This document shows, in pieces, positions 1 through 64,000 of a DNA stretch of 64,000 nucleotides. Every line of letters starts with the position of its first letter. Position 1 is the stretch's first letter. The position numbers and the translations under genes are program-made. Where the stretch lies: positions 915,381-979,380 of the forward strand of contig NC_009048.1 in assembly GCF_000209165.1 (NCBI RefSeq), written 5' to 3'. The notes beneath the pieces were generated by a model that worked only from the letters and a program-made list of their open reading frames with translations, was not told the origin of the DNA and did not search any database. The stretch comes from Scheffersomyces stipitis CBS 6054 (taxonomy: Eukaryota; Ascomycota; Pichiomycetes; Serinales; Debaryomycetaceae).

Positions 1-180
1 AAACTTCTGCTGACGAAACTTCTTCTGCTGACGAAACTTCTTCTGCTGACGAAACTTCTTCTGCTGACGAAACTTCTTCTGAGGCTGAAACTTCTTCTGA
101 GGCTGAAACTTCTGCTGAAGAAACTTCTGCTGACGAAACTTCTTCTGCTGAAGAAACTTCTTCTGCTGACGAAACACCTG
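1..180 (+). repeat. Coding minisatellite, ETSSADE-type units (copy 1)
   Basis: Imperfect 18-bp units of the type gaaacttcttctgctgac, with 15-bp variants, encode Glu-Thr-Ser-Ser-Ala-Asp and related hexapeptides. The array continues beyond the left edge. Confidence 0.85.
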
Positions 181-2246
181 AATCTACCACTCCTACTATT
201 ACCGATGCTCCTACCTCTTCTACTGATAACCCATACACGCAATATCCAAGTGTCGCTAAGACTGCATCCATCAATGGTTTTGCTGACAAAATCTATGATG
301 ATCTTCCACCTTGCGCTCAACCATGTATGTTCCAAAACACTGGTATCACCCCATGTCCATACTGGGACACTGGTTGTCTCTGTGTCATGCCTCAATTTGG
401 TGGACTCATTGGTGACTGTATCGCCGATGCTTGTCGTGGTGAAGAGGTTCTGGTTGCTACAAGTTTGGCAATTTCTATCTGTTCTAGTGCCGGTGTATGG
501 GAACCATACTGGATGATTCCAGCTTCTGTTTCCGAAGCTCTTGCTTCTGCTGCTGCAGATGTCGCTACTGCTAGTGCTACTCCAACTGACGATGCAAGCT
601 CGGCTGAAGAATCATCTGGTGCTGAACAAACCTCTTCTGCCGATGAAACTTCGTCTGCTGCTGAAACTTCTGCTGAAGAAACTTCTTCTGCTGACGAAAC
701 TTCTTCTGCTGATGAAACTTCTGCTGAAGAAACCTCTTCTGCTGATGAATCCTCTTCTGCTGTTGAAACTTCTGCTGACGAAACATCTTCTGCTGCTGAA
801 ACATCTTCTGCTGCTGAAACATCTTCTGCTGCTGAAACATCTTCTGCCGATGAAACTTCTGCCGATGAATCTTCGGTTGAATCTGCCACTTCCGTCCCAT
901 TGAGTTCTGTTTCATCTAGCTCTGACGATGAAGATACCACCAGTGCTCCAGTTTCCTCTACCACACCAGAATCTTCCTACTCCTGGACTCACACTGAAAC
1001 TACGACCTTCACTTTCCAAGTCACTGCTATTGCAGACGAACCAGAAACTTACTCTGCTTATGTCGATGCCAACAATGACTCGTTAACTTTGAACGAAAAT
1101 AATGGTCCATTCTTTGAATTGAGACTTCCAGAAGGTTACCTTTACATAAACGGTTTGTTCGTGGATGCTCAAGACGAAACAGGTTTAACAGTTGGTACCT
1201 CCCCAGTCGGTGGATGGGAATTCTTCGGTGATCCATTGTTGGAATTCGAAGGCAACCACAACTTCTTCATTTGTACAGATCAGGAAGTTCCAATCCAAGT
1301 TCAATCGATTGCGCCAGACTGTCTTCCTGGTGTTTTGCTTCTTACCACGGATGGAGAAAGTGCCACTTCCACCGCATCCAACGGTGAATCCTCTCAAACC
1401 GGTAATGGAGAAGGCGCTTCCACCACTGATACTGCTGGCGAAGGAGAACACTCTGACTCTACTGGATCTGTTCCTTCTGGTACCATCACCACCGTCATCA
1501 CCTCTGAAGAAGTTGTTACTGTTACAAAGTGTCCCGCCACTGTGACTAACTGTCCTGCTGAATCCAAGGCTACTGTTACTATCTCTCACACTATCACCAC
1601 CACGTACTGTCCAGAAGAGACTATCTCTTCTAAGCCAACTGGTGCTGCTACTAAGGTTATCACATCTACTGATGTCTACACTGTGACCCAATGCCCAGTT
1701 ACTGTCACCAACTGTCCAGCTGAGTCTGTATTGACCGTCACCATTCCTCGTACCGTCACTAGCTATGCTGCATCTCATGAAAAGCCTGGTGCTCCAGTGA
1801 CTCACGTTTCTCTTATAACAAAGACCGTCGCTTCCGCTGGAAAGACATCTACAATAATTGTTTCCCATACAATTGTCAGCACTCCAATTGAAACTGTAGC
1901 TGCAAAAACTACACAAGTTGCTGGAGCTGACGTTCCTCATGCAATCGAGAACACTCCGGTTCAAACAGTAGTTGCTGGAACTCCTGGTGCCGACGTTCCC
2001 CATGCTGTTGACAACACTCCAGCTCAAGCCGTGGTTGCTGGAACTCCTGGCGCTGACCAAGCTGTCGACAACACTCCAGTCCAAACCGTAGCTGCTGCAA
2101 CTCAAGTTGCCAGCATCTCAGGTCCTGGAGCTTCGGTTGAAAGTGTTTCTGCTTCAATTGAACAGGCCAACGAAGGTGCACTCGCCAAGGTCCCAACCAC
2201 CTTGTTCGGAGGTTTGGTTGCGATTGCCGCTGGCTTAATGTTCTAA
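1..2246 (+). CDS. CFEM-domain GPI-anchored cell wall protein, 5' end outside window
   Basis: The open frame enters from the left edge (codons begin at position 3), so the start codon, signal peptide and possibly further domains are missing. The order seen is a Glu-Thr-Ser-Ser-Ala-Asp repeat array, then a CFEM domain at about 309-500, a second such array (about 600-880), a globular stretch of unknown type (about 975-1350), a Ser/Thr-rich stalk with two TVTxCPxTVTNCPAES motifs, degenerate HAVDNTP-type repeats, and a C-terminal hydrophobic tail typical of a GPI signal. The CFEM has eight cysteines (CAQPC, PCP, GCLC, DC, AC, IC) and an Asp at 366-368 in WDTGCLC, where heme-binding CFEM proteins place the iron-coordinating Asp. 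Candida Csa1/Rbt5 relatives take heme from host hemoglobin; that role here is inference. Csa1-like proteins have several CFEM domains, so more may lie upstream. Confidence 0.85.
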   Translation, partial: TSADETSSADETSSADETSSADETSSEAETSSEAETSAEETSADETSSAEETSSADETPESTTPTITDAPTSSTDNPYTQYPSVAKTASINGFADKIYDDLPPCAQPCMFQNTGITPCPYWDTGCLCVMPQFGGLIGDCIADACRGEEVLVATSLAISICSSAGVWEPYWMIPASVSEALASAAADVATASATPTDDASSAEESSGAEQTSSADETSSAAETSAEETSSADETSSADETSAEETSSADESSSAVETSADETSSAAETSSAAETSSAAETSSADETSADESSVESATSVPLSSVSSSSDDEDTTSAPVSSTTPESSYSWTHTETTTFTFQVTAIADEPETYSAYVDANNDSLTLNENNGPFFELRLPEGYLYINGLFVDAQDETGLTVGTSPVGGWEFFGDPLLEFEGNHNFFICTDQEVPIQVQSIAPDCLPGVLLLTTDGESATSTASNGESSQTGNGEGASTTDTAGEGEHSDSTGSVPSGTITTVITSEEVVTVTKCPATVTNCPAESKATVTISHTITTTYCPEETISSKPTGAATKVITSTDVYTVTQCPVTVTNCPAESVLTVTIPRTVTSYAASHEKPGAPVTHVSLITKTVASAGKTSTIIVSHTIVSTPIETVAAKTTQVAGADVPHAIENTPVQTVVAGTPGADVPHAVDNTPAQAVVAGTPGADQAVDNTPVQTVAAATQVASISGPGASVESVSASIEQANEGALAKVPTTLFGGLVAIAAGLMF
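598..880 (+). repeat. Coding minisatellite, ETSSADE/ETSSAAE units (copy 2)
   Basis: The same 15/18-bp unit family as at the left edge resumes directly after the CFEM domain, with an ETSSAAE variant repeated at about 785-845. The domain is therefore embedded between two arrays of the same low-complexity, probably O-glycosylated linker. Confidence 0.85.
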
Positions 2247-5200
2247 GTAAAAGTATCACTGTTACCCAAAAAGCTAAAAAGAATTTTCCCAAAAAGCATT
2301 AGATTATAGACCTTCTCCTTCCTTTCGGTTTCAACTTCCAAGTTACTGTAATATTTATTGAATTGAATATCAATTGCTGACTGCTATTGATGAGTTCTGG
2401 TATACATTTGTTAAGGAATTGGCCTCACTACCAAACACAAAACACACACTACCAGGGACACTTCCTCCTTTCGCTACCCTCACTTGTTTATCTGCCTTCG
2501 ATGCTGATACCTCTGTATTGTTTTAGTTCGCTTACATAATTTTCGTCCAGGCATCTGATGCCCTATTTACCTTTCCACGAGTACATGAAACCTGATAACG
2601 CTTTCACCCGTAAGCTGGCTTCCTTTTTGGTACTACACTAACTACTTTTTACTCACTTCGCTATTCTAACTTTGCTTCCTACTTTACTGCTGAATAGCTT
2701 ATCGCACACTATCCCAATCTAAATACTTCTTTGGAATACGATGCGAGACAGCGCTCTTCGTGGTCATGTCTATGCTTTTCTATGCGAAATATACAATTCC
2801 CGTTTTAATTCTGTTACCTCGCTCCTTACTTACTCCTTATGCATTGTTCTGTATTACTTCACGAGATGGCCCTTAAGATACACCAAAATTGCTTCTCTAA
2901 TCAAATGTCTATTTTTACCTTTCCTACTTTATCTCTCACTGCTGTCTATTTTTACCCAGCCAGCTCCAGCTGTCACAATTACGGTCACAGCTTCGTTCCG
3001 CTAGCGTGAAGAAGCGTATGTACATGATTTCAACACGCGTCGCCTATTCTTGCTGGGTTCCCTAAATAGCGCTGAGTCTAGACCTGGCTGGACTCTGCAC
3101 ACGAGTTGACATTTCCTAAAACAGATTAATTTCCAATAGCTCGGATATATGCTTACCAGATAACTGGGCCCATATTCTAGACACAGGCCTTTGTCGATCT
3201 GTCTTTGATGGCATCCATCGTGCAATCACTACATTGTAGATCGAATATGGCATCTTGTAGAAGGAAAAAGACCCGACCAAATGGACAAAGATTGGCTTTT
3301 CAAATCTAATAAAATGCTGCACCTTTTGAAAATGTGCTGGTTGAACGAAAATGCTCTAGTTTTCCCTTTAGCATACCCATTTTAATAGAACTTGTATACA
3401 TTATCAGTAGATTGAAACGTCGATACGGGGCTCAGGAAACTCTAATTCTTCGGCGGATCTACATCCGCGGACACAGTTGGCTAGAGACAATCAGAGAAAA
3501 TTATTCTCAAGCCATGTTATTGTGTGCTACAGTAGGTTGAAATACCACCAATTCTGAACTGCCAAATCCGTGAACAAAGATGCAAATTTGCGCCATTGTA
3601 GTGTTCAAAAACGCATCTACTCTCGTCTCAACTCTTAGCCCTGCCCCAGTCCTCCTTCAGATACAGCCCTCTGCCATGTAGACTTTCCTAGTATTATTTT
3701 TTCTATTGACGTAAAGATATGAGGGGATTGGTGCAAATCTCTCCTTGTAGGCTGCAGTGAGTCGAACACCACAGAGCCCATATCGGCGGCTGGAAGTGCT
3801 AATAATAGTAGCCGTGATATTCGATAAAAAAAATTGAGCTTCGGTAGAGTCTTCTAGCTTGCACGCCACAACAGATTTCGGTAGCTCCTATTGTTATTTG
3901 CCCCAGATGTGAAATTCTAGTCGGCACCCGATCAGCCTCCACGTTACATCATCCGCTTTTATTTTTTAGGGCTCATACACGTATTGGCTAAAGTTACAAA
4001 AAGAATTTGTTCATTATAAGATAGCCGCCGTCAACGTAAATGTACATCAACCGTGGAGATATTCACGAGTAAATATATATAGAAGACAAAAGCCGGGCAT
4101 TGTTATAATAGGCTGTAGAAGTACGAATTGAGCTTGTTTTCAATTTTTTTCTCTATCTTTCTGATCCACCTTTGAGCTTCTCGTCACCAAAAAACTAGGG
4201 CCATAGTTCCTACCACTGGACAAATCTAAAAATTTCACAAACACATATTGCGGTCATAAGCGTAGCTGCATTTTTACCCCGACATTAACGACTCTCATCA
4301 ACCAGCTCAACCTACCCTTCGTATTTGAGTTTGACAAGAAAGTGAAGAAATTTTTCATCGTTAACTGCACAGAATAATTCCAATTATTTTTGCTTGCATT
4401 AATTAAGAAATCAGAACGTTCACCAGACAGAGTCTGAAGACTTTCCAATTTCAACACATAGCCAAGTTCTGACTTTTCATTTCTTGATTCTGTCACCTCG
4501 TTGACAGCAGTGATATTCCAATTAAGCCTGGAACTGAAGGAATTTGCCCAAATCGTAGACTACCCCTCCTTCTCTCATTACCCCAGGTTTGTCAATTGAC
4601 CAGAGCCACCCAGTCTTGTGCAGTTATACATAGTAACACAAACTGAACCTACAGCGATCATCAGCTAAGAATACCGCTTATCTGTAGGGTCAGATCGTGT
4701 GTCAATATCCCCAGAAGAGGAGAGCCCACAGCGAGAAATCTCTGTCGTGATCAGTTCAAACTGGCTAGTCTGCCTCCTGTTAGATAGACGCCATCAGGTT
4801 AATTGTAGATTTCCAATTCTACATCCGCTGCACTGCTAGGTCCACCACTGTGCTAGAACAAAGTTCGCGAACAATAGTGGCACAATAGCGAAAAAATAGC
4901 GAGAGAATAGCGAGTCAGATTTGTCGCGCCGTTGCTACCACGAGTTTGAGACCATCCTCGTAGTGGAAGAGCCGTTTTTTTTTTGCGAGGCGTGCTACAA
5001 TAGGCAGGTGTTCAGTGATATCAGCAGAAAGCTAAAAGCTAAAGCAAGGGCCACATTAGTGAAAGAAGTTGCAGAGTAAGCCAATAGCTGAGCAGCACGA
5101 AGACGACACTGTGTTAACTACTGGATATCATCTACCTCATCATTGCCAGCACAAGGATTTTATCCCAGGGAGAGTGCCAACTAAAAATAGAACCCTGTCT

Positions 5201-6056
5201 ATTTTTGGCACCACACACGAAGAAAGTTCCAGGACCTAGACCTAGACCTTGGTAACTCTCTTGAATAGTTCGCCCTGTTCCACTAAAAAGCGTCGTGGAA
5301 TTGTTCGTTTTTGCGGGTCATCGAAATCCAAAATTTTTTACCACCGCCAGAGCTAGCGACACAAGTTCTCACCGCAGCTAGCTACAGCCTCAGTACAGGA
5401 GCTAGCACGATTTCCAGGCTGAAACTGGTAAATAAAAAAGTCGCTTTTGCACCGTAATTCTTTTGGAACCAAGTGCCACGAAGCCAGGAGATCTCCAATA
5501 CGCGTCTAGACATCCTGCTTGTCCTGGGCTAGTTACTGGTGAAGTATTGAGCTGCTGTATATTTGATACTCGTGAGCAGACAATTGCAAAGATAAGAATC
5601 TCCCCACCAACAGAAAAAACACCGTAACGAAGAGAAGAATTAGACACTAACAAGGGAAGAGTAACAGAAGAGAATATCAGACCCTCTCTACATCACCTAC
5701 AATCGCAACAAAACACAATAACAACGATATCTACCTCATAGTTCAATTCGCCTTCTTCCGTGTTCTTATCATATCTGATATCAGTTTCATACCATTTTCA
5801 CTCTTCTACGCTAATATCTACAACTGAAACACTCACCCTCACACATCCCAATTAACTACTTTATACCACACAAACATCTACTTATCCATACCCCTAATTA
5901 TCTGGTTTATCGAATCGATTTCAATCTAATATCTGATTTATTACATCGATCTGCAGCATAACTACACATTGTTCGTATTGATCCATAACTCTGATTCAAC
6001 ACATCGATCTATCACATCCAATTCATAGATCCAATCATAGATACTCGCACATCTCA
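2247..6056. other. Gene-free stretch of 3.8 kb with long C/A-rich leader
   Basis: I see no credible gene. Open frames are below 90 codons and have no recognisable similarity. Notable content is a run of near-identical octamers (caatagcga, aaatagcga, gaatagcga) at about 4877-4915, and from about 5650 to 6056 a purine-poor C/A/T-rich stretch with few G residues, likely the promoter and long 5' leader of the RhoGAP gene. No tRNA A/B boxes were found. Confidence 0.6.
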
Positions 6057-7991
6057 ATGAGCCATTCGCTGCTGCCCAATAGCAAGCCATCGATATTTGG
6101 CTGGGTCAAGAACTTGAAGCGAGGGAATCTCTTGTCGAGTGACTCAGTCAACGACATAACCTCCGACAACGAGAACCTCCAGTCTGTAGATTCGCGTTCT
6201 CCCACAAAAGCTAAGAATATTGCTCTACTGCTTTCGCAGCTGCAATCCTCATCGATTCTTCCAACCTCACAAGCTTCTCCACCCAATGCTGGCCACCAGG
6301 ATTTCCTAAGACCGCTCCTCCACCAGAAATCGCGATCCACAAACAACGTTAATCGCGTCAGATCCAATTCACTCAATCAACTGGAGAAGTCGTCGTCGTT
6401 GAGACAACACAGAGACTCGTTTCTCCAACACAACCCTCTCGTAGACGAAAATAGCAAGTATTTCGGAGTCCCGCTTGAGGTCGCTATCAGAGAAGCTTCG
6501 GCCAAAATCTCCATCCTAAACCCAGACCCTTCGGATCACGGTCTCCAGTATGGCGAGATCCCAATTGTCGTTGCTAAATGTGGAGTTTTCCTCAAGAACA
6601 ATGGGCTCACAGTTGAAGGTATTTTCAGAGTAGGAGGCTCGTCCAAACGTTTGAAAGAACTTCAGCATATCTTCAACACTCCGCCAATATATGGGAAAAA
6701 GTTGAAATGGGACGGTTACACTGTTCATGACGCTGCCTCCATCTTAAGAAGATACCTCAATGCGTTGCCCGAGCCGTTGATCCCCTTGGGCCTTTACGAA
6801 TCCTTCAGAGATCCTTTACGTAAGCGTACCAGAATCATCAATTACATGAAGTACAAGGCGGAAAACCCATCCAAGACATCCAAGTCGGCCTTGAGCTCTT
6901 CCACAGCCTTACCTGTAGAAACTGAATCAACTTCTTCTCAGTTGACAGAAGCCAATATCGATCGTTTGAATGAGACAGGATCTACGGTTACTGCTGCTGC
7001 TGCCGCTTCTCATCCTACAATTACTGTTGTTTCTGAATCTCAGCAACAGAATCCAGGAGAAGAACAATCTACCGGAGAAATAAACGCTGCTATTATGGAA
7101 GGATCTTCTCTGCAGCTCACAGAAGAAGAACAAAGAAAATCGTTAAAGAAATCAAAGAACTACAAAAAATTAACCAGAGACGTCCATGAAGCTATTGAAG
7201 AATATAAACAGTTGCTTGATGAATTGCCCACAGCTTCGAGACAGTTACTTTTCTATATTTTGGACTTGTTGGCAATGGTTCAGAATCATTCTGGGGAGAA
7301 CTTGATGTCGTCGAGAAATTTGGCTGCAATCTTCCAACCATCCATACTATCGCATCCCAACCATGACTTGGATCCAGAAGAGTACGCCTTGTCGCAGCTG
7401 GTTGTTGAATTTTTGGTTCAGTATGCTTATAAGCTTCTTCCTCAGCAAAGTCCTCCATCTGGCAAGATAGTTCCTGCTGGAGAAGCTGCTGAACAAGCTA
7501 CTGAAGACCCGAACGCTCATATAGATGCTAATTCCAACGGCAATACTGGTGTTGTAGCCCCTGCACCACTCAAGAGTGAAGATTCTCATAGCAGTGTAAC
7601 GTCTACCAGCACCACTCCAATAGAAGAAACGGGTTTGCTCAGTAAGCCTACCCTGGCCAAATTTAAAAGACAGCACAGTAAGTCGTTGCCTTCTGCTGAC
7701 GATGTCGACAACGATTTGGTTGGTTACCACAACAGCGTCAAGTCTAAGAACTCAATACCCGTCATCGACTCAGATAACGATTTCGAAATCACCGACGATG
7801 AAATCGAAGGAGACAACTCCGAAGAAGACTTGCATCTCAGACTCAACAATGGGTCTGTACAGAGTCAAGATCAAGTTCAACATCATAATACGTTGCCTAT
7901 AGAGACTTCACTGTCGTCTGTTGCCATCATAGTATCTACGCCTTCTTCGAAGGTGGTTCCTGTTTTGGTGAAGGACAGCTCGACACAGTAG
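6057..7991 (+). CDS. SAC7: RhoGAP protein of the Sac7/Bag7 family
   Basis: The protein has 644 residues. A RhoGAP domain starts at FGVPLEVAI (about residue 137), includes IPIVVAKCGVFL as in Sac7/Bag7, and has the arginine finger R191 in GIFRVGG. It continues with YTVHDAASILRRYLNALPEPLIP and closes with LLFYILDLLA, MSSRNLAAIFQPSIL and VVEFLVQYAYKLLP, ending near 463. A low-complexity insert of about 100 residues (Ser/Thr/Glu/Ala-rich) splits the domain between these halves. N- and C-terminal flanks are Ser-rich and acidic and probably disordered. Family members turn off Rho1 and so act on cell-wall and actin signalling. Codons 5 and 6 are CTG CTG inside a Ser-rich start, which would read SHSSSPNS in a CUG-Ser yeast. 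Whether it corresponds to SAC7 or its paralogue BAG7 cannot be decided here. Confidence 0.85.
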   Translation: MSHSLLPNSKPSIFGWVKNLKRGNLLSSDSVNDITSDNENLQSVDSRSPTKAKNIALLLSQLQSSSILPTSQASPPNAGHQDFLRPLLHQKSRSTNNVNRVRSNSLNQLEKSSSLRQHRDSFLQHNPLVDENSKYFGVPLEVAIREASAKISILNPDPSDHGLQYGEIPIVVAKCGVFLKNNGLTVEGIFRVGGSSKRLKELQHIFNTPPIYGKKLKWDGYTVHDAASILRRYLNALPEPLIPLGLYESFRDPLRKRTRIINYMKYKAENPSKTSKSALSSSTALPVETESTSSQLTEANIDRLNETGSTVTAAAAASHPTITVVSESQQQNPGEEQSTGEINAAIMEGSSLQLTEEEQRKSLKKSKNYKKLTRDVHEAIEEYKQLLDELPTASRQLLFYILDLLAMVQNHSGENLMSSRNLAAIFQPSILSHPNHDLDPEEYALSQLVVEFLVQYAYKLLPQQSPPSGKIVPAGEAAEQATEDPNAHIDANSNGNTGVVAPAPLKSEDSHSSVTSTSTTPIEETGLLSKPTLAKFKRQHSKSLPSADDVDNDLVGYHNSVKSKNSIPVIDSDNDFEITDDEIEGDNSEEDLHLRLNNGSVQSQDQVQHHNTLPIETSLSSVAIIVSTPSSKVVPVLVKDSSTQ

Positions 7992-8559
7992 CTGCTGTGA
8001 ATAGGGCTTATTTTGAAGTTAACGACGCAATGATAAATGAAGGTACTATGTTTCTCAACAAAGGTTTTGGTTCAGTTCTTGTAATAATGTGCAACTTTTC
8101 CGTGGGTTTCGATTGCGATAGTTTTGTCTGTTTTATGTGTGAATTTTCGTGTATAGGTTGTTCGCTTGGTGTATTTCTCTGGCTGGCTAAGTTATAGAAG
8201 TGTGTACAAGTAGAGCGGATTTTGGCCAGAATAGCTGGAGTAAATGCTTTTGACTGTGTATGAGCTTTCTTTAAATGTAACAGTGTTTATAAATTAATGT
8301 ATTGGGTGGTTTTGCTAAGGATTTCTACACTTAGCATGGATCTTGTCTTAGTTAACTACTATGGTTCTTTACTGAGGCTTAATGCGACTCTTACTGTATG
8401 ACGGTTCACTACAAGAATTTAGTATGCAACTCGAATTTGATTGAGAACATCCAAACGGCAGTCGTGCTGTGCCCAACATGTTTTTCAAGTATATTTCATC
8501 TCCAGAGCAAGATCTATATGAAACCCATAAATTAGGAACCGTAGCCAATCATATACAAA
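7992..8559. other. Intergenic, RhoGAP to LEO1
   Basis: 568 bp between two genes of the same orientation. It holds T-rich 3' flank of the upstream gene and presumably the LEO1 promoter. No distinct site recognised. Confidence 0.5.
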
Positions 8560-9687
8560 ATGCTGGACGAGGAGAAAAGATTGAGCGAAGAAGAAGTCGA
8601 CGACTTATTTGGAGACGACGAAGAAGAAGAAGAACAGGATTCTGTGAAAAAATCGGGAAGATATGGAGAAAATGAAGATGAAGACGAAGACGAAGATGAC
8701 GGGGAAGACGAAGAAGAGCCAGAAGAGTTGAAGAACATCAGTATTTCACTTCCCAGGCATGCAATCTCTCAAAAACCTGAAGACGATACCTACTCGTTGA
8801 AGATGCCAGTTTTCTTGAATGTTGAAGCACATCCGTTTGACCCCACGGAGTTCAAAGAACGAGTTCAGCAGACAGCAGCAGAAAGATCGACTAGAACGTC
8901 GTTGACAGACAAACAGAAACAGAACGAATTGGTAGCAGAAAAGCTATTGAATGAAAACACTTTAAGGTGGAGATACTCCAACTCCGGAAACGATGAGATT
9001 ATCAAGCAATCCAATTCCCATTTTGTTCAATGGAACGATGGTTCGTTGTCTTTGAAGATCGGCAATGAACTTTTTGACGTTCGTGAATTGCCGTTGACAG
9101 ACAACTTTCTCGTCAAGACCCATGATAGCTACGAGATTCTTCAGCATACATCCATCCTCAATAAGACCATCAACTTGTTGCCCTCTTCCACGTTGACATC
9201 GACACACAGAAAGCTTACCCAGGCCGTCAAGAGCATCCAGACCAAGGACAAGATTTTGAACACTATCACCAACGACGATCCCATGATGAAACAGAGGTTG
9301 GCAGACGAGAATGAGCGTAAGACGTTACGTTTGAGAAGACAGCTTGAATCTAAACGGAAACTCCAGGAAGAACGTTTGGAACGTAGTAACAGTCCTGCTC
9401 TTAGAGGCCACGAAAGAGAAAACGCATACGAACGTTTTGCCAGAACCTACGGCGAAGAGGAGTATGACGAAGAAGACGACTTTGTTGCTGGTGACGATGA
9501 AGAAGTCGAAGGCTATGATGATGAGGATGATGAAGAAGAAGAAGAATACGAAAGAGGTGCCGAAAGATTGAAGAAGTTGAAGGATGAAGGAGCTTCAAAA
9601 TATAGAGACAATGGCCGTGAAGAAGACGAAGACGAGAAGCTGGCCAGAAAGAAGAGAAGAATCATCGACTCGGACGACGACGAGTGA
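8560..9687 (+). CDS. LEO1: Leo1, Paf1 transcription elongation complex subunit
   Basis: The 375-residue protein has the Leo1 layout: an extremely acidic N-terminus (about 10-60, runs of Asp/Glu), the conserved Leo1 core (about 63-230, with ISLPRH, FLNVEAHPFDP, NTLRWRYS, SNSHFVQWNDGSLSLKIGN and ILQHTSILNKTI), a basic Arg/Lys-rich coiled region (about 230-285), and a second acidic tail ending KKRRIIDSDDDE. Leo1 is a subunit of the Paf1 complex that travels with RNA polymerase II and supports histone modification. The ATG at 8560 is preceded by no in-frame extension. Codon 2 is CTG, which would be Ser in a CUG-Ser yeast. Confidence 0.95.
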   Translation: MLDEEKRLSEEEVDDLFGDDEEEEEQDSVKKSGRYGENEDEDEDEDDGEDEEEPEELKNISISLPRHAISQKPEDDTYSLKMPVFLNVEAHPFDPTEFKERVQQTAAERSTRTSLTDKQKQNELVAEKLLNENTLRWRYSNSGNDEIIKQSNSHFVQWNDGSLSLKIGNELFDVRELPLTDNFLVKTHDSYEILQHTSILNKTINLLPSSTLTSTHRKLTQAVKSIQTKDKILNTITNDDPMMKQRLADENERKTLRLRRQLESKRKLQEERLERSNSPALRGHERENAYERFARTYGEEEYDEEDDFVAGDDEEVEGYDDEDDEEEEEYERGAERLKKLKDEGASKYRDNGREEDEDEKLARKKRRIIDSDDDE

Positions 9688-10244
9688 GTGTATACTAGCG
9701 TCAATGTATAAATGTATGAGGTATAAATGAGATGTAGCGGAAGTTTGTGATTTCTATAAATGTGAACAATCTTACCATTGACTATTGCTAAGAAGAATCT
9801 GACTTTCTCAAAGACGTATTAATCATGAAATAACTTTCGAAGTTTGCCCTGAGCTGGATCTATATCTGATATTTCTTAGCAGCCATATCTCTCTGGTATA
9901 TAATACAGTCGCTGTATACTCCACAATTTCTATTTCTCTTACTTTTCTTCGATTCACAAGCAACTGCCATTCAAAACTGTAACTCAGGTATATGCCTCCA
10001 TATTGTACAGTGCTTGCTCGATTCTTCTCTGCCACTGCGTCTTACTCTGTTGCTCTATACTTCTCTTTAATCTTATCTCACGCACTCCCTTCAGCCGAAA
10101 AGCACACTACATTGAAAAATTCGCATGTCACCCCATAAGCCCGAGGCTAAAGTCAAGATCTATCTTTCTATATAAACTCAATACCTGCCTCGTCGTTTTT
10201 CACAACTTACAGCAACTTCCTAAGATCAATTTGTCCCATTTCTC
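9688..10244. other. Intergenic, LEO1 to ADK2
   Basis: 557 bp, A/T-rich, between co-oriented genes. A pyrimidine-rich stretch lies near 9995-10110, upstream of the ADK2 start. No gene or RNA recognised. Confidence 0.5.
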
Positions 10245-10934
10245 ATGACGCTCGCTCGTCCGATACGACTCTTGCTATTGGGAGCACCTGGTTCAGGCAA
10301 AGGGACCCAAACCTCGCGGCTTTTGAACCAGTTTCCGTCCATTAGAGCCATTTCCTCGGGCGATGTCTTACGTACGCAAATCGCTGCTGGAACTCCAGTG
10401 GGAAAGGAAGCTTCAACCTATATTAAGAACGGTCAATTAGTTCCGGATTCTACCATGGTGGGACTTATTACATCTCAATTGAGCCAGAAGGGTTGGTTGA
10501 ACCAACTGTCTACGTGGCTCTTGGATGGGTTTCCACGTACTGTAAACCAGGCCAAGTCACTCAGAGGAGTCCTTTCAAAGTCTAAGGCCAATTTGAACTT
10601 GGTTGTAGAACTCGACGTCGACCAGCGAATTATACTCGATCGGATAGAGGCTCGTTGGGTCCACGTTCCGAGTGGAAGAGTGTATAATCTTGACTACAAC
10701 CCTCCTAAAGTGCCTTTTAAAGACGACGTTACGGGAGAACCATTGCTGAAACGGGAGGATGACACAGCAGAAGTGTTTCAAAGACGTTTGGACAAGTACA
10801 ATCAAGAAATCGGTCCTTTGAAGCTGTTCTACGCCGACATTGGTATCTTGAGCACAGTCAGTGGAAATACTTCTGATATCATCTACCCTAAGCTTTCAAA
10901 GTTGATCTTGGACAAATTTGGCACAACAGCATAG
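10245..10934 (+). CDS. ADK2: GTP:AMP phosphotransferase, mitochondrial adenylate kinase Adk2
   Basis: The 229-residue protein has the adenylate kinase fold: P-loop GAPGSGKGT (Lys19), NMP-binding part with SSGDVLR, the DGFPRT motif, and an INSERT/LID segment RWVHVPSGRVYNLDYNPPKV followed by FKDDVTGEPL and KRxDD. The RW(V/I)H(V/L)PSGRVYN signature and the C-terminal TVSGNTSDIIYPK match yeast Adk2 rather than cytosolic Adk1. The LID has no zinc cysteines. Adk2 regenerates GDP from AMP in the mitochondrial matrix. The Leu in EPLLKR is a CTG codon; Ser would be closer to the small polar residue I recall there in S. cerevisiae Adk2. The short N-terminus MTLARPIRL leads straight into the first strand, and import is presumably by an uncleaved signal, as reported for Adk2. 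Confidence 0.93.
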   Translation: MTLARPIRLLLLGAPGSGKGTQTSRLLNQFPSIRAISSGDVLRTQIAAGTPVGKEASTYIKNGQLVPDSTMVGLITSQLSQKGWLNQLSTWLLDGFPRTVNQAKSLRGVLSKSKANLNLVVELDVDQRIILDRIEARWVHVPSGRVYNLDYNPPKVPFKDDVTGEPLLKREDDTAEVFQRRLDKYNQEIGPLKLFYADIGILSTVSGNTSDIIYPKLSKLILDKFGTTA

Positions 10935-11513
10935 AGAGCAATAGCTACGACTATTTGGACGCTGGGCATCATGTTCTTGAGACGGCTAGCACCATTAGAT
11001 TAGATATACATAGAATGTAATATTAAGTAGATATAATGACGATTGGATAGAATCGGAAAGAAGAGTATATTGCTGTGGAACTTATCAAGCAACCGTTCAT
11101 AAATTTTGAGAGTCTGGGAGTTGTAATTATTCACGTTAGTGCCTCTTTAGATAGTGCTTCACTACATGGATTACAGATATTAAACGATGTAATTTTGGCA
11201 AAGCTATGGAATTATGAAAGAGGAATAAGCTGAGGTAAAAGAATACTTTTGCATTTATCCAGTTCTCTAATTTGCGATTAGTAATTCTTCGATTGATAAG
11301 TATACACTCTCGGTTCATCTGACGGTGGTAATAACTCTTCGATAACTCTGGTACCGTAATTCGTTATGTATTTTCGCACCCAAACATTTTTTCAGGAACA
11401 CTTCGCACTCATAGTTAAGAGACTTACCTTTTTTCATTGTGAATAATTGAAGAAACTATCTCTGTTCTTTACAGATCGCTGTCATTTTTTCAAAGTCATT
11501 ACCAGTGTCCTAG
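10935..11513. other. Intergenic, ADK2 to RAD3
   Basis: 579 bp, A/T-rich, between co-oriented genes. It carries the ADK2 3' flank and RAD3 promoter. No specific element recognised. Confidence 0.5.
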
Positions 11514-13895
11514 ATGAAGTTCTTTATCGATGATCTTCCCGTGTTGTTCCCGTATCCCCGGATATACCCGGAACAGTATGCGTATATGTGTGATATCAAG
11601 AAGACTCTTGATGTAGGAGGAAATTGTATCCTTGAAATGCCTTCAGGAACTGGTAAGACTGTTTCGTTGTTGTCGCTAACAGTAGCCTATCAGATGCATT
11701 ACCCGGAGCACCGTAAGATTGTATATTGTTCGCGTACAATGTCTGAAATCGAGAAAGCGCTAATTGAGTTGCACAAGTTGATGGAGTTCAGATCGACAGA
11801 GTTGGGGTATGTAGAAGAATTCCGTGGATTGGGACTTACCTCCAGAAAAAACTTATGTGTCCATCCCACAATATCCCAAGAAAGAAAGGGAAATGTAGTT
11901 GATGAAAAGTGTCGTAGAATCACGAACGGCCAGTTGAAAGAGAGAATCGCGAAAGGGCTTGTTACTCCAGATCAGGAGGTTAACCATGCTGAAGCCAACA
12001 CCCTCTGTGATATGCACGAGAACATGAACGACATGGACCAGCACAATTTGATTCCCGCGGGCGTATACTCATTTGACGCGTTGATCAAGTATTGTAAGCA
12101 AGAAGGAACTTGTCCTTACTTCACAGTGAGAAGAATGATTCCCTTCTGTAATATCATTATTTACTCGTATCACTACTTGTTGGATCCCAAGATCGCAGAA
12201 AGAGTCTCTAAGGAGCTTTCTAAAGACAGTATCATCATCTTTGATGAAGCGCACAACATTGATAACGTCTGTATTGAGTCGTTGTCTCTAGACTTAACTG
12301 ATGATACCTTGAAAAGAGCCACCAGAGGAGCCAACAAGTTGGGAGACGCTGTGGACGAAATGAAAGCCCATGATAGTGAAAAGCTCCAGAACGAATACGA
12401 GAAGTTGGTAGAGGGCTTGCGGCAGGCAGAAATTGCGAGAGATGAAGAGCTTTTCATGAGCAACCCAACATTGCCGCAGGATTTGCTCGACGAAGCTATC
12501 CCCGGAAACATCCGCAAGGCTGAACATTTCATCTCGTTCTTGAAGCGGTTTATAGAATATTTGAAAACGAGAATGAAAGTGCTACACGTTATTAGTGAAA
12601 CTCCCATTAGCTTCCTACAGCATTTGAAAGAATTAACGTTCATAGATAGGAAACCATTGAGATTCTGTTCTGAGCGGTTATCACTTTTGGTGAGAACGTT
12701 GGAATTGTCTGAAATTGAAGATTTCCATGCCTTGAAGGATATCGCTACATTTGCTACACTAGTTTCCACATACGATACTGGATTCCAGCTTATCTTGGAA
12801 CCATTTGAATCAGAAGGGTCTACGGTGCCTAATCCAATATTGCATTTCATCTGTTTGGATGCATCTATTGCAATCAAACCTGTGTTTGAGCGTTTCTCCT
12901 CAGTGATCATCACCTCAGGAACCATTTCACCTTTGGACATGTATCCAAAGATGATGAACTTTCAGACTGTGATACAGGAATCTTATACCATGACATTGGC
13001 TAGGAGATCATTCTTGCCCATGATCGTCACAAAGGGCTCGGATCAAGTGTCCATCTCATCCAGATTTGAAATCCGTAACGATCCATCGGTGGTGAGAAAT
13101 TATGGGTCACTTTTGATTGAATTCTCCAAGATAACACCAGACGGAATGGTGGTTTTCTTCCCCTCGTATCTATACATGGAGTCTATCATTTCTATGTGGC
13201 AGACTATGGGTGTTTTAGATGAGGTGTGGAAATACAAGCTTATACTCGTAGAAACTCCCGATGCCCAAGAGACATCGTTGGCCTTGGAAACTTATAGAAA
13301 GGCCTGTTCTAATGGTAGAGGTGCCGTCTTGCTTTCTGTTGCTCGTGGGAAGGTATCTGAAGGGATCGATTTTGATCACCATTACGGAAGAACTGTACTA
13401 ATGATTGGTATTCCATTCCAGTATACAGAGTCCAGAATCTTGAAAGCACGTTTAGAATTCATGAGAGACCACTTTCAGATCAGAGAAAACGATTTCTTAT
13501 CTTTCGATGCCATGAGACATGCCGCGCAATGTTTGGGAAGAGTCTTGAGAGGAAAAGATGACTACGGTATTATGGTTCTTGCAGATAGAAGATTTTCCAA
13601 GAAGAAGAACCAATTGCCTAAATGGATAGCCCAAGCCTTGAATGACTCCGATACCAATTTGTCTACAGATATGGCGCTTGCCACTGCCAGGAAATTTTTG
13701 CGGAGTCTTGCTCAGCCAGCAAATCCTAAGGATCAAGAAGGTGTTTCTGTGTGGAACATCGAGCAATTGCAACAGTTCCAGCAACAGCAGCAGATGAGAA
13801 TGGAGGCATTGGGAGTTGCGAAAGAAAAAGGAAACGGCGATGCTGCCGAAGAGGATTTCATGGATATTGACGATGACGACCTTGACTTGTTATAG
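11514..13895 (+). CDS. RAD3: Rad3/XPD 5'-3' DNA helicase of TFIIH
   Basis: The 793-residue protein begins MKFFIDDLPVLFPYPRIYPEQ, typical of Rad3/XPD. Walker A is PSGTGKT with Lys48, the same number as in S. cerevisiae. Four iron-sulfur cysteines are at C115, C133, C165 and C200; the last two are shifted by nine residues from the yeast C156/C191, implying a short insertion between C133 and C165. Motif II is FDEAHN, and the C-terminal half has QCLGRVLRGKDDYG (motif VI). The C-terminus is Gln-rich then acidic. As part of TFIIH it opens DNA in nucleotide excision repair and supports Pol II initiation. All key residues are intact, so it should be functional. CTG codons appear very rare in this gene. 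Confidence 0.97.
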   Translation: MKFFIDDLPVLFPYPRIYPEQYAYMCDIKKTLDVGGNCILEMPSGTGKTVSLLSLTVAYQMHYPEHRKIVYCSRTMSEIEKALIELHKLMEFRSTELGYVEEFRGLGLTSRKNLCVHPTISQERKGNVVDEKCRRITNGQLKERIAKGLVTPDQEVNHAEANTLCDMHENMNDMDQHNLIPAGVYSFDALIKYCKQEGTCPYFTVRRMIPFCNIIIYSYHYLLDPKIAERVSKELSKDSIIIFDEAHNIDNVCIESLSLDLTDDTLKRATRGANKLGDAVDEMKAHDSEKLQNEYEKLVEGLRQAEIARDEELFMSNPTLPQDLLDEAIPGNIRKAEHFISFLKRFIEYLKTRMKVLHVISETPISFLQHLKELTFIDRKPLRFCSERLSLLVRTLELSEIEDFHALKDIATFATLVSTYDTGFQLILEPFESEGSTVPNPILHFICLDASIAIKPVFERFSSVIITSGTISPLDMYPKMMNFQTVIQESYTMTLARRSFLPMIVTKGSDQVSISSRFEIRNDPSVVRNYGSLLIEFSKITPDGMVVFFPSYLYMESIISMWQTMGVLDEVWKYKLILVETPDAQETSLALETYRKACSNGRGAVLLSVARGKVSEGIDFDHHYGRTVLMIGIPFQYTESRILKARLEFMRDHFQIRENDFLSFDAMRHAAQCLGRVLRGKDDYGIMVLADRRFSKKKNQLPKWIAQALNDSDTNLSTDMALATARKFLRSLAQPANPKDQEGVSVWNIEQLQQFQQQQQMRMEALGVAKEKGNGDAAEEDFMDIDDDDLDLL

Positions 13896-14274
13896 AAAAC
13901 TTTCCAATACGTACACTATCTATTATTAATGATTATGAAAATATAAAGTATCCGTAGAAGACACTAATGTTTCACTCCTACAATGTATAGTGCTTAATTG
14001 TCACATGAGTTTCTTTGATTTTCCACCACTTCTTGTTACAGACATTTGAATAGAATAGAAGTAATAATAATCAAAAGAAGATCGATGGGGGACTATTTCA
14101 AGAAGTCAATATATAGTAGCTTTCTCCTTTCTGTTTCATTTTGCAACCTATAATCACGCCGATTCTACTAGGTTTTTATGGCTTGTATACAGGCTATATT
14201 TCTCTTTTGTATTACAAGTGTTGATCTTTAGTTTGTCCTCTCAACTGTAAGTTTGTATATCTAAATGTCTGTCA
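13896..14274. other. Intergenic, RAD3 to ARP10-like gene
   Basis: 379 bp, A/T-rich. An ATG at 14264 lies in a different frame and 10 bp upstream of the chosen ARP10-like start, so a very short upstream reading frame overlaps the start region. Confidence 0.5.
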
Positions 14275-15510
14275 ATGTATCAGCAGTCTGGACCTAATGA
14301 GTATTCGGTAGTGATAGTATCTTTGGAAGAACGTTCTGTAAGCGTCGAACGAGCGGGAGTTGTTTCTCCAATCACAGTCCGTTGGACGAATAGCAACCGT
14401 ACAAATTCATCGGTGTTGCAATTTCCTTCATTTTTGGAGTTGTCGGATGCCTCACTCAATAAAGAGGAGACTGAAGAACTTCTTAGAAATACCTTGGAAA
14501 CGAAGCACAGTAAACTTGCAGAAATTTACACTTCGGAATTGTTCCGTTGGTGCGATTTCAATCGTAGAGGAGGTATCAATGAAGTCGAAGAAAGGCTAAT
14601 CCATTCATTGCTTGTTGATGTTTGTATAGAACAATTGGGGGTTTCTCCTCGCGAATGCAAAGTTGTATTTATAGACGATGGATTTTCAGAAGTTTTCAAA
14701 TTCCAAATGATCGATATTTTGCTTTCAAAGCTAAAGTTCAGATCGGTTATAGTACAGGCCCTGCCAGTTTTGGCGATTATAGGCTCAAATCGTGATAGTG
14801 GAATTGTGGTCGATATTGGATGGAGCAATTGTAGAATTGTGCCAGTCATAGATCTTCGAGACCTCACTGTTAATGGACGGTACCAATACCCCCGAAAATG
14901 GAATGGTCTAACGCTTCATTATACTATTGTTGAGAAGCTAATAGAGCTTGATGACAGAATGGTAAATGAGAAATTGCTATCAAGAAACGATTTATTTGAT
15001 ATAATCGCGAATTTTATTGAGAAATACATCTATGTCAGACCCATTGAGGCCCAGCCTCGAATTTTGGCAGAATCATTTGAGATTGTGGAAGGTGTCTTTC
15101 TACCCAACAAGTGGAGATACGAGATCATAGAAGAGATGTTTTTTGGAAAGGAGTTGATTTCTCAGCAGATTTCTTCGCTTGTTAAGAGCGCGCATATTGA
15201 CAACAGAAAAGTCTTGCTAAAGAATATTATACTTAAAGGGGTAATAGCGGAGATAGCAGGATTCAAGACCAGGTTGATTCAGGAATTGAACAAAGAAGTA
15301 AATGGTACTGCTTGCGGAAAAGTCACGCTTGGTTCGTGGAGTGGATGTTCCACATATGTCTCAAGTGTGTTGTCAAAACAAGACAAAGCTTCTTGGAAAC
15401 ATTTGGAGATCACCAGGGAAGCTTTTGCAGGTGTCTCTGGTCCAAATGGCTACAGGCTTACAGGCTTGTTAGGTAGCAGAAATGGTAATATAGTGAACAT
15501 TGATATATAG
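14275..15510 (+). CDS. ARP10: Actin-related protein, probably Arp10 (dynactin)
   Basis: The 411-residue protein shows a divergent actin fold. The N-terminal strands YSVVIVSLEERSVSVERAG stand for phosphate-1. The phosphate-2 segment is SGIVVDIGWSNCRIVPVID, and WNGLTLHYTIVEKL matches the region after it in Arp10/Arp11 proteins. The C-terminal region with VTLGSWSGCSTYVSSVL and the final GLLGSRNGN are poorly conserved. Arp10 caps the pointed end of the Arp1 filament in dynactin, acting with dynein in nuclear migration. The nucleotide-binding glycines are degenerate, as usual for Arp10. The gene runs tail to tail with its downstream neighbour, with 11 bp between stop codons. Another divergent ARP cannot be excluded. 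Confidence 0.6.
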   Translation: MYQQSGPNEYSVVIVSLEERSVSVERAGVVSPITVRWTNSNRTNSSVLQFPSFLELSDASLNKEETEELLRNTLETKHSKLAEIYTSELFRWCDFNRRGGINEVEERLIHSLLVDVCIEQLGVSPRECKVVFIDDGFSEVFKFQMIDILLSKLKFRSVIVQALPVLAIIGSNRDSGIVVDIGWSNCRIVPVIDLRDLTVNGRYQYPRKWNGLTLHYTIVEKLIELDDRMVNEKLLSRNDLFDIIANFIEKYIYVRPIEAQPRILAESFEIVEGVFLPNKWRYEIIEEMFFGKELISQQISSLVKSAHIDNRKVLLKNIILKGVIAEIAGFKTRLIQELNKEVNGTACGKVTLGSWSGCSTYVSSVLSKQDKASWKHLEITREAFAGVSGPNGYRLTGLLGSRNGNIVNIDI

Positions 15511-15521
15511 TATAGATACTC

Positions 15522-16469
15522 TCACATGTAAATGAAGACATAGACGTCGTCCAAGTCCACTTCATGATTCTTTCCAATTGAAGGCACCGAGTGGTCTCGG
15601 ATTGTATATTTTGCCCAAGGATACATTTCGTAATAGTCTTCGGTTGAAAAGTGAAAAAAAGACATAAATCCTGTTACAAATTGTTTCCAGAAGTCTTTCT
15701 TCATGTTTCCACTTGGGCTGAGGTTCTCCATTTCGAACTCAAGAATATGTAACAACGCTTGCTCCTCATGCAATGCATTTGCTCTCTCGCATAGTGGAGC
15801 AGCAAAGCAATGATCATCCGCAAAACTGAAGGACAGACTGAGTTTTTTATAATCCAAAGGTGTTCTGTCTTTGGACAATTCTCTTCTCATTTGAGGCTGG
15901 ATTTGGACAGATACTACTGGCGGGATTCTCTCCAGCAATAAAGTGGGATAGTACTTGGTAGGTAAGCTGTCTATGGCAGTATGAGTTTGAAAAAGAGATT
16001 TGGGGACCACAATTGAATTGTTTGAAGTCGGAGGTACAATTTCTTGCTGGAGAACAAGCGAAGCCTCGTAGTACACTTCGTCTGTAGTAGAAGAAGTTCC
16101 GTACTCCTGCTGTGTGTTTGCCTTTTCCGGAAGGGGGAACCTGGGCGGCTTCTTAATTTCGATATCGTAGTTTGCTTGTTCCAATGAGATGCTCGAGTTG
16201 TTGCTGGTGATAGTAGCATTCTTCACTGTTGATAACAAAGCCGATGAATCGAAAGAAGCATTATTCTCGAGTGAGTTTGGATTGATCTGAATCAATGATT
16301 GACGAAGAAGAGAACCAGGTTTACTAACAAACATCAGTGGTCGTTTGCCGAACAGCAGCAACTCTATGGACTGATTTTCGTCGTCATATGATTGTCGGTG
16401 AGACGCCGTCTTCGACTGTTCTATGTTGGAACTCGAACCAATGCTGAAACCAACCAAGCGGGAAGACAT
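15522..16469 (-). CDS. Unrecognised 315-residue protein
   Basis: I do not recognise the family. The N-terminal half (about 1-150) is Ser/Asn/Gln-rich and probably disordered, with one FGKRPLMFVSKPGSLL segment. The C-terminal third has more ordered character, with an acidic helix (HEEQALLHILEFEMENL), then FWKQFVTGFMSFFHFSTEDYYEMYPWAKYTI, and ends DLDDVYVFIYM. There is no signal peptide or clear membrane segment. The length, clean ATG and closely packed convergent neighbour argue for a real gene. CTG-clade-specific or fast-evolving regulator proteins often look like this, but no function is assigned. Confidence 0.75.
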   Translation of the reverse strand: MSSRLVGFSIGSSSNIEQSKTASHRQSYDDENQSIELLLFGKRPLMFVSKPGSLLRQSLIQINPNSLENNASFDSSALLSTVKNATITSNNSSISLEQANYDIEIKKPPRFPLPEKANTQQEYGTSSTTDEVYYEASLVLQQEIVPPTSNNSIVVPKSLFQTHTAIDSLPTKYYPTLLLERIPPVVSVQIQPQMRRELSKDRTPLDYKKLSLSFSFADDHCFAAPLCERANALHEEQALLHILEFEMENLSPSGNMKKDFWKQFVTGFMSFFHFSTEDYYEMYPWAKYTIRDHSVPSIGKNHEVDLDDVYVFIYM

Positions 16470-16752
16470 TGAGGAATGAAATGGAGAAAAGGTCGGCAGT
16501 TGAATTAAATCAAATAAGTTTTACAAGAATAAGGGAGATGCACTTGTGAGAGGTTGGAAAAGAATAAATGTCTAGACGCTGTCTTGGTGCATACTCTCGC
16601 TTGGGCCTCGCTGAAATATTTTTACAGCAGCATGGAATCTTTCAGTGGTTCAATCGTTCAATTAAATTGATATCAGATACTCTGCTATCTTTACCATACT
16701 TGATCGTGTCTGGTAACTAGATAGACAAGTACTTTGTCGTCTTGACTATCTG

Positions 16753-17061
16753 TCACTTCGTATCTTCATTCTTCATCAAACTTCCAATGTACTCCTGCAA
16801 ATACTGGATGTCATTTTCATACTTTTCGGAAACAATCTTGGTGTTTCTAATGGATGTTACTAATGTGGATATCTGGTCCTTAAGGAGTAGAATTCGAGCT
16901 ACTTTCTCTTCTTTCAGGAGGCTCGAGGGATGTGTTGAAATAGGCTCTGAAATATCGTGTTCAGTATGAGTTAAATTGTCTGTCGATTTTATTTGGGGAA
17001 GAGACTTTTCAACAGTGCTAGTTGGAACTTCTGGAACTATATCTATACTGTCGGAGCTCAT
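16753..17061 (-). CDS. SLO1: Slo1-like short coiled-coil protein (SCOC family)
   Basis: A 102-residue protein. The first half is polar and probably disordered (Ser/Thr/Glu-rich). The second half is a heptad-patterned coiled coil from about residue 50, ending in YLQEYIGSLMKNED. That end matches the QYIENLM-type C-terminus of SCOC/DUF2205 proteins, whose yeast member Slo1 binds the Golgi GTPase Arl3. By family it would act in Golgi/endosome Arl signalling. The gene is divergently transcribed from RVS161 with 544 bp between starts. The match rests on the coiled coil only, so confidence is moderate. Confidence 0.65.
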   Translation of the reverse strand: MSSDSIDIVPEVPTSTVEKSLPQIKSTDNLTHTEHDISEPISTHPSSLLKEEKVARILLLKDQISTLVTSIRNTKIVSEKYENDIQYLQEYIGSLMKNEDTK

Positions 17062-17605
17062 TGTGTCAGTTGAACAGCAGATGGGTCAATAATTGTAAAT
17101 TTAAGATGCTTCAAATGCCACTGAATAAGAAAAACTGAAGGTCGCTCAAGTATTACTGAAAATGCAGTATCGCTAGGTTTCGCTAATGTCGCTGTGTTCT
17201 CACTATTCTCACACGATTTCTCCTGGCTTGTTCTTTAAATTGCACAATTCTCTTTTATAAACTATTTCAATAAGGCTATCCTATCTATACTAGCTTGACC
17301 TACGAGTTATAGGTACTACCTAATTACCACTTTTTCATTTGTACTACTATTCCTTCCATTGCTAGCGTCGCGCTATTCATTCCTACTCAATCTTACAGTG
17401 CCTGTACCATCCCTATCTCACCTCCGTCATTCTTCTCCAGTGCACGACGTGCTTACATTTACCGTTTACCAAAGTTTAAGGAGTCCATCGAATTCATATT
17501 AGAAAGGTCATTCCTTTCACGAACATCAATTCCAGAGCATTCAACTCAGTCCTACCGCCTTCATCTTTAATTTTTACTCAATTCCACTCGCATCCAAGTT
17601 TCAGT
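17062..17605. promoter_or_regulatory. Divergent promoter region SLO1 / RVS161
   Basis: 544 bp between divergent starts. It contains a long pyrimidine-rich tract on the + strand (about 17220-17600), typical of yeast promoters and leaders. No individual factor site is claimed. Confidence 0.5.
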
Positions 17606-18400
17606 ATGTCGTGGGATGGTTTCAAAAAAGCCATCAACAGAGCCGGGGCATCCGTCACTGTCAAGAACGTGGATAAGACCATGGATAAGGACTTTGACAC
17701 CGAAGAAAGAAGATATAAAACGTTGAACACAGCAGGTACTAGCTTGCAAAAATCATCCAAGGGTTACTTGGACTCATTGAGAGCCATGACGGCTTCTCAG
17801 GTCACTATTGCTGAAATTGTGTCCAACTTATATGAAGAGGCCAAACAAGGTCCATCTGTGTATTCCAACGTAGGAAACTTGTATTTGCAATGTGTGCGTG
17901 AATTTGACGAGGAGACTGTGAAACAGATGGATGGCCCGTTCAGAGAAACCATTTTGGACCCTATAACCAAATTCGCAGGGTATTTCAAGGAAATAGACGA
18001 GGCTATAAAGAAGAGAGCCCACAAGAAAATAGACTATGACCAGTGTAAGGCTAAGGTGAGACGGCTAATTGATAAACCAGCAAAGGATGCAGGCAAGTTG
18101 CCTCGTGCTGAAAAGGAGTTGCAAGTTGCAAAAGAAATCTTTGACGACTTGAACGAGCAATTGAAGGCTGAGTTGCCGCAATTGATTGCGTTGAGAGTTC
18201 CATTCTTAGACCCTTCGTTCGAGGCATTGGTCAAGATCCAAATGCGTTTTTGTACAGAGGGCTACTCTAGATTGGCCCAGATCCAGCAGTACTTGGACCA
18301 GAATTCCAGAGACGAATATGCGAACGGATTGTTGGACGGTCGTATCGACGACTTGATTGGCCAGATGAACTCGTTGAACATCGCAACTTTGGGCAAATAG
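17606..18400 (+). CDS. RVS161: Rvs161, amphiphysin-type BAR protein
   Basis: The 264-residue protein is nearly the length of S. cerevisiae Rvs161 (265) and follows it throughout: MSWDGFKKAINRAG, VKNVDKTMDKDFD, ERRYKTLNTAG, LDSLRAMTASQ, ETILDPITKFAGYFKEI, KAKVRRLIDKPAKDAGKLPRAEKEL, RVPFLDPSFEALVKIQ and RFCTEGYSRLAQIQQYL. It is an N-BAR domain only, without SH3. It pairs with Rvs167 to bend membranes at endocytic sites, and in yeast is also needed for cell fusion. The start is fixed by the conserved MSW N-terminus. Confidence 0.97.
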   Translation: MSWDGFKKAINRAGASVTVKNVDKTMDKDFDTEERRYKTLNTAGTSLQKSSKGYLDSLRAMTASQVTIAEIVSNLYEEAKQGPSVYSNVGNLYLQCVREFDEETVKQMDGPFRETILDPITKFAGYFKEIDEAIKKRAHKKIDYDQCKAKVRRLIDKPAKDAGKLPRAEKELQVAKEIFDDLNEQLKAELPQLIALRVPFLDPSFEALVKIQMRFCTEGYSRLAQIQQYLDQNSRDEYANGLLDGRIDDLIGQMNSLNIATLGK

Positions 18401-21247
18401 ATACAGCAGTCTAAAATGTATGAAACTAGTAATACGATGCAGGGATGATCTACTTGACTTCTGTCATAGGCTTTTGTAAGCTTGTGAATGTAGAATTCTA
18501 TTACTATTAATGTAGCCGTAGCATAGTACTAATGCCGCTGTGAAAGATGAAAGTAGCCAGGCTGCTATCCCCTTTAGTGAAAGTCAGTTTTTCTTGATCC
18601 TTTTCTCCCCTACCGATTTTGGTTGCAAAGACTGTTAGTATCTAGAGCATCTGCTTTTCCAATCGTGACATTCCGGTATTACAGGAACCCATTTTAGGAA
18701 ATTTCACTCCTTTCGATTTTGGTTGCATTGAATTTTCTGAGTATGTGCTATGGAATTTCCATGCCTACCAGATGGGAATGTTTCCTGGTCCAAAAGCCTA
18801 TAACAAGTCCCTTGTATATAATTATCTTTGTATGAATATTATTGCGTCCTTCTACATTGCTTTATATTCGCAGTGAAAAATTCGATAGTAATAGTCAATA
18901 ACGGATTATTCCTACGTAATGTACAGCAGTTTGACACCCGTAGCTTTTTCTGGTAATCTAACAGAATAACCACTGTATACCCTGGAATTTATATTGAGAA
19001 CGTCTTTTCAATTGCTTTAATTTATTTTGAAATATTAGATAATTGTCGACTATTTCCCCTAAAGACAATAACTACTTTAGTTTTCGCAGCATATTTTGTT
19101 AATTTCTACAAATATGAAAAGGCTTCCTAAATGTGATCTAAGATAAATCCGCCATTCAATTTTTTTAGAGAAATCAAAGAAAGCCTTCTTTACCTACTAA
19201 ATGAAACTAATCAAGTGACACTATTTATTGAATAGTACCAATTTTTTGGTGAATTTAACTATGGCACTGTAAGAATAAAAACTGTGCACATATATCCGCA
19301 AAAGGTTGACATATAGGTTGCTCTGGTTGAATACATAAGTTGGCATAGTTCCATAATCCATAAACTTGGAACTGAGTCCATATTCAAGTTCTATTACTTT
19401 TGTAATAAATATAGAAGATTGCAAAAGGACTTCTATTGCAACAGTAAGTCCCGAATTCCTTTCCCAGTTGTTCCGTTCCCCACATAATAAATCCTGTATC
19501 TTTAAATCTTGGGGTTAGTTCTTAAGAATTTAGATCTATACTAAAAGTTATAAAATTGTTAGAAATCCAAATATCCAGAAAATTCTGGGCTAAGTAGATG
19601 ACCATAACCATAAACTTCAATGTTACATTGAACAAGATGATACTAAACAAACAAAGGTAACAATTACTTCTAGAAGAATTCCACGGAAATGTAATGAACG
19701 TCACATGGAAATATATTGTACCATTCTTAGTGGTAATGAATGGGCATAGCATTCCATTGGCCATGTGGCCAACTTCACATGGAAGTAATGGAAGCGATTG
19801 AACTTCTTATAGGCGATTATTAGCCCCAACAGCATTCCAGCATTCTATAACATTATGGATAGATTTATCATCAAATACCAATGTTTTGCTCATAGGACCT
19901 AACCTCAGAAACAGCCCTCGGCAGCTTTTAGTTTGCTGTGATATTGAGCGAACGGATACGAAGCAGACGAAAGGAGTATAATAGGTGGATGAAAACGGAA
20001 ATACAACTAGTTGTTATTAATCTAATTGATGTAATTAGTCAGAATTTTCTACCAAGCGAATAATTAAGAACAACAAGTGAAAAATATGGAAGAGAAATGA
20101 ATTGTTTGCTAGGCATTATTCTTCTTTAGATCATTATTATATAATTCGCAAACTTAATGGGAGCTTCCATAGTAATTATTCAGGAGAACGGATACCCCCC
20201 ATTGAAGTTTAAAGACGTTCCAAAGAGGACTATCAAATAAAAATATATGCATCATATCTGTACAGATGACATTTTTGAGTAGATTATCGATTAGATTGCA
20301 TATTCACATTCCCTGTCTATAAATCTTGGCGATGTTCACATTCCGTTTCTTCAGTTGGGACGTATGAACCCTGTGACATATCTCTAGATACGACGTAAAC
20401 AACATGAATCACGATTGTAGCAGGCGAACTCTAAGGTGGGGACGAAGCGTAGGTATGTACGTGTCGACATTGTTCTTTCAAGAGAATACAAGTGTTGCCG
20501 TGACGCCGAGCCTATGACCGATTGGAGTCAGTTTCGGCATTAGAGTCGTAACTAGAAGGTCTAGAATCTTACCGAGTAAAAGCGAGACATGTGTATCCAG
20601 TACACTGACGGCCTAGAATAGGAACAATGACTAGATAAAACAATTGTTTAAACAAGGCACCTTAATAGACAAACGATTAGACGAAGTAGGCACTACACAC
20701 TGTCTAATTTTACCTGTTGGGTGTTAGAGTTTATGTCTACGTAGATAAATGGTTGCGAGCGACTATTCGAAGCGAGCCGCAACTACCCGCCTGGGATTCT
20801 GATAATAGCCCGTGCCGAGAAGTAGGATTTTGTTACTTGAATCTAATTGGTCTATTGTCTCAAATTCTAGTAATTTTTCAAGTCTCATTTCAGGGTATTT
20901 TCAAACTAATCTAGAGATTCGATTTTTCAAGTTCCAATTTTTCTAGTCGCTATTCTCATATTTTAACCTCACTAAATGCACACTTTTCAGCCAAAAATCG
21001 CTTTGACAATTCGCCAGTCCTAGAACAACACTTACAAAACAATCTCAACGTTGTCCACTCAAAATCATTAATACTAACAACAACTTCTTAAAGAAAAACT
21101 ACCACATCGTCATAATCATAGTAATAATCTTAGTCACAATCAAATTCGTCTTCCTCAAGTTATTTTTGCATACATATATACACCAATAGTATCTCAGCAA
21201 CTACCATTCGCATCCGAAGCTACCCTCTTTTGTATGAAAACGACACA
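18401..21247. other. Gene-free stretch of 2.8 kb upstream of the SCAP-like gene
   Basis: A/T-rich, with no credible gene. A 14-bp sequence (cgattttggttgca) occurs twice exactly 100 bp apart at 18614 and 18714. The final 350 bp before the SCAP-like start is an A/C/T-rich leader. No tRNA, LTR ends or other RNA recognised. Confidence 0.55.
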
Positions 21248-24200
21248 ATGACCGCCCTTCAGCGAATACGGCACCGCTACTTTACAACTGTTTTCCGCTA
21301 CATCTCGTTCGTGCTCTCGAAGCCGCGGCTCGTGATCATGATCCCTTGCATTGTTGTGTTCGTCATGGCCTACAACGTTCTCTACGACTTCACAATCAAA
21401 CGGTTCAACTCGCAGTTGGCAGCACATTTCGGTAGCGTTTCTGCGCTAAACTTCAATACCAACCCCCGGCCCAACTCGCAGTTGGTATCACAGCTATCAG
21501 AAATCGATTTCTCTGTACCCAAACTGCTTTCCAGCATAGTTCTAGCATGGAACAAAGAGACAATCATCGACACCAACGGTGACGATAATGTGTTTGACGT
21601 TCGTTTCTTTACCGCGATGGATATGCTCGTGTCAAACTTGACGACTTCATTTGATCACGCCACCGTAATATCGCCTCTATCGTCGCTTCCCATTGATATC
21701 ACCAGCCCCACAAGTTTATCCTATGGCCACAGAAGAGCAGTCCATTTCAGCAACTACGTCATTAAGTTCTTCAATTATGACATAAACAACATGCTCACGT
21801 TCTTGTTCTTCAACAAGTTGATGAAATCAAACCACATCATTAAATACTCTCAGAGTGTGCGAGTTTTTGTAATCTACGACCAAGGTAGTGACCTCAAGGA
21901 ATATCTCACGTCTGTGCTTCCCGACATCGGCAAAGTTCTCGCTGTAGATACTATCATCACTACCACCAACACCGCTAGTATCCGTGACTTTGTCCACTAC
22001 TACTTTGTTCAGAACAACTCGTCGTTGCCCATCAGTGTTTTCCTCACAGTGTGCAATTCTGTAGTTTTTACTCTGGTCTTGGTATTAGTTTTGCTTGTGT
22101 ATCTCTCCATTGCTAACGAGCACAAAATCCGCTCCAGCGTCGGACTACTCATAGGATGGCTTGTCAGCGGCTTGATAGCCAGTACAGCTGCCGTCAGTCT
22201 TATCTCCCAAATTCATAACTATCTGTCGTGGAGACTCATCTTTGAGCCACTGACTATGTTCACCAAAGCTGCCTACATGTTCGCTGTGATGTTGCTCAGT
22301 GCTCGCAATCTCTTCACCACCATCAACTTCTTGTCTAACAAGAGCGGCGGTGAATCAGACTTACACAAGCGCTTGTACTATTTCTACACAGGATGGCATG
22401 GTTTGCCCATCTTGTTAAAGAGTCTCTTCTTCAACATAGTCGGGTTGTTTGCATTGCAATGTGTGGGAATATATCTCTTGTACTATTATACAGAGGGGTA
22501 CTTCTTTTCCTACGTATCGCATCGTTTTGCCAGAGTCGGCGAAGCCATTGTTGTAAGCCTTGTCATCGACTTCATCTTGCAGTTGTCGTTTCTCTCAGCC
22601 ATTATTGTAATTGACTTGAAGAGAATGGACTTGACTGACTACATCCAGAATCACCAAAATTTCAACATCAGTGACGGATATATGGACAGTGAAGATGGTG
22701 AATCACGTGGAAGTGTATTCGAAGGCGTTAACATCTTCTCGTCCTTGCTTTTAAACTTGCAGGCACCTTCAGATCTCCGTCCACCAAGAAAATCTTTAAG
22801 GCACAGTTTGGGCCAGTCGTTCTTGAAAGTCAATTCCAGCACCACTTTTCATGGCTTTGGTTGGGGTGTCCTCATAATAGGATTGATACAGTTGCTCGGA
22901 ATATTTATCCACTGGGTGTTGGTGATACCGTACCATTTGCTCAATGACAAAAGTTCTATAATGGGTCTAGGGGAAACAATTATACTTCATAATTCAAACA
23001 CCTTGATCTACTACTTGGAACTCATATCTATATTGTTGTTCATTGTTGCTGTGTCATTCCTAGCATTCAAGTTTTCTCATGACCCTGCAACTACTGCTTC
23101 TACACCTCAGCAATTTACGGAAAAGGACTTTCTTCCTGATGCTAGATATTTCAATGCCATTGAATTGCCCAAGGGGTTCAATATGGGGCATACGTTGGAT
23201 ATTATCAAGATTGAGGCCAATTCGAAGACTTCTTTCGTGGTCACTATTGGCCTTGATCACAAGGTATTAGTTTGGTCACCTTTATCAAATCCAATTTCTA
23301 AACCTATAGACATATCAACTACACTACAATTACCAAATGGGCTGAAAACAGAATTTTGGCCAATTAACCACGTCTCAATTAGTGACGATGGAAGCTACAT
23401 CATTTTGATTAATTACAAATATGGTCTAATGAAATGCTTTGAAAGACAAGAATTGTGCTACAAGTGGGAAGTACAGTTAACTGAGGATTTGCTACAATTG
23501 ATTGCAAATAAGAAGTTTAAAATTTTGGAATCATTCTTTAGAAGAAGAACTGTACCAGGGTTCTTGGCAAGAAAAATGTTAATGAATAAGAAGGCTACAA
23601 AGGGAAGGAGCAGACGAGGCAGCGATGCATCGACGACATCAGTGGCTTCAGCAATTAACGGAAATTTCCCTCCACCAATTTCCATGAAATCTCATGGCGG
23701 CCAACAACGAGAGAGACATGAACCCACAGAAGAACAACTTTCCAAAGAATTATTGAGAGATGAGTTTACTATAGTACTCGAAACTGGAGATTTGATTTCA
23801 TTTTCATGTGGAAGTGGGAAGACCAAGACAACAAATATTCTAGAAGCAGTCTATGGTGATGTTGCAGACGGATTGCTGTTAATATCAGCGTTGAAAGTTA
23901 CAACTCCGAGAGTTAATGATAGAATTGTTTGTCAAATCAGCAACTCCGATTTAATTGTGGCGACTGCGGTTAATAACAATTGGAAATTCAGGAAATTGCC
24001 AATTAAAGAAGGAACCTATAACCAAGAATTAAAGATACAACCATTAAGAGCTCCACCATCGAGAACTCGCCTTAACGATTTCAGTTCTGTTTACCAAGAA
24101 AAAATACAGGCAGTTGACATCAATAGCGAAGACAAGGAAAAGCCCAAGCTGATATCTGATTTCCAAATCAATCGAGCTACCATTGTCAGTGTTGAATTTG

Positions 24201-25189
24201 TTGGAATGATCGTTATAGTTAAAGACCAAGTGGCAGAATTGATTGATATTCAAAGCGGGATTGTTTTAAAGAAATTCAACATTGGAAGTTTCAAGCCGCT
24301 GACATTCCGAGTGTCGCATCTGGAGCCTACTCATTGTAGGTTCTGTGGATGTGCCTCAATTCAATCATTTTCGATCTTGTACGAAGACTATGATTCACCA
24401 ACGTTGATCATTCACACATATAAGATCGATATCAAAAGATCTAAGACCAATATCTGCTTGAGAGTCGAAAGAGATCCCAGAGAAATCAGATGCTTGGGTT
24501 TCAACGCAGTGACAGATCACCAATTTTGGTACAATAACATTGTTGGCTGGGAGTTAACGGATGTTAACATGGTAATCGGATTGAAACGGAAGCATACCGT
24601 AGATGATGACGACAACCATGGCAAGGATTTGGACTCTGAAGAGGACTTTACAGCCAACATCGATACAACGGATTTAAATTCCATTATAGAGTACGGGGGC
24701 TTGGGGTCTCTTCGAAACAGAAATAAAAAGAAAACTAAAGCTGCGCTGAACGTATACAAGTCAGATCGGTTTACGATTGATAAGGCGTGGGAGAGTTTCA
24801 TCATTACTGTGCTCGATGGCCAGATGATCAATTATCAGATTCCATTGAACAACAAGCTCCGCGACACTGATTTGATAATGAACAAGATCAATTGTGTCAA
24901 GAAGTACGGTTACAAGTCCATTATATTCAATGTGGGCAATCTACTGGAAGTTTTCTACCTAGGGAACGACAAGTTGATAGAGAACGACTTGTACTATTCT
25001 GGCACAAATGCCACTATCTGGTCTGTTTTGGAAGAAGATGCCCAAAACAATGGACCTGGAGCTCAACTCAAAGGCGATTCGGCGGCAAAGCCTCCGCAAG
25101 CTGTGAACAGCGAGTTACTCTTCATAAACAAGAGGAGGAAAATGAGAGAGAGAAGCAACATCGGCGGAAATTCTATTATATCCGTGTAA
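21248..25189 (+). CDS. SCP1: SCAP-like sterol-sensing, WD40 membrane protein
   Basis: From the ATG at 21248 the protein has 1313 residues. An upstream in-frame extension has no ATG. After a first membrane segment (IMIPCIVVFVMAYNVLY) comes a luminal loop of about 230 residues, then a sterol-sensing-domain-like block of membrane helices, roughly 255-455. The last helix runs into IDLKRMDLTDY, where M460-Y465 lines up with MELADL in IDIRRMELADL, the COPII-binding motif of animal SCAP at residues 447-452. Two more membrane segments follow, then a cytosolic C-terminal half with weak WD40 repeats, the first being TLDIIKIEAN to HKVLVWSP. SCAP escorts SREBP from ER to Golgi when sterol is low. Scp1 is the fission yeast name. 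The function here is inferred; the SREBP partner is not in the window. Confidence 0.8.
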   Translation: MTALQRIRHRYFTTVFRYISFVLSKPRLVIMIPCIVVFVMAYNVLYDFTIKRFNSQLAAHFGSVSALNFNTNPRPNSQLVSQLSEIDFSVPKLLSSIVLAWNKETIIDTNGDDNVFDVRFFTAMDMLVSNLTTSFDHATVISPLSSLPIDITSPTSLSYGHRRAVHFSNYVIKFFNYDINNMLTFLFFNKLMKSNHIIKYSQSVRVFVIYDQGSDLKEYLTSVLPDIGKVLAVDTIITTTNTASIRDFVHYYFVQNNSSLPISVFLTVCNSVVFTLVLVLVLLVYLSIANEHKIRSSVGLLIGWLVSGLIASTAAVSLISQIHNYLSWRLIFEPLTMFTKAAYMFAVMLLSARNLFTTINFLSNKSGGESDLHKRLYYFYTGWHGLPILLKSLFFNIVGLFALQCVGIYLLYYYTEGYFFSYVSHRFARVGEAIVVSLVIDFILQLSFLSAIIVIDLKRMDLTDYIQNHQNFNISDGYMDSEDGESRGSVFEGVNIFSSLLLNLQAPSDLRPPRKSLRHSLGQSFLKVNSSTTFHGFGWGVLIIGLIQLLGIFIHWVLVIPYHLLNDKSSIMGLGETIILHNSNTLIYYLELISILLFIVAVSFLAFKFSHDPATTASTPQQFTEKDFLPDARYFNAIELPKGFNMGHTLDIIKIEANSKTSFVVTIGLDHKVLVWSPLSNPISKPIDISTTLQLPNGLKTEFWPINHVSISDDGSYIILINYKYGLMKCFERQELCYKWEVQLTEDLLQLIANKKFKILESFFRRRTVPGFLARKMLMNKKATKGRSRRGSDASTTSVASAINGNFPPPISMKSHGGQQRERHEPTEEQLSKELLRDEFTIVLETGDLISFSCGSGKTKTTNILEAVYGDVADGLLLISALKVTTPRVNDRIVCQISNSDLIVATAVNNNWKFRKLPIKEGTYNQELKIQPLRAPPSRTRLNDFSSVYQEKIQAVDINSEDKEKPKLISDFQINRATIVSVEFVGMIVIVKDQVAELIDIQSGIVLKKFNIGSFKPLTFRVSHLEPTHCRFCGCASIQSFSILYEDYDSPTLIIHTYKIDIKRSKTNICLRVERDPREIRCLGFNAVTDHQFWYNNIVGWELTDVNMVIGLKRKHTVDDDDNHGKDLDSEEDFTANIDTTDLNSIIEYGGLGSLRNRNKKKTKAALNVYKSDRFTIDKAWESFIITVLDGQMINYQIPLNNKLRDTDLIMNKINCVKKYGYKSIIFNVGNLLEVFYLGNDKLIENDLYYSGTNATIWSVLEEDAQNNGPGAQLKGDSAAKPPQAVNSELLFINKRRKMRERSNIGGNSIISV

Positions 25190-25922
25190 AAAGTATATGT
25201 AGCACAGATGATTAAGTGAACGACGTTTGATTTCGGTTACGAAGATAGCACTAATCGCAATCGTAGTCCATACTGACAAACCCAATTGGAAAATAAGCTT
25301 AAGCAAGTGACGTAATTACGAAAGAGAAGTACGCGTTATCCGTCACCCGTTAAGCGCCGACACACTGAAAGGCATCGGCCCTAAGTGGCACTCTTGAGTC
25401 ACTCATGCTAGTCTTGCTGAATCATCAGCCTTATTAATTTTAGCATTTTCTTCCTATAATAGGACCACTTTTCATTGTAAGGCGAAGTCCGATCCTAAAT
25501 CAGCCGAGAAAATATTAAATTTAGAATAGTAGTAAATGTATGGAGTTTGCATGTATTTTACTTTTTTTACGGAGAGAATTTCTTGCCCTTTTGCCGCGCG
25601 TTTATAAAGTTCAATTTCTGTTTAATGGGTGGTTTCTTTTTTTTCTGGAGCAGACTTCCAGAAACCAAAGCCCGCGGACTTCCATCCTGTCCCAAATCCC
25701 GCGCATACCAGAACATCCGATGTACACCCGATGATGGAAGGGTTACGCCCATATATATACTGGCGCCAATCCGCTGGAAATTGGATTTCATTGCAATTGT
25801 ATCATCGTCAGTAACCAATATCATATATTGTCTACTACTTCAATTCCCTTTGCATTTTTTAATCACCTAGACTAAACTTGTGATTATTCCAAGCCAATCC
25901 CATTGCATATAAATAAATCAAT
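25190..25922. other. Intergenic, SCAP-like gene to RCF2
   Basis: 733 bp. Overlapping short open frames at 25540-25870 sit in different frames, have no recognisable content and are treated as noise. The part next to RCF2 carries the CCAAT sites and a TATA-rich stretch (atatatatac at 25751) listed separately. Confidence 0.55.
25766..25898. promoter_or_regulatory. Cluster of four CCAAT boxes upstream of RCF2
   Basis: CCAAT occurs at 25766-25770, 25815-25819 and 25894-25898 on the + strand and as ATTGG at 25780-25784, all within 160 bp of the RCF2 start. The Hap2/3/5 complex binds CCAAT to control respiratory genes in yeasts, which fits this gene. Binding is inferred from the motif only. Confidence 0.45.
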
Positions 25923-26576
25923 ATGAAGATCGTTTCTGAAGAAGAAAAACTCGCCCACAGAAAGGTAGTTCTTACCGAGGGTCTCAAAGGTTGTTTAGTC
26001 GGTGTTGGTATGGCCTACGGTATTGTTAGAGCTGTCAAGTACAGATACCCTGTCAGGTTCTCCCAAATGAACACCTCCATTAAAACAGCTATGTGGGCCA
26101 TGCCTACGATTTTAATGGGAGCCTTTTTTGCAGATGATGGTTCGGTCAAGTTTGACGAAGATATCTACCGTTCCGATTATTTGAAGAAGCAAGAGATGGA
26201 AAAGTTAGCCAATTACAACAAATTGTCCTCCACGGACAAGGCACTCCACAATTTGAATGAGAACAAGTACAAGATCATTGTTGGTGCTTGGGCAACCTCA
26301 TTGTATGGATCCTGGACTCTTGTCAATAGAGACCGTTACATGACTAAGGCTCAGAAGATCGTGCAGGCCAGAGTTTACGCTCAGGCTTTCACAGTAGTCT
26401 TGTTATTGGGTACCATCTTGTTGAGTATGCATGAAAATGAAATGTTGAAGAAGCTGCCTCCTCCAGTTCCTGAATGGAAGAAATACTTGCAGGAACAAGA
26501 AGAGCGCGAGAAGCAAGGCTTGGTCACTGCTACTCCTCAGCCCCAACTTCACAAGCAACATCCTCACCAGCCATAG
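25923..26576 (+). CDS. RCF2: Rcf2, HIG1-domain respiratory supercomplex factor
   Basis: The 217-residue protein starts MKIVSEEEKLAHRKVVLTEG and has two N-terminal membrane segments (about 20-36 and 55-68). The HIG1-type region ENKYKIIVGAWATSLYGSWTLVN then MTKAQKIVQARVYAQAFTVVLLLG is nearly identical to S. cerevisiae Rcf2, including the (Q/I)x3(R/H)XRX3Q-like core in QKIVQARVYAQ. The C-terminal tail is charged, then Pro/Gln/His-rich. Rcf2 is an inner mitochondrial membrane protein that binds complexes III and IV. Length is as usual for the family. Confidence 0.93.
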   Translation: MKIVSEEEKLAHRKVVLTEGLKGCLVGVGMAYGIVRAVKYRYPVRFSQMNTSIKTAMWAMPTILMGAFFADDGSVKFDEDIYRSDYLKKQEMEKLANYNKLSSTDKALHNLNENKYKIIVGAWATSLYGSWTLVNRDRYMTKAQKIVQARVYAQAFTVVLLLGTILLSMHENEMLKKLPPPVPEWKKYLQEQEEREKQGLVTATPQPQLHKQHPHQP

Positions 26577-26929
26577 ATATTCACAATTTACCAAAGTAGA
26601 CTACCAAGTTCTACGATTGCATTTACGAGAACAAGACCTAATTCAAATATATTACAACAGGCCACACCAATGTGTCTTTATTTATAGCCAACTATTTAAC
26701 TTGTGTGTACACTTTGCCTAGACTTAATCAATATTAATAGAGCAATATCGAACGAAAATTGGTAATTGTACCTCCTGCGCTCGTTATCAAGACAGGACCT
26801 GGAGATTACAGATTTCATCAGTTCCAACTGTGTGCCACTCCTTGCACGGTTCGGTTTACGATTAGCAATCTGCACTCTCTGAGTCCGTTATTGGAAGTTG
26901 GATATGATTTAAAGCTTGAACTTGTCTAT

Positions 26930-26955
26930 GACTGTGGGGAATTGCGAACTGTGGC
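26930..26955 (+). promoter_or_regulatory. Two Met31/32-like CTGTGG motifs
   Basis: gactgtgggg at 26930-26939 and gaactgtggc at 26946-26955 lie about 150 and 135 bp before the dioxygenase ATG. The second matches the S. cerevisiae Met31/Met32 site AAACTGTGGC in nine of ten positions. Sulfonate dioxygenase genes are sulfur-regulated in that yeast, so a similar control is a reasonable inference. Confidence 0.4.
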
Positions 26956-27025
26956 ATAAAAACGTTCCACACAATTTGCTGCGAAAAATAGTTCTTACCG
27001 CAGGTGGTGGCATTTGGGTGCAACA

Positions 27026-27033
27026 TATAAAGG
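27026..27033 (+). promoter_or_regulatory. TATA box of the dioxygenase gene
   Basis: TATAAAGG lies 60 bp before the ATG at 27086, downstream of the CTGTGG motifs, in normal order for a regulated yeast promoter. Confidence 0.45.
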
Positions 27034-27085
27034 TAGCTATCTGTTCTCATACAGAGGATTATAAGACTAAACTACTTAAACAGTA

Positions 27086-28384
27086 ATGACATTCAAAGTA
27101 AGCGGTGCTGAATTGTTTGACCCTTTAGTGGTCAAGGCCATTAAGAGTGGTGCCTATGGTGCCATTTCTGCTGATAAGATCCTAGAAGAAAGAACCAAGA
27201 TCAAATACCCTGAATACTTGAGCCCTTATAAGGCCGAAGACGCCGGGAAATACAACAACTTCAAGAACGTTGACGGGGCTAAAAACGACAAGGGTCACTT
27301 GGGAGATCCTACTTTCAAGAATTTGTTCAAACCTGGTACTAAGGTCAAGACGGTGGATTTGTCGCCCAACTACGGAACAGAAATAGACGGTATTCAATTG
27401 AGCGAATTAGATGATGCTGGGAAAAATGACTTGGCTCTCTACTTGGAGACGAGAGGGTTGGCTGTTTTCAGAAATCAGGATTTCAGAGACAAGGGTCCAG
27501 CTTTCGCTAAACAGTTCGGAGAATATTTTGGTCCTTTACACATCCATCCAGTTAGTTTTGCGGCTGAGAATTATCCTGAGTTGTTGGTGACCTACAGACC
27601 AGCGGGTGGTGCAGAGAGATACCCTGTACAGTTTGCCAACTCAACGAATACCGCAGGCTGGCACTCGGATATCAGTTTTGAAGAGTATCCATCTTCTTTC
27701 AGTTTTTTCGTTGCTTTGGAAGCCCCAGAAAGCGGGGGTGACACTGTGTTCCTTGATTTGAGAGAAGCATACAAGAGATTGTCACCTCAAATACAGAAAT
27801 TCTTTGAAACTTTGACAATTATTCATACCAACTATTACCAGAACCAGTTTGCCAAGTTGAAGAACTACGAAGCAAGAGTGAAGGGCGATTACTTCACGGA
27901 ACATCCTTTAGTCAGAACCCACCCGGTTACTGGCGAAAAATCTTTGTTCTTCTCCAGAGGTTTTGCTCTTAGAATTAAGGGTCTCAAGCAGCAAGAATCG
28001 GACTCGATTCTTAGTTTCTTGGAAAGTCACGTTTTGAACAACCCTGAAATTCAAGTTAGAGCTAGCCATCAAGGCACAGAATCTAGAACTGTTATTGCCT
28101 GGGACAACAGAATCTCATTGCATACTGCAATTGCAGACTTCTTGCAACATGAGACTCCTGCGCGTCACCACTATAGAATCACTGTTCTAGGTGAAAAGCC
28201 ATTTTTTGATGGTTCAGTTGAGGCGAAGACTATTAATGGTCACTCGAATGGTCACTCCAATGGTCACTCCAATGGTCACTCCAATGGTAATTCGAATGGC
28301 CATTCAAATGGTCACTCGAACGGAAAGTCCAATGGAAAGTCCAATGTAGGAGATGTTAGTCTTGACAAATTGACTATTTCTTAA
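27086..28384 (+). CDS. TauD/Jlp1-type Fe(II)/2-oxoglutarate dioxygenase
   Basis: The 432-residue protein has the TauD fold. The metal ligands are H193 and D195 in GWHSDISF and H346 in WDNRISLHTA. R364 in HHYRIT is the expected 2-oxoglutarate-binding arginine. Other family marks are GTEIDGIQLSELD, GLAVFRNQDF and the ending ITVLGEKPFF. S. cerevisiae Jlp1, the closest named type, oxidises sulfonates such as taurine or isethionate to release sulfite for growth. The substrate of this paralogue is not known; yeasts of this clade often have several copies. The last 40 residues are a low-complexity Asn-Gly-His-Ser tail encoded by 12-bp tandem repeats, which the enzyme fold does not need. The upstream CTGTGG motifs support a sulfur role. 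Confidence 0.88.
   Translation: MTFKVSGAELFDPLVVKAIKSGAYGAISADKILEERTKIKYPEYLSPYKAEDAGKYNNFKNVDGAKNDKGHLGDPTFKNLFKPGTKVKTVDLSPNYGTEIDGIQLSELDDAGKNDLALYLETRGLAVFRNQDFRDKGPAFAKQFGEYFGPLHIHPVSFAAENYPELLVTYRPAGGAERYPVQFANSTNTAGWHSDISFEEYPSSFSFFVALEAPESGGDTVFLDLREAYKRLSPQIQKFFETLTIIHTNYYQNQFAKLKNYEARVKGDYFTEHPLVRTHPVTGEKSLFFSRGFALRIKGLKQQESDSILSFLESHVLNNPEIQVRASHQGTESRTVIAWDNRISLHTAIADFLQHETPARHHYRITVLGEKPFFDGSVEAKTINGHSNGHSNGHSNGHSNGNSNGHSNGHSNGKSNGKSNVGDVSLDKLTIS
28234..28345 (+). repeat. 12-bp coding microsatellite, NGHS units
   Basis: About nine imperfect 12-bp units of the type aatggtcactcc encode Asn-Gly-His-Ser, drifting to Asn-Gly-Asn-Ser and Asn-Gly-Lys-Ser at the 3' side. It lies within the tail of the dioxygenase and is likely length-polymorphic. 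Confidence 0.9.
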
Positions 28385-31300
28385 ATCTATTGTATGTTTG
28401 AATATAAATGAGACTCTGTAAATGTTTAAACAATTCTATAATGTTTCTATATTGCACAAAATTGTACTACTAATCGCCCTAGGGTGCTTTGATCTGAATC
28501 TCAGCTTAGGAAGGTTAACATAGAATAATACAGAGATACCAATCATAGGAAGCGTAATGAAGAATACAAGGAATCAAGCGTGAAACCACACAAAGTTTCC
28601 ATTGCTCTAACAAGTAAAGCTAACTGGGGCTTATAGAGTCAATTCCATTACATATGACTTTGCAGACAAATGGCACACAACACAGCCAAAAATACTATCC
28701 ATAATGAATCCATAAGGCAATTGCACTCAGTTTTCGAAGTATTGCTTATTGTTGCTTTCCAGTTTATCTGTCATTTGATTCAGTTAATTTAATTCGATTC
28801 AAGGTCCTTTCGTAGAGACCTATTTTGAAGAGTCTAAACTCGTCAGATCAGGTTCAAACAATTTTTGGTTGCTTGAAGAAGAGTTAATTGTAATCATCAA
28901 GTTGCAACAGGGATGTACTATAGTGGAAGTCCTCAGTACTTTTCTCTTGATTGGTAAAGAAAAGCTTCATACAGGAAGTGAATAACAGCAACTCTAAACG
29001 TGCCAAACGTGGAGGTAACTTGCGACACACAAAGTCAACCATGTCAGACTATTGCGATCGGATGAATTTTTTGGCATTACCCTACTAACTTATCTCGTTA
29101 GCGAGAACAAATACGATTTTCCTCGTTGGCCATGTTCGGCTATTTTGTTTCACATGCCTCAGATCCTTTGGACTAACTCTTAGGAAATTATCGTCGGCAG
29201 ACGTCGAACTATTTTTTGAACTTCGAGAGTCGATAAGGGATTTGCTTGTGTCATTTTTGTTTTGCACTAAATACTTAATACTTAGTCTGATACATTTAAT
29301 CATGCTAAATTAACCTAATACTATAAGGTCACCAAGAGGGGGAGCTTCAACATGTCTTGTTCAGTCATGTACAGTCTGACGATTGATATATTTGGTAAAT
29401 TGATATACATTCGATTCCATAATTAGTCTCCCCTCCCCTAAAAAAACATGATGCAGCAGTTTGTATGAGCTAAGGGATGTTGGATACGCCTTCTTAACTA
29501 ATGAATCTACATGGTTAACAACGCTCATGTAGATAGAGCATTTGGCTCAAGTGAAGATTTTTAGGGGGTTAATCTTTATGTGATCGACTGTACAACCCGC
29601 AGCATCTCGTATATATTGAGTACAAGATCTAGCGCAAGGTCTACTTCGCCACTCCCACTCGATGGATTTATCCATGTATGTTGCATGCATCTGACTGCGA
29701 ACCTGTATTCCCACATGTGTAGAACTTTTCGCAATACAATAACTAGAAATTGAAATAACTTGTTCTCCATGTCGGACATCGACTCTTTTAGCAAGTCTTC
29801 GAAACGGGTTCGCCAGCTTATTGTCGCTTGTGATTATTGTTCTCGTAAAAATTCATTTTTCGCTTTAGCCAGATTTTCTGATGTGAGATCTGCTTTCCTG
29901 CCTAGATTATAATATTTTATCTAGCTCATGAAACAAGCAGCTCTAATGACTAAAACTCCCTAATTACCTTATTTGGTCAAGATTCGTGTCTGCAAAGTTT
30001 AGTAGAAAGTAGAACATGTACATCAGGGTCATTTCAATATTTACGTAGTGTTTGGGGCCCTTTCTATTCATTATCTAGTTTGTGCGATGGTCAACTTCGA
30101 TATCACAGAAAGCTGTGATCGTCTGAAGAAACAAAAATAGAATAATATGCATATTCTAGGCAAAGAAGACCATATTTTTTGCAAGTTTGTAACATACATT
30201 TAAAAACTGCACCATCACTTGGCCAATACAGGTTATTGCAAAATGTCCGTGCTTCGCGGCTATAATATGCAGCCTGGATTCCCTATTGCATAACAGATAC
30301 TTTGTATGTACCAACCGTATATTAATGTTGCATCAGTATTCTGAAAAGAGCCACAACTTGCATTGCTAGCTGAATCCCTTCCGTCTTTTAGGATAGAAAT
30401 TGGAATAAGGTCATGGTAGAGAATATCATCAGTATTAGCTTTTTAGATACAAGAATATTTCAGAAATTTGTTAACATTCTTTGCTGAGGAGTCTCACGAA
30501 GTACTCTAATACAGGTGCAAACCAGCAAGAGTATACAAACAGGTAAAAAAAGTTTAGTCCCGCAGGAAACAATCCTCATGTGAGACCCGTGAAACACCTA
30601 GAACACTTTTAGGTTCTGGTGGTCGTAACCTCGAAATCAAGAAGCATTTTTGGCCAGCAGGATTGGACTTCCTGCCGATCGTTTTTTATGTTCCAGCAAA
30701 AGAAATGGCAGACATCAAAAATATGTGACTACGACTATATCCGTTGAAAATGTAAGGATACAAAAAATGAATCCGTAACCCTGAAATATAATTTTGATCG
30801 GCGGTATGGCGCTTTTGTGCACAGATCTTGATCTTACGAACACCCAAGGCAGCGGCTCACCTTGGTCTTCAGTCTCCCTAAACCATCAATAAATCATGCA
30901 TACAACATAAAGAGAAAATATAACCTCACATAGCGTGTATATGAGAATATTTTTTGCAGCGATGAAATGCGTACATAATAATTGCAAGACCCTCTTATTG
31001 CCTGGACAAACGACCATTTGGCGAACAATCTGAATTTTCGAAGCCAATCGCTAGCTTTGAAGAAACAAAGGGACGATGCAAAGAAAAGGGTAAGAGATAA
31101 GAGAGAACTTGCTCCTTCATAGGATATTCAGGCTCTTTCGCTGCAATCATTAGCAGAGCTGAGAGGGTTTGCATCAACTGATGAGATATCCAGGTGACAT
31201 ACTAGCTAAGTTATTTCAAGTTGAAAGGGTTGTCAAGTGAATTGGGAAACTTTGGGCGAAGGTTACATTAGCTCATACCAAATGTGTTGCAATACATAGT

Positions 31301-31628
31301 ATACTCGGTGCCATAACCATTACAAAAACCACGAGCAACAGGCTCGGGTGGTCTTACTTTCAATTAGGCTATCTAAAATAATTGAAATTCTGCAAAGCTG
31401 AAAGCAAGAGATACTTCTATCTCAAAATATTTTATAGGACTCATGCAAACGTTCATAGACACTCAAAATATGCTTGAATCATTTCAGCTCCTCTTACAGT
31501 TCCGTGGATTTATTTCATTTAGAACTAATTGGAAATGGGTAATATATATCCAACACTGTTTCTTCCTAATAGCACTAATCAAACCACTTTCAGATGGCTA
31601 AATATAACCATAGCTACCCAAAAACAAC
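28385..31628. other. Gene-free stretch of 3.2 kb at the start of the subtelomeric half
   Basis: A/T-rich, with short unconnected open frames (none above about 75 codons) that I cannot tie to any family. No tRNA or transposon ends recognised. It separates the last housekeeping-type gene from the adhesin pair, and its 3' part must hold the giant adhesin promoter. Confidence 0.55.
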
Positions 31629-34600
31629 ATGAAGATTTTGCGACTATTATTTGTCGCATTTCTTGCCATTCTCGCGTTAGTGTCTTCACTGGAAATTTCT
31701 CAAAACACAATAGACAGAGGTTTTGTTCAGATAAATACTGGAGATTATACGATTGATAATGGTATAACATGGTCCATTATCGATGTCACCAGTGTAACAT
31801 TGACGGATGGTTTGACCGTCGGAACTGGGGCTCTGTTCTATGTATCCACCTCTGCTTCTCTCTTGGGATTGTCTGTAAGCATCGCTCTTAATCCGATACT
31901 TGGACCCGCAAACGATGTGATAGTGAATAACGGTCTAATTTCGTTGAATGGGGCTTCTTCGCTTCTCACATCATCTTTCCAATTTGGAGGTGCATCATTT
32001 ACCAACACGGGCCAGGTTTATATGGGTGTCTCTGGTGGGAGTTTAATTGGCTCCACCATGTCTATATCAACCAATACCATCCAAAATACGGGTTTAATTG
32101 TATACTACCAGGCTCAACCAGGTTCGGCTAATATTAACATCGGAGCCTCAGGACTGGCTGTCACCAACAACGGTCAAATTTGTCTTTACAATGCCCACTA
32201 CTCTCAGAATGCAAACATTCTAGGCACTGGCTGCATCACCCTTGATGCTGATTCTGAACTCGATGTCAAAGTTGGGTCAAGTTCATTTGCTAGTACGCAA
32301 ATTATCTACATGACACCTCAATCTACCATTGGAATCCCTACTTTTGCATCTGGGAGTATCACCATTAACGGTTTTGGTGGAGGGAACACTATTACTATCA
32401 ACATTCCCCTTGCCTTGTATTCTCAGTCGTACTCACAAACTACAGGTACTTTAACAATTAGAAATATATTAACCTCCGCTTCAATTCAACTTGTTATAGG
32501 TTCTGGTTACATTTCTAACTCGTTTACTTTCAGTGCTGGACTTCTTGGTTTGTCGGTCACCTACAGTGGCAATCCTCCCAATCCCATTTCCAGTCTTTGT
32601 GCTACGGGTTGTGGAGTTTTACCTGTAGCTCCAGGTGATGAGCCAACGGAATACACCACAGTCGTTACAACAACGAATAGTAATGCTCAAACAACTACCG
32701 GCACATATGACGTGCTCATCTCCAACACTGTAATTGGAACTAGCATCAGCTGGTATACTAGTTCCTCTTTGATTCGCCAGCCAACTGAATACACCACTAC
32801 TGCTCAATACACCAATTCTAATGGAGATGTCACTTCTGGTACTTTTGACGTGGTAATTACTACCGATAATGGTGGTAACTGGCATACCTCTTCGTCTCTC
32901 ATCCCTCTGCCGACAGAGTATACTACCACTGTCGTTAGCACAAACATTCAAGGGGATATAACAAGTGGTACTTATGATGTTCTCATCTCCTCAGATCAAT
33001 TAGGAGATTGGTATACCAGCTCTTCGTTGCTCAACTTTGACACTGAATACACTACCACTGCTATTTACACCAGCGATGGAGTTGAGACTACAGGTACGTT
33101 TGACGTGATTGTCACAGTTGATCCAGAAGGAGTCTTGAGTACGTCGTCTTCGTTGCTCAACTTTGACACTGAATACACTACCACTGTTATTTACACCAGC
33201 GATGGAGTTGAGACTACAGGTACATTCGATGTTGTGGTGACTGTCGATCCAGAAGGAGTCTTGAGTACGTCGTCTTCGTTGCTCAACTTTGACACTGAAT
33301 ACACTACCACTGCTATTTACACCAGCGATGGAGTTGAAACTACAGGTACATTCGATGTTGTGGTGACTGTCGATCCAGAAGGAGTCTTGAGTACGTCGTC
33401 TTCGTTGCTCAACTTTGACACTGAATACACTACCACTGCTATTTACACCAGCGATGGAGTTGAAACTACAGGTACGTTTGACGTGATTGTCACAGTTGAT
33501 CCAGAAGGAGTCTTGAGTACGTCGTCTTCGTTGCTCAACTTTGACACTGAATACACTACCACTGCTATTTACACCAGCGATGGAGTTGAAACTACAGGTA
33601 CATTCGATGTTGTGGTGACTGTCGATCCAGAAGGAGTCTTGAGTACGTCGTCTTCGTTGCTCAACTTTGACACTGAATACACTACCACTGCTATTTACAC
33701 CAGCGATGGAGTTGAAACTACAGGTACATTCGATGTTGTGGTGACTGTCGATCCAGAAGGAGTCTTGAGTACGTCGTCTTCGTTGCTCAACTTTGACACT
33801 GAATACACTACCACTGCTATTTACACCAGCGATGGAGTTGAAACTACAGGTACATTCGATGTTGTGGTGACTGTCGATCCAGAAGGAGTCTTGAGTACGT
33901 CGTCTTCGTTGCTCAACTTTGACACTGAATACACTACCACTGCTATTTACACCAGCGATGGAGTTGAAACTACAGGTACGTTTGACGTGATTGTCACAGT
34001 TGATCCAGAAGGAGTCTTGAGTACGTCGTCTTCGTTGCTCAACTTTGACACTGAATACACTACCACTGCTATTTACACCAGCGATGGAGTTGAGACTACA
34101 GGTACATTCGATGTTGTGGTGACTGTCGATCCAGAAGGAGTCTTGAGTACGTCGTCTTCGTTGCTCAACTTTGACACTGAATACACTACCACTGCTATTT
34201 ACACCAGCGATGGAGTTGAAACTACTGGTACGTTTGACGTGATTGTCACAGTTGATCCAGAAGGAGTCTTGAGTACGTCGTCTTCGTTGCTCAACTTTGA
34301 CACTGAATACACTACCACTGCTATTTACACCAGCGATGGAGTTGAGACTACAGGTACATTCGATGTTGTGGTGACTGTCGATCCAGAAGGAGTCTTGAGT
34401 ACGTCGTCTTCGTTGCTCAACTTTGACACTGAATACACTACCACTGCTATTTACACCAGCGATGGAGTTGAAACTACTGGTACGTTTGACGTGATTGTCA
34501 CAGTTGATCCAGAAGGAGTCTTGAGTACGTCGTCTTCGTTGCTCAACTTTGACACTGAATACACTACCACTGCTATTTACACCAGCGATGGAGTTGAAAC

Positions 34601-37600
34601 TACAGGTACATTCGATGTTGTGGTGACTGTCGATCCAGAAGGAGTCTTGAGTACGTCGTCTTCGTTGCTCAACTTTGACACTGAATACACTACCACTGCT
34701 ATTTACACCAGCGATGGAGTTGAGACTACAGGTACATTCGATGTTGTGGTGACTGTCGATCCAGAAGGAGTCTTGAGTACGTCGTCTTCGTTGCTCAACT
34801 TTGACACTGAATACACTACCACTGCTATTTACACCAGCGATGGAGTTGAGACTACAGGTACATTCGATGTTGTGGTGACTGTCGATCCAGAAGGAGTCTT
34901 GAGTACGTCGTCTTCGTTGCTCAACTTTGACACTGAATACACTACCACTGCTATTTACACCAGCGATGGAGTTGAAACTACAGGTACATTCGATGTTGTG
35001 GTGACTGTCGATCCAGAAGGAGTCTTGAGTACGTCGTCTTCGTTGCTCAACTTTGACACTGAATACACTACCACTGCTATTTACACCAGCGATGGAGTTG
35101 AAACTACAGGTACGTTTGACGTGATTGTCACAGTTGATCCAGAAGGAGTCTTGAGTACGTCGTCTTCGTTGCTCAACTTTGACACTGAATACACTACCAC
35201 TGCTATTTACACCAGCGATGGAGTTGAAACTACAGGTACGTTTGACGTGATTGTCACAGTTGATCCAGAAGGAGTCTTGAGTACGTCGTCTTCGTTGCTC
35301 AACTTTGACACTGAATACACTACCACTGCTATTTACACCAGCGATGGAGTTGAAACTACAGGTACATTCGATGTTGTGGTGACTGTCGATCCAGAAGGAG
35401 TCTTGAGTACGTCGTCTTCGTTGCTCAACTTTGACACTGAATACACTACCACTGCTATTTACACCAGCGATGGAGTTGAAACTACAGGTACGTTTGACGT
35501 GATTGTCACAGTTGATCCAGAAGGAGTCTTGAGTACGTCGTCTTCGTTGCTCAACTTTGACACTGAATACACTACCACTGCTATTTACACCAGCGATGGA
35601 GTTGAAACTACAGGTACGTTTGACGTGATTGTCACAGTTGATCCAGAAGGAGTCTTGAGTACGTCGTCTTCGTTGCTCAACTTTGACACTGAATACACTA
35701 CCACTGCTATTTACACCAGCGATGGAGTTGAAACTACAGGTACGTTTGACGTGATTGTCACAGTTGATCCAGAAGGAGTCTTGAGTACGTCGTCTTCGTT
35801 GCTCAACTTTGACACTGAATACACTACCACTGCTATTTACACCAGCGATGGAGTTGAAACTACAGGTACGTTTGACGTGATTGTCACAGTTGATCCAGAA
35901 GGAGTCTTGAGTACGTCGTCTTCGTTGCTCAACTTTGACACTGAATACACTACCACTGCTATTTACACCAGCGATGGAGTTGAAACTACAGGTACATTCG
36001 ATGTTGTGGTGACTGTCGATCCAGAAGGAGTCTTGAGTACGTCGTCTTCGTTGCTCAACTTTGACACTGAATACACTACCACTGCTATTTACACCAGCGA
36101 TGGAGTTGAAACTACAGGTACGTTTGACGTGATTGTCACAGTTGATCCAGAAGGAGTCTTGAGTACGTCGTCTTCGTTGCTCAACTTTGACACTGAATAC
36201 ACTACCACTGCTATTTACACCAGCGATGGAGTTGAAACTACAGGTACGTTTGACGTGATTGTCACAGTTGATCCAGAAGGAGTCTTGAGTACGTCGTCTT
36301 CGTTGCTCAACTTTGACACTGAATACACTACCACTGCTATTTACACCAGCGATGGAGTTGAGACTACAGGTACATTCGATGTTGTGGTGACTGTCGATCC
36401 AGAAGGAGTCTTGAGTACGTCGTCTTCGTTGCTCAACTTTGACACTGAATACACTACCACTGCTATTTACACCAGCGATGGAGTTGAAACTACAGGTACA
36501 TTCGATGTTGTGGTGACTGTCGATCCAGAAGGAGTCTTGAGTACGTCGTCTTCGTTGCTCAACTTTGACACTGAATACACTACCACTGCTATTTACACCA
36601 GCGATGGAGTTGAGACTACAGGTACATTCGATGTTGTGGTGACTGTCGATCCAGAAGGAGTCTTGAGTACGTCGTCTTCGTTGCTCAACTTTGACACTGA
36701 ATACACTACCACTGCTATTTACACCAGCGATGGAGTTGAGACTACAGGTACATTCGATGTTGTGGTGACTGTCGATCCAGAAGGAGTCTTGAGTACGTCG
36801 TCTTCGTTGCTCAACTTTGACACTGAATACACTACCACTGCTATTTACACCAGCGATGGAGTTGAAACTACAGGTACATTCGATGTTGTGGTGACTGTCG
36901 ATCCAGAAGGAGTCTTGAGTACGTCGTCTTCGTTGCTCAACTTTGACACTGAATACACTACCACTGCTATTTACACCAGCGATGGAGTTGAGACTACAGG
37001 TACATTCGATGTTGTGGTGACTGTCGATCCAGAAGGAGTCTTGAGTACGTCGTCTTCGTTGCTCAACTTTGACACTGAATACACTACCACTGCTATTTAC
37101 ACCAGCGATGGAGTTGAGACTACAGGTACGTTTGACGTGATTGTCACAGTTGATCCAGAAGGAGTCTTGAGTACGTCGTCTTCGTTGCTCAACTTTGACA
37201 CTGAATACACTACCACTGCTATTTACACCAGCGATGGAGTTGAAACTACAGGTACGTTTGACGTGATTGTCACAGTTGATCCAGAAGGAGTCTTGAGTAC
37301 GTCGTCTTCGTTGCTCAACTTTGACACTGAATACACTACCACTGCTATTTACACCAGCGATGGAGTTGAAACTACAGGTACATTCGATGTTGTGGTGACT
37401 GTCGATCCAGAAGGAGTCTTGAGTACGTCGTCTTCGTTGCTCAACTTTGACACTGAATACACTACCACTGCTATTTACACCAGCGATGGAGTTGAGACTA
37501 CAGGTACATTCGATGTTGTGGTGACTGTCGATCCAGAAGGAGTCTTGAGTACGTCGTCTTCGTTGCTCAACTTTGACACTGAATACACTACCACTGCTAT

Positions 37601-40600
37601 TTACACCAGCGATGGAGTTGAAACTACAGGTACATTCGATGTTGTGGTGACTGTCGATCCAGAAGGAGTCTTGAGTACGTCGTCTTCGTTGCTCAACTTT
37701 GACACTGAATACACTACCACTGCTATTTACACCAGCGATGGAGTTGAGACTACAGGTACATTCGATGTTGTGGTGACTGTCGATCCAGAAGGAGTCTTGA
37801 GTACGTCGTCTTCGTTGCTCAACTTTGACACTGAATACACTACCACTGCTATTTACACCAGCGATGGAGTTGAAACTACAGGTACGTTTGACGTGATTGT
37901 CACAGTTGATCCAGAAGGAGTCTTGAGTACGTCGTCTTCGTTGCTCAACTTTGACACTGAATACACTACCACTGCTATTTACACCAGCGATGGAGTTGAA
38001 ACTACAGGTACATTCGATGTTGTGGTGACTGTCGATCCAGAAGGAGTCTTGAGTACGTCGTCTTCGTTGCTCAACTTTGACACTGAATACACTACCACTG
38101 CTATTTACACCAGCGATGGAGTTGAAACTACAGGTACGTTTGACGTGATTGTCACAGTTGATCCAGAAGGAGTCTTGAGTACGTCGTCTTCGTTGCTCAA
38201 CTTTGACACTGAATACACTACCACTGCTATTTACACCAGCGATGGAGTTGAAACTACAGGTACGTTTGACGTGATTGTCACAGTTGATCCAGAAGGAGTC
38301 TTGAGTACGTCGTCTTCGTTGCTCAACTTTGACACTGAATACACTACCACTGCTATTTACACCAGCGATGGAGTTGAAACTACAGGTACGTTTGACGTGA
38401 TTGTCACAGTTGATCCAGAAGGAGTCTTGAGTACGTCGTCTTCGTTGCTCAACTTTGACACTGAATACACTACCACTGCTATTTACACCAGCGATGGAGT
38501 TGAAACTACAGGTACGTTTGACGTGATTGTCACAGTTGATCCAGAAGGAGTCTTGAGTACGTCGTCTTCGTTGCTCAACTTTGACACTGAATACACTACC
38601 ACTGCTATTTACACCAGCGATGGAGTTGAAACTACAGGTACGTTTGACGTGATTGTCACAGTTGATCCAGAAGGAGTCTTGAGTACGTCGTCTTCGTTGC
38701 TCAACTTTGACACTGAATACACTACCACTGCTATTTACACCAGCGATGGAGTTGAAACTACAGGTACATTCGATGTTGTGGTGACTGTCGATCCAGAAGG
38801 AGTCTTGAGTACGTCGTCTTCGTTGCTCAACTTTGACACTGAATACACTACCACTGCTATTTACACCAGCGATGGAGTTGAAACTACAGGTACGTTTGAC
38901 GTGATTGTCACAGTTGATCCAGAAGGAGTCTTGAGTACGTCGTCTTCGTTGCTCAACTTTGACACTGAATACACTACCACTGCTATTTACACCAGCGATG
39001 GAGTTGAGACTACAGGTACATTCGATGTTGTGGTGACTGTCGATCCAGAAGGAGTCTTGAGTACGTCGTCTTCGTTGCTCAACTTTGACACTGAATACAC
39101 TACCACTGCTATTTACACCAGCGATGGAGTTGAAACTACTGGTACGTTTGACGTGATTGTCACAGTTGATCCAGAAGGAGTCTTGAGTACGTCGTCTTCG
39201 TTGCTCAACTTTGACACTGAATACACTACCACTGCTATTTACACCAGCGATGGAGTTGAGACTACAGGTACATTCGATGTTGTGGTGACTGTCGATCCAG
39301 AAGGAGTCTTGAGTACGTCGTCTTCGTTGCTCAACTTTGACACTGAATACACTACCACTGCTATTTACACCAGCGATGGAGTTGAAACTACTGGTACGTT
39401 TGACGTGATTGTCACAGTTGATCCAGAAGGAGTCTTGAGTACGTCGTCTTCGTTGCTCAACTTTGACACTGAATACACTACCACTGCTATTTACACCAGC
39501 GATGGAGTTGAGACTACAGGTACGTTTGACGTGATTGTCACAGTTGATCCAGAAGGAGTCTTGAGTACGTCGTCTTCGTTGCTCAACTTTGACACTGAAT
39601 ACACTACCACTGCTATTTACACCAGCGATGGAGTTGAGACTACAGGTACATTCGATGTTGTGGTGACTGTCGATCCAGAAGGAGTCTTGAGTACGTCGTC
39701 TTCGTTGCTCAACTTTGACACTGAATACACTACCACTGCTATTTACACCAGCGATGGAGTTGAAACTACAGGTACATTCGATGTTGTGGTGACTGTCGAT
39801 CCAGAAGGAGTCTTGAGTACGTCGTCTTCGTTGCTCAACTTTGACACTGAATACACTACCACTGCTATTTACACCAGCGATGGAGTTGAAACTACAGGTA
39901 CGTTTGACGTGATTGTCACAGTTGATCCAGAAGGAGTCTTGAGTACGTCGTCTTCGTTGCTCAACTTTGACACTGAATACACTACCACTGCTATTTACAC
40001 CAGCGATGGAGTTGAAACTACAGGTACATTCGATGTTGTGGTGACTGTCGATCCAGAAGGAGTCTTGAGTACGTCGTCTTCGTTGCTCAACTTTGACACT
40101 GAATACACTACCACTGCTATTTACACCAGCGATGGAGTTGAAACTACAGGTACATTCGATGTTGTGGTGACTGTCGATCCAGAAGGAGTCTTGAGTACGT
40201 CGTCTTCGTTGCTCAACTTTGACACTGAATACACTACCACTGCTATTTACACCAGCGATGGAGTTGAAACTACAGGTACATTCGATGTTGTGGTGACTGT
40301 CGATCCAGAAGGAGTCTTGAGTACGTCGTCTTCGTTGCTCAACTTTGACACTGAATACACTACCACTGCTATTTACACCAGCGATGGAGTTGAAACTACA
40401 GGTACGTTTGACGTGATTGTCACAGTTGATCCAGAAGGAGTCTTGAGTACGTCGTCTTCGTTGCTCAACTTTGACACTGAATACACTACCACTGCTATTT
40501 ACACCAGCGATGGAGTTGAGACTACAGGTACATTCGATGTTGTGGTGACTGTCGATCCAGAAGGAGTCTTGAGTACGTCGTCTTCGTTGCTCAACTTTGA

Positions 40601-43600
40601 CACTGAATACACTACCACTGCTATTTACACCAGCGATGGAGTTGAAACTACTGGTACGTTTGACGTGATTGTCACAGTTGATCCAGAAGGAGTCTTGAGT
40701 ACGTCGTCTTCGTTGCTCAACTTTGACACTGAATACACTACCACTGCTATTTACACCAGCGATGGAGTTGAGACTACAGGTACATTCGATGTTGTGGTGA
40801 CTGTCGATCCAGAAGGAGTCTTGAGTACGTCGTCTTCGTTGCTCAACTTTGACACTGAATACACTACCACTGCTATTTACACCAGCGATGGAGTTGAAAC
40901 TACAGGTACGTTTGACGTGATTGTCACAGTTGATCCAGAAGGAGTCTTGAGTACGTCGTCTTCGTTGCTCAACTTTGACACTGAATACACTACCACTGCT
41001 ATTTACACCAGCGATGGAGTTGAGACTACAGGTACGTTTGACGTGATTGTCACAGTTGATCCAGAAGGAGTCTTGAGTACGTCGTCTTCGTTGCTCAACT
41101 TTGACACTGAATACACTACCACTGCTATTTACACCAGCGATGGAGTTGAAACTACAGGTACGTTTGACGTGATTGTCACAGTTGATCCAGAAGGAGTCTT
41201 GAGTACGTCGTCTTCGTTGCTCAACTTTGACACTGAATACACTACCACTGCTATTTACACCAGCGATGGAGTTGAAACTACAGGTACATTCGATGTTGTG
41301 GTGACTGTCGATCCAGAAGGAGTCTTGAGTACGTCGTCTTCGTTGCTCAACTTTGACACTGAATACACTACCACTGCTATTTACACCAGCGATGGAGTTG
41401 AGACTACAGGTACGTTTGACGTGATTGTCACAGTTGATCCAGAAGGAGTCTTGAGTACGTCGTCTTCGTTGCTCAACTTTGACACTGAATACACTACCAT
41501 TGCTATTTACACCAGCGATGGAGTTGAAACTACAGGTACGTTTGACGTGATTGTCACAGTTGATCCAGAAGGAGTCTTGAGTACGTCGTCTTCGTTGCTC
41601 AACTTTGACACTGAATACACTACCACTGCTATTTACACCAGCGATGGAGTTGAAACTACAGGTACATTCGATGTTGTGGTGAGCGAAGATGCAGATGGTG
41701 CATTGACCACCTCGTCTTCGTTGATTGAACCTATTGATCCAGCGACTTCGTCCTCGGTGGTTGATCCTACAGATCCTGGTTCTCCTACAGAATATACAAC
41801 GACTGCGGTGTACACCAGTGACGGAGTAGTCACAACAGGTACATTCGATGTTGTGGTGAGCGGAGATGCAGATGGTGCATTGACCACCTCGTCTTCATTG
41901 ATTGATCCTACGGATCCTGGTTCTACTACAGAATATACAACGACTGCGGTGTACACTAGTGACGGAGTAGTCACAACAGGTACATTCGATGTTGTGGTGA
42001 GCGAAGATGCAGATGGTGCATTGACCACCTCGTCTTCGTTGATTGAACCTATTGATCCAACGACTTCGTCCTCGGTGGTTGATTCTACAGATCCTGGTTC
42101 TACTACAGAATATACAACGACTGCGGTGTACACTAGTGACGGAGTAGTCACAACAGGTACATTCGATGTTGTGGTGAGCGAAGATGCAGATGGTGCATTG
42201 ACCACCTCGTCTTCGTTGATTGATCCTACGGATCCTGGTTCTACTACAGAATATACAACGACTGCGGTGTACACCAGTGACGGAGTAGTCACAACAGGTA
42301 CATTCGATGTTGTGGTGAGCGAAGATGCAGATGGTGCATTGACCACCTCGTCTTCATTGATTGATCCTACGGATCCTGGTTCTACTACAGAATATACAAC
42401 GACTGCGGTGTACACTAGTGACGGAGTAGTCACAACAGGTACATTCGATGTTGTGGTGAGCGAAGATGCAGATGGTGCATTGACCACCTCGTCTTCGTTG
42501 ATTGATCCTACGGATCCTGGTTCTCCTACAGAATATACAACGACTGCGGTGTACACCAGTGACGGAGTAGTCACAACAGGTACATTCGATGTTGTGGTGA
42601 GCGAAGATGCAGATGGTGCATTGACCACCTCGTCTTCATTGATTGATCCTACGGATCCTGGTTCTACTACAGAATATACAACGACTGCGGTGTACACTAG
42701 TGACGGAGTAGTCACAACAGGTACATTCGATGTTGTGGTGAGCGAAGATGCAGATGGTGCATTGACCACCTCGTCTTCGTTGATTGAACCTATTGATCCA
42801 ACGACTTCGTCCTCGGTGGTTGATCCTACAGATCTTGGTTCTACTACAGAATATACAACGACTGCGGTGTACACTAGTGACGGAGTAGTCACAACAGGTA
42901 CATTCGATGTTGTGGTGAGCGAAGATGCAGATGGTGCATTGACCACCTCGTCTTCGTTGATTGAACCTATTGATCCAACGACTTCGTCCTCGGTGGTTGA
43001 TCCTACGGATCCTGGTTCTCCTACAGAATATACAACGACTGCGGTATACACCAGTGACGGAGTAGTCACAACAGGTACATTCGATGTTGTGGTGAGCGAA
43101 GATGCAGATGGTGCATTGACTACCTCGTCTTCGTTGATTGAACCTATTGATCCAACGACGTCGTTCTCGGTGGTTGACACTATTATCCCAACTAGCTCAT
43201 CTTCGATAATTGGTCCTTTTTATCCAATGAACTCTTCATCGGTGGTTGTTTCTATTGATCCAACTAGTACATTTTCATTGATTGACACTATTGATCCAAC
43301 TACTTCATCGTTATTGACTGATTCTATTGATCCTATTGATCCAACGAGTTCATTTTCGTTGATTGACCCCATAGATCCAACGAGTGCATCTTCATTGATT
43401 GATTCTTTAGATCCAACGAGTTCATCTTCATTGATTGATTCTTTAGATCCAACGAGCTCATCTTCATTGATTGACCCTAGCAGTGCAACTACTTCACCCT
43501 CGTTAGTTGATCCTATAACGAGTTCATTGATTGACCCTATAGATCCAACGAGTTCATCTTCATTGATTGATTCTTTAGATCCAACGAGTTCATCTTCATT

Positions 43601-44198
43601 GATTGATTCTTTAGATCCAACGAGTTCATCTTCTTTTATTGACCCTATAGACCCAACGAGGTTATCTTCATTGATTGACCCTAGCGGTGCAACTACTTCA
43701 CCCTCGTTAGTTGATCCTATAACGAGTTCATTGATTGACCCTATAGATCCAACGAGTTCATCTTCATTGATTGATTCTTTAGATCCAACGAGTTCATCTT
43801 CTTTTATTGACCCTATAGACCCAACGAGGTTATCTTCATTGATTGACCCTAGCGGTACAACTGCTTCACCCTCGTTAGTTGATCCTATAGATCCCGTTTC
43901 GCCTACAGAATTCTCAACGAGTGCGGTGTACACTAGCGTTGAAAATCTTTCGACGCTTGTAACGTCTACAATATCCTCTTTGCCAAGTTCCACGTTGACA
44001 TTTGTCACCGAAATTTCATTGTCGTCTAATTTATTAAAATCAAGTTCGTCAATCGGACAAGTTGGATCTGAATCAACCGCGATTGAAAGTTCTACCGTAT
44101 CTCTTATTGATGAGCTTGAAAACTCTGGTTCCAGGGCCAAGAATTTGTATGCTACTCCTGTTATGGCAGGATTAGTGGCAGTAATAATTCTTTTTTGA
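31629..44198 (+). CDS. Giant Hyr/Iff-family GPI-anchored adhesin
   Basis: A single open frame of 4189 residues. Residues 1-20 are a signal peptide. Then comes the Hyphally-regulated cell wall protein N-terminal domain (about 21-335), beginning ISQNTIDRGFVQINTG and including INNGQICLYN-like NNGQICLYN and GTGCITLDADS, the hallmarks of Candida Hyr1/Iff proteins. Three diverged repeat units follow (340-468), then 69 tandem 42-residue units (about 469-3340), nine 47- or 59-residue units of related type (to about 3850), a degenerate SSSLIDPIDPTS region (to about 4090), and a Ser-rich tail ending in the hydrophobic GPI signal ATPVMAGLVAVIILF. The N domain is a beta-helix-type adhesin head; the repeats form a long glycosylated stalk. 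Ligand unknown. The gene is tail to tail with a shorter paralogue. Confidence 0.9.
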   Translation: MKILRLLFVAFLAILALVSSLEISQNTIDRGFVQINTGDYTIDNGITWSIIDVTSVTLTDGLTVGTGALFYVSTSASLLGLSVSIALNPILGPANDVIVNNGLISLNGASSLLTSSFQFGGASFTNTGQVYMGVSGGSLIGSTMSISTNTIQNTGLIVYYQAQPGSANINIGASGLAVTNNGQICLYNAHYSQNANILGTGCITLDADSELDVKVGSSSFASTQIIYMTPQSTIGIPTFASGSITINGFGGGNTITINIPLALYSQSYSQTTGTLTIRNILTSASIQLVIGSGYISNSFTFSAGLLGLSVTYSGNPPNPISSLCATGCGVLPVAPGDEPTEYTTVVTTTNSNAQTTTGTYDVLISNTVIGTSISWYTSSSLIRQPTEYTTTAQYTNSNGDVTSGTFDVVITTDNGGNWHTSSSLIPLPTEYTTTVVSTNIQGDITSGTYDVLISSDQLGDWYTSSSLLNFDTEYTTTAIYTSDGVETTGTFDVIVTVDPEGVLSTSSSLLNFDTEYTTTVIYTSDGVETTGTFDVVVTVDPEGVLSTSSSLLNFDTEYTTTAIYTSDGVETTGTFDVVVTVDPEGVLSTSSSLLNFDTEYTTTAIYTSDGVETTGTFDVIVTVDPEGVLSTSSSLLNFDTEYTTTAIYTSDGVETTGTFDVVVTVDPEGVLSTSSSLLNFDTEYTTTAIYTSDGVETTGTFDVVVTVDPEGVLSTSSSLLNFDTEYTTTAIYTSDGVETTGTFDVVVTVDPEGVLSTSSSLLNFDTEYTTTAIYTSDGVETTGTFDVIVTVDPEGVLSTSSSLLNFDTEYTTTAIYTSDGVETTGTFDVVVTVDPEGVLSTSSSLLNFDTEYTTTAIYTSDGVETTGTFDVIVTVDPEGVLSTSSSLLNFDTEYTTTAIYTSDGVETTGTFDVVVTVDPEGVLSTSSSLLNFDTEYTTTAIYTSDGVETTGTFDVIVTVDPEGVLSTSSSLLNFDTEYTTTAIYTSDGVETTGTFDVVVTVDPEGVLSTSSSLLNFDTEYTTTAIYTSDGVETTGTFDVVVTVDPEGVLSTSSSLLNFDTEYTTTAIYTSDGVETTGTFDVVVTVDPEGVLSTSSSLLNFDTEYTTTAIYTSDGVETTGTFDVVVTVDPEGVLSTSSSLLNFDTEYTTTAIYTSDGVETTGTFDVIVTVDPEGVLSTSSSLLNFDTEYTTTAIYTSDGVETTGTFDVIVTVDPEGVLSTSSSLLNFDTEYTTTAIYTSDGVETTGTFDVVVTVDPEGVLSTSSSLLNFDTEYTTTAIYTSDGVETTGTFDVIVTVDPEGVLSTSSSLLNFDTEYTTTAIYTSDGVETTGTFDVIVTVDPEGVLSTSSSLLNFDTEYTTTAIYTSDGVETTGTFDVIVTVDPEGVLSTSSSLLNFDTEYTTTAIYTSDGVETTGTFDVIVTVDPEGVLSTSSSLLNFDTEYTTTAIYTSDGVETTGTFDVVVTVDPEGVLSTSSSLLNFDTEYTTTAIYTSDGVETTGTFDVIVTVDPEGVLSTSSSLLNFDTEYTTTAIYTSDGVETTGTFDVIVTVDPEGVLSTSSSLLNFDTEYTTTAIYTSDGVETTGTFDVVVTVDPEGVLSTSSSLLNFDTEYTTTAIYTSDGVETTGTFDVVVTVDPEGVLSTSSSLLNFDTEYTTTAIYTSDGVETTGTFDVVVTVDPEGVLSTSSSLLNFDTEYTTTAIYTSDGVETTGTFDVVVTVDPEGVLSTSSSLLNFDTEYTTTAIYTSDGVETTGTFDVVVTVDPEGVLSTSSSLLNFDTEYTTTAIYTSDGVETTGTFDVVVTVDPEGVLSTSSSLLNFDTEYTTTAIYTSDGVETTGTFDVIVTVDPEGVLSTSSSLLNFDTEYTTTAIYTSDGVETTGTFDVIVTVDPEGVLSTSSSLLNFDTEYTTTAIYTSDGVETTGTFDVVVTVDPEGVLSTSSSLLNFDTEYTTTAIYTSDGVETTGTFDVVVTVDPEGVLSTSSSLLNFDTEYTTTAIYTSDGVETTGTFDVVVTVDPEGVLSTSSSLLNFDTEYTTTAIYTSDGVETTGTFDVVVTVDPEGVLSTSSSLLNFDTEYTTTAIYTSDGVETTGTFDVIVTVDPEGVLSTSSSLLNFDTEYTTTAIYTSDGVETTGTFDVVVTVDPEGVLSTSSSLLNFDTEYTTTAIYTSDGVETTGTFDVIVTVDPEGVLSTSSSLLNFDTEYTTTAIYTSDGVETTGTFDVIVTVDPEGVLSTSSSLLNFDTEYTTTAIYTSDGVETTGTFDVIVTVDPEGVLSTSSSLLNFDTEYTTTAIYTSDGVETTGTFDVIVTVDPEGVLSTSSSLLNFDTEYTTTAIYTSDGVETTGTFDVIVTVDPEGVLSTSSSLLNFDTEYTTTAIYTSDGVETTGTFDVVVTVDPEGVLSTSSSLLNFDTEYTTTAIYTSDGVETTGTFDVIVTVDPEGVLSTSSSLLNFDTEYTTTAIYTSDGVETTGTFDVVVTVDPEGVLSTSSSLLNFDTEYTTTAIYTSDGVETTGTFDVIVTVDPEGVLSTSSSLLNFDTEYTTTAIYTSDGVETTGTFDVVVTVDPEGVLSTSSSLLNFDTEYTTTAIYTSDGVETTGTFDVIVTVDPEGVLSTSSSLLNFDTEYTTTAIYTSDGVETTGTFDVIVTVDPEGVLSTSSSLLNFDTEYTTTAIYTSDGVETTGTFDVVVTVDPEGVLSTSSSLLNFDTEYTTTAIYTSDGVETTGTFDVVVTVDPEGVLSTSSSLLNFDTEYTTTAIYTSDGVETTGTFDVIVTVDPEGVLSTSSSLLNFDTEYTTTAIYTSDGVETTGTFDVVVTVDPEGVLSTSSSLLNFDTEYTTTAIYTSDGVETTGTFDVVVTVDPEGVLSTSSSLLNFDTEYTTTAIYTSDGVETTGTFDVVVTVDPEGVLSTSSSLLNFDTEYTTTAIYTSDGVETTGTFDVIVTVDPEGVLSTSSSLLNFDTEYTTTAIYTSDGVETTGTFDVVVTVDPEGVLSTSSSLLNFDTEYTTTAIYTSDGVETTGTFDVIVTVDPEGVLSTSSSLLNFDTEYTTTAIYTSDGVETTGTFDVVVTVDPEGVLSTSSSLLNFDTEYTTTAIYTSDGVETTGTFDVIVTVDPEGVLSTSSSLLNFDTEYTTTAIYTSDGVETTGTFDVIVTVDPEGVLSTSSSLLNFDTEYTTTAIYTSDGVETTGTFDVIVTVDPEGVLSTSSSLLNFDTEYTTTAIYTSDGVETTGTFDVVVTVDPEGVLSTSSSLLNFDTEYTTTAIYTSDGVETTGTFDVIVTVDPEGVLSTSSSLLNFDTEYTTIAIYTSDGVETTGTFDVIVTVDPEGVLSTSSSLLNFDTEYTTTAIYTSDGVETTGTFDVVVSEDADGALTTSSSLIEPIDPATSSSVVDPTDPGSPTEYTTTAVYTSDGVVTTGTFDVVVSGDADGALTTSSSLIDPTDPGSTTEYTTTAVYTSDGVVTTGTFDVVVSEDADGALTTSSSLIEPIDPTTSSSVVDSTDPGSTTEYTTTAVYTSDGVVTTGTFDVVVSEDADGALTTSSSLIDPTDPGSTTEYTTTAVYTSDGVVTTGTFDVVVSEDADGALTTSSSLIDPTDPGSTTEYTTTAVYTSDGVVTTGTFDVVVSEDADGALTTSSSLIDPTDPGSPTEYTTTAVYTSDGVVTTGTFDVVVSEDADGALTTSSSLIDPTDPGSTTEYTTTAVYTSDGVVTTGTFDVVVSEDADGALTTSSSLIEPIDPTTSSSVVDPTDLGSTTEYTTTAVYTSDGVVTTGTFDVVVSEDADGALTTSSSLIEPIDPTTSSSVVDPTDPGSPTEYTTTAVYTSDGVVTTGTFDVVVSEDADGALTTSSSLIEPIDPTTSFSVVDTIIPTSSSSIIGPFYPMNSSSVVVSIDPTSTFSLIDTIDPTTSSLLTDSIDPIDPTSSFSLIDPIDPTSASSLIDSLDPTSSSSLIDSLDPTSSSSLIDPSSATTSPSLVDPITSSLIDPIDPTSSSSLIDSLDPTSSSSLIDSLDPTSSSSFIDPIDPTRLSSLIDPSGATTSPSLVDPITSSLIDPIDPTSSSSLIDSLDPTSSSSFIDPIDPTRLSSLIDPSGTTASPSLVDPIDPVSPTEFSTSAVYTSVENLSTLVTSTISSLPSSTLTFVTEISLSSNLLKSSSSIGQVGSESTAIESSTVSLIDELENSGSRAKNLYATPVMAGLVAVIILF
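33033..41726 (+). repeat. 69-copy tandem array of 126-bp coding units
   Basis: Each unit encodes 42 residues from NFDTEYTTTAIYTSDG to LSTSSSLL. The first Asn codon is at 33033 and the last at 41601; the difference is exactly 68 x 126 bp, so no unit has gained or lost a base. Units fall into two forms in their middle: one reads ttcgatgttgtggtga (DVVV), the other tttgacgtgattgtca (DVIV). They are mixed irregularly in roughly equal number. The last unit is a hybrid that changes into the next repeat type after DVVV. Confidence 0.97.
41727..43170 (+). repeat. Second repeat type in the giant adhesin, nine units of 141 or 177 bp
   Basis: Nine units follow the hybrid unit. Each has PTEYTTTAVYTSDGVVTTG, FDVVVSEDADGALTTSSSLI and a linker that is either the short DPTDPGS or that plus a 12-residue insertion EPIDPTTSSSVV. 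They are clear relatives of the 42-residue units. Confidence 0.9.
43171..43900 (+). repeat. Degenerate SSSLIDPIDPT repeats
   Basis: Short Asp/Pro/Ser-rich units of about 30-36 bp built from attgattctttagatccaa-type sequence. They include a longer duplicated block (about 43475-43650 and 43670-43850) with SATTSPSLVDPI. This forms the C-terminal part of the stalk. Confidence 0.85.
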
Positions 44199-44807
44199 TT
44201 CAATTCTAATCGAAATGTAATTACTTCTATTGCATTTTCAGCTGACTATTTTAGAGACCATCATTATAATTCTTTTCCTTCGTTGCTTTGCCTGAGAGCA
44301 TTCTTATGGCATGATATACATTTTAAATTTAATATTAGATCTAGTTACAAAGTACACATATGTATTAAAAATGTTCTTCACACACGTAGGTACGCAACAT
44401 AGAAAACGCACTTACGTACATTTATTGCGAAGCCTCTCCAAATGCACAGTATTCTCTTAATCCACCGAGTTTGCTTTAATTATCTCGTGGTAGACACAAA
44501 AAATGTCCAGGAATAATCAAACAGGTTAATCCCGTTCGCACTACCTTTTATTTTTCTATTTTCTTAGGAACGACCTAAAACTTGACAGAATATATTCGCG
44601 GAAGGATTTGCTTAATTCTGCTACTATGATGTTATTAAAATTCAACATAATATTTGATACAAATAGAGCCAATTTGATTTGTCTTTACTTAACTGCGGCC
44701 CTATACAGAAAGAGGTAAAAGGAATTTCGGAAATAAGATTTGAAAGAAGTGAAAAAGAAGGTATTGAGGTCTAGGGGGTCAAAGCGATAGTCAATGAGTG
44801 TCATATT
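44199..44807. terminator. Convergent 3' flanks of the two adhesin genes
   Basis: 609 bp, strongly A/T-rich, between the two stop codons. It must contain the transcription end signals of both genes. No gene seen. Confidence 0.5.
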
Positions 44808-47800
44808 CTAAACAATTAATGTCACAGCCAAACATAAGAGAGTTGCAAGAGAGAAAGTGGATCTCATAAAGTTAGCAGAACCCTCGTAGACCGGGACAGA
44901 GGGGCTGGTGTAATTGGAGATAACATCTGGAGCTGAGGATTCTGGGGATTCTGGAGCTGGGGATTCTGGAGCTGGGGATTCTGGAGCTGGGGATTCTGGT
45001 GACTCTGGTGAAACAGGTTCTGCTGTTGTAGTAGAAGGTGAAACTGAGATGGTGATAGTGGTGAGGATAGTCGAAACAATATCATTAGGGCCAGTCACTG
45101 TGTAGGCAGTGGTGTAGACTTCAGCTGGAGGAGAATCAGTTGCTACTGAGGCAAATGTCACAATCGAGGAAGTAGAGTCATCTGGACCCTTGGCGAGAAA
45201 CGTAGTAGGCTCTGATGCTGGAACAGTGTAAGTAGTGAATTCGCCGTTTGGTCCAGTGATTGCAACAGTTGAGTTATAATCTGGTGCTGTAGCAGTAGAT
45301 GGAGCAGGAATTGGAGCGGTAGTTACATATGTACTAATCGAACCATTTGGACCAGTAATGGTAACAGTAGTAGTACGACCGGCTTCTGTTGAAGTGTAAC
45401 CAGGAGCAGTAGTGGTAATATAGGTTGTAATTTCTCCCTGTGGACCAGTTGTAACTATTGTAGTGGTTACACATGGTTCACTAATGATTTCAGTAACAGT
45501 CGAACCAGTAGTAGTAGTTATGTAGGTAGTTACTTCGCCTTGCGGGCCAGTAGTTACAACTGTGGTCGTAATGCATGGCACAGTAACAAAGTCTGTTGTG
45601 GTGTCGGTTGTGGTGTAGGTTGTTAAATCTCCATTTGAATCAGTTTTTGTGATAATAGAAGTAACGTAAGAGGGTTCTGTGCTAGACGTATTTTCTGAAG
45701 TTGGGTAGCTAGTTGGAACTTCGACGATGACGGTATCAGTACCACCAACAGTATCGGTAATAGTTTCAGTGGTGGTGAAAGTGCCGGTCCAGGTAGAAGT
45801 AACGGTGGTTTGAGGGTTTGATCCGTACAGTGTAGGAACTTCGACGATGACGGTATCAGTACCACCAATAGTATCGGTAATAGTTTCAGTAGTTGTGAAA
45901 GTACCGGTCCAGGTAGAAGTAACGGTGGTTTGAGGGTTTGATCCGTACAGTGTAGGAACTTCGACGATGACGGTATCAGTACCACCAATAGTATCGGTAA
46001 TAGTTTCAGTAGTTGTGAAAGTACCGGTCCAGGTAGAGGTGATAGTAGTAGTTGGGTTTGCTCCGTACAGTGTAGGAACTTCGACGATGACGGTATCAGT
46101 ACCACCAACAGTATCGGTAATAGTTTCAGTAGTTGTGAAAGTGCCGGTCCAGGTAGAGGTGATAGTAGTAGTTGGGTTTGCTCCGTACAGTGTAGGAACT
46201 TCGACGATGACGGTATCAGTACCACCAACAGTATCGGTAATAGTTTCAGTGGTGGTGAAAGTGCCGGTCCAGGTAGAAGTAACGGTGGTTTGAGGGTTTG
46301 CTCCGTACAGTGTAGGAACTTCGACGATGACGGTATCAGTACCACCAATAGTATCGGTAATAGTTTCAGTAGTTGTGAAAGTACCGGTCCAGGTAGAGGT
46401 GATAGTAGTAGTTGGGTTTGCTCCGTACAGTGTAGGAACTTCGACGATGACGGTATCAGTACCACCAACAGTATCGGTAATAGTTTCAGTAGTTGTGAAA
46501 GTACCGGTCCAGGTAGAGGTGATAGTAGTAGTTGGGTTTGCTCCGTACAGTGTAGGAACTTCGACGATGACGGTATCAGTACCACCAATAGTATCGGTAA
46601 TAGTTTCAGTAGTTGTGAAAGTACCGGTCCAGGTAGAAGTAACGGTGGTTTGAGGGTTTGATCCGTACAGTGTAGGAACTTCGACGATGACGGTATCAGT
46701 ACCACCAATAGTATCGGTAATAGTTTCAGTAGTTGTGAAAGTACCGGTCCAGGTAGAGGTGATAGTAGTAGTTGGGTTTGCTCCGTACAGTGTAGGAACT
46801 TCGACGATGACGGTATCAGTACCACCAACAGTATCGGTAATAGTTTCAGTAGTTGTGAAAGTGCCGGTCCAGGTAGAGGTGATAGTAGTAGTTGGATTGC
46901 TGGCACACGTTTCAGAGATAGTGGTGGTGGTAGTGAACCAAGAACCTTGGCTATCAGTGGCAATGACAATACCGTCGACTTCAGTACATATTGATCCGTC
47001 AGAGTTGGTGGATACAATTGTAGTGGTAGAAGTAGTTGCACTTGTTCCTGGTGAGTCGGGAAGTGTCTTACAAGGTTGACATGCAGCTGGGATACCAGGG
47101 TTTGGAACTGGTCCCGAATAAGTTACTGCTCCAAAAGGAACAGAAAGTAATCCAAGATCATCGTCAGTAGTTATAGAGAAGAGACCGTTGTCGTAACCAG
47201 TACCGATAAGGAAATTTTGCGATAACAAACCAGCACCACGAAGGGTCAATATGCCAGCTGAAGCATCATAATCCCAGGCATCAAGTAAAGGAGGAAGATT
47301 GACAAGTGGAATATCTAAACCAATTGTGTTACCGTTTCCGAATCCAGCGACGGTGAAAGTCTTTGGAACACTGATGGCAGTAGCTCTAAGTGAAGATGCC
47401 AGATCAGCAAGATAGATTGTTTGGTTTGGATCGATATTCAAGAGGGTATTGGAAAAGAAGATGCTGGAGTCTGTATTGGCAGTGATACAACCTGTACCGA
47501 CAATATTGTTAGTCTGAGTATAAAGTTCATTGTACAAACAGATTTGACCATTGTTGTTTATTGTTCCCAATGGAGCACCAAGAAGAACTGGACCAGTAGA
47601 TCTTGTGTTCTGGTAGAAAACCAATAAACCATTGTTGTCCCAGGTGGCAGATGTAATCAGCTGGACTGGAACAAGAACAGAACCATCACCTCCTAAGTAC
47701 ATTTCACCATTGTTGGTGAAGGAGAGACCGACAAGATTGTAAACAGGCGCAGTTAATGATTGTAACGCATTGAACGAAATAATACCATTATTTTCAAGAC

Positions 47801-48068
47801 TACCCAATGGAGAAAGAAGAGTGACTGTGGATGCAATCAAACTAGAAGTACTAGTAATGTAAAAACCAGAACCCTGACCGACTTTAAGGGAACCGGCCAT
47901 TGCACTAATGGCATTGTCGATAATAGACCAATAGACACCATCTTCAATTGTAATATCACCAATATCCAAGTTAAGAAAACCTCTGTTGATTGTATTTTGG
48001 CTGATGGTGACAGCCATCGCCATAGAGAATAGAGAAACACATGCAGTCAAGTACTTGCTGAACAACAT
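44808..48068 (-). CDS. Hyr/Iff-family GPI adhesin with flocculin-like repeats
   Basis: The 1086-residue protein has a signal peptide (about 1-19) and a Hyr/Iff N-terminal domain (about 20-340) clearly paralogous to that of the giant neighbour (ISQNTINRGFL, YWSIID, INNNGQICLYNELY, GTGCITANTDS). Then come ten 40-residue units (391-790) of TSTWTGTFTTTETITDT type, close to the WTGTFT flocculin repeat. A Thr-rich stalk with several YTVTGPNG-like VTGPQGEVTTYITT units follows, then a PESPA repeat and a hydrophobic GPI signal. The head is thus Hyr/Iff while the stalk repeats are flocculin-like, which suggests domain shuffling. Expected at the cell surface in adhesion or flocculation; ligand unknown. 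Confidence 0.92.
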   Translation of the reverse strand: MLFSKYLTACVSLFSMAMAVTISQNTINRGFLNLDIGDITIEDGVYWSIIDNAISAMAGSLKVGQGSGFYITSTSSLIASTVTLLSPLGSLENNGIISFNALQSLTAPVYNLVGLSFTNNGEMYLGGDGSVLVPVQLITSATWDNNGLLVFYQNTRSTGPVLLGAPLGTINNNGQICLYNELYTQTNNIVGTGCITANTDSSIFFSNTLLNIDPNQTIYLADLASSLRATAISVPKTFTVAGFGNGNTIGLDIPLVNLPPLLDAWDYDASAGILTLRGAGLLSQNFLIGTGYDNGLFSITTDDDLGLLSVPFGAVTYSGPVPNPGIPAACQPCKTLPDSPGTSATTSTTTIVSTNSDGSICTEVDGIVIATDSQGSWFTTTTTISETCASNPTTTITSTWTGTFTTTETITDTVGGTDTVIVEVPTLYGANPTTTITSTWTGTFTTTETITDTIGGTDTVIVEVPTLYGSNPQTTVTSTWTGTFTTTETITDTIGGTDTVIVEVPTLYGANPTTTITSTWTGTFTTTETITDTVGGTDTVIVEVPTLYGANPTTTITSTWTGTFTTTETITDTIGGTDTVIVEVPTLYGANPQTTVTSTWTGTFTTTETITDTVGGTDTVIVEVPTLYGANPTTTITSTWTGTFTTTETITDTVGGTDTVIVEVPTLYGANPTTTITSTWTGTFTTTETITDTIGGTDTVIVEVPTLYGSNPQTTVTSTWTGTFTTTETITDTIGGTDTVIVEVPTLYGSNPQTTVTSTWTGTFTTTETITDTVGGTDTVIVEVPTSYPTSENTSSTEPSYVTSIITKTDSNGDLTTYTTTDTTTDFVTVPCITTTVVTTGPQGEVTTYITTTTGSTVTEIISEPCVTTTIVTTGPQGEITTYITTTAPGYTSTEAGRTTTVTITGPNGSISTYVTTAPIPAPSTATAPDYNSTVAITGPNGEFTTYTVPASEPTTFLAKGPDDSTSSIVTFASVATDSPPAEVYTTAYTVTGPNDIVSTILTTITISVSPSTTTAEPVSPESPESPAPESPAPESPAPESPESSAPDVISNYTSPSVPVYEGSANFMRSTFSLATLLCLAVTLIV
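44935..45003 (-). repeat. 15-bp PESPA repeats
   Basis: ggagctggggattct (+ strand) is repeated about four times, encoding Pro-Glu-Ser-Pro-Ala on the minus strand just before the GPI region of the adhesin. Confidence 0.85.
45699..46898 (-). repeat. Ten 120-bp flocculin-like coding repeats
   Basis: Ten head-to-tail units of exactly 120 bp with no length change. They vary between NPTTTITSTW and NPQTTVTSTW starts and between TDTVGG and TDTIGG, in a mixed order as in the neighbour's array. Confidence 0.95.
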
Positions 48069-50135
48069 TGTGGGGAGTGTCGATGCTTGTCTGTTATTGT
48101 GGTGTCAATCCGAACTGAATGAATTTGAATTTAGCTGCAAAAGCCACCGACTTTATAGCACCGTCTAACACCCTAACTATCTGTTTGTTTGCATTTTTCA
48201 TTTAGGTAAAATTCGTTCTAGCTATGTTGCAAATGAAGCCAATATCAACTTCTATGCAAATATACGCCCTATCCATGTAGGGGAAGTTTTAATTGCGTTT
48301 CATTTGTAGCCAGCTGGACATCAATTGCTTCTCCCATTAAATCGACCCAATTAGTATATTTCAGCATGTGCCTACCTAACAATAGAACATCTCTAATGTG
48401 CTGTTTATCTGGAGAACAAACAAATAAGTCTTTGCTTCAGATATCAATGCTAACAGGCGATGACCATGCTTACAGCAATAAGATCTCAGTGAGGACTACT
48501 AATGAACCATAGGACAAACGTTGCTGTCTCTGTGGTATCGATCGGGCAATATGCCGATCGGGCTAGTGGGCGGAAATTCATCTTTGAGGTTGTCGCCGCC
48601 CCTAAATCTCGCATATTGGAGTTGCTGTCGTCTATGTCCTGAATTTGAAGATCTTTTCCAATTCTGGAAATTTTGAAGTCAGGCACTCAACGCATATGAC
48701 ACTAATTTCTATCAACGATACAGTCAAGCTGATATGTACGAACTGATATCAATACGCACAGATTAGGCATAATTGTCACTGGTTACTGGCAGACATCTTA
48801 TTGTCAAAGCATGTAAGCACTGAAGTTAAAGCTGGCAAGATGCATATCCGATGTTTGGATTGTTGTTGATCTTTTCAAGGAGTGAAACTTCAACGTCTGG
48901 CAGTTGTTTCGGTCGCTTAATTAAAGATGAAGACCTACGCGAATCTTTAAACTCTTTTTCCCTAAACAAGACACAAACAAAATAGTGCGCAATCCAATTT
49001 TTAAGACCCTTGATAAACACATTTTCTATATGATACAAAAATGTTATGATATCGGATTGACATTTACGATTTCTAGATTCAACTACATACTCGTAAAGCA
49101 TTTAACGCCTTGCCTGCTATCTTTGGCCCAATCACAAATTTGAGAACTAACTGAGCTAACTGAATAGTAAATAATTTCCTAATTGGTGAGCAAATTTTTC
49201 CTTTTAGGCAAACGAGCACCCTGTCTTTCGCGGCACAATTTCTTTCTTCGGGTTAAATTGATGTTTTGCTAGAAAGTTGATCTAGTCATCCTCTTCGAGA
49301 GATATACAAAAGATATCATCATTTTGTCCCAATGTAGAGACTACTTTTAAGAGTCAGAATGTTGATTTTTTATGATTTGGCAACTTCACACTTATAAGGT
49401 GAAGGAGTACCCAAATCATTATTAATTTCGACGAATTAAGATCATAGCTACTCTCTTTTAGGCAATGTTAAACCCGCAAATATTGTAGAAGTAGTGGTAC
49501 CCAATAGTTGCTATAGAACGGGTTACTTCGTCCAGTTAGGGTAATTAAGGGCCCTAACGTAAGGACAGGCGGACCCACGCTAGTCGGGCGCGGGGGGTTT
49601 TAACTATGGCTTAACTATGGTGCGAAATTTTCGATAAGAACGAGCTTTTATGTATTAACCTTCACGTGTTATATCTTGTGACCAAGGACCCCAAATTTTA
49701 AATTGAAGCATTAATTTGTAAGACAAGCATACCCATTGTTCAGTAATTCAGTAAATAAAAATGCAAGACAAAATAAATAATGATAGTATAGTATTAAAGG
49801 TAGAAATTGAGTTACTAGCGATTTGAAAGATCAGTGGAGTTATGTGTTTCCGGGGAAGTGAGAATTGGTGAATTGGGGAGTTGAAGAGATATTTATATGA
49901 GAGTAGTTCCATGTTGAAGAGAGAAGAGAAGTGCGCGCACTTTCTATCAATATCTCAGGCATATGATTCTTGTGAATATGATTGCTGTTGGCAGTAGCAT
50001 TGATGTGTAGTGTTATTGGAGAGAGAATAATAGCAAGACAGGAGCACCTAACGAAAATATAAACACGTGATCGTAAGACGGAGACCAATTAAACGTGATG
50101 GAAAATAAGTTATAGGATCTCAGGAAATATGGTTT

Positions 50136-50154
50136 CCGAGGTTTGTAACCTCGG
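50136..50154. promoter_or_regulatory. CCG-N13-CGG palindrome
   Basis: CCGAGGTT tgt AACCTCGG is a perfect 8-bp inverted repeat with a 3-bp centre. Paired CCG/CGG triplets at fixed spacing are the usual target form of fungal Zn2Cys6 regulators. It is far (1.8 kb) from the next gene start, so a role is uncertain. Confidence 0.3.
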
Positions 50155-51856
50155 ATTGGACTCAGGCAGATACCCGAAACAAAAGACTACTATTTCTTAG
50201 AGCCAATTTGTTGAATAACCCAACAATATTAGAAGGGTTAGAAGATATGAAGAATATATTAAAGCCAGAGTATTCCTTCTAGTTTATACCTATGTAAAAT
50301 AGCTCTTATGTGACTAATACAAGTCCATATCCATGTATCCAAATCTAGTCGAAAAAGAAACCGGTCTCAATATACAGGTATCACGTCAAAACGTAACGGG
50401 AAGTTGTAGTATATACAGGTCTATAATTTATATATACTGCTGGATTTCCCTGGATCTAACTTATTCCAATTTTAGAATAAAAGCAGAGTTAATATATAAA
50501 TAATATATCGGGAACAGTTGGAAATAAAAGGGGCTGTATATACCTTTGGTATATCCCTGTTTTATTTTGAAATTTTGATCATTGCGTCATAATGAGTAGA
50601 TTCAGTTTCTGTCCAAGGAAAGGACGATCCTGGATAATTTCCATCAAAAAGGAATGAATGACACATACATTTCCCTCACTCTCTACTACTGGATATTTTT
50701 AGTCGATACATGATAATTCTGTATCTATGTTTAAAGATATGGTTGGGTGCAGAAAAGTGCTGCTTTTTATCACATCTGCAAAGAATAGATCTGCTTGAGA
50801 GGTGACGAGATAGACGAATACTGCAAGTATGTGAAAATAACATGTCAAAATTCGTATCGTCTGATTATCCTATTCTATGGAATCATAAATGCGACACCAG
50901 AGATCATGCCCTAGAAGAGCTACAATTTCATATACTTTGTAGAGATGACTTACACGATAAAATCAATTAAATGGTCATTACCAGCATACCAATTTGATGT
51001 AGGTGGCTGCCGCCGTATTTGCCTATCAGCGATCAAACTATAGAAGAATATCAAACCACCTCACAAAATGATGCACCAAATACTAATGTGCATTACTGAA
51101 TAAGATACAAAAATGAAACTTCTAACCATGAACAATAGTCTCAAACACATATCGAAAAATTCTTGATAATTCATTTGTGTCATTAGACATATCCTATATT
51201 TCATGGTAAGATAGAAAAAGTAGATTCAGTGTAGTAGTACAGGATTATCTATTGAACACCAAAGAAGGTTCCAACTGTGGTGAAAAGAACTAGAGATGAA
51301 TATAAGAGGTGATGCAAGTTGTTTAGAGCCAAAAATATCAATAACCAAAGAGCAATGTTAAAGCATGCATTGTTACACCATTGCACTATAACTATTGAGG
51401 ATTTAATTCTTGGGGTCTTTTGTGGTATAAATGATATAGGTTTCAATTAAGTATTGATCGGAAAATCTACGAACTGGTGAGAATGTAAACTTTGATAGAA
51501 CGAATGAAATTTCAACTTGAGATAGCGTGCTTAATATCTAATAGTAAAAGGAAAGTCCTGCAAAAGTAGAAGATAAGGGGTTAAAAACTCTCTTGAAGAT
51601 TAGATAAGAAAGCAGTAGATCTTGCAGGATTTTGTACATACTGTATGACTGAATGTTAAATAGACCTGAATATGCAAAATTTATATAATTGGCTAAAAGA
51701 CGGGTAGCTCTATCCATTTCTCTATCATCGATAGTAGGAGCGCAATCAAAAAGACTCCCCAATCTGGATATAACTCCCGCATTTCCTATTTTGTGTAGTT
51801 TTCGCGGCTAATCACCTTCGCATAGAGATTAGCTCTTCCAGGATGATAGTAAGTTT

Positions 51857-51886
51857 CTCCTCCCTGTTGGAGGCGGATATATAAGG
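51857..51886 (+). promoter_or_regulatory. Inverted repeat and TATA box before the MFS gene
   Basis: cctcc ctgtt ggagg forms a short inverted repeat, followed at once by cggatatataagg; TATATAAGG at 51878-51886 lies about 80 bp before the start codon. The order suggests a regulator site next to the TATA box. Confidence 0.4.
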
Positions 51887-51964
51887 ACTGAATCTCGTCC
51901 ACTACCAGCATCTATTAATCAAAGTATATTCTACAATACTGGAGCTGTGAAAACATTGGATCTT

Positions 51965-53704
51965 ATGATGTTGCAATCATCCATAGCTCAAAACGAAAAT
52001 GATTTGGTACCTGGAACAGTCCATCTTGTTGACATTCGGGGAAATTTAAAAGTTAAGAAGGATGCTGAAGGAAAAAATATCATCCTTCAACCTCAACCAT
52101 CTTCAAACGTTAATGACCCTTTGAGATGGCCCCAGTCCAAGAAAATAAAACAGTTTTCCTTGTTATGGATCTGGTAAGTTCTGTCGTTCTGTCTAAGTAA
52201 ATGTTACTGTGCTAACCAATTTAGGGCGTTTCTATTAGCTGTTTCTGTAAATTTTTCAGGGCCACTATGGGTACCTTGGTCTGAGAGTTTTAATTGCTCT
52301 TTTTTTCAACTAAATGTGTCATCAGCGCTATGCTTTTTGTTCCTTGGTATTGGCTGCTTATTTTTGCAACCTACTGCACTCAAGTTAGGTAGGCGTTTCG
52401 TTTACTTAGTATGTACAGTGATAATCTTAATTTCTAACATAATTGGCTCACAAGCAACAAATGTGAAATATTTATATGTGGTCAATATCTTGGGAGGATT
52501 TGCTGCTGCACCGGTTGATTCTTTGGTAGAAATTTCCTCGACAGATGTGTTTTTCCAACACGAGAGATCAACAGTATTCAGTTTGTTAATATTAGCTTTA
52601 TATGCCGGAAGTGATTTGGGCCCTGTTGCTTGTGGTTATATTGTGGAGAAGCTAAGTTGGAGATGGTGCTATTACATTCAAATTATAATTTACGGTGTCT
52701 TACTAATTATTCAGATATTCTATATGGAAGACACCACATTTAGACGCGAATACAATGCCGAGAGTCTTGAAGCTGAGATCTTAGCTCAAATCAAATCGAA
52801 TAAGACTCCAGAAGAAAAGTACTCTGGAAGAAAAGAAAAAGATTCGAAAGTCGAAGTTAGAGTGAGCTCAATAGAAGCCATTGATGATATTTCTTCGAAC
52901 GACACATCTTCCATTAATTCCTCCATTCCTAAAAGAACTTATTGGCAAAGAATTAAATTCATCGAGTTGGAATACAATGATACCAGATCTTGGTTAACTA
53001 TATTCTATAGGCCATTCTTGTTAATTTCATTTCCTGCAATCATATGGGGAGGAGTACTTTACGGAGCTCAGATGATGTGGTTGTCTCTATTAGCAACAAC
53101 TCAATCTGAGATATATTCTGCAAGTCCATACTTCTTTTCGGTTCCTCAAGTAGGATTAACTAACTTGGGGGCTTGTGTTGGTAGTTTACTTGGAATGGTA
53201 TATGGTGGCACCTTCGTTGATTACCTTGCTCTAAGGCTAGCAAAGAGGAATAATGGAATTTTAGAGCCTGAATTCAGATTGTGGGCAATGTTTGTTCCCA
53301 CATTTTTCAATGCAGGTGGCTTATTAGCATATGGATTAGGCTCTTACTTGGAAGCGCATTGGGCTGTATCTGTCGTAGTAGGTCAGGGGTTGTTAGGATT
53401 CGCAATGAGTTCATCAGGTGCCATTTGTTTAACTTATGCAGTGGATTCTTACCCCAAAGTTGCTAGTGAGGGACTTGTTCTCATGTTATTTTGTCGTAAT
53501 TGTATTGGAATGGCGTTCACATTTGCTATTCAACCTTGGTTAGACAGAAACGGTTTGAGTATCACCACTTGGCTAATGTTCATGCTTTCCCTTATTATTA
53601 ATGGCAGCTTTCTTTTAATGATAAAATGGGGTAAAGAATTCAGAAGGTGGACTGCTGCAAGATACGACAAGTACTCTGATCCCAGGTATGGTCAAATATT
53701 CTAA
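51965..53704 (+). CDS. DHA1-family MFS transporter, Hol1-like, two exons
   Basis: The gene is join(51965..52173, 52225..53704), 562 residues. An ATG at 51968 is an alternative start. Exon 1 encodes the soluble N-terminus with NDPLRWPQSKK, the usual sequence before the first membrane helix in fungal DHA1 carriers. Splicing restores a Trp codon and the frame of exon 2, which supplies the rest of helix 1 (AFLLAVSVNFSGPLW). Later marks are LKLGRRFVYL, AAAPVDSLVEISSTDVFFQHERSTVFSL, GSDLGPVACGYIVEKLSWRWCYYIQ, and about twelve hydrophobic segments with a charged central loop (about 250-315). Hol1-type carriers move cations or polyamines; the substrate here is unknown. A subtelomeric transporter next to adhesins is typical of yeast adaptive genes. 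Confidence 0.85.
52174..52224 (+). other. 51-bp spliceosomal intron in the MFS gene
   Basis: Begins GTAAGT, has a branch-point-like TGCTAAC at about 52209-52215, and ends TTTAG. Removing it joins two open frames of one transporter in phase; without removal the frame stops at once after the exon. Confidence 0.85.
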
Positions 53705-54194
53705 AAGTGATGAGTTGATCTTGTTGTTCGAACCCAATATGGACTACGAGAAGCAATTCAAATAGACTGATTTGCGCTGATTGCAAAATATTCTGTTCTT
53801 ACTTAGATCTTTCAATACAATCTAATTTAAACTTTACACTCTGCTGACTTCTGATTTACAGAGAGCGATTCACTTTTGACTGTAGTTTTAATTATGAGTG
53901 GAATTAATTGAGCAAAGTATAAACAAAGAATGATTAGTCATTTGTCTGGGCGATCAGATTTAGGTGTCCAAATTGCAGCCTACATGATCGAATGAATATT
54001 CACCTGAAACCTTTCTTTCCGAAATTGAACTCTTCAAAATATTCGATAAAGTTTTTCTGCTAGCACTTATGTGTAATATTCAGTAAATGAAAAGAACAGA
54101 AATTCTTAACTTGAATATGTGGAGAAGCTGAGGCAAAGAAGCGAAAATCTCGGTATAATGATTATACGAATTGCTCTGAATATCAAATACTAGT

Positions 54195-55034
54195 CTATTT
54201 TGGTACAACAATCTTAGTGCCCCTAAATATGTTGGAAATTAATAGGATCAGCACCTTTAGTCCTATTAACTTGCCGTCCATTCTACTTTGTAAAACAGAC
54301 TGGACCATAGAACATAATTCCTCAGAAGTGCGCACGAAATCGTGTCTAGATACAATCAGATAAATGGACATATCTATTCTGCAAGACGCACCTAAACATG
54401 GAGTTTCATGAAGAATGCCTACAAAGTACTTTAGGAATTGATTCCTTGGCCAACTAAGGCAATGTGTAGTCCCTTCGGAGAGTAGATTGCTGTTGCTTTT
54501 CTTATATTGTAGCATTGGCAATTCAGCGAGTACATACGTTCACGGCTTCTTCAATCTGGCTGGGTGCAATTTTCAATAACCCTGTGTGAATACTTCGAGA
54601 ATGCCGAGCCCTGTGTAATTCTCCCTACAACTAATCTCCCCCACTAAAATCGAAAAGAATTGTAACCCCACAACTTATTTTAAGTAGTTGGTACCCCCAG
54701 GGTATTTATTCCGTGCCCTCCACCAAACGTCTAATATAAGCCTTGCATGTATGGGCATTCTCTATTGAAAATTATTTCACAATAACTCCCCGTCTTCTAA
54801 TGCCTCTAATGTTCGTCCGAAAAGATAAACTTACTTGATATCTAGTTTGATCCCAAGACAATCGAGGTCTATCCATTGATTTTTTTCGGTGATCCTAAAA
54901 GAGTCAAATTGATTTCCTGGAGCAGAAGTAGCTGCAACTATTAAATGGAAGAATCTATTCCATTCTCTCGCCACTTTCTTTATAGCATCTTGATTCAAGC
55001 TCTTTCCAATAGATTCAATCTGGGATCTGTTCAT
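54195..55034 (-). CDS. Possible small spliced or decayed gene
   Basis: Low confidence. A 66-codon frame from the ATG at 55034 (start MNRSQIESIGKSLNQDAIKK) ends exactly at a perfect GTAAGT donor (54834 downward). An acceptor CTTAG ending at 54454 would join it in phase to the frame that ends at 54195, giving about 150 residues. No canonical branch point was found in the 381-bp interval. The protein is not recognised. It could equally be two chance frames or the remains of a subtelomeric gene. Confidence 0.25.
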
Positions 55035-55316
55035 ATGGCCTCCGAAAGTATTCCTTTTTCTTCTGTAGCTTATTGAAGTAAGTCTCCCGTGGATGCAACT
55101 ACTAAGAATTTTGGTGAAGTTTACTAAGCTCCAGTTAGGTGAAATCTTTGAACAGAAATCTACAAGACGTTTTGATCACTGAAGTTTGCTTTGTAATGGA
55201 TCTGACGGGCCAAGTTTTCATGGATGTTTGTGGAAGTGACGTAAGGTATGCGCTAAATAATGGGTGCGAAACGACATTTATGTTGTGGATGTCGCGGAAT
55301 GTCGTATTTTTTGAGT

Positions 55317-55396
55317 CGTGACAGGCAAAAGTACGCACCTCGGAACTGCACAGCAAGTGTGATTTTTTGCCCGTGACAGGCGCACTACGCACCTCG
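55317..55396 (+). repeat. Two direct copies of a 25-bp sequence
   Basis: cgtgacaggc followed by six or seven variable bases and acgcacctcg occurs at 55317-55342 and 55372-55396. Further short variants (gataggcgaggttgcac) follow at about 55447. Confidence 0.7.
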
Positions 55397-55717
55397 CCTG
55401 CACACTATGTGGATAATTTAACTATGGCGCATACAAATTCGTTGCGATAGGCGAGGTTGCACAATCTCGCTTGCGTCTATTTGACATTTTGAAAAATTTT
55501 GCGCTCCGTTGGCACGGCTTTCAAATTGCAGTGTTGACGTTTCACGCTGTGGCAGTATAATTATGCAATTGAGGTTGAACACCCTGGGACAGAGACAGTA
55601 GTATTACTTACGTACCTAATCTTCAATGAATGTTGTAAAAAGATTGAGTTGTTTTTACCGAAAGAAGAGGTTTTTTATTTAGAATAGCATACATACGATT
55701 ATGAAAACGAATACACT

Positions 55718-58700
55718 TCATGCATGTCTTCTCTTGTTGACACAAGCATGACACCGCTCCTTACCAGCCTCATAACAAGTTTGTTCAGTTAAACGCATAT
55801 GTCTCATTATCATTAAATTAACACAAGTGTCCAATAAGTCTCGTTGAAACTCAGTCGAATAAAAGTTGAGCAATACCATTTCTACCTTCCCACTGCTCAA
55901 TTGACTGCCAACAAGCAATTCTATCGGGTTGTTAATCGAATATGCAAACAAGACGGTTGTATGTTTGAACATATGAAGACCAACCATCGCCTCTGCCGTA
56001 GTAACCACAACCCTGATATTCTCACTGGCTATCTTATTTAAAGCAGCTGCTCTGGCATCTGGGGATCCATAGATACCTATACTTGGAACCTCAACGGCCA
56101 TTCTATTTAACAAGTACGACACTTTATCAGAAGACTCGGCAATCACAATTGCCGAACCCAAACTCCTAACTTTGTCTATAACCGTCTGACATATTGACGT
56201 GGTACTAGGCTTCTTGAAAAGAGTGAACTCTTTATGAGGCAAGAGTGGTTCCTGTGACGACACCCTCACCAAGGATTCGAGATTAAATAATGTACTCAAC
56301 GTATCGTCTTCCTTCTGTGAAAGGAATGACGTCAAAAATACTATTGGTACATTTTTGTTTCCTTCTATCACGTATTGTTTCATTTGCAAAATATGTGCAT
56401 CATCAACCACCACCCGGCGGAGATAGGTCTTGCCTCGATAATTAGTAGACTGAATATGTCTGACTACCGAATCAAGATGTCTAAGGTGGCCGTCTTCAAG
56501 CAGCATCAAAAGAACATCATAATTGTTGACCTGTCCAACAGAACCATCATACGTATGCACCTTGAAATTTTCTGTTAATTGGCGGATGGTGGAGTTGAGT
56601 GTAGAAATATAAGGTACCACAAATATCGTAACACAGTGAGTCTTTTTACCTCGATTGGTCCGGCGAAGACTGTTAGTACGCTCTGCCAACATCGCAATAA
56701 TGCAACAAGTCGTCTTTCCCAGATTAATAGCCACCATCATACTGAAGCAATTAGCTACATCCGATGTGGCCTGTTGTTGGCCCTCCTTGAACCTAAACTG
56801 TTGTCCAAATATCTTTCTGCCTGCCTCCAAGAGTTCCTCTCCTGTCAATTTCGGTGGTTCGTTCCTAGTAAATATGCTAGGCGTAAATATCTGAAGAGTC
56901 CTCATCTCCAAACAGGTATGCCAGGCTGCCAGACAGTCTCTCATTCTTTGAAGCATGACATGATTGTAGCCATCTCTATTTGTGGCATAACTTTCGACAA
57001 ACCTACTAAACGAATGCCCAGCCTGTTCGGCAAGGGTGTTGTCAATCTTGATCTGTAACCCAATCATCCCAGAGACGTTCGCCCCAACAAAATATGAAAG
57101 CACTTGTCTTATTTCACCGTACATGATTCCTCTAAGCTTTGGAGTTGTTTTATTTATGAACTTACGGAACGATTTTCCAAGAGTAGTACTGCTTTTGATT
57201 CCCTTCTCTCCCATGAACAAATGGAGCTTGTATTTATCACTTAGTTTCTTAAACTCTGTGAGGCTCAATGAACCGGTTTGTTCTTGGTATTCAACAAGAG
57301 TGTATTCGAATGGCCGGACAAAATAGATATAGTGAGCCAAGCATTCTGACACCTCTTCGGGCAACATCTTGAGAATAGGACGTTCTCGACTATATTTCAT
57401 ACTGTTCTTTCCATTGTTGGTAAAGAGGCCAAGCATCCCATCAGCAACAAATACATTACTTCCCAATCTTTCTTCGTTACGAATAAGAACCAGGTATAAT
57501 TCCGTTAAACGATACGGAGACCCACACGTCAACAAGATCATACAAAAAAAATAGTTGTTCAATCTAGAGAGTCGGCGACGGAAACACTGAAGACTTTTGA
57601 CATCATACTTATCAACCAGATTAATTTCCAAGCATCTGTCGATGTCCCTTTGATCCCAGTTGTAACTAGTTTGAGGCATTCCAACAACTCTTGGTTTTTG
57701 TGCTGCCAGCATCTCATGCATGGCCATAGTTGGCGTGATGTTGATGTCCACGAAAAGTTCCTCGACTTCAAGTACATATTGCTGAATGGCATCATAGACC
57801 CATTTTTTGATGTCGTTGAGTCCAACTTCAAATGTATTTATTCTTATTATGTCTCCAACACGTAGCACGTTCATGGTCCTTCCAAATGTTCGAGGACTCA
57901 ACGAGTGTACATCGGCACTGAACTTGCGAAATCGGCCGAAATTGAGTGATATGGAAGCAGACTTGTTACAATCCTCAACAAAAGGATGGACATAAGACTT
58001 GTCTTTTTTCATCACGTCCACAGCTATACATTTGAATGCAAAGGATAGGCCACTGCAGAAATCGCAGCGGTACGACTTAATTTTGAATCCTATTCCTCCT
58101 TCATCAAGAAGACACACCATTAGACTGCTCATAAAGATATCGTCCATGTAGTTTAGGTCGTCTTCCTGCAACACTAGCACCGGAGACAACAACCAGAACG
58201 CGCCAAATATCTTCATTTGACCGAAAAATCTTCGTAATCCCTGTTCTTTGTTGGCACAGAATACTTGATCAAACGCTTCCATTGCTTTGTGTTCCTTCAA
58301 CTCGCACATTTTCATGGCAACATAGAGGAATCTGGCTAGCGCGAGTCCATATCGCAGGGCAGAGTTTGGAGTGCTACAGAACCTGGGGTTATCGATGAGC
58401 GCTGAGAGAGAAGATCCGGTACTCAAAGCTAATCTTTTCTTCGTTACATATTTCTTGCACAATTGTACCAAACGTGGCCATCTTTTGTCATTAGCCATGT
58501 TCAAAAATGAGCGGAACTTTGTATACTCATGCGCTTTGTATCTGGATAAAAATGGATCTACAATTTGCAATTCCGCAGAGCTATCTGTTGGTTCGTGAAA
58601 CCCAGCGGCTAGGTTCAGTTGAATTCGGAAGTAGTTTGTCTTGGCCTCTACATTCCGAACACTGTAACCATACACAACATGCTTTTCAGGTCCCTCTTCT

Positions 58701-61700
58701 CGTTGGTGCTTGGCTTGTTTGATATGAGCGGTAACGCTGGAGTGGTGGGCAATGAACTTACACACATGACACATGTAGTATTTAGTTGGCTGTATGCAGT
58801 TATCTACCAACTCGAAATCGAGATGCTCTCCGTTGCCATTTTCCACCGCCACCACTGGACCGTCATATTTTACTGCTGCTTGCAAAGTGGCAACTTGCTG
58901 CTGGTGACGGGGTGCCAACATGTATTCATACTTTCTATCCATATTGTGGAGCATGTAGGATATTAACTCACTCCTCACGCTCAGCACTAAGTCGGCAAAG
59001 AAGACCTTCCTCAGCAACCTGTGTGTTATACTTCGGAACCACTTCTGCGTGAAATCATAGTATAAGCCAAGCTCCTTCACTAGCAAGTAGTTGTGCTTGG
59101 CCAAGAATTGGTCGGGGAGCATACCTAGCTTGACCTCTAACCATTTCACTTTGCTTTCATATTCTTCCGCCGTCCACCCAGGCCCACCCATAACCCATTG
59201 TGAACTCAGACCTGTAATTTCTTCAACAGTAGCTGCAGCTTCGGCTTCAGCAACATCATCTGGAATACCTATTGCATAGTAGAGGCCCTTTGGTCGCTCC
59301 AAAAGGTATCCTTTGAAATCCGCACTTGTGTCATGACCAGCATGTTCTCTTCCGACCATGCTCGCATAATCACGCCTGTGCCTGGAAAACGCAGTTTTTG
59401 TTTTAAATATCTGATAGCATTGTTTACAAAAGCATAGTTTCTTCGAGTAAGCTACTTTGGACAATTCTTTGGCCCAGTGGATGTGTCCTCTGGTTACTTT
59501 CTTCTCGAATTTGCTGGAGTCAATGATTTGAGTGCTAATGACACGGTCCACCAAGTTTCGAATACGGCTTTTGTGGTCACCAATATCTTCCAATGTGTTT
59601 TTGAAAAACTTTGAATTCACGTCAACATACCGCTCTTCTGTTATGTAGTAGTACAAGTAGAAGATAGGATCGTAAACTAACCCATGGGAGTATCTCAATA
59701 GTTCAGAGACCTCGATTTCTTCTTCCTTGGATGGAGGTGGAAGAGATTCAGGTTCTTGTTCGTAGTCGCTGGCCTCTTCGTCTGTGGAATACGGCTCCAC
59801 TATGAATTCAGGGTGTGTGACTGGTGAACCCAGTCCATCGTCGAATGAAGGAATAACAATATCTTCGTCATCATAATCGCCATCCTCCGATTCGCACGTA
59901 CTGATTGATTCGCTTGACCCCAATATTACCAAGAGATTGAATCCCGTTGCGGCCCTGATTGCATACCCTTCTCGACTGATGAATCTATCATGACCAGTAT
60001 TCTTTGCATGACGGGCAGAGCTTCTTAAGTTTTCATTGTTCTCGTTGAATCCTATTACAAAGCCACATTCCGAACAGTACGTATGTATGTTTGGAGGAAG
60101 CCTGGGAAAGGGACGGAGAATTTCAAATGTTCTACCCTTGGTATCTATTGGAATTCTATAGTACTGAGGCATAAGATCGACCCATTCCTCAACATCTTCC
60201 AACATCTGGGTATATTGTGCATTTGACACTGTTCCCATGAGAAAGGACCTGAAAGCCCTGGAGGTGATGTCAAGGAAGTGTTGTTGTCCTCTCAGCCAAA
60301 GAAGATTGTTAATTTGACAAATACCCTTCTTTTTTAACTGAGACCATCCACTAACAGTGGAAATCCTAACAGTTTCTTCGTCATATAATAAATCTGCTTC
60401 TGGTTCATATTCATTATCAAGACCATCATCGGAGGTATCATAAGCTGAAATGTCTGATTCGTCATTATCCGATTCAGTATCATTATCTATTGCAATGTCA
60501 ATCATTTCTTCATCATCTTCTTGTGCATCATCTACAAAGAGATTATCCGAATCAGAAGAATCGTCAAATGATCTAAAGTCACCTTCTTGAACTTCATCTT
60601 CTAAGAGAGTATCCGACTCAGATTCTCCATTTACTGCTGTCAATTCGTCACCTTCTTGACCATCTACTGTGAGATTTTCCATATCAGAAGCATAGTCTAC
60701 TGACCCCTCAGCTTCTTGTTCATCGCTCAGGAAGACAGCACCAGAATCAGAGGCATAATATTCGAGATCGGGAGCCTCCTCTCGTTGATCTTCCAAAATG
60801 TCTGTCATTCCTCCACCCAGTGCTAATAAGAAAATAGTCCCCAGCTCCATTCTGTATCCCATCCCAGTTAGAACATTAAGGTTATCGACATCACAATGGT
60901 CATCGATGATAGCCGAATTGATACAATTAGGGCAGTACTGGATCTTTGAAGGTGATAAGCCATGTAGGGGTTCTTTCAACCATTCAAGACATATTTGTAC
61001 CTCGGACAGCGTATTAGGGCTGGCTAACAAAAACCAGTAGTAGGAATTCAGCATTACTGCATGCATGTGTGTTTCAAGAAACTTGCATTTGTCAATGATA
61101 GAAGACAACGAGTTGTGAACAATTTCGGAGTTTCTATCCAAAAACACACGTTCATGTTCGTGCCAGTACAACCCCATATCAGGAATGTATATGATATTGG
61201 CGTATTTTTGCAAAAAGGCATCAGCGGTCATATTCTCAGATTCTCTCACACAGATTTTGGTGATAAGAGGGCCCTTGTATTCTACTTCTAAGTCTCTATT
61301 GGTGAAGCGAGATCGACGATGGATGGGAGAAGAGCAAGGTATGGTTGGACTCAGGGCAGTCACATTTGGAGTGCTTGGTGGAGGAGTAGCAGGTAAAGAA
61401 GGCATACGTGGGAATTCCTTCAATAGAAAGAAACCCCCCAGTTCCACTCTATAGCCTTCTCCCCTTCTCATGTATCCATGACTTGCACATTTCACTGGGA
61501 GGTGACCAATGTTTCTGGTGTACTTACAGGAATCACAGAAGGCAAATTCTTCGGCTTCAATGCCAGGGATAGGGCTTGGAATGGTAGCCACATTCACAAT
61601 ATTTGACTCGCGTTCTATTTGGTTGTAATAAGGTGATTGTTTTGTTAGTTTGCTAATGAGGTCAAGAAATCTTTGCTTTGACTTTATATATAATTTGGAG

Positions 61701-62050
61701 CTGGCATATTTCGAATCCGAAGAGATAAAATAATGCCTTTTTTCCAGATAGAAGTATCCTAGAGACTCAACAAACACAAAGTAATTTTTGGCCAAGTAGT
61801 CAAGTTCGTCTTTGACATTTGTCCTCGCTGGAGTAGATTGCATTGAAGAACATGGCAGGCTCCGTCTAAACGATTGAGGGCTCGACCAAATATGCTCATC
61901 GGTAGAAACGAGATTGGAGTTTTCGCATTTGATATCTACTTGGCTGAAGTCGTCTAGAGCATCTTCGAAGTTCTGGTCCAGGTCCAGGTCCAGACCCAGA
62001 TCCAAAGTTATTGGATTATGACTTGAATAGCCTGGTGCTTGAGTATTCAT
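55718..62050 (-). CDS. Telomere-linked helicase-like protein with zinc-finger modules and recombinase-like region
   Basis: The 2110-residue protein is unbroken. Residues 80-1140 contain five repeats of one module: a helical part with a YxxxxRxFL/I-type signature, then a zinc finger (first Cys pairs C172/C175, C373/C376, C659/C662, C875/C878, C1094/C1097) and a GYxxELGxxFLL-type strand. An acidic, probably disordered stretch lies at about 420-570. Residues 1450-1700 look like a tyrosine recombinase: R1514 in TCGSPYRLTEL, R1648 in YGEIRQ, H1679 in AGHS, Y1688. Residues 1760-2090 are an SF2 helicase with degraded motifs: Walker A NLGKTT (K1779, first Gly lost), DDAH at 1883, and no RecQ-type GRAGR. 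The last residues add a CxxxxxxxxCxxC cluster. Fungal telomere-linked RecQ-like helicases sit in this position; activity of this copy is doubtful. Confidence 0.8.
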   Translation of the reverse strand: MNTQAPGYSSHNPITLDLGLDLDLDQNFEDALDDFSQVDIKCENSNLVSTDEHIWSSPQSFRRSLPCSSMQSTPARTNVKDELDYLAKNYFVFVESLGYFYLEKRHYFISSDSKYASSKLYIKSKQRFLDLISKLTKQSPYYNQIERESNIVNVATIPSPIPGIEAEEFAFCDSCKYTRNIGHLPVKCASHGYMRRGEGYRVELGGFFLLKEFPRMPSLPATPPPSTPNVTALSPTIPCSSPIHRRSRFTNRDLEVEYKGPLITKICVRESENMTADAFLQKYANIIYIPDMGLYWHEHERVFLDRNSEIVHNSLSSIIDKCKFLETHMHAVMLNSYYWFLLASPNTLSEVQICLEWLKEPLHGLSPSKIQYCPNCINSAIIDDHCDVDNLNVLTGMGYRMELGTIFLLALGGGMTDILEDQREEAPDLEYYASDSGAVFLSDEQEAEGSVDYASDMENLTVDGQEGDELTAVNGESESDTLLEDEVQEGDFRSFDDSSDSDNLFVDDAQEDDEEMIDIAIDNDTESDNDESDISAYDTSDDGLDNEYEPEADLLYDEETVRISTVSGWSQLKKKGICQINNLLWLRGQQHFLDITSRAFRSFLMGTVSNAQYTQMLEDVEEWVDLMPQYYRIPIDTKGRTFEILRPFPRLPPNIHTYCSECGFVIGFNENNENLRSSARHAKNTGHDRFISREGYAIRAATGFNLLVILGSSESISTCESEDGDYDDEDIVIPSFDDGLGSPVTHPEFIVEPYSTDEEASDYEQEPESLPPPSKEEEIEVSELLRYSHGLVYDPIFYLYYYITEERYVDVNSKFFKNTLEDIGDHKSRIRNLVDRVISTQIIDSSKFEKKVTRGHIHWAKELSKVAYSKKLCFCKQCYQIFKTKTAFSRHRRDYASMVGREHAGHDTSADFKGYLLERPKGLYYAIGIPDDVAEAEAAATVEEITGLSSQWVMGGPGWTAEEYESKVKWLEVKLGMLPDQFLAKHNYLLVKELGLYYDFTQKWFRSITHRLLRKVFFADLVLSVRSELISYMLHNMDRKYEYMLAPRHQQQVATLQAAVKYDGPVVAVENGNGEHLDFELVDNCIQPTKYYMCHVCKFIAHHSSVTAHIKQAKHQREEGPEKHVVYGYSVRNVEAKTNYFRIQLNLAAGFHEPTDSSAELQIVDPFLSRYKAHEYTKFRSFLNMANDKRWPRLVQLCKKYVTKKRLALSTGSSLSALIDNPRFCSTPNSALRYGLALARFLYVAMKMCELKEHKAMEAFDQVFCANKEQGLRRFFGQMKIFGAFWLLSPVLVLQEDDLNYMDDIFMSSLMVCLLDEGGIGFKIKSYRCDFCSGLSFAFKCIAVDVMKKDKSYVHPFVEDCNKSASISLNFGRFRKFSADVHSLSPRTFGRTMNVLRVGDIIRINTFEVGLNDIKKWVYDAIQQYVLEVEELFVDINITPTMAMHEMLAAQKPRVVGMPQTSYNWDQRDIDRCLEINLVDKYDVKSLQCFRRRLSRLNNYFFCMILLTCGSPYRLTELYLVLIRNEERLGSNVFVADGMLGLFTNNGKNSMKYSRERPILKMLPEEVSECLAHYIYFVRPFEYTLVEYQEQTGSLSLTEFKKLSDKYKLHLFMGEKGIKSSTTLGKSFRKFINKTTPKLRGIMYGEIRQVLSYFVGANVSGMIGLQIKIDNTLAEQAGHSFSRFVESYATNRDGYNHVMLQRMRDCLAAWHTCLEMRTLQIFTPSIFTRNEPPKLTGEELLEAGRKIFGQQFRFKEGQQQATSDVANCFSMMVAINLGKTTCCIIAMLAERTNSLRRTNRGKKTHCVTIFVVPYISTLNSTIRQLTENFKVHTYDGSVGQVNNYDVLLMLLEDGHLRHLDSVVRHIQSTNYRGKTYLRRVVVDDAHILQMKQYVIEGNKNVPIVFLTSFLSQKEDDTLSTLFNLESLVRVSSQEPLLPHKEFTLFKKPSTTSICQTVIDKVRSLGSAIVIAESSDKVSYLLNRMAVEVPSIGIYGSPDARAAALNKIASENIRVVVTTAEAMVGLHMFKHTTVLFAYSINNPIELLVGSQLSSGKVEMVLLNFYSTEFQRDLLDTCVNLMIMRHMRLTEQTCYEAGKERCHACVNKRRHA

Positions 62051-62325
62051 TCTACTTTTAGTATACGTTACTAACTAATTTGAACACAGGAAGGTCTGGA
62101 GGATGATCTTGAAGTTGTAACTAAAGTCGCCACTGTTTCAATTATAAAAGAGATTGATTATTAATAAAATAAAGCAGAAAAGTGGGATTTTGGGCCATAT
62201 ATACAAAGAGTTTAGGGAATTCACCTAATCGGGAATAATACATAAATTACTTGCAGAATTGTAATGTTGACGTTAAAAAATGTGCCTAATCTTAAACCTT
62301 CTCTTCTCGCTGTCTATTTATTCCT

Positions 62326-62394
62326 ATCAATGAACCTAGTTTTTCGATCGATGAACCTAGGTGGCTCGTTGTTTGTTCCGATCGATGAACCAAG
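62326..62394 (+). repeat. Three 14-bp direct repeats (ATCGATGAACCTAG type)
   Basis: Copies at 62326-62339 (atcaatgaacctag), 62347-62360 (atcgatgaacctag) and 62381-62394 (atcgatgaaccaag). Spacings of 21 and 34 bp are irregular. Confidence 0.75.
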
Positions 62395-63509
62395 ACGTGG
62401 CTAGTCGCTACAATTTAAATATAGGGCCTGTCGCAAGGCAGAGTCCATCTTGAAAATTTTTCACTGGTTTTCAACTGTCCAATGGGATCCCTTTAATCAG
62501 AGTGTATGTCCATAACCGCCCTAAGTAGGATTGTAATGAACATTCTCTGACGATACTCTTAACTGGTGCAGGATTAATGTTCGTGCACTAACAACATTAA
62601 AGACATTTGGGCTCCAATATTAGTGTGTTGTGTCATGTGACCAAGAACTATGTGACCATATTCTAAATGGTTATCATTAGAGCATTAGAATTTTGTAAGA
62701 TTCAAATGTGATGAATTCTTTCTTGATTTAATGAGGGTTTTCAAATGGTACTACTTTTAGTGTAAGTGGAATTTTTTGCAGCAATAAATATTTTTATATT
62801 ATTTTTCACATTCTTTCCAGAAAGACAATCAGTACATCTCTGTATACAAGAAAATTGAGAGAAGTAATAAAGGTAAGGGAAAAGTTAAGATTGTAAGAAT
62901 ATGGATATTTAATGTTAGTTATTGTGGATATCATGATGTAGGATTAATGTGAAAGTGATATTGTATTATATTGGGTTGTATTTTATTGAGTTGTTGTGAA
63001 TTTGGAGGGAGGATTATCCATTTAGAATCACATGAGTAGAATTGATTGACAGGGAATTATGTGCAGTCAATATAGACGTGGATACAAGTATAGGCGCATT
63101 TGATGTGCGTGTATTACCAAAATGAGATCTGAGAGGTATAAAAGAGAGGCGAGATCCCCAAAGTTTGAAAAAATTATTAAAGTTTATAATTAAACAAAGT
63201 ATGGTTCATTTGAAGGGGGATATTCTTGATTTTTAGGGAATAACATAATATAAGAAGATATAAGGAATGAACAATTCATAGTCCTCAATAGCTGGACATT
63301 CCTAGGGTCTATGTTATCTCATTTTCATAAGTATTGCGGTATTCTATGCGAGGAAGGAATGTGAGCTACGACATTCTTCGCAGCAGACCTGCACCGATTC
63401 GCGGAAAAAGCGTCTTTCACGTGACCTGACAAGATTCGTATCTATTGCTGCAGCGGAGATATGGTTAGATCAGTTCGACCAACAGTCCTGTATTTAACAC
63501 TCCCAAAAT

Positions 63510-63642
63510 AGGACATAACGTGACCAAAGATACGAGATATTAGGATTGTTGCACGGGCAGGACATAACGTGACCACTGATGCGTGCTATTGGTTGAGGCA
63601 CGGAAGTTAATTGAGGCGACCCAAATAGGATATAACGTGACC
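63510..63642 (+). repeat. Three 16-bp subtelomeric repeats next to the telomere
   Basis: aggacataacgtgacc at 63510-63525 and 63559-63574, and aggatataacgtgacc at 63627-63642. Each is followed by a short variable part including gcacgg, which also occurs in the degenerate telomere repeats. Confidence 0.8.
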
Positions 63643-63661
63643 GAAGGGGTGTGAGTTAATA

Positions 63662-63704
63662 GTTGCGGCACGGATGTATAATAGCGGCACGGGTCTTTTC
63701 ACGT
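63662..63704 (+). repeat. Degenerate proximal telomere repeats
   Basis: Two imperfect copies precede the pure array: gttgcggcacggatgtataata and gcggcacgggtcttttcacgt. The first shares ACGGATGT with the C. albicans telomere unit. Inner copies that have drifted are normal at yeast telomeres. Confidence 0.7.
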
Positions 63705-64000
63705 CTTGCGGTATGGATCTTTTCACGTCTTGCGGTATGGATCTTTTCACGTCTTGCGGTATGGATCTTTTCACGTCTTGCGGTATGGATCTTTTCACGT
63801 CTTGCGGTATGGATCTTTTCACGTCTTGCGGTATGGATCTTTTCACGTCTTGCGGTATGGATCTTTTCACGTCTTGCGGTATGGATCTTTTCACGTCTTG
63901 CGGTATGGATCTTTTCACGTCTTGCGGTATGGATCTTTTCACGTCTTGCGGTATGGATCTTTTCACGTCTTGCGGTATGGATCTTTTCACGTCTTGCGGT
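63705..64000 (+). repeat. Telomere: twelve full 24-bp repeats plus 8 bp
   Basis: The unit runs cttgcggtatgg then atcttttcacgt and is perfectly conserved over 12 copies; the sequence ends 8 bases into a thirteenth. The strand with the GCGGTATGGATC core runs 5'-3' toward the edge, as the G-rich telomere strand should. Alignment to the 23-bp Candida albicans unit (TTGGTGTACGGATGTCTAA...) keeps TTG, GTA, GGAT and TCT-like blocks. The open frame this creates on the minus strand (KRSIPQDV repeated) is not a gene. Confidence 0.9.

What the first reader, a model, noticed from the sequence alone, without database searches (positions are those of the whole stretch)
56900..57700. Tyrosine-recombinase-like catalytic set inside the telomere-linked helicase gene
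Residues 1514 to 1688 contain TCGSPYRLTEL (Arg I, like the TGxRxxEL box), K1548/K1552 as candidate box-B lysines, R1648 in YGEIRQ (the usual His three residues before is Gly), and AGHS...Y with H1679 exactly nine residues before Y1688, as in LGHSxxxTTxxYxH recombinases. The protein would join DNA-binding zinc modules, a DNA-joining enzyme and a helicase. That raises the possibility that this gene is, or derives from, a mobile element that lives at telomeres rather than a plain RecQ helicase. I do not know whether this relation is already published for the family.
Basis: partly seen in the sequence, partly recalled or inferred. Interest (0 to 1): 0.75.

Follow-up and report, generated by a model that had tools for sequence, protein, structure and literature searches.

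The report
Recombinase-like domain in telomere helicase gene
A yeast gene repeated at many chromosome ends carries, next to its helicase part, a well-preserved stretch that resembles the DNA cutting-and-rejoining enzymes of mobile elements, and the repeated unit around it ends at a precise sequence, which hints at a mobile element living at telomeres but does not prove it.

Summary
In the 2110-aa gene at 55718-62050 (-), beside the chromosome-8 right telomere of Scheffersomyces stipitis, R1514, K1548/K1552, R1648, H1679 and Y1688 sit as described and are kept in 6 of 6 aligned copies. The segment has the lowest dN/dS of the gene in 6 of 6 copy pairs (0.15-0.24; helicase 0.24-0.46). The one distant relative found (P0006, 26% identical) keeps R1514, K1548, H1679 and Y1688, not R1648. 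With P0006, profile comparison with bacterial tyrosine recombinases beats 300 of 300 column shuffles, but at 10% probability; the yeast copies alone score no better than decoys, no family library recognises them, and both AlphaFold models failed. So: probable, unproven, recombinase-like domain. New fact: the gene lies in a telomere-facing unit whose far end is precise, GCCCGTC followed at most junctions by AGATCCAT, even where the preceding DNA is unrelated; at three places it abuts internal telomere arrays of 24n+16 bp. This suits an element with defined ends targeting the telomere repeat; Y'-like recombinational spread is not excluded. That the enzyme is active and moves the unit is inference.

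The parts
55718..62050 (-). telomere-linked helicase gene, 2110 aa with CTG=Ser (P0001)
   Evidence: open frame; database names of near-identical relatives: ATP-dependent DNA helicase, Scheffersomyces stipitis CBS 6054
56891..57703 (-). tyrosine-recombinase-like segment, residues 1450-1720
   Evidence: motif, lowest dN/dS, similarity to P0006, profile alignment
57509..57511 (-). R1514, candidate Arg I in TCGSPYRLTEL
57407..57409 (-). K1548, candidate beta-hairpin Lys; kept in P0006
57107..57109 (-). R1648, candidate Arg II in YGEIRQ; not kept in P0006
57014..57016 (-). H1679, candidate His III in AGHS
56987..56989 (-). Y1688, candidate nucleophile, nine residues after H1679
55721..56833 (-). 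helicase part, residues 1740-2110
   Evidence: sub-threshold Pfam DEAD E 0.0047 and Helicase_C E 0.019; AINSGKTT at 1774, DDAH after 1880, SSGKVEM at 2052
58673..61537 (-). N-terminal CxxC modules, CxxC at residues 172, 373, 659, 875 and 1094; three of them fit C..C-H-H (659, 875, 1094)
   Evidence: Phage_zn_bind_3 E 0.0082 at 871-894, below cut-off
55204..55210 (-). 3' terminus of the unit, GCCCGTC
   Evidence: shared by unit types with unrelated trailers
55196..55203 (-). AGATCCAT, eight bases of the telomere repeat, then unique DNA
63680..63697 (-). 5' terminus of the unit, AAGACCCGTGCCGCTATT, overlapping the telomere repeat
63694..64000 (+). terminal telomere repeats, 24 bp, 12.8 copies

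Best explanation
Residues about 1450-1720 form a divergent tyrosine-recombinase-type domain (inferred from motif, constraint and profiles; not shown by structure) inside a telomere-linked helicase. The gene is carried by a unit of about 8.5 kb that sits against the telomere repeats and has a fixed 3' terminus, GCCCGTC, followed at six of eight junctions seen by AGATCC, AGATCCAT or AGACCCGT (shown). Most likely working model: the zinc-type modules hold the protein on telomeric DNA, the recombinase-like domain recognises the telomere-phase core AGATCCAT and the unit end and exchanges strands there, so that a unit is added to or lost from a telomere at a fixed phase; homologous recombination and telomerase then spread and re-cap units (all inferred). 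My odds: recombinase-like fold 0.7; unit with a defined 3' end 0.85; recombinase active and responsible for the ends 0.3-0.35. The confidence below is for the domain plus defined-end unit together.
For: Motif at the stated places and 2 of 20,000 shuffles; residues kept in 6 of 6 copies and dN/dS lowest there in 6 of 6 pairs of four distinct copies; P0006 at 26% identity keeps four of five core residues; hhalign of the four-sequence alignment against 33 bacterial recombinases 26.9, above 300 of 300 column shuffles (maximum 22.2); P0006 alone 26.3, above 400 of 400 shuffles (maximum 24.9). GCCCGTCAGATCCAT occurs exactly five times in the genome, each time at a unit end, control 0; the window-type and C2-type trailers are unrelated yet both end in GCCCGTC; internal telomere arrays at C1, C2 and C7 are 160, 208 and 232 bp, all 24n+16 and in the same phase.
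Against: Without P0006 the yeast copies score 14.8 against decoy windows up to 18.3; hmmsearch gives -0.5 bits for the window segment and 5.1 for P0006, with 2 of P0006's 2,000 shuffles higher; hhalign places R1648 two columns off and prefers Y1695 to Y1688; box-II His is Gly; P0006 lacks Arg II; no family model hit; AlphaFold failed; Foldseek on the poor model showed no recombinase among 31 matches. Two of eight junctions do not continue with telomere sequence. No empty site was found.
Confidence: 0.6

Rival explanations
1. Y'-like subtelomeric repeat: units spread only by homologous recombination or break-induced replication through telomere repeats and shared flanks. The recombinase-like domain, if real, is a relic or a DNA-binding part and the unit is not an autonomous mobile element.
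For: Tandem units with telomere repeats between them; phase-locked arrays can be inherited; copies are mosaics, for instance L003; a common telomere-side segment is at 14 of 16 ends, also where no gene follows; helicase-bearing telomere repeats of this sort are known in yeast (recalled, and passage in PMC4522978).
Against: It does not explain why unrelated trailers share GCCCGTC at the junction, nor the stronger selection on the recombinase-like part than on the helicase.
Confidence: 0.45
2. Chance or convergent motif: the segment is an ordinary helical domain of a telomere-linked helicase and has no kinship with tyrosine recombinases.
For: No library hit, paralogs alone not above decoys, probability of the profile match only 10%, box-II His absent, no usable model, and my recombinase profile was filtered to contain the motif.
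Against: Exact H-x8-Y and box I also in P0006; collinear alignment above all shuffles; strongest constraint in the gene.
Confidence: 0.27
3. Retrotransposition in trans: a host LINE enzyme copies the unit's RNA onto the 3' overhang of a telomere, so that the gene's 3' side joins the old telomere.
For: Orientation fits: the gene's 3' side faces the older array at a fixed repeat phase; LINE elements exist in the species (PMC8546629 passages).
Against: No poly(A) at the eight junctions printed; 5' ends are uniform; four deleted copies share one internal deletion rather than varied 5' truncation; no reverse transcriptase among the open frames listed in the unit.
Confidence: 0.08

Closest known systems
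Fungal telomere-linked helicases (TLH; Ustilago UTASa, Magnaporthe TLH, S. pombe tlh, Fusarium tlh)
   Same: Multicopy helicase genes next to telomeres: here 24 protein matches, all within 20 kb of an end, on 11 of 16 ends
   Different: Sequence kinship with those genes was not testable, none was retrieved; a recombinase-like segment appears in none of the passages I saw on them
Tyrosine recombinases (XerC/D, phage integrases)
   Same: Order R, K, R, H-x8-Y and box I
   Different: Far below family thresholds; Gly for box-II His; 31 residues from R1648 to H1679, longer than the 22-23 that I recall for XerD, Cre and lambda Int
Crypton transposons
   Same: Recombinase-type protein in an element without terminal inverted or long terminal repeats; short direct repeat at the ends, here GCCCGT at both unit ends (Crypton description: passage in PMC7175516)
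   Different: No GCR1_C match; helicase fused; telomere location
Saccharomyces Y' elements
   Same: Helicase-bearing subtelomeric units in tandem, with telomere repeats between some of them
   Different: Y' is not known to carry a recombinase-type domain (recalled); sequence kinship not tested

Membership tests
Tyrosine recombinase | Catalytic set R, K, H/K-x-x-R, H/W, Y in order | tested here: inconclusive
   R, K, R, H, Y in order and in 6 of 6 copies, but Gly for the box-II His; P0006 lacks Arg II
Tyrosine recombinase | Match to a family profile | tested here: not met
   none in Pfam, NCBIfam, PHROGs; PF00589 absent from the genome at E up to 10, controls 14 of 14
Tyrosine recombinase | Catalytic-domain fold | tested here: inconclusive
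   models of mean pLDDT 31.7 and 33.5
Tyrosine recombinase | Covalent strand exchange through the Tyr | not testable with these tools
   needs biochemistry
Telomere-linked helicase | Helicase gene next to telomeres, multicopy | tested here: met
   helicase models below their cut-offs
Telomere-linked helicase | Sequence kinship with described TLH genes | not tested
   no described TLH sequence was retrieved
Crypton | Recombinase ORF with GCR1_C-type DNA-binding domain (recalled) | tested here: not met
   no GCR1_C among the three families at E up to 1
Crypton | Short direct repeat flanking the element | tested here: inconclusive
   GCCCGT at both unit ends and telomere repeats outside; no empty site to show a target repeat
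Starship captain (DUF3435) | DUF3435 domain | tested here: not met
   not among Pfam matches; genome search negative but its controls rang nowhere
Y' element | Helicase-bearing subtelomeric units in tandem with telomere repeats between them | tested here: met
   repeat arrays between or after units at C1, C2 and C7 left; none between the three C4 left units; kinship with Y' not tested

The most novel reading that the evidence does not exclude
The telomere-linked helicase units are tyrosine-recombinase transposons specialised for telomeres: the recombinase domain of the helicase protein inserts and removes units at one phase of the 24-bp telomere repeat (core AGATCCAT), and fungal telomere-linked helicases more widely descend from such elements.
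Probability: 0.25. Interest if true: 0.88.

Novelty: new variant of a known kind. Interest (0 to 1): 0.6.

Why it matters
Telomere-linked helicases are multicopy at chromosome ends of many fungi, and their function and origin are open. A recombinase-type domain under stronger selection than the helicase itself would turn 'helicase repeat' into 'element with its own DNA-joining enzyme' and give direct tests (catalytic-Tyr mutant, junction sequencing) of how such repeats spread. PMC8546629 (passages seen) lists ATP-dependent DNA helicases as a gene family in 7 of 16 subtelomeres of this species and reports no DNA transposons in it.

Tried and rejected
Three protein searches returned only S. stipitis proteins and P0006; the third, with P0006 aligned, reached no further. 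Viral-contig scans with P0006 and with a degenerate peptide pattern gave no relative: nothing, two loci that read as frame noise. A PDB sequence search with the paralog profile gave ten DEAD-box RNA helicase sequences at E 0.49 or worse. AlphaFold with 5 and with 3 sequences failed, and Foldseek on the second model is meaningless. hhalign against a XerD-only profile aligned 17 C-terminal columns; a wider recombinase profile was then used. For that profile 5 of 30 fetched integrases were dropped because my filter found no H..R..H..Y stretch, and every tenth of 80 XerD relatives (8) was added: the profile is thus selected for the motif. In one search, 750 of 2,000 shuffles of the window segment and 513 of 2,000 of P0006 gave no score and are not ranked. 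No empty chromosome-8 site was found: the 993-bp flank matches only itself, and a 15-base pattern across the junction has one exact hit, itself, with many two-mismatch hits near control level. Phage_integrase was absent from the genome by profile; DUF3435 too, but its controls rang nowhere. I considered that the fixed array length 24n+16 proves site-specific insertion and rejected that: inheritance of both boundaries gives the same.

Full report
Identity of the window. The gene's near relatives are named Scheffersomyces stipitis CBS 6054. The window is the last 64 kb of contig C8 of an 8-contig, 15.4-Mb genome and ends in 12.8 copies of a 24-bp repeat. PMC8546629 (passages seen) describes 24-nt telomere units in this species. 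CTG codons fall in an acidic Ser-Asp run near the N terminus, so I used the CTG=Ser code.

The observation. A motif expression written after seeing the sequence occurs in 2 of 20,000 shuffles of the protein, in 29 of 80 XerD-like controls, and in P0001, P0002, P0003 and P0006, not in the partial proteins P0004 and P0005. The count is post hoc and should be read as 'unlikely by chance', not as a formal P value.

Conservation. I aligned six copies: the window copy, L003, L004, the C2 copy, the second C4 copy (identical in coding sequence to C2) and the third C4 copy (1572 aa). The six motif residues are kept in 6 of 6. Nei-Gojobori dN/dS was tabulated for the six pairs among the window copy, L004, C2 and the third C4 copy. 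For residues 1450-1720 it is 0.239, 0.151, 0.156, 0.202, 0.205 and 0.152; for the helicase part 0.421, 0.240, 0.455, 0.418, 0.254 and 0.443; for the whole gene 0.236-0.414. The recombinase-like segment has the lowest of the five regional values in each pair. Gene conversion between copies (L003 is a visible mosaic) and shared branches make these pairs non-independent.

Distant relative. A profile of six paralogs found one further protein, P0006, 485 aa from a 27-kb JGI contig, E 0.03 in 5.8 billion sequences and E 3e-10 pairwise with 26% identity. It has GGQPARGTELL at box I, Lys at the place of K1548, and H-x8-Y in AAHTSRMAGSCYA. R1648 is not matched; by my own reading of WRYNAIAIS its place holds Asn. 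A box like GQPARGTE fused to helicases in basidiomycetes is recalled by me and was not retrieved by any search.

Profile tests. No Pfam, NCBIfam or PHROGs recombinase family was reached. I built a profile from 25 of 30 fetched bacterial integrases and 8 of 80 XerD relatives, filtered to contain the motif. hmmsearch gave -0.5, -1.3 and -0.3 bits for the three S. stipitis segments, well inside their shuffle range (top 9.0), and 5.1 for P0006, exceeded by 2 of its 2,000 shuffles. hhalign with the four-sequence alignment gave 26.9 (probability 10%), aligning box I, the following strands and the LPEEV helix, and the H-S box collinearly; it misplaced R1648 by two columns and chose Y1695, which P0006 lacks, rather than Y1688. 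None of 300 column shuffles reached that score, maximum 22.2. Without P0006 the paralogs score 14.8, against windows elsewhere in the same protein up to 18.3. P0006 alone scores 26.3 and none of 400 shuffles reached it, maximum 24.9. The signal therefore comes through P0006. Two AlphaFold jobs gave mean pLDDT 31.7 and 33.5, too poor to use.

The helicase. Pfam sees DEAD and Helicase_C below their cut-offs. Walker A (AINSGKTT) is intact; motif II reads DDAH; where motif VI is expected the sequence is SSGKVEM, without the usual arginines (motif consensus recalled). With its higher dN/dS this suggests that the helicase is the less constrained part.

The unit. The genome holds 24 matches to the protein, all with their nearer edge within 20 kb of a chromosome end and on 11 of 16 ends. 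Seven copies are open over about 2,100 residues: C7L, C8R, C4L first, C1L first, C7R, C2L and C4L second, the last two listed as two rows each. 23 of the 24 matches run away from their telomere; the exception is the helicase-only relative L018. C7L and the window share 8,355 bp at 100% identity. The 5' end is a telomere-side segment whose first bases AAG(A/G)CCCGTGCCGCTATT are found, with up to two mismatches, at 18 sites: 14 of 16 chromosome ends (not C6) and 4 internal sites, control 0. The 3' end is GCCCGTC. GCCCGTCAGATCCAT occurs exactly at 5 sites, all unit ends, and with one mismatch at 2 internal sites that I did not study; control 0. At C1, C2 and C7 left it opens internal telomere arrays of 160, 208 and 232 bp, each 24n+16 and starting AGATCCATACCGCAAG. 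At C8 (this window) and at C4 near 16.5 kb AGATCCAT is followed by non-telomeric DNA, and at C7 right GCCCGTC is followed by AG and the next unit's 5' end. Two other junctions differ: GCCCGTC|TGGTCACG at C4 near 8.5 kb and GCCCGTC|GCCTGTC at C1 near 16.9 kb. GCCCGTC alone is short and also occurs inside the genes. The C2-type trailer (294 bp) shows no similarity to the window's (514 bp; 169 of 200 shuffles scored at least as high) and hardly any to C1's (13 of 200), while the window and C1 trailers are related (0 of 200); yet each finishes in GCCCGTC. That is the strongest sign of a functional terminus. The C2-type end is a 24-bp piece with a short palindrome; its first 18 bases occur 5 times in the genome, control 0, two of them in tandem at C4.

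Deleted derivatives. Four ends (C7L second copy, C4R, C8L, C6R) carry the same 5' segment fused near unit position 1393 to coding sequence from about 6,640, with a shared small internal deletion; C6R has lost more. One deleted ancestor was therefore copied to four ends. Their 3' trailers, as far as printed, do not show the GCCCGTC-AGATCCAT end.

Reading. What it works like: probably a recombinase-type domain in a telomere-linked helicase within an element-like unit. Whether it is a member: motif and fold are inconclusive, the family-profile test is not met, and activity is untested; I do not file it as a tyrosine recombinase. Y'-like spread by homologous recombination explains the distribution, mosaics and phase-locked arrays equally well; it does not explain the shared terminus of unrelated trailers. 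I keep both readings.

Literature. Ten searches of the held library were made. 'Telomere-linked helicase' with 'tyrosine recombinase' returned no paper; 'tyrosine recombinase', 'RecQ', 'fungal' and 'telomer' together returned one, on a Lyme spirochete. No listing I saw joins a recombinase with telomere-linked helicases, but several lists were cut: 20 of 38, 12 of 362, 40 of 4,569. Passages only were seen of PMC12857005 ('recombinase' 0 occurrences in its main text), PMC4522978, PMC8546629, PMC7175516, PMC10532341 and PMC4466345. Two TLH papers that I asked for are not held and other founding TLH papers were not asked for, so 'unpublished' is not established.

Noticed in passing
55196-55210; L026-L030: Precise 3' end GCCCGTC-AGATCCAT of the telomere-facing unit, shared by unit types with unrelated trailers.
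   Followed up: yes
L134-L138 (C1:16907, C2:8607, C4:8478, C4:16487, C4:16511): 24-bp tail GCCCTAAAGGGCTACCCGCCCGTC with a short palindrome, same length as the telomere repeat; doubled at one C4 junction and joined straight to a gene end on C1.
   Followed up: partly
L013, L015, L016, L019: Internally deleted units from one deleted ancestor at four chromosome ends, like non-autonomous copies.
   Followed up: partly
L018:1429-2622 (C4:1786237-1787349): Open 398-aa frame related to the helicase part only (31% identity), about 16 kb from the right end of C4, in the opposite orientation to the other 23 matches and with no recombinase-like part upstream.
   Followed up: partly
55721-56833: The helicase part reads DDAH in motif II and lacks the usual motif VI arginines, so it may be a weak or altered ATPase.
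   Followed up: partly
33021-43177: Very long tandem repeats (126-bp unit, 68.7 copies, then 141/177-bp units), probably a subtelomeric cell-surface gene.
   Followed up: no
44808-48068: 1086-aa frame on the - strand with 120-bp repeats, looks like a hyphally regulated cell-wall type protein (recalled resemblance).
   Followed up: no
52316-53704: 462-aa frame that looks like a membrane transporter of the MFS kind (recalled resemblance).
   Followed up: no
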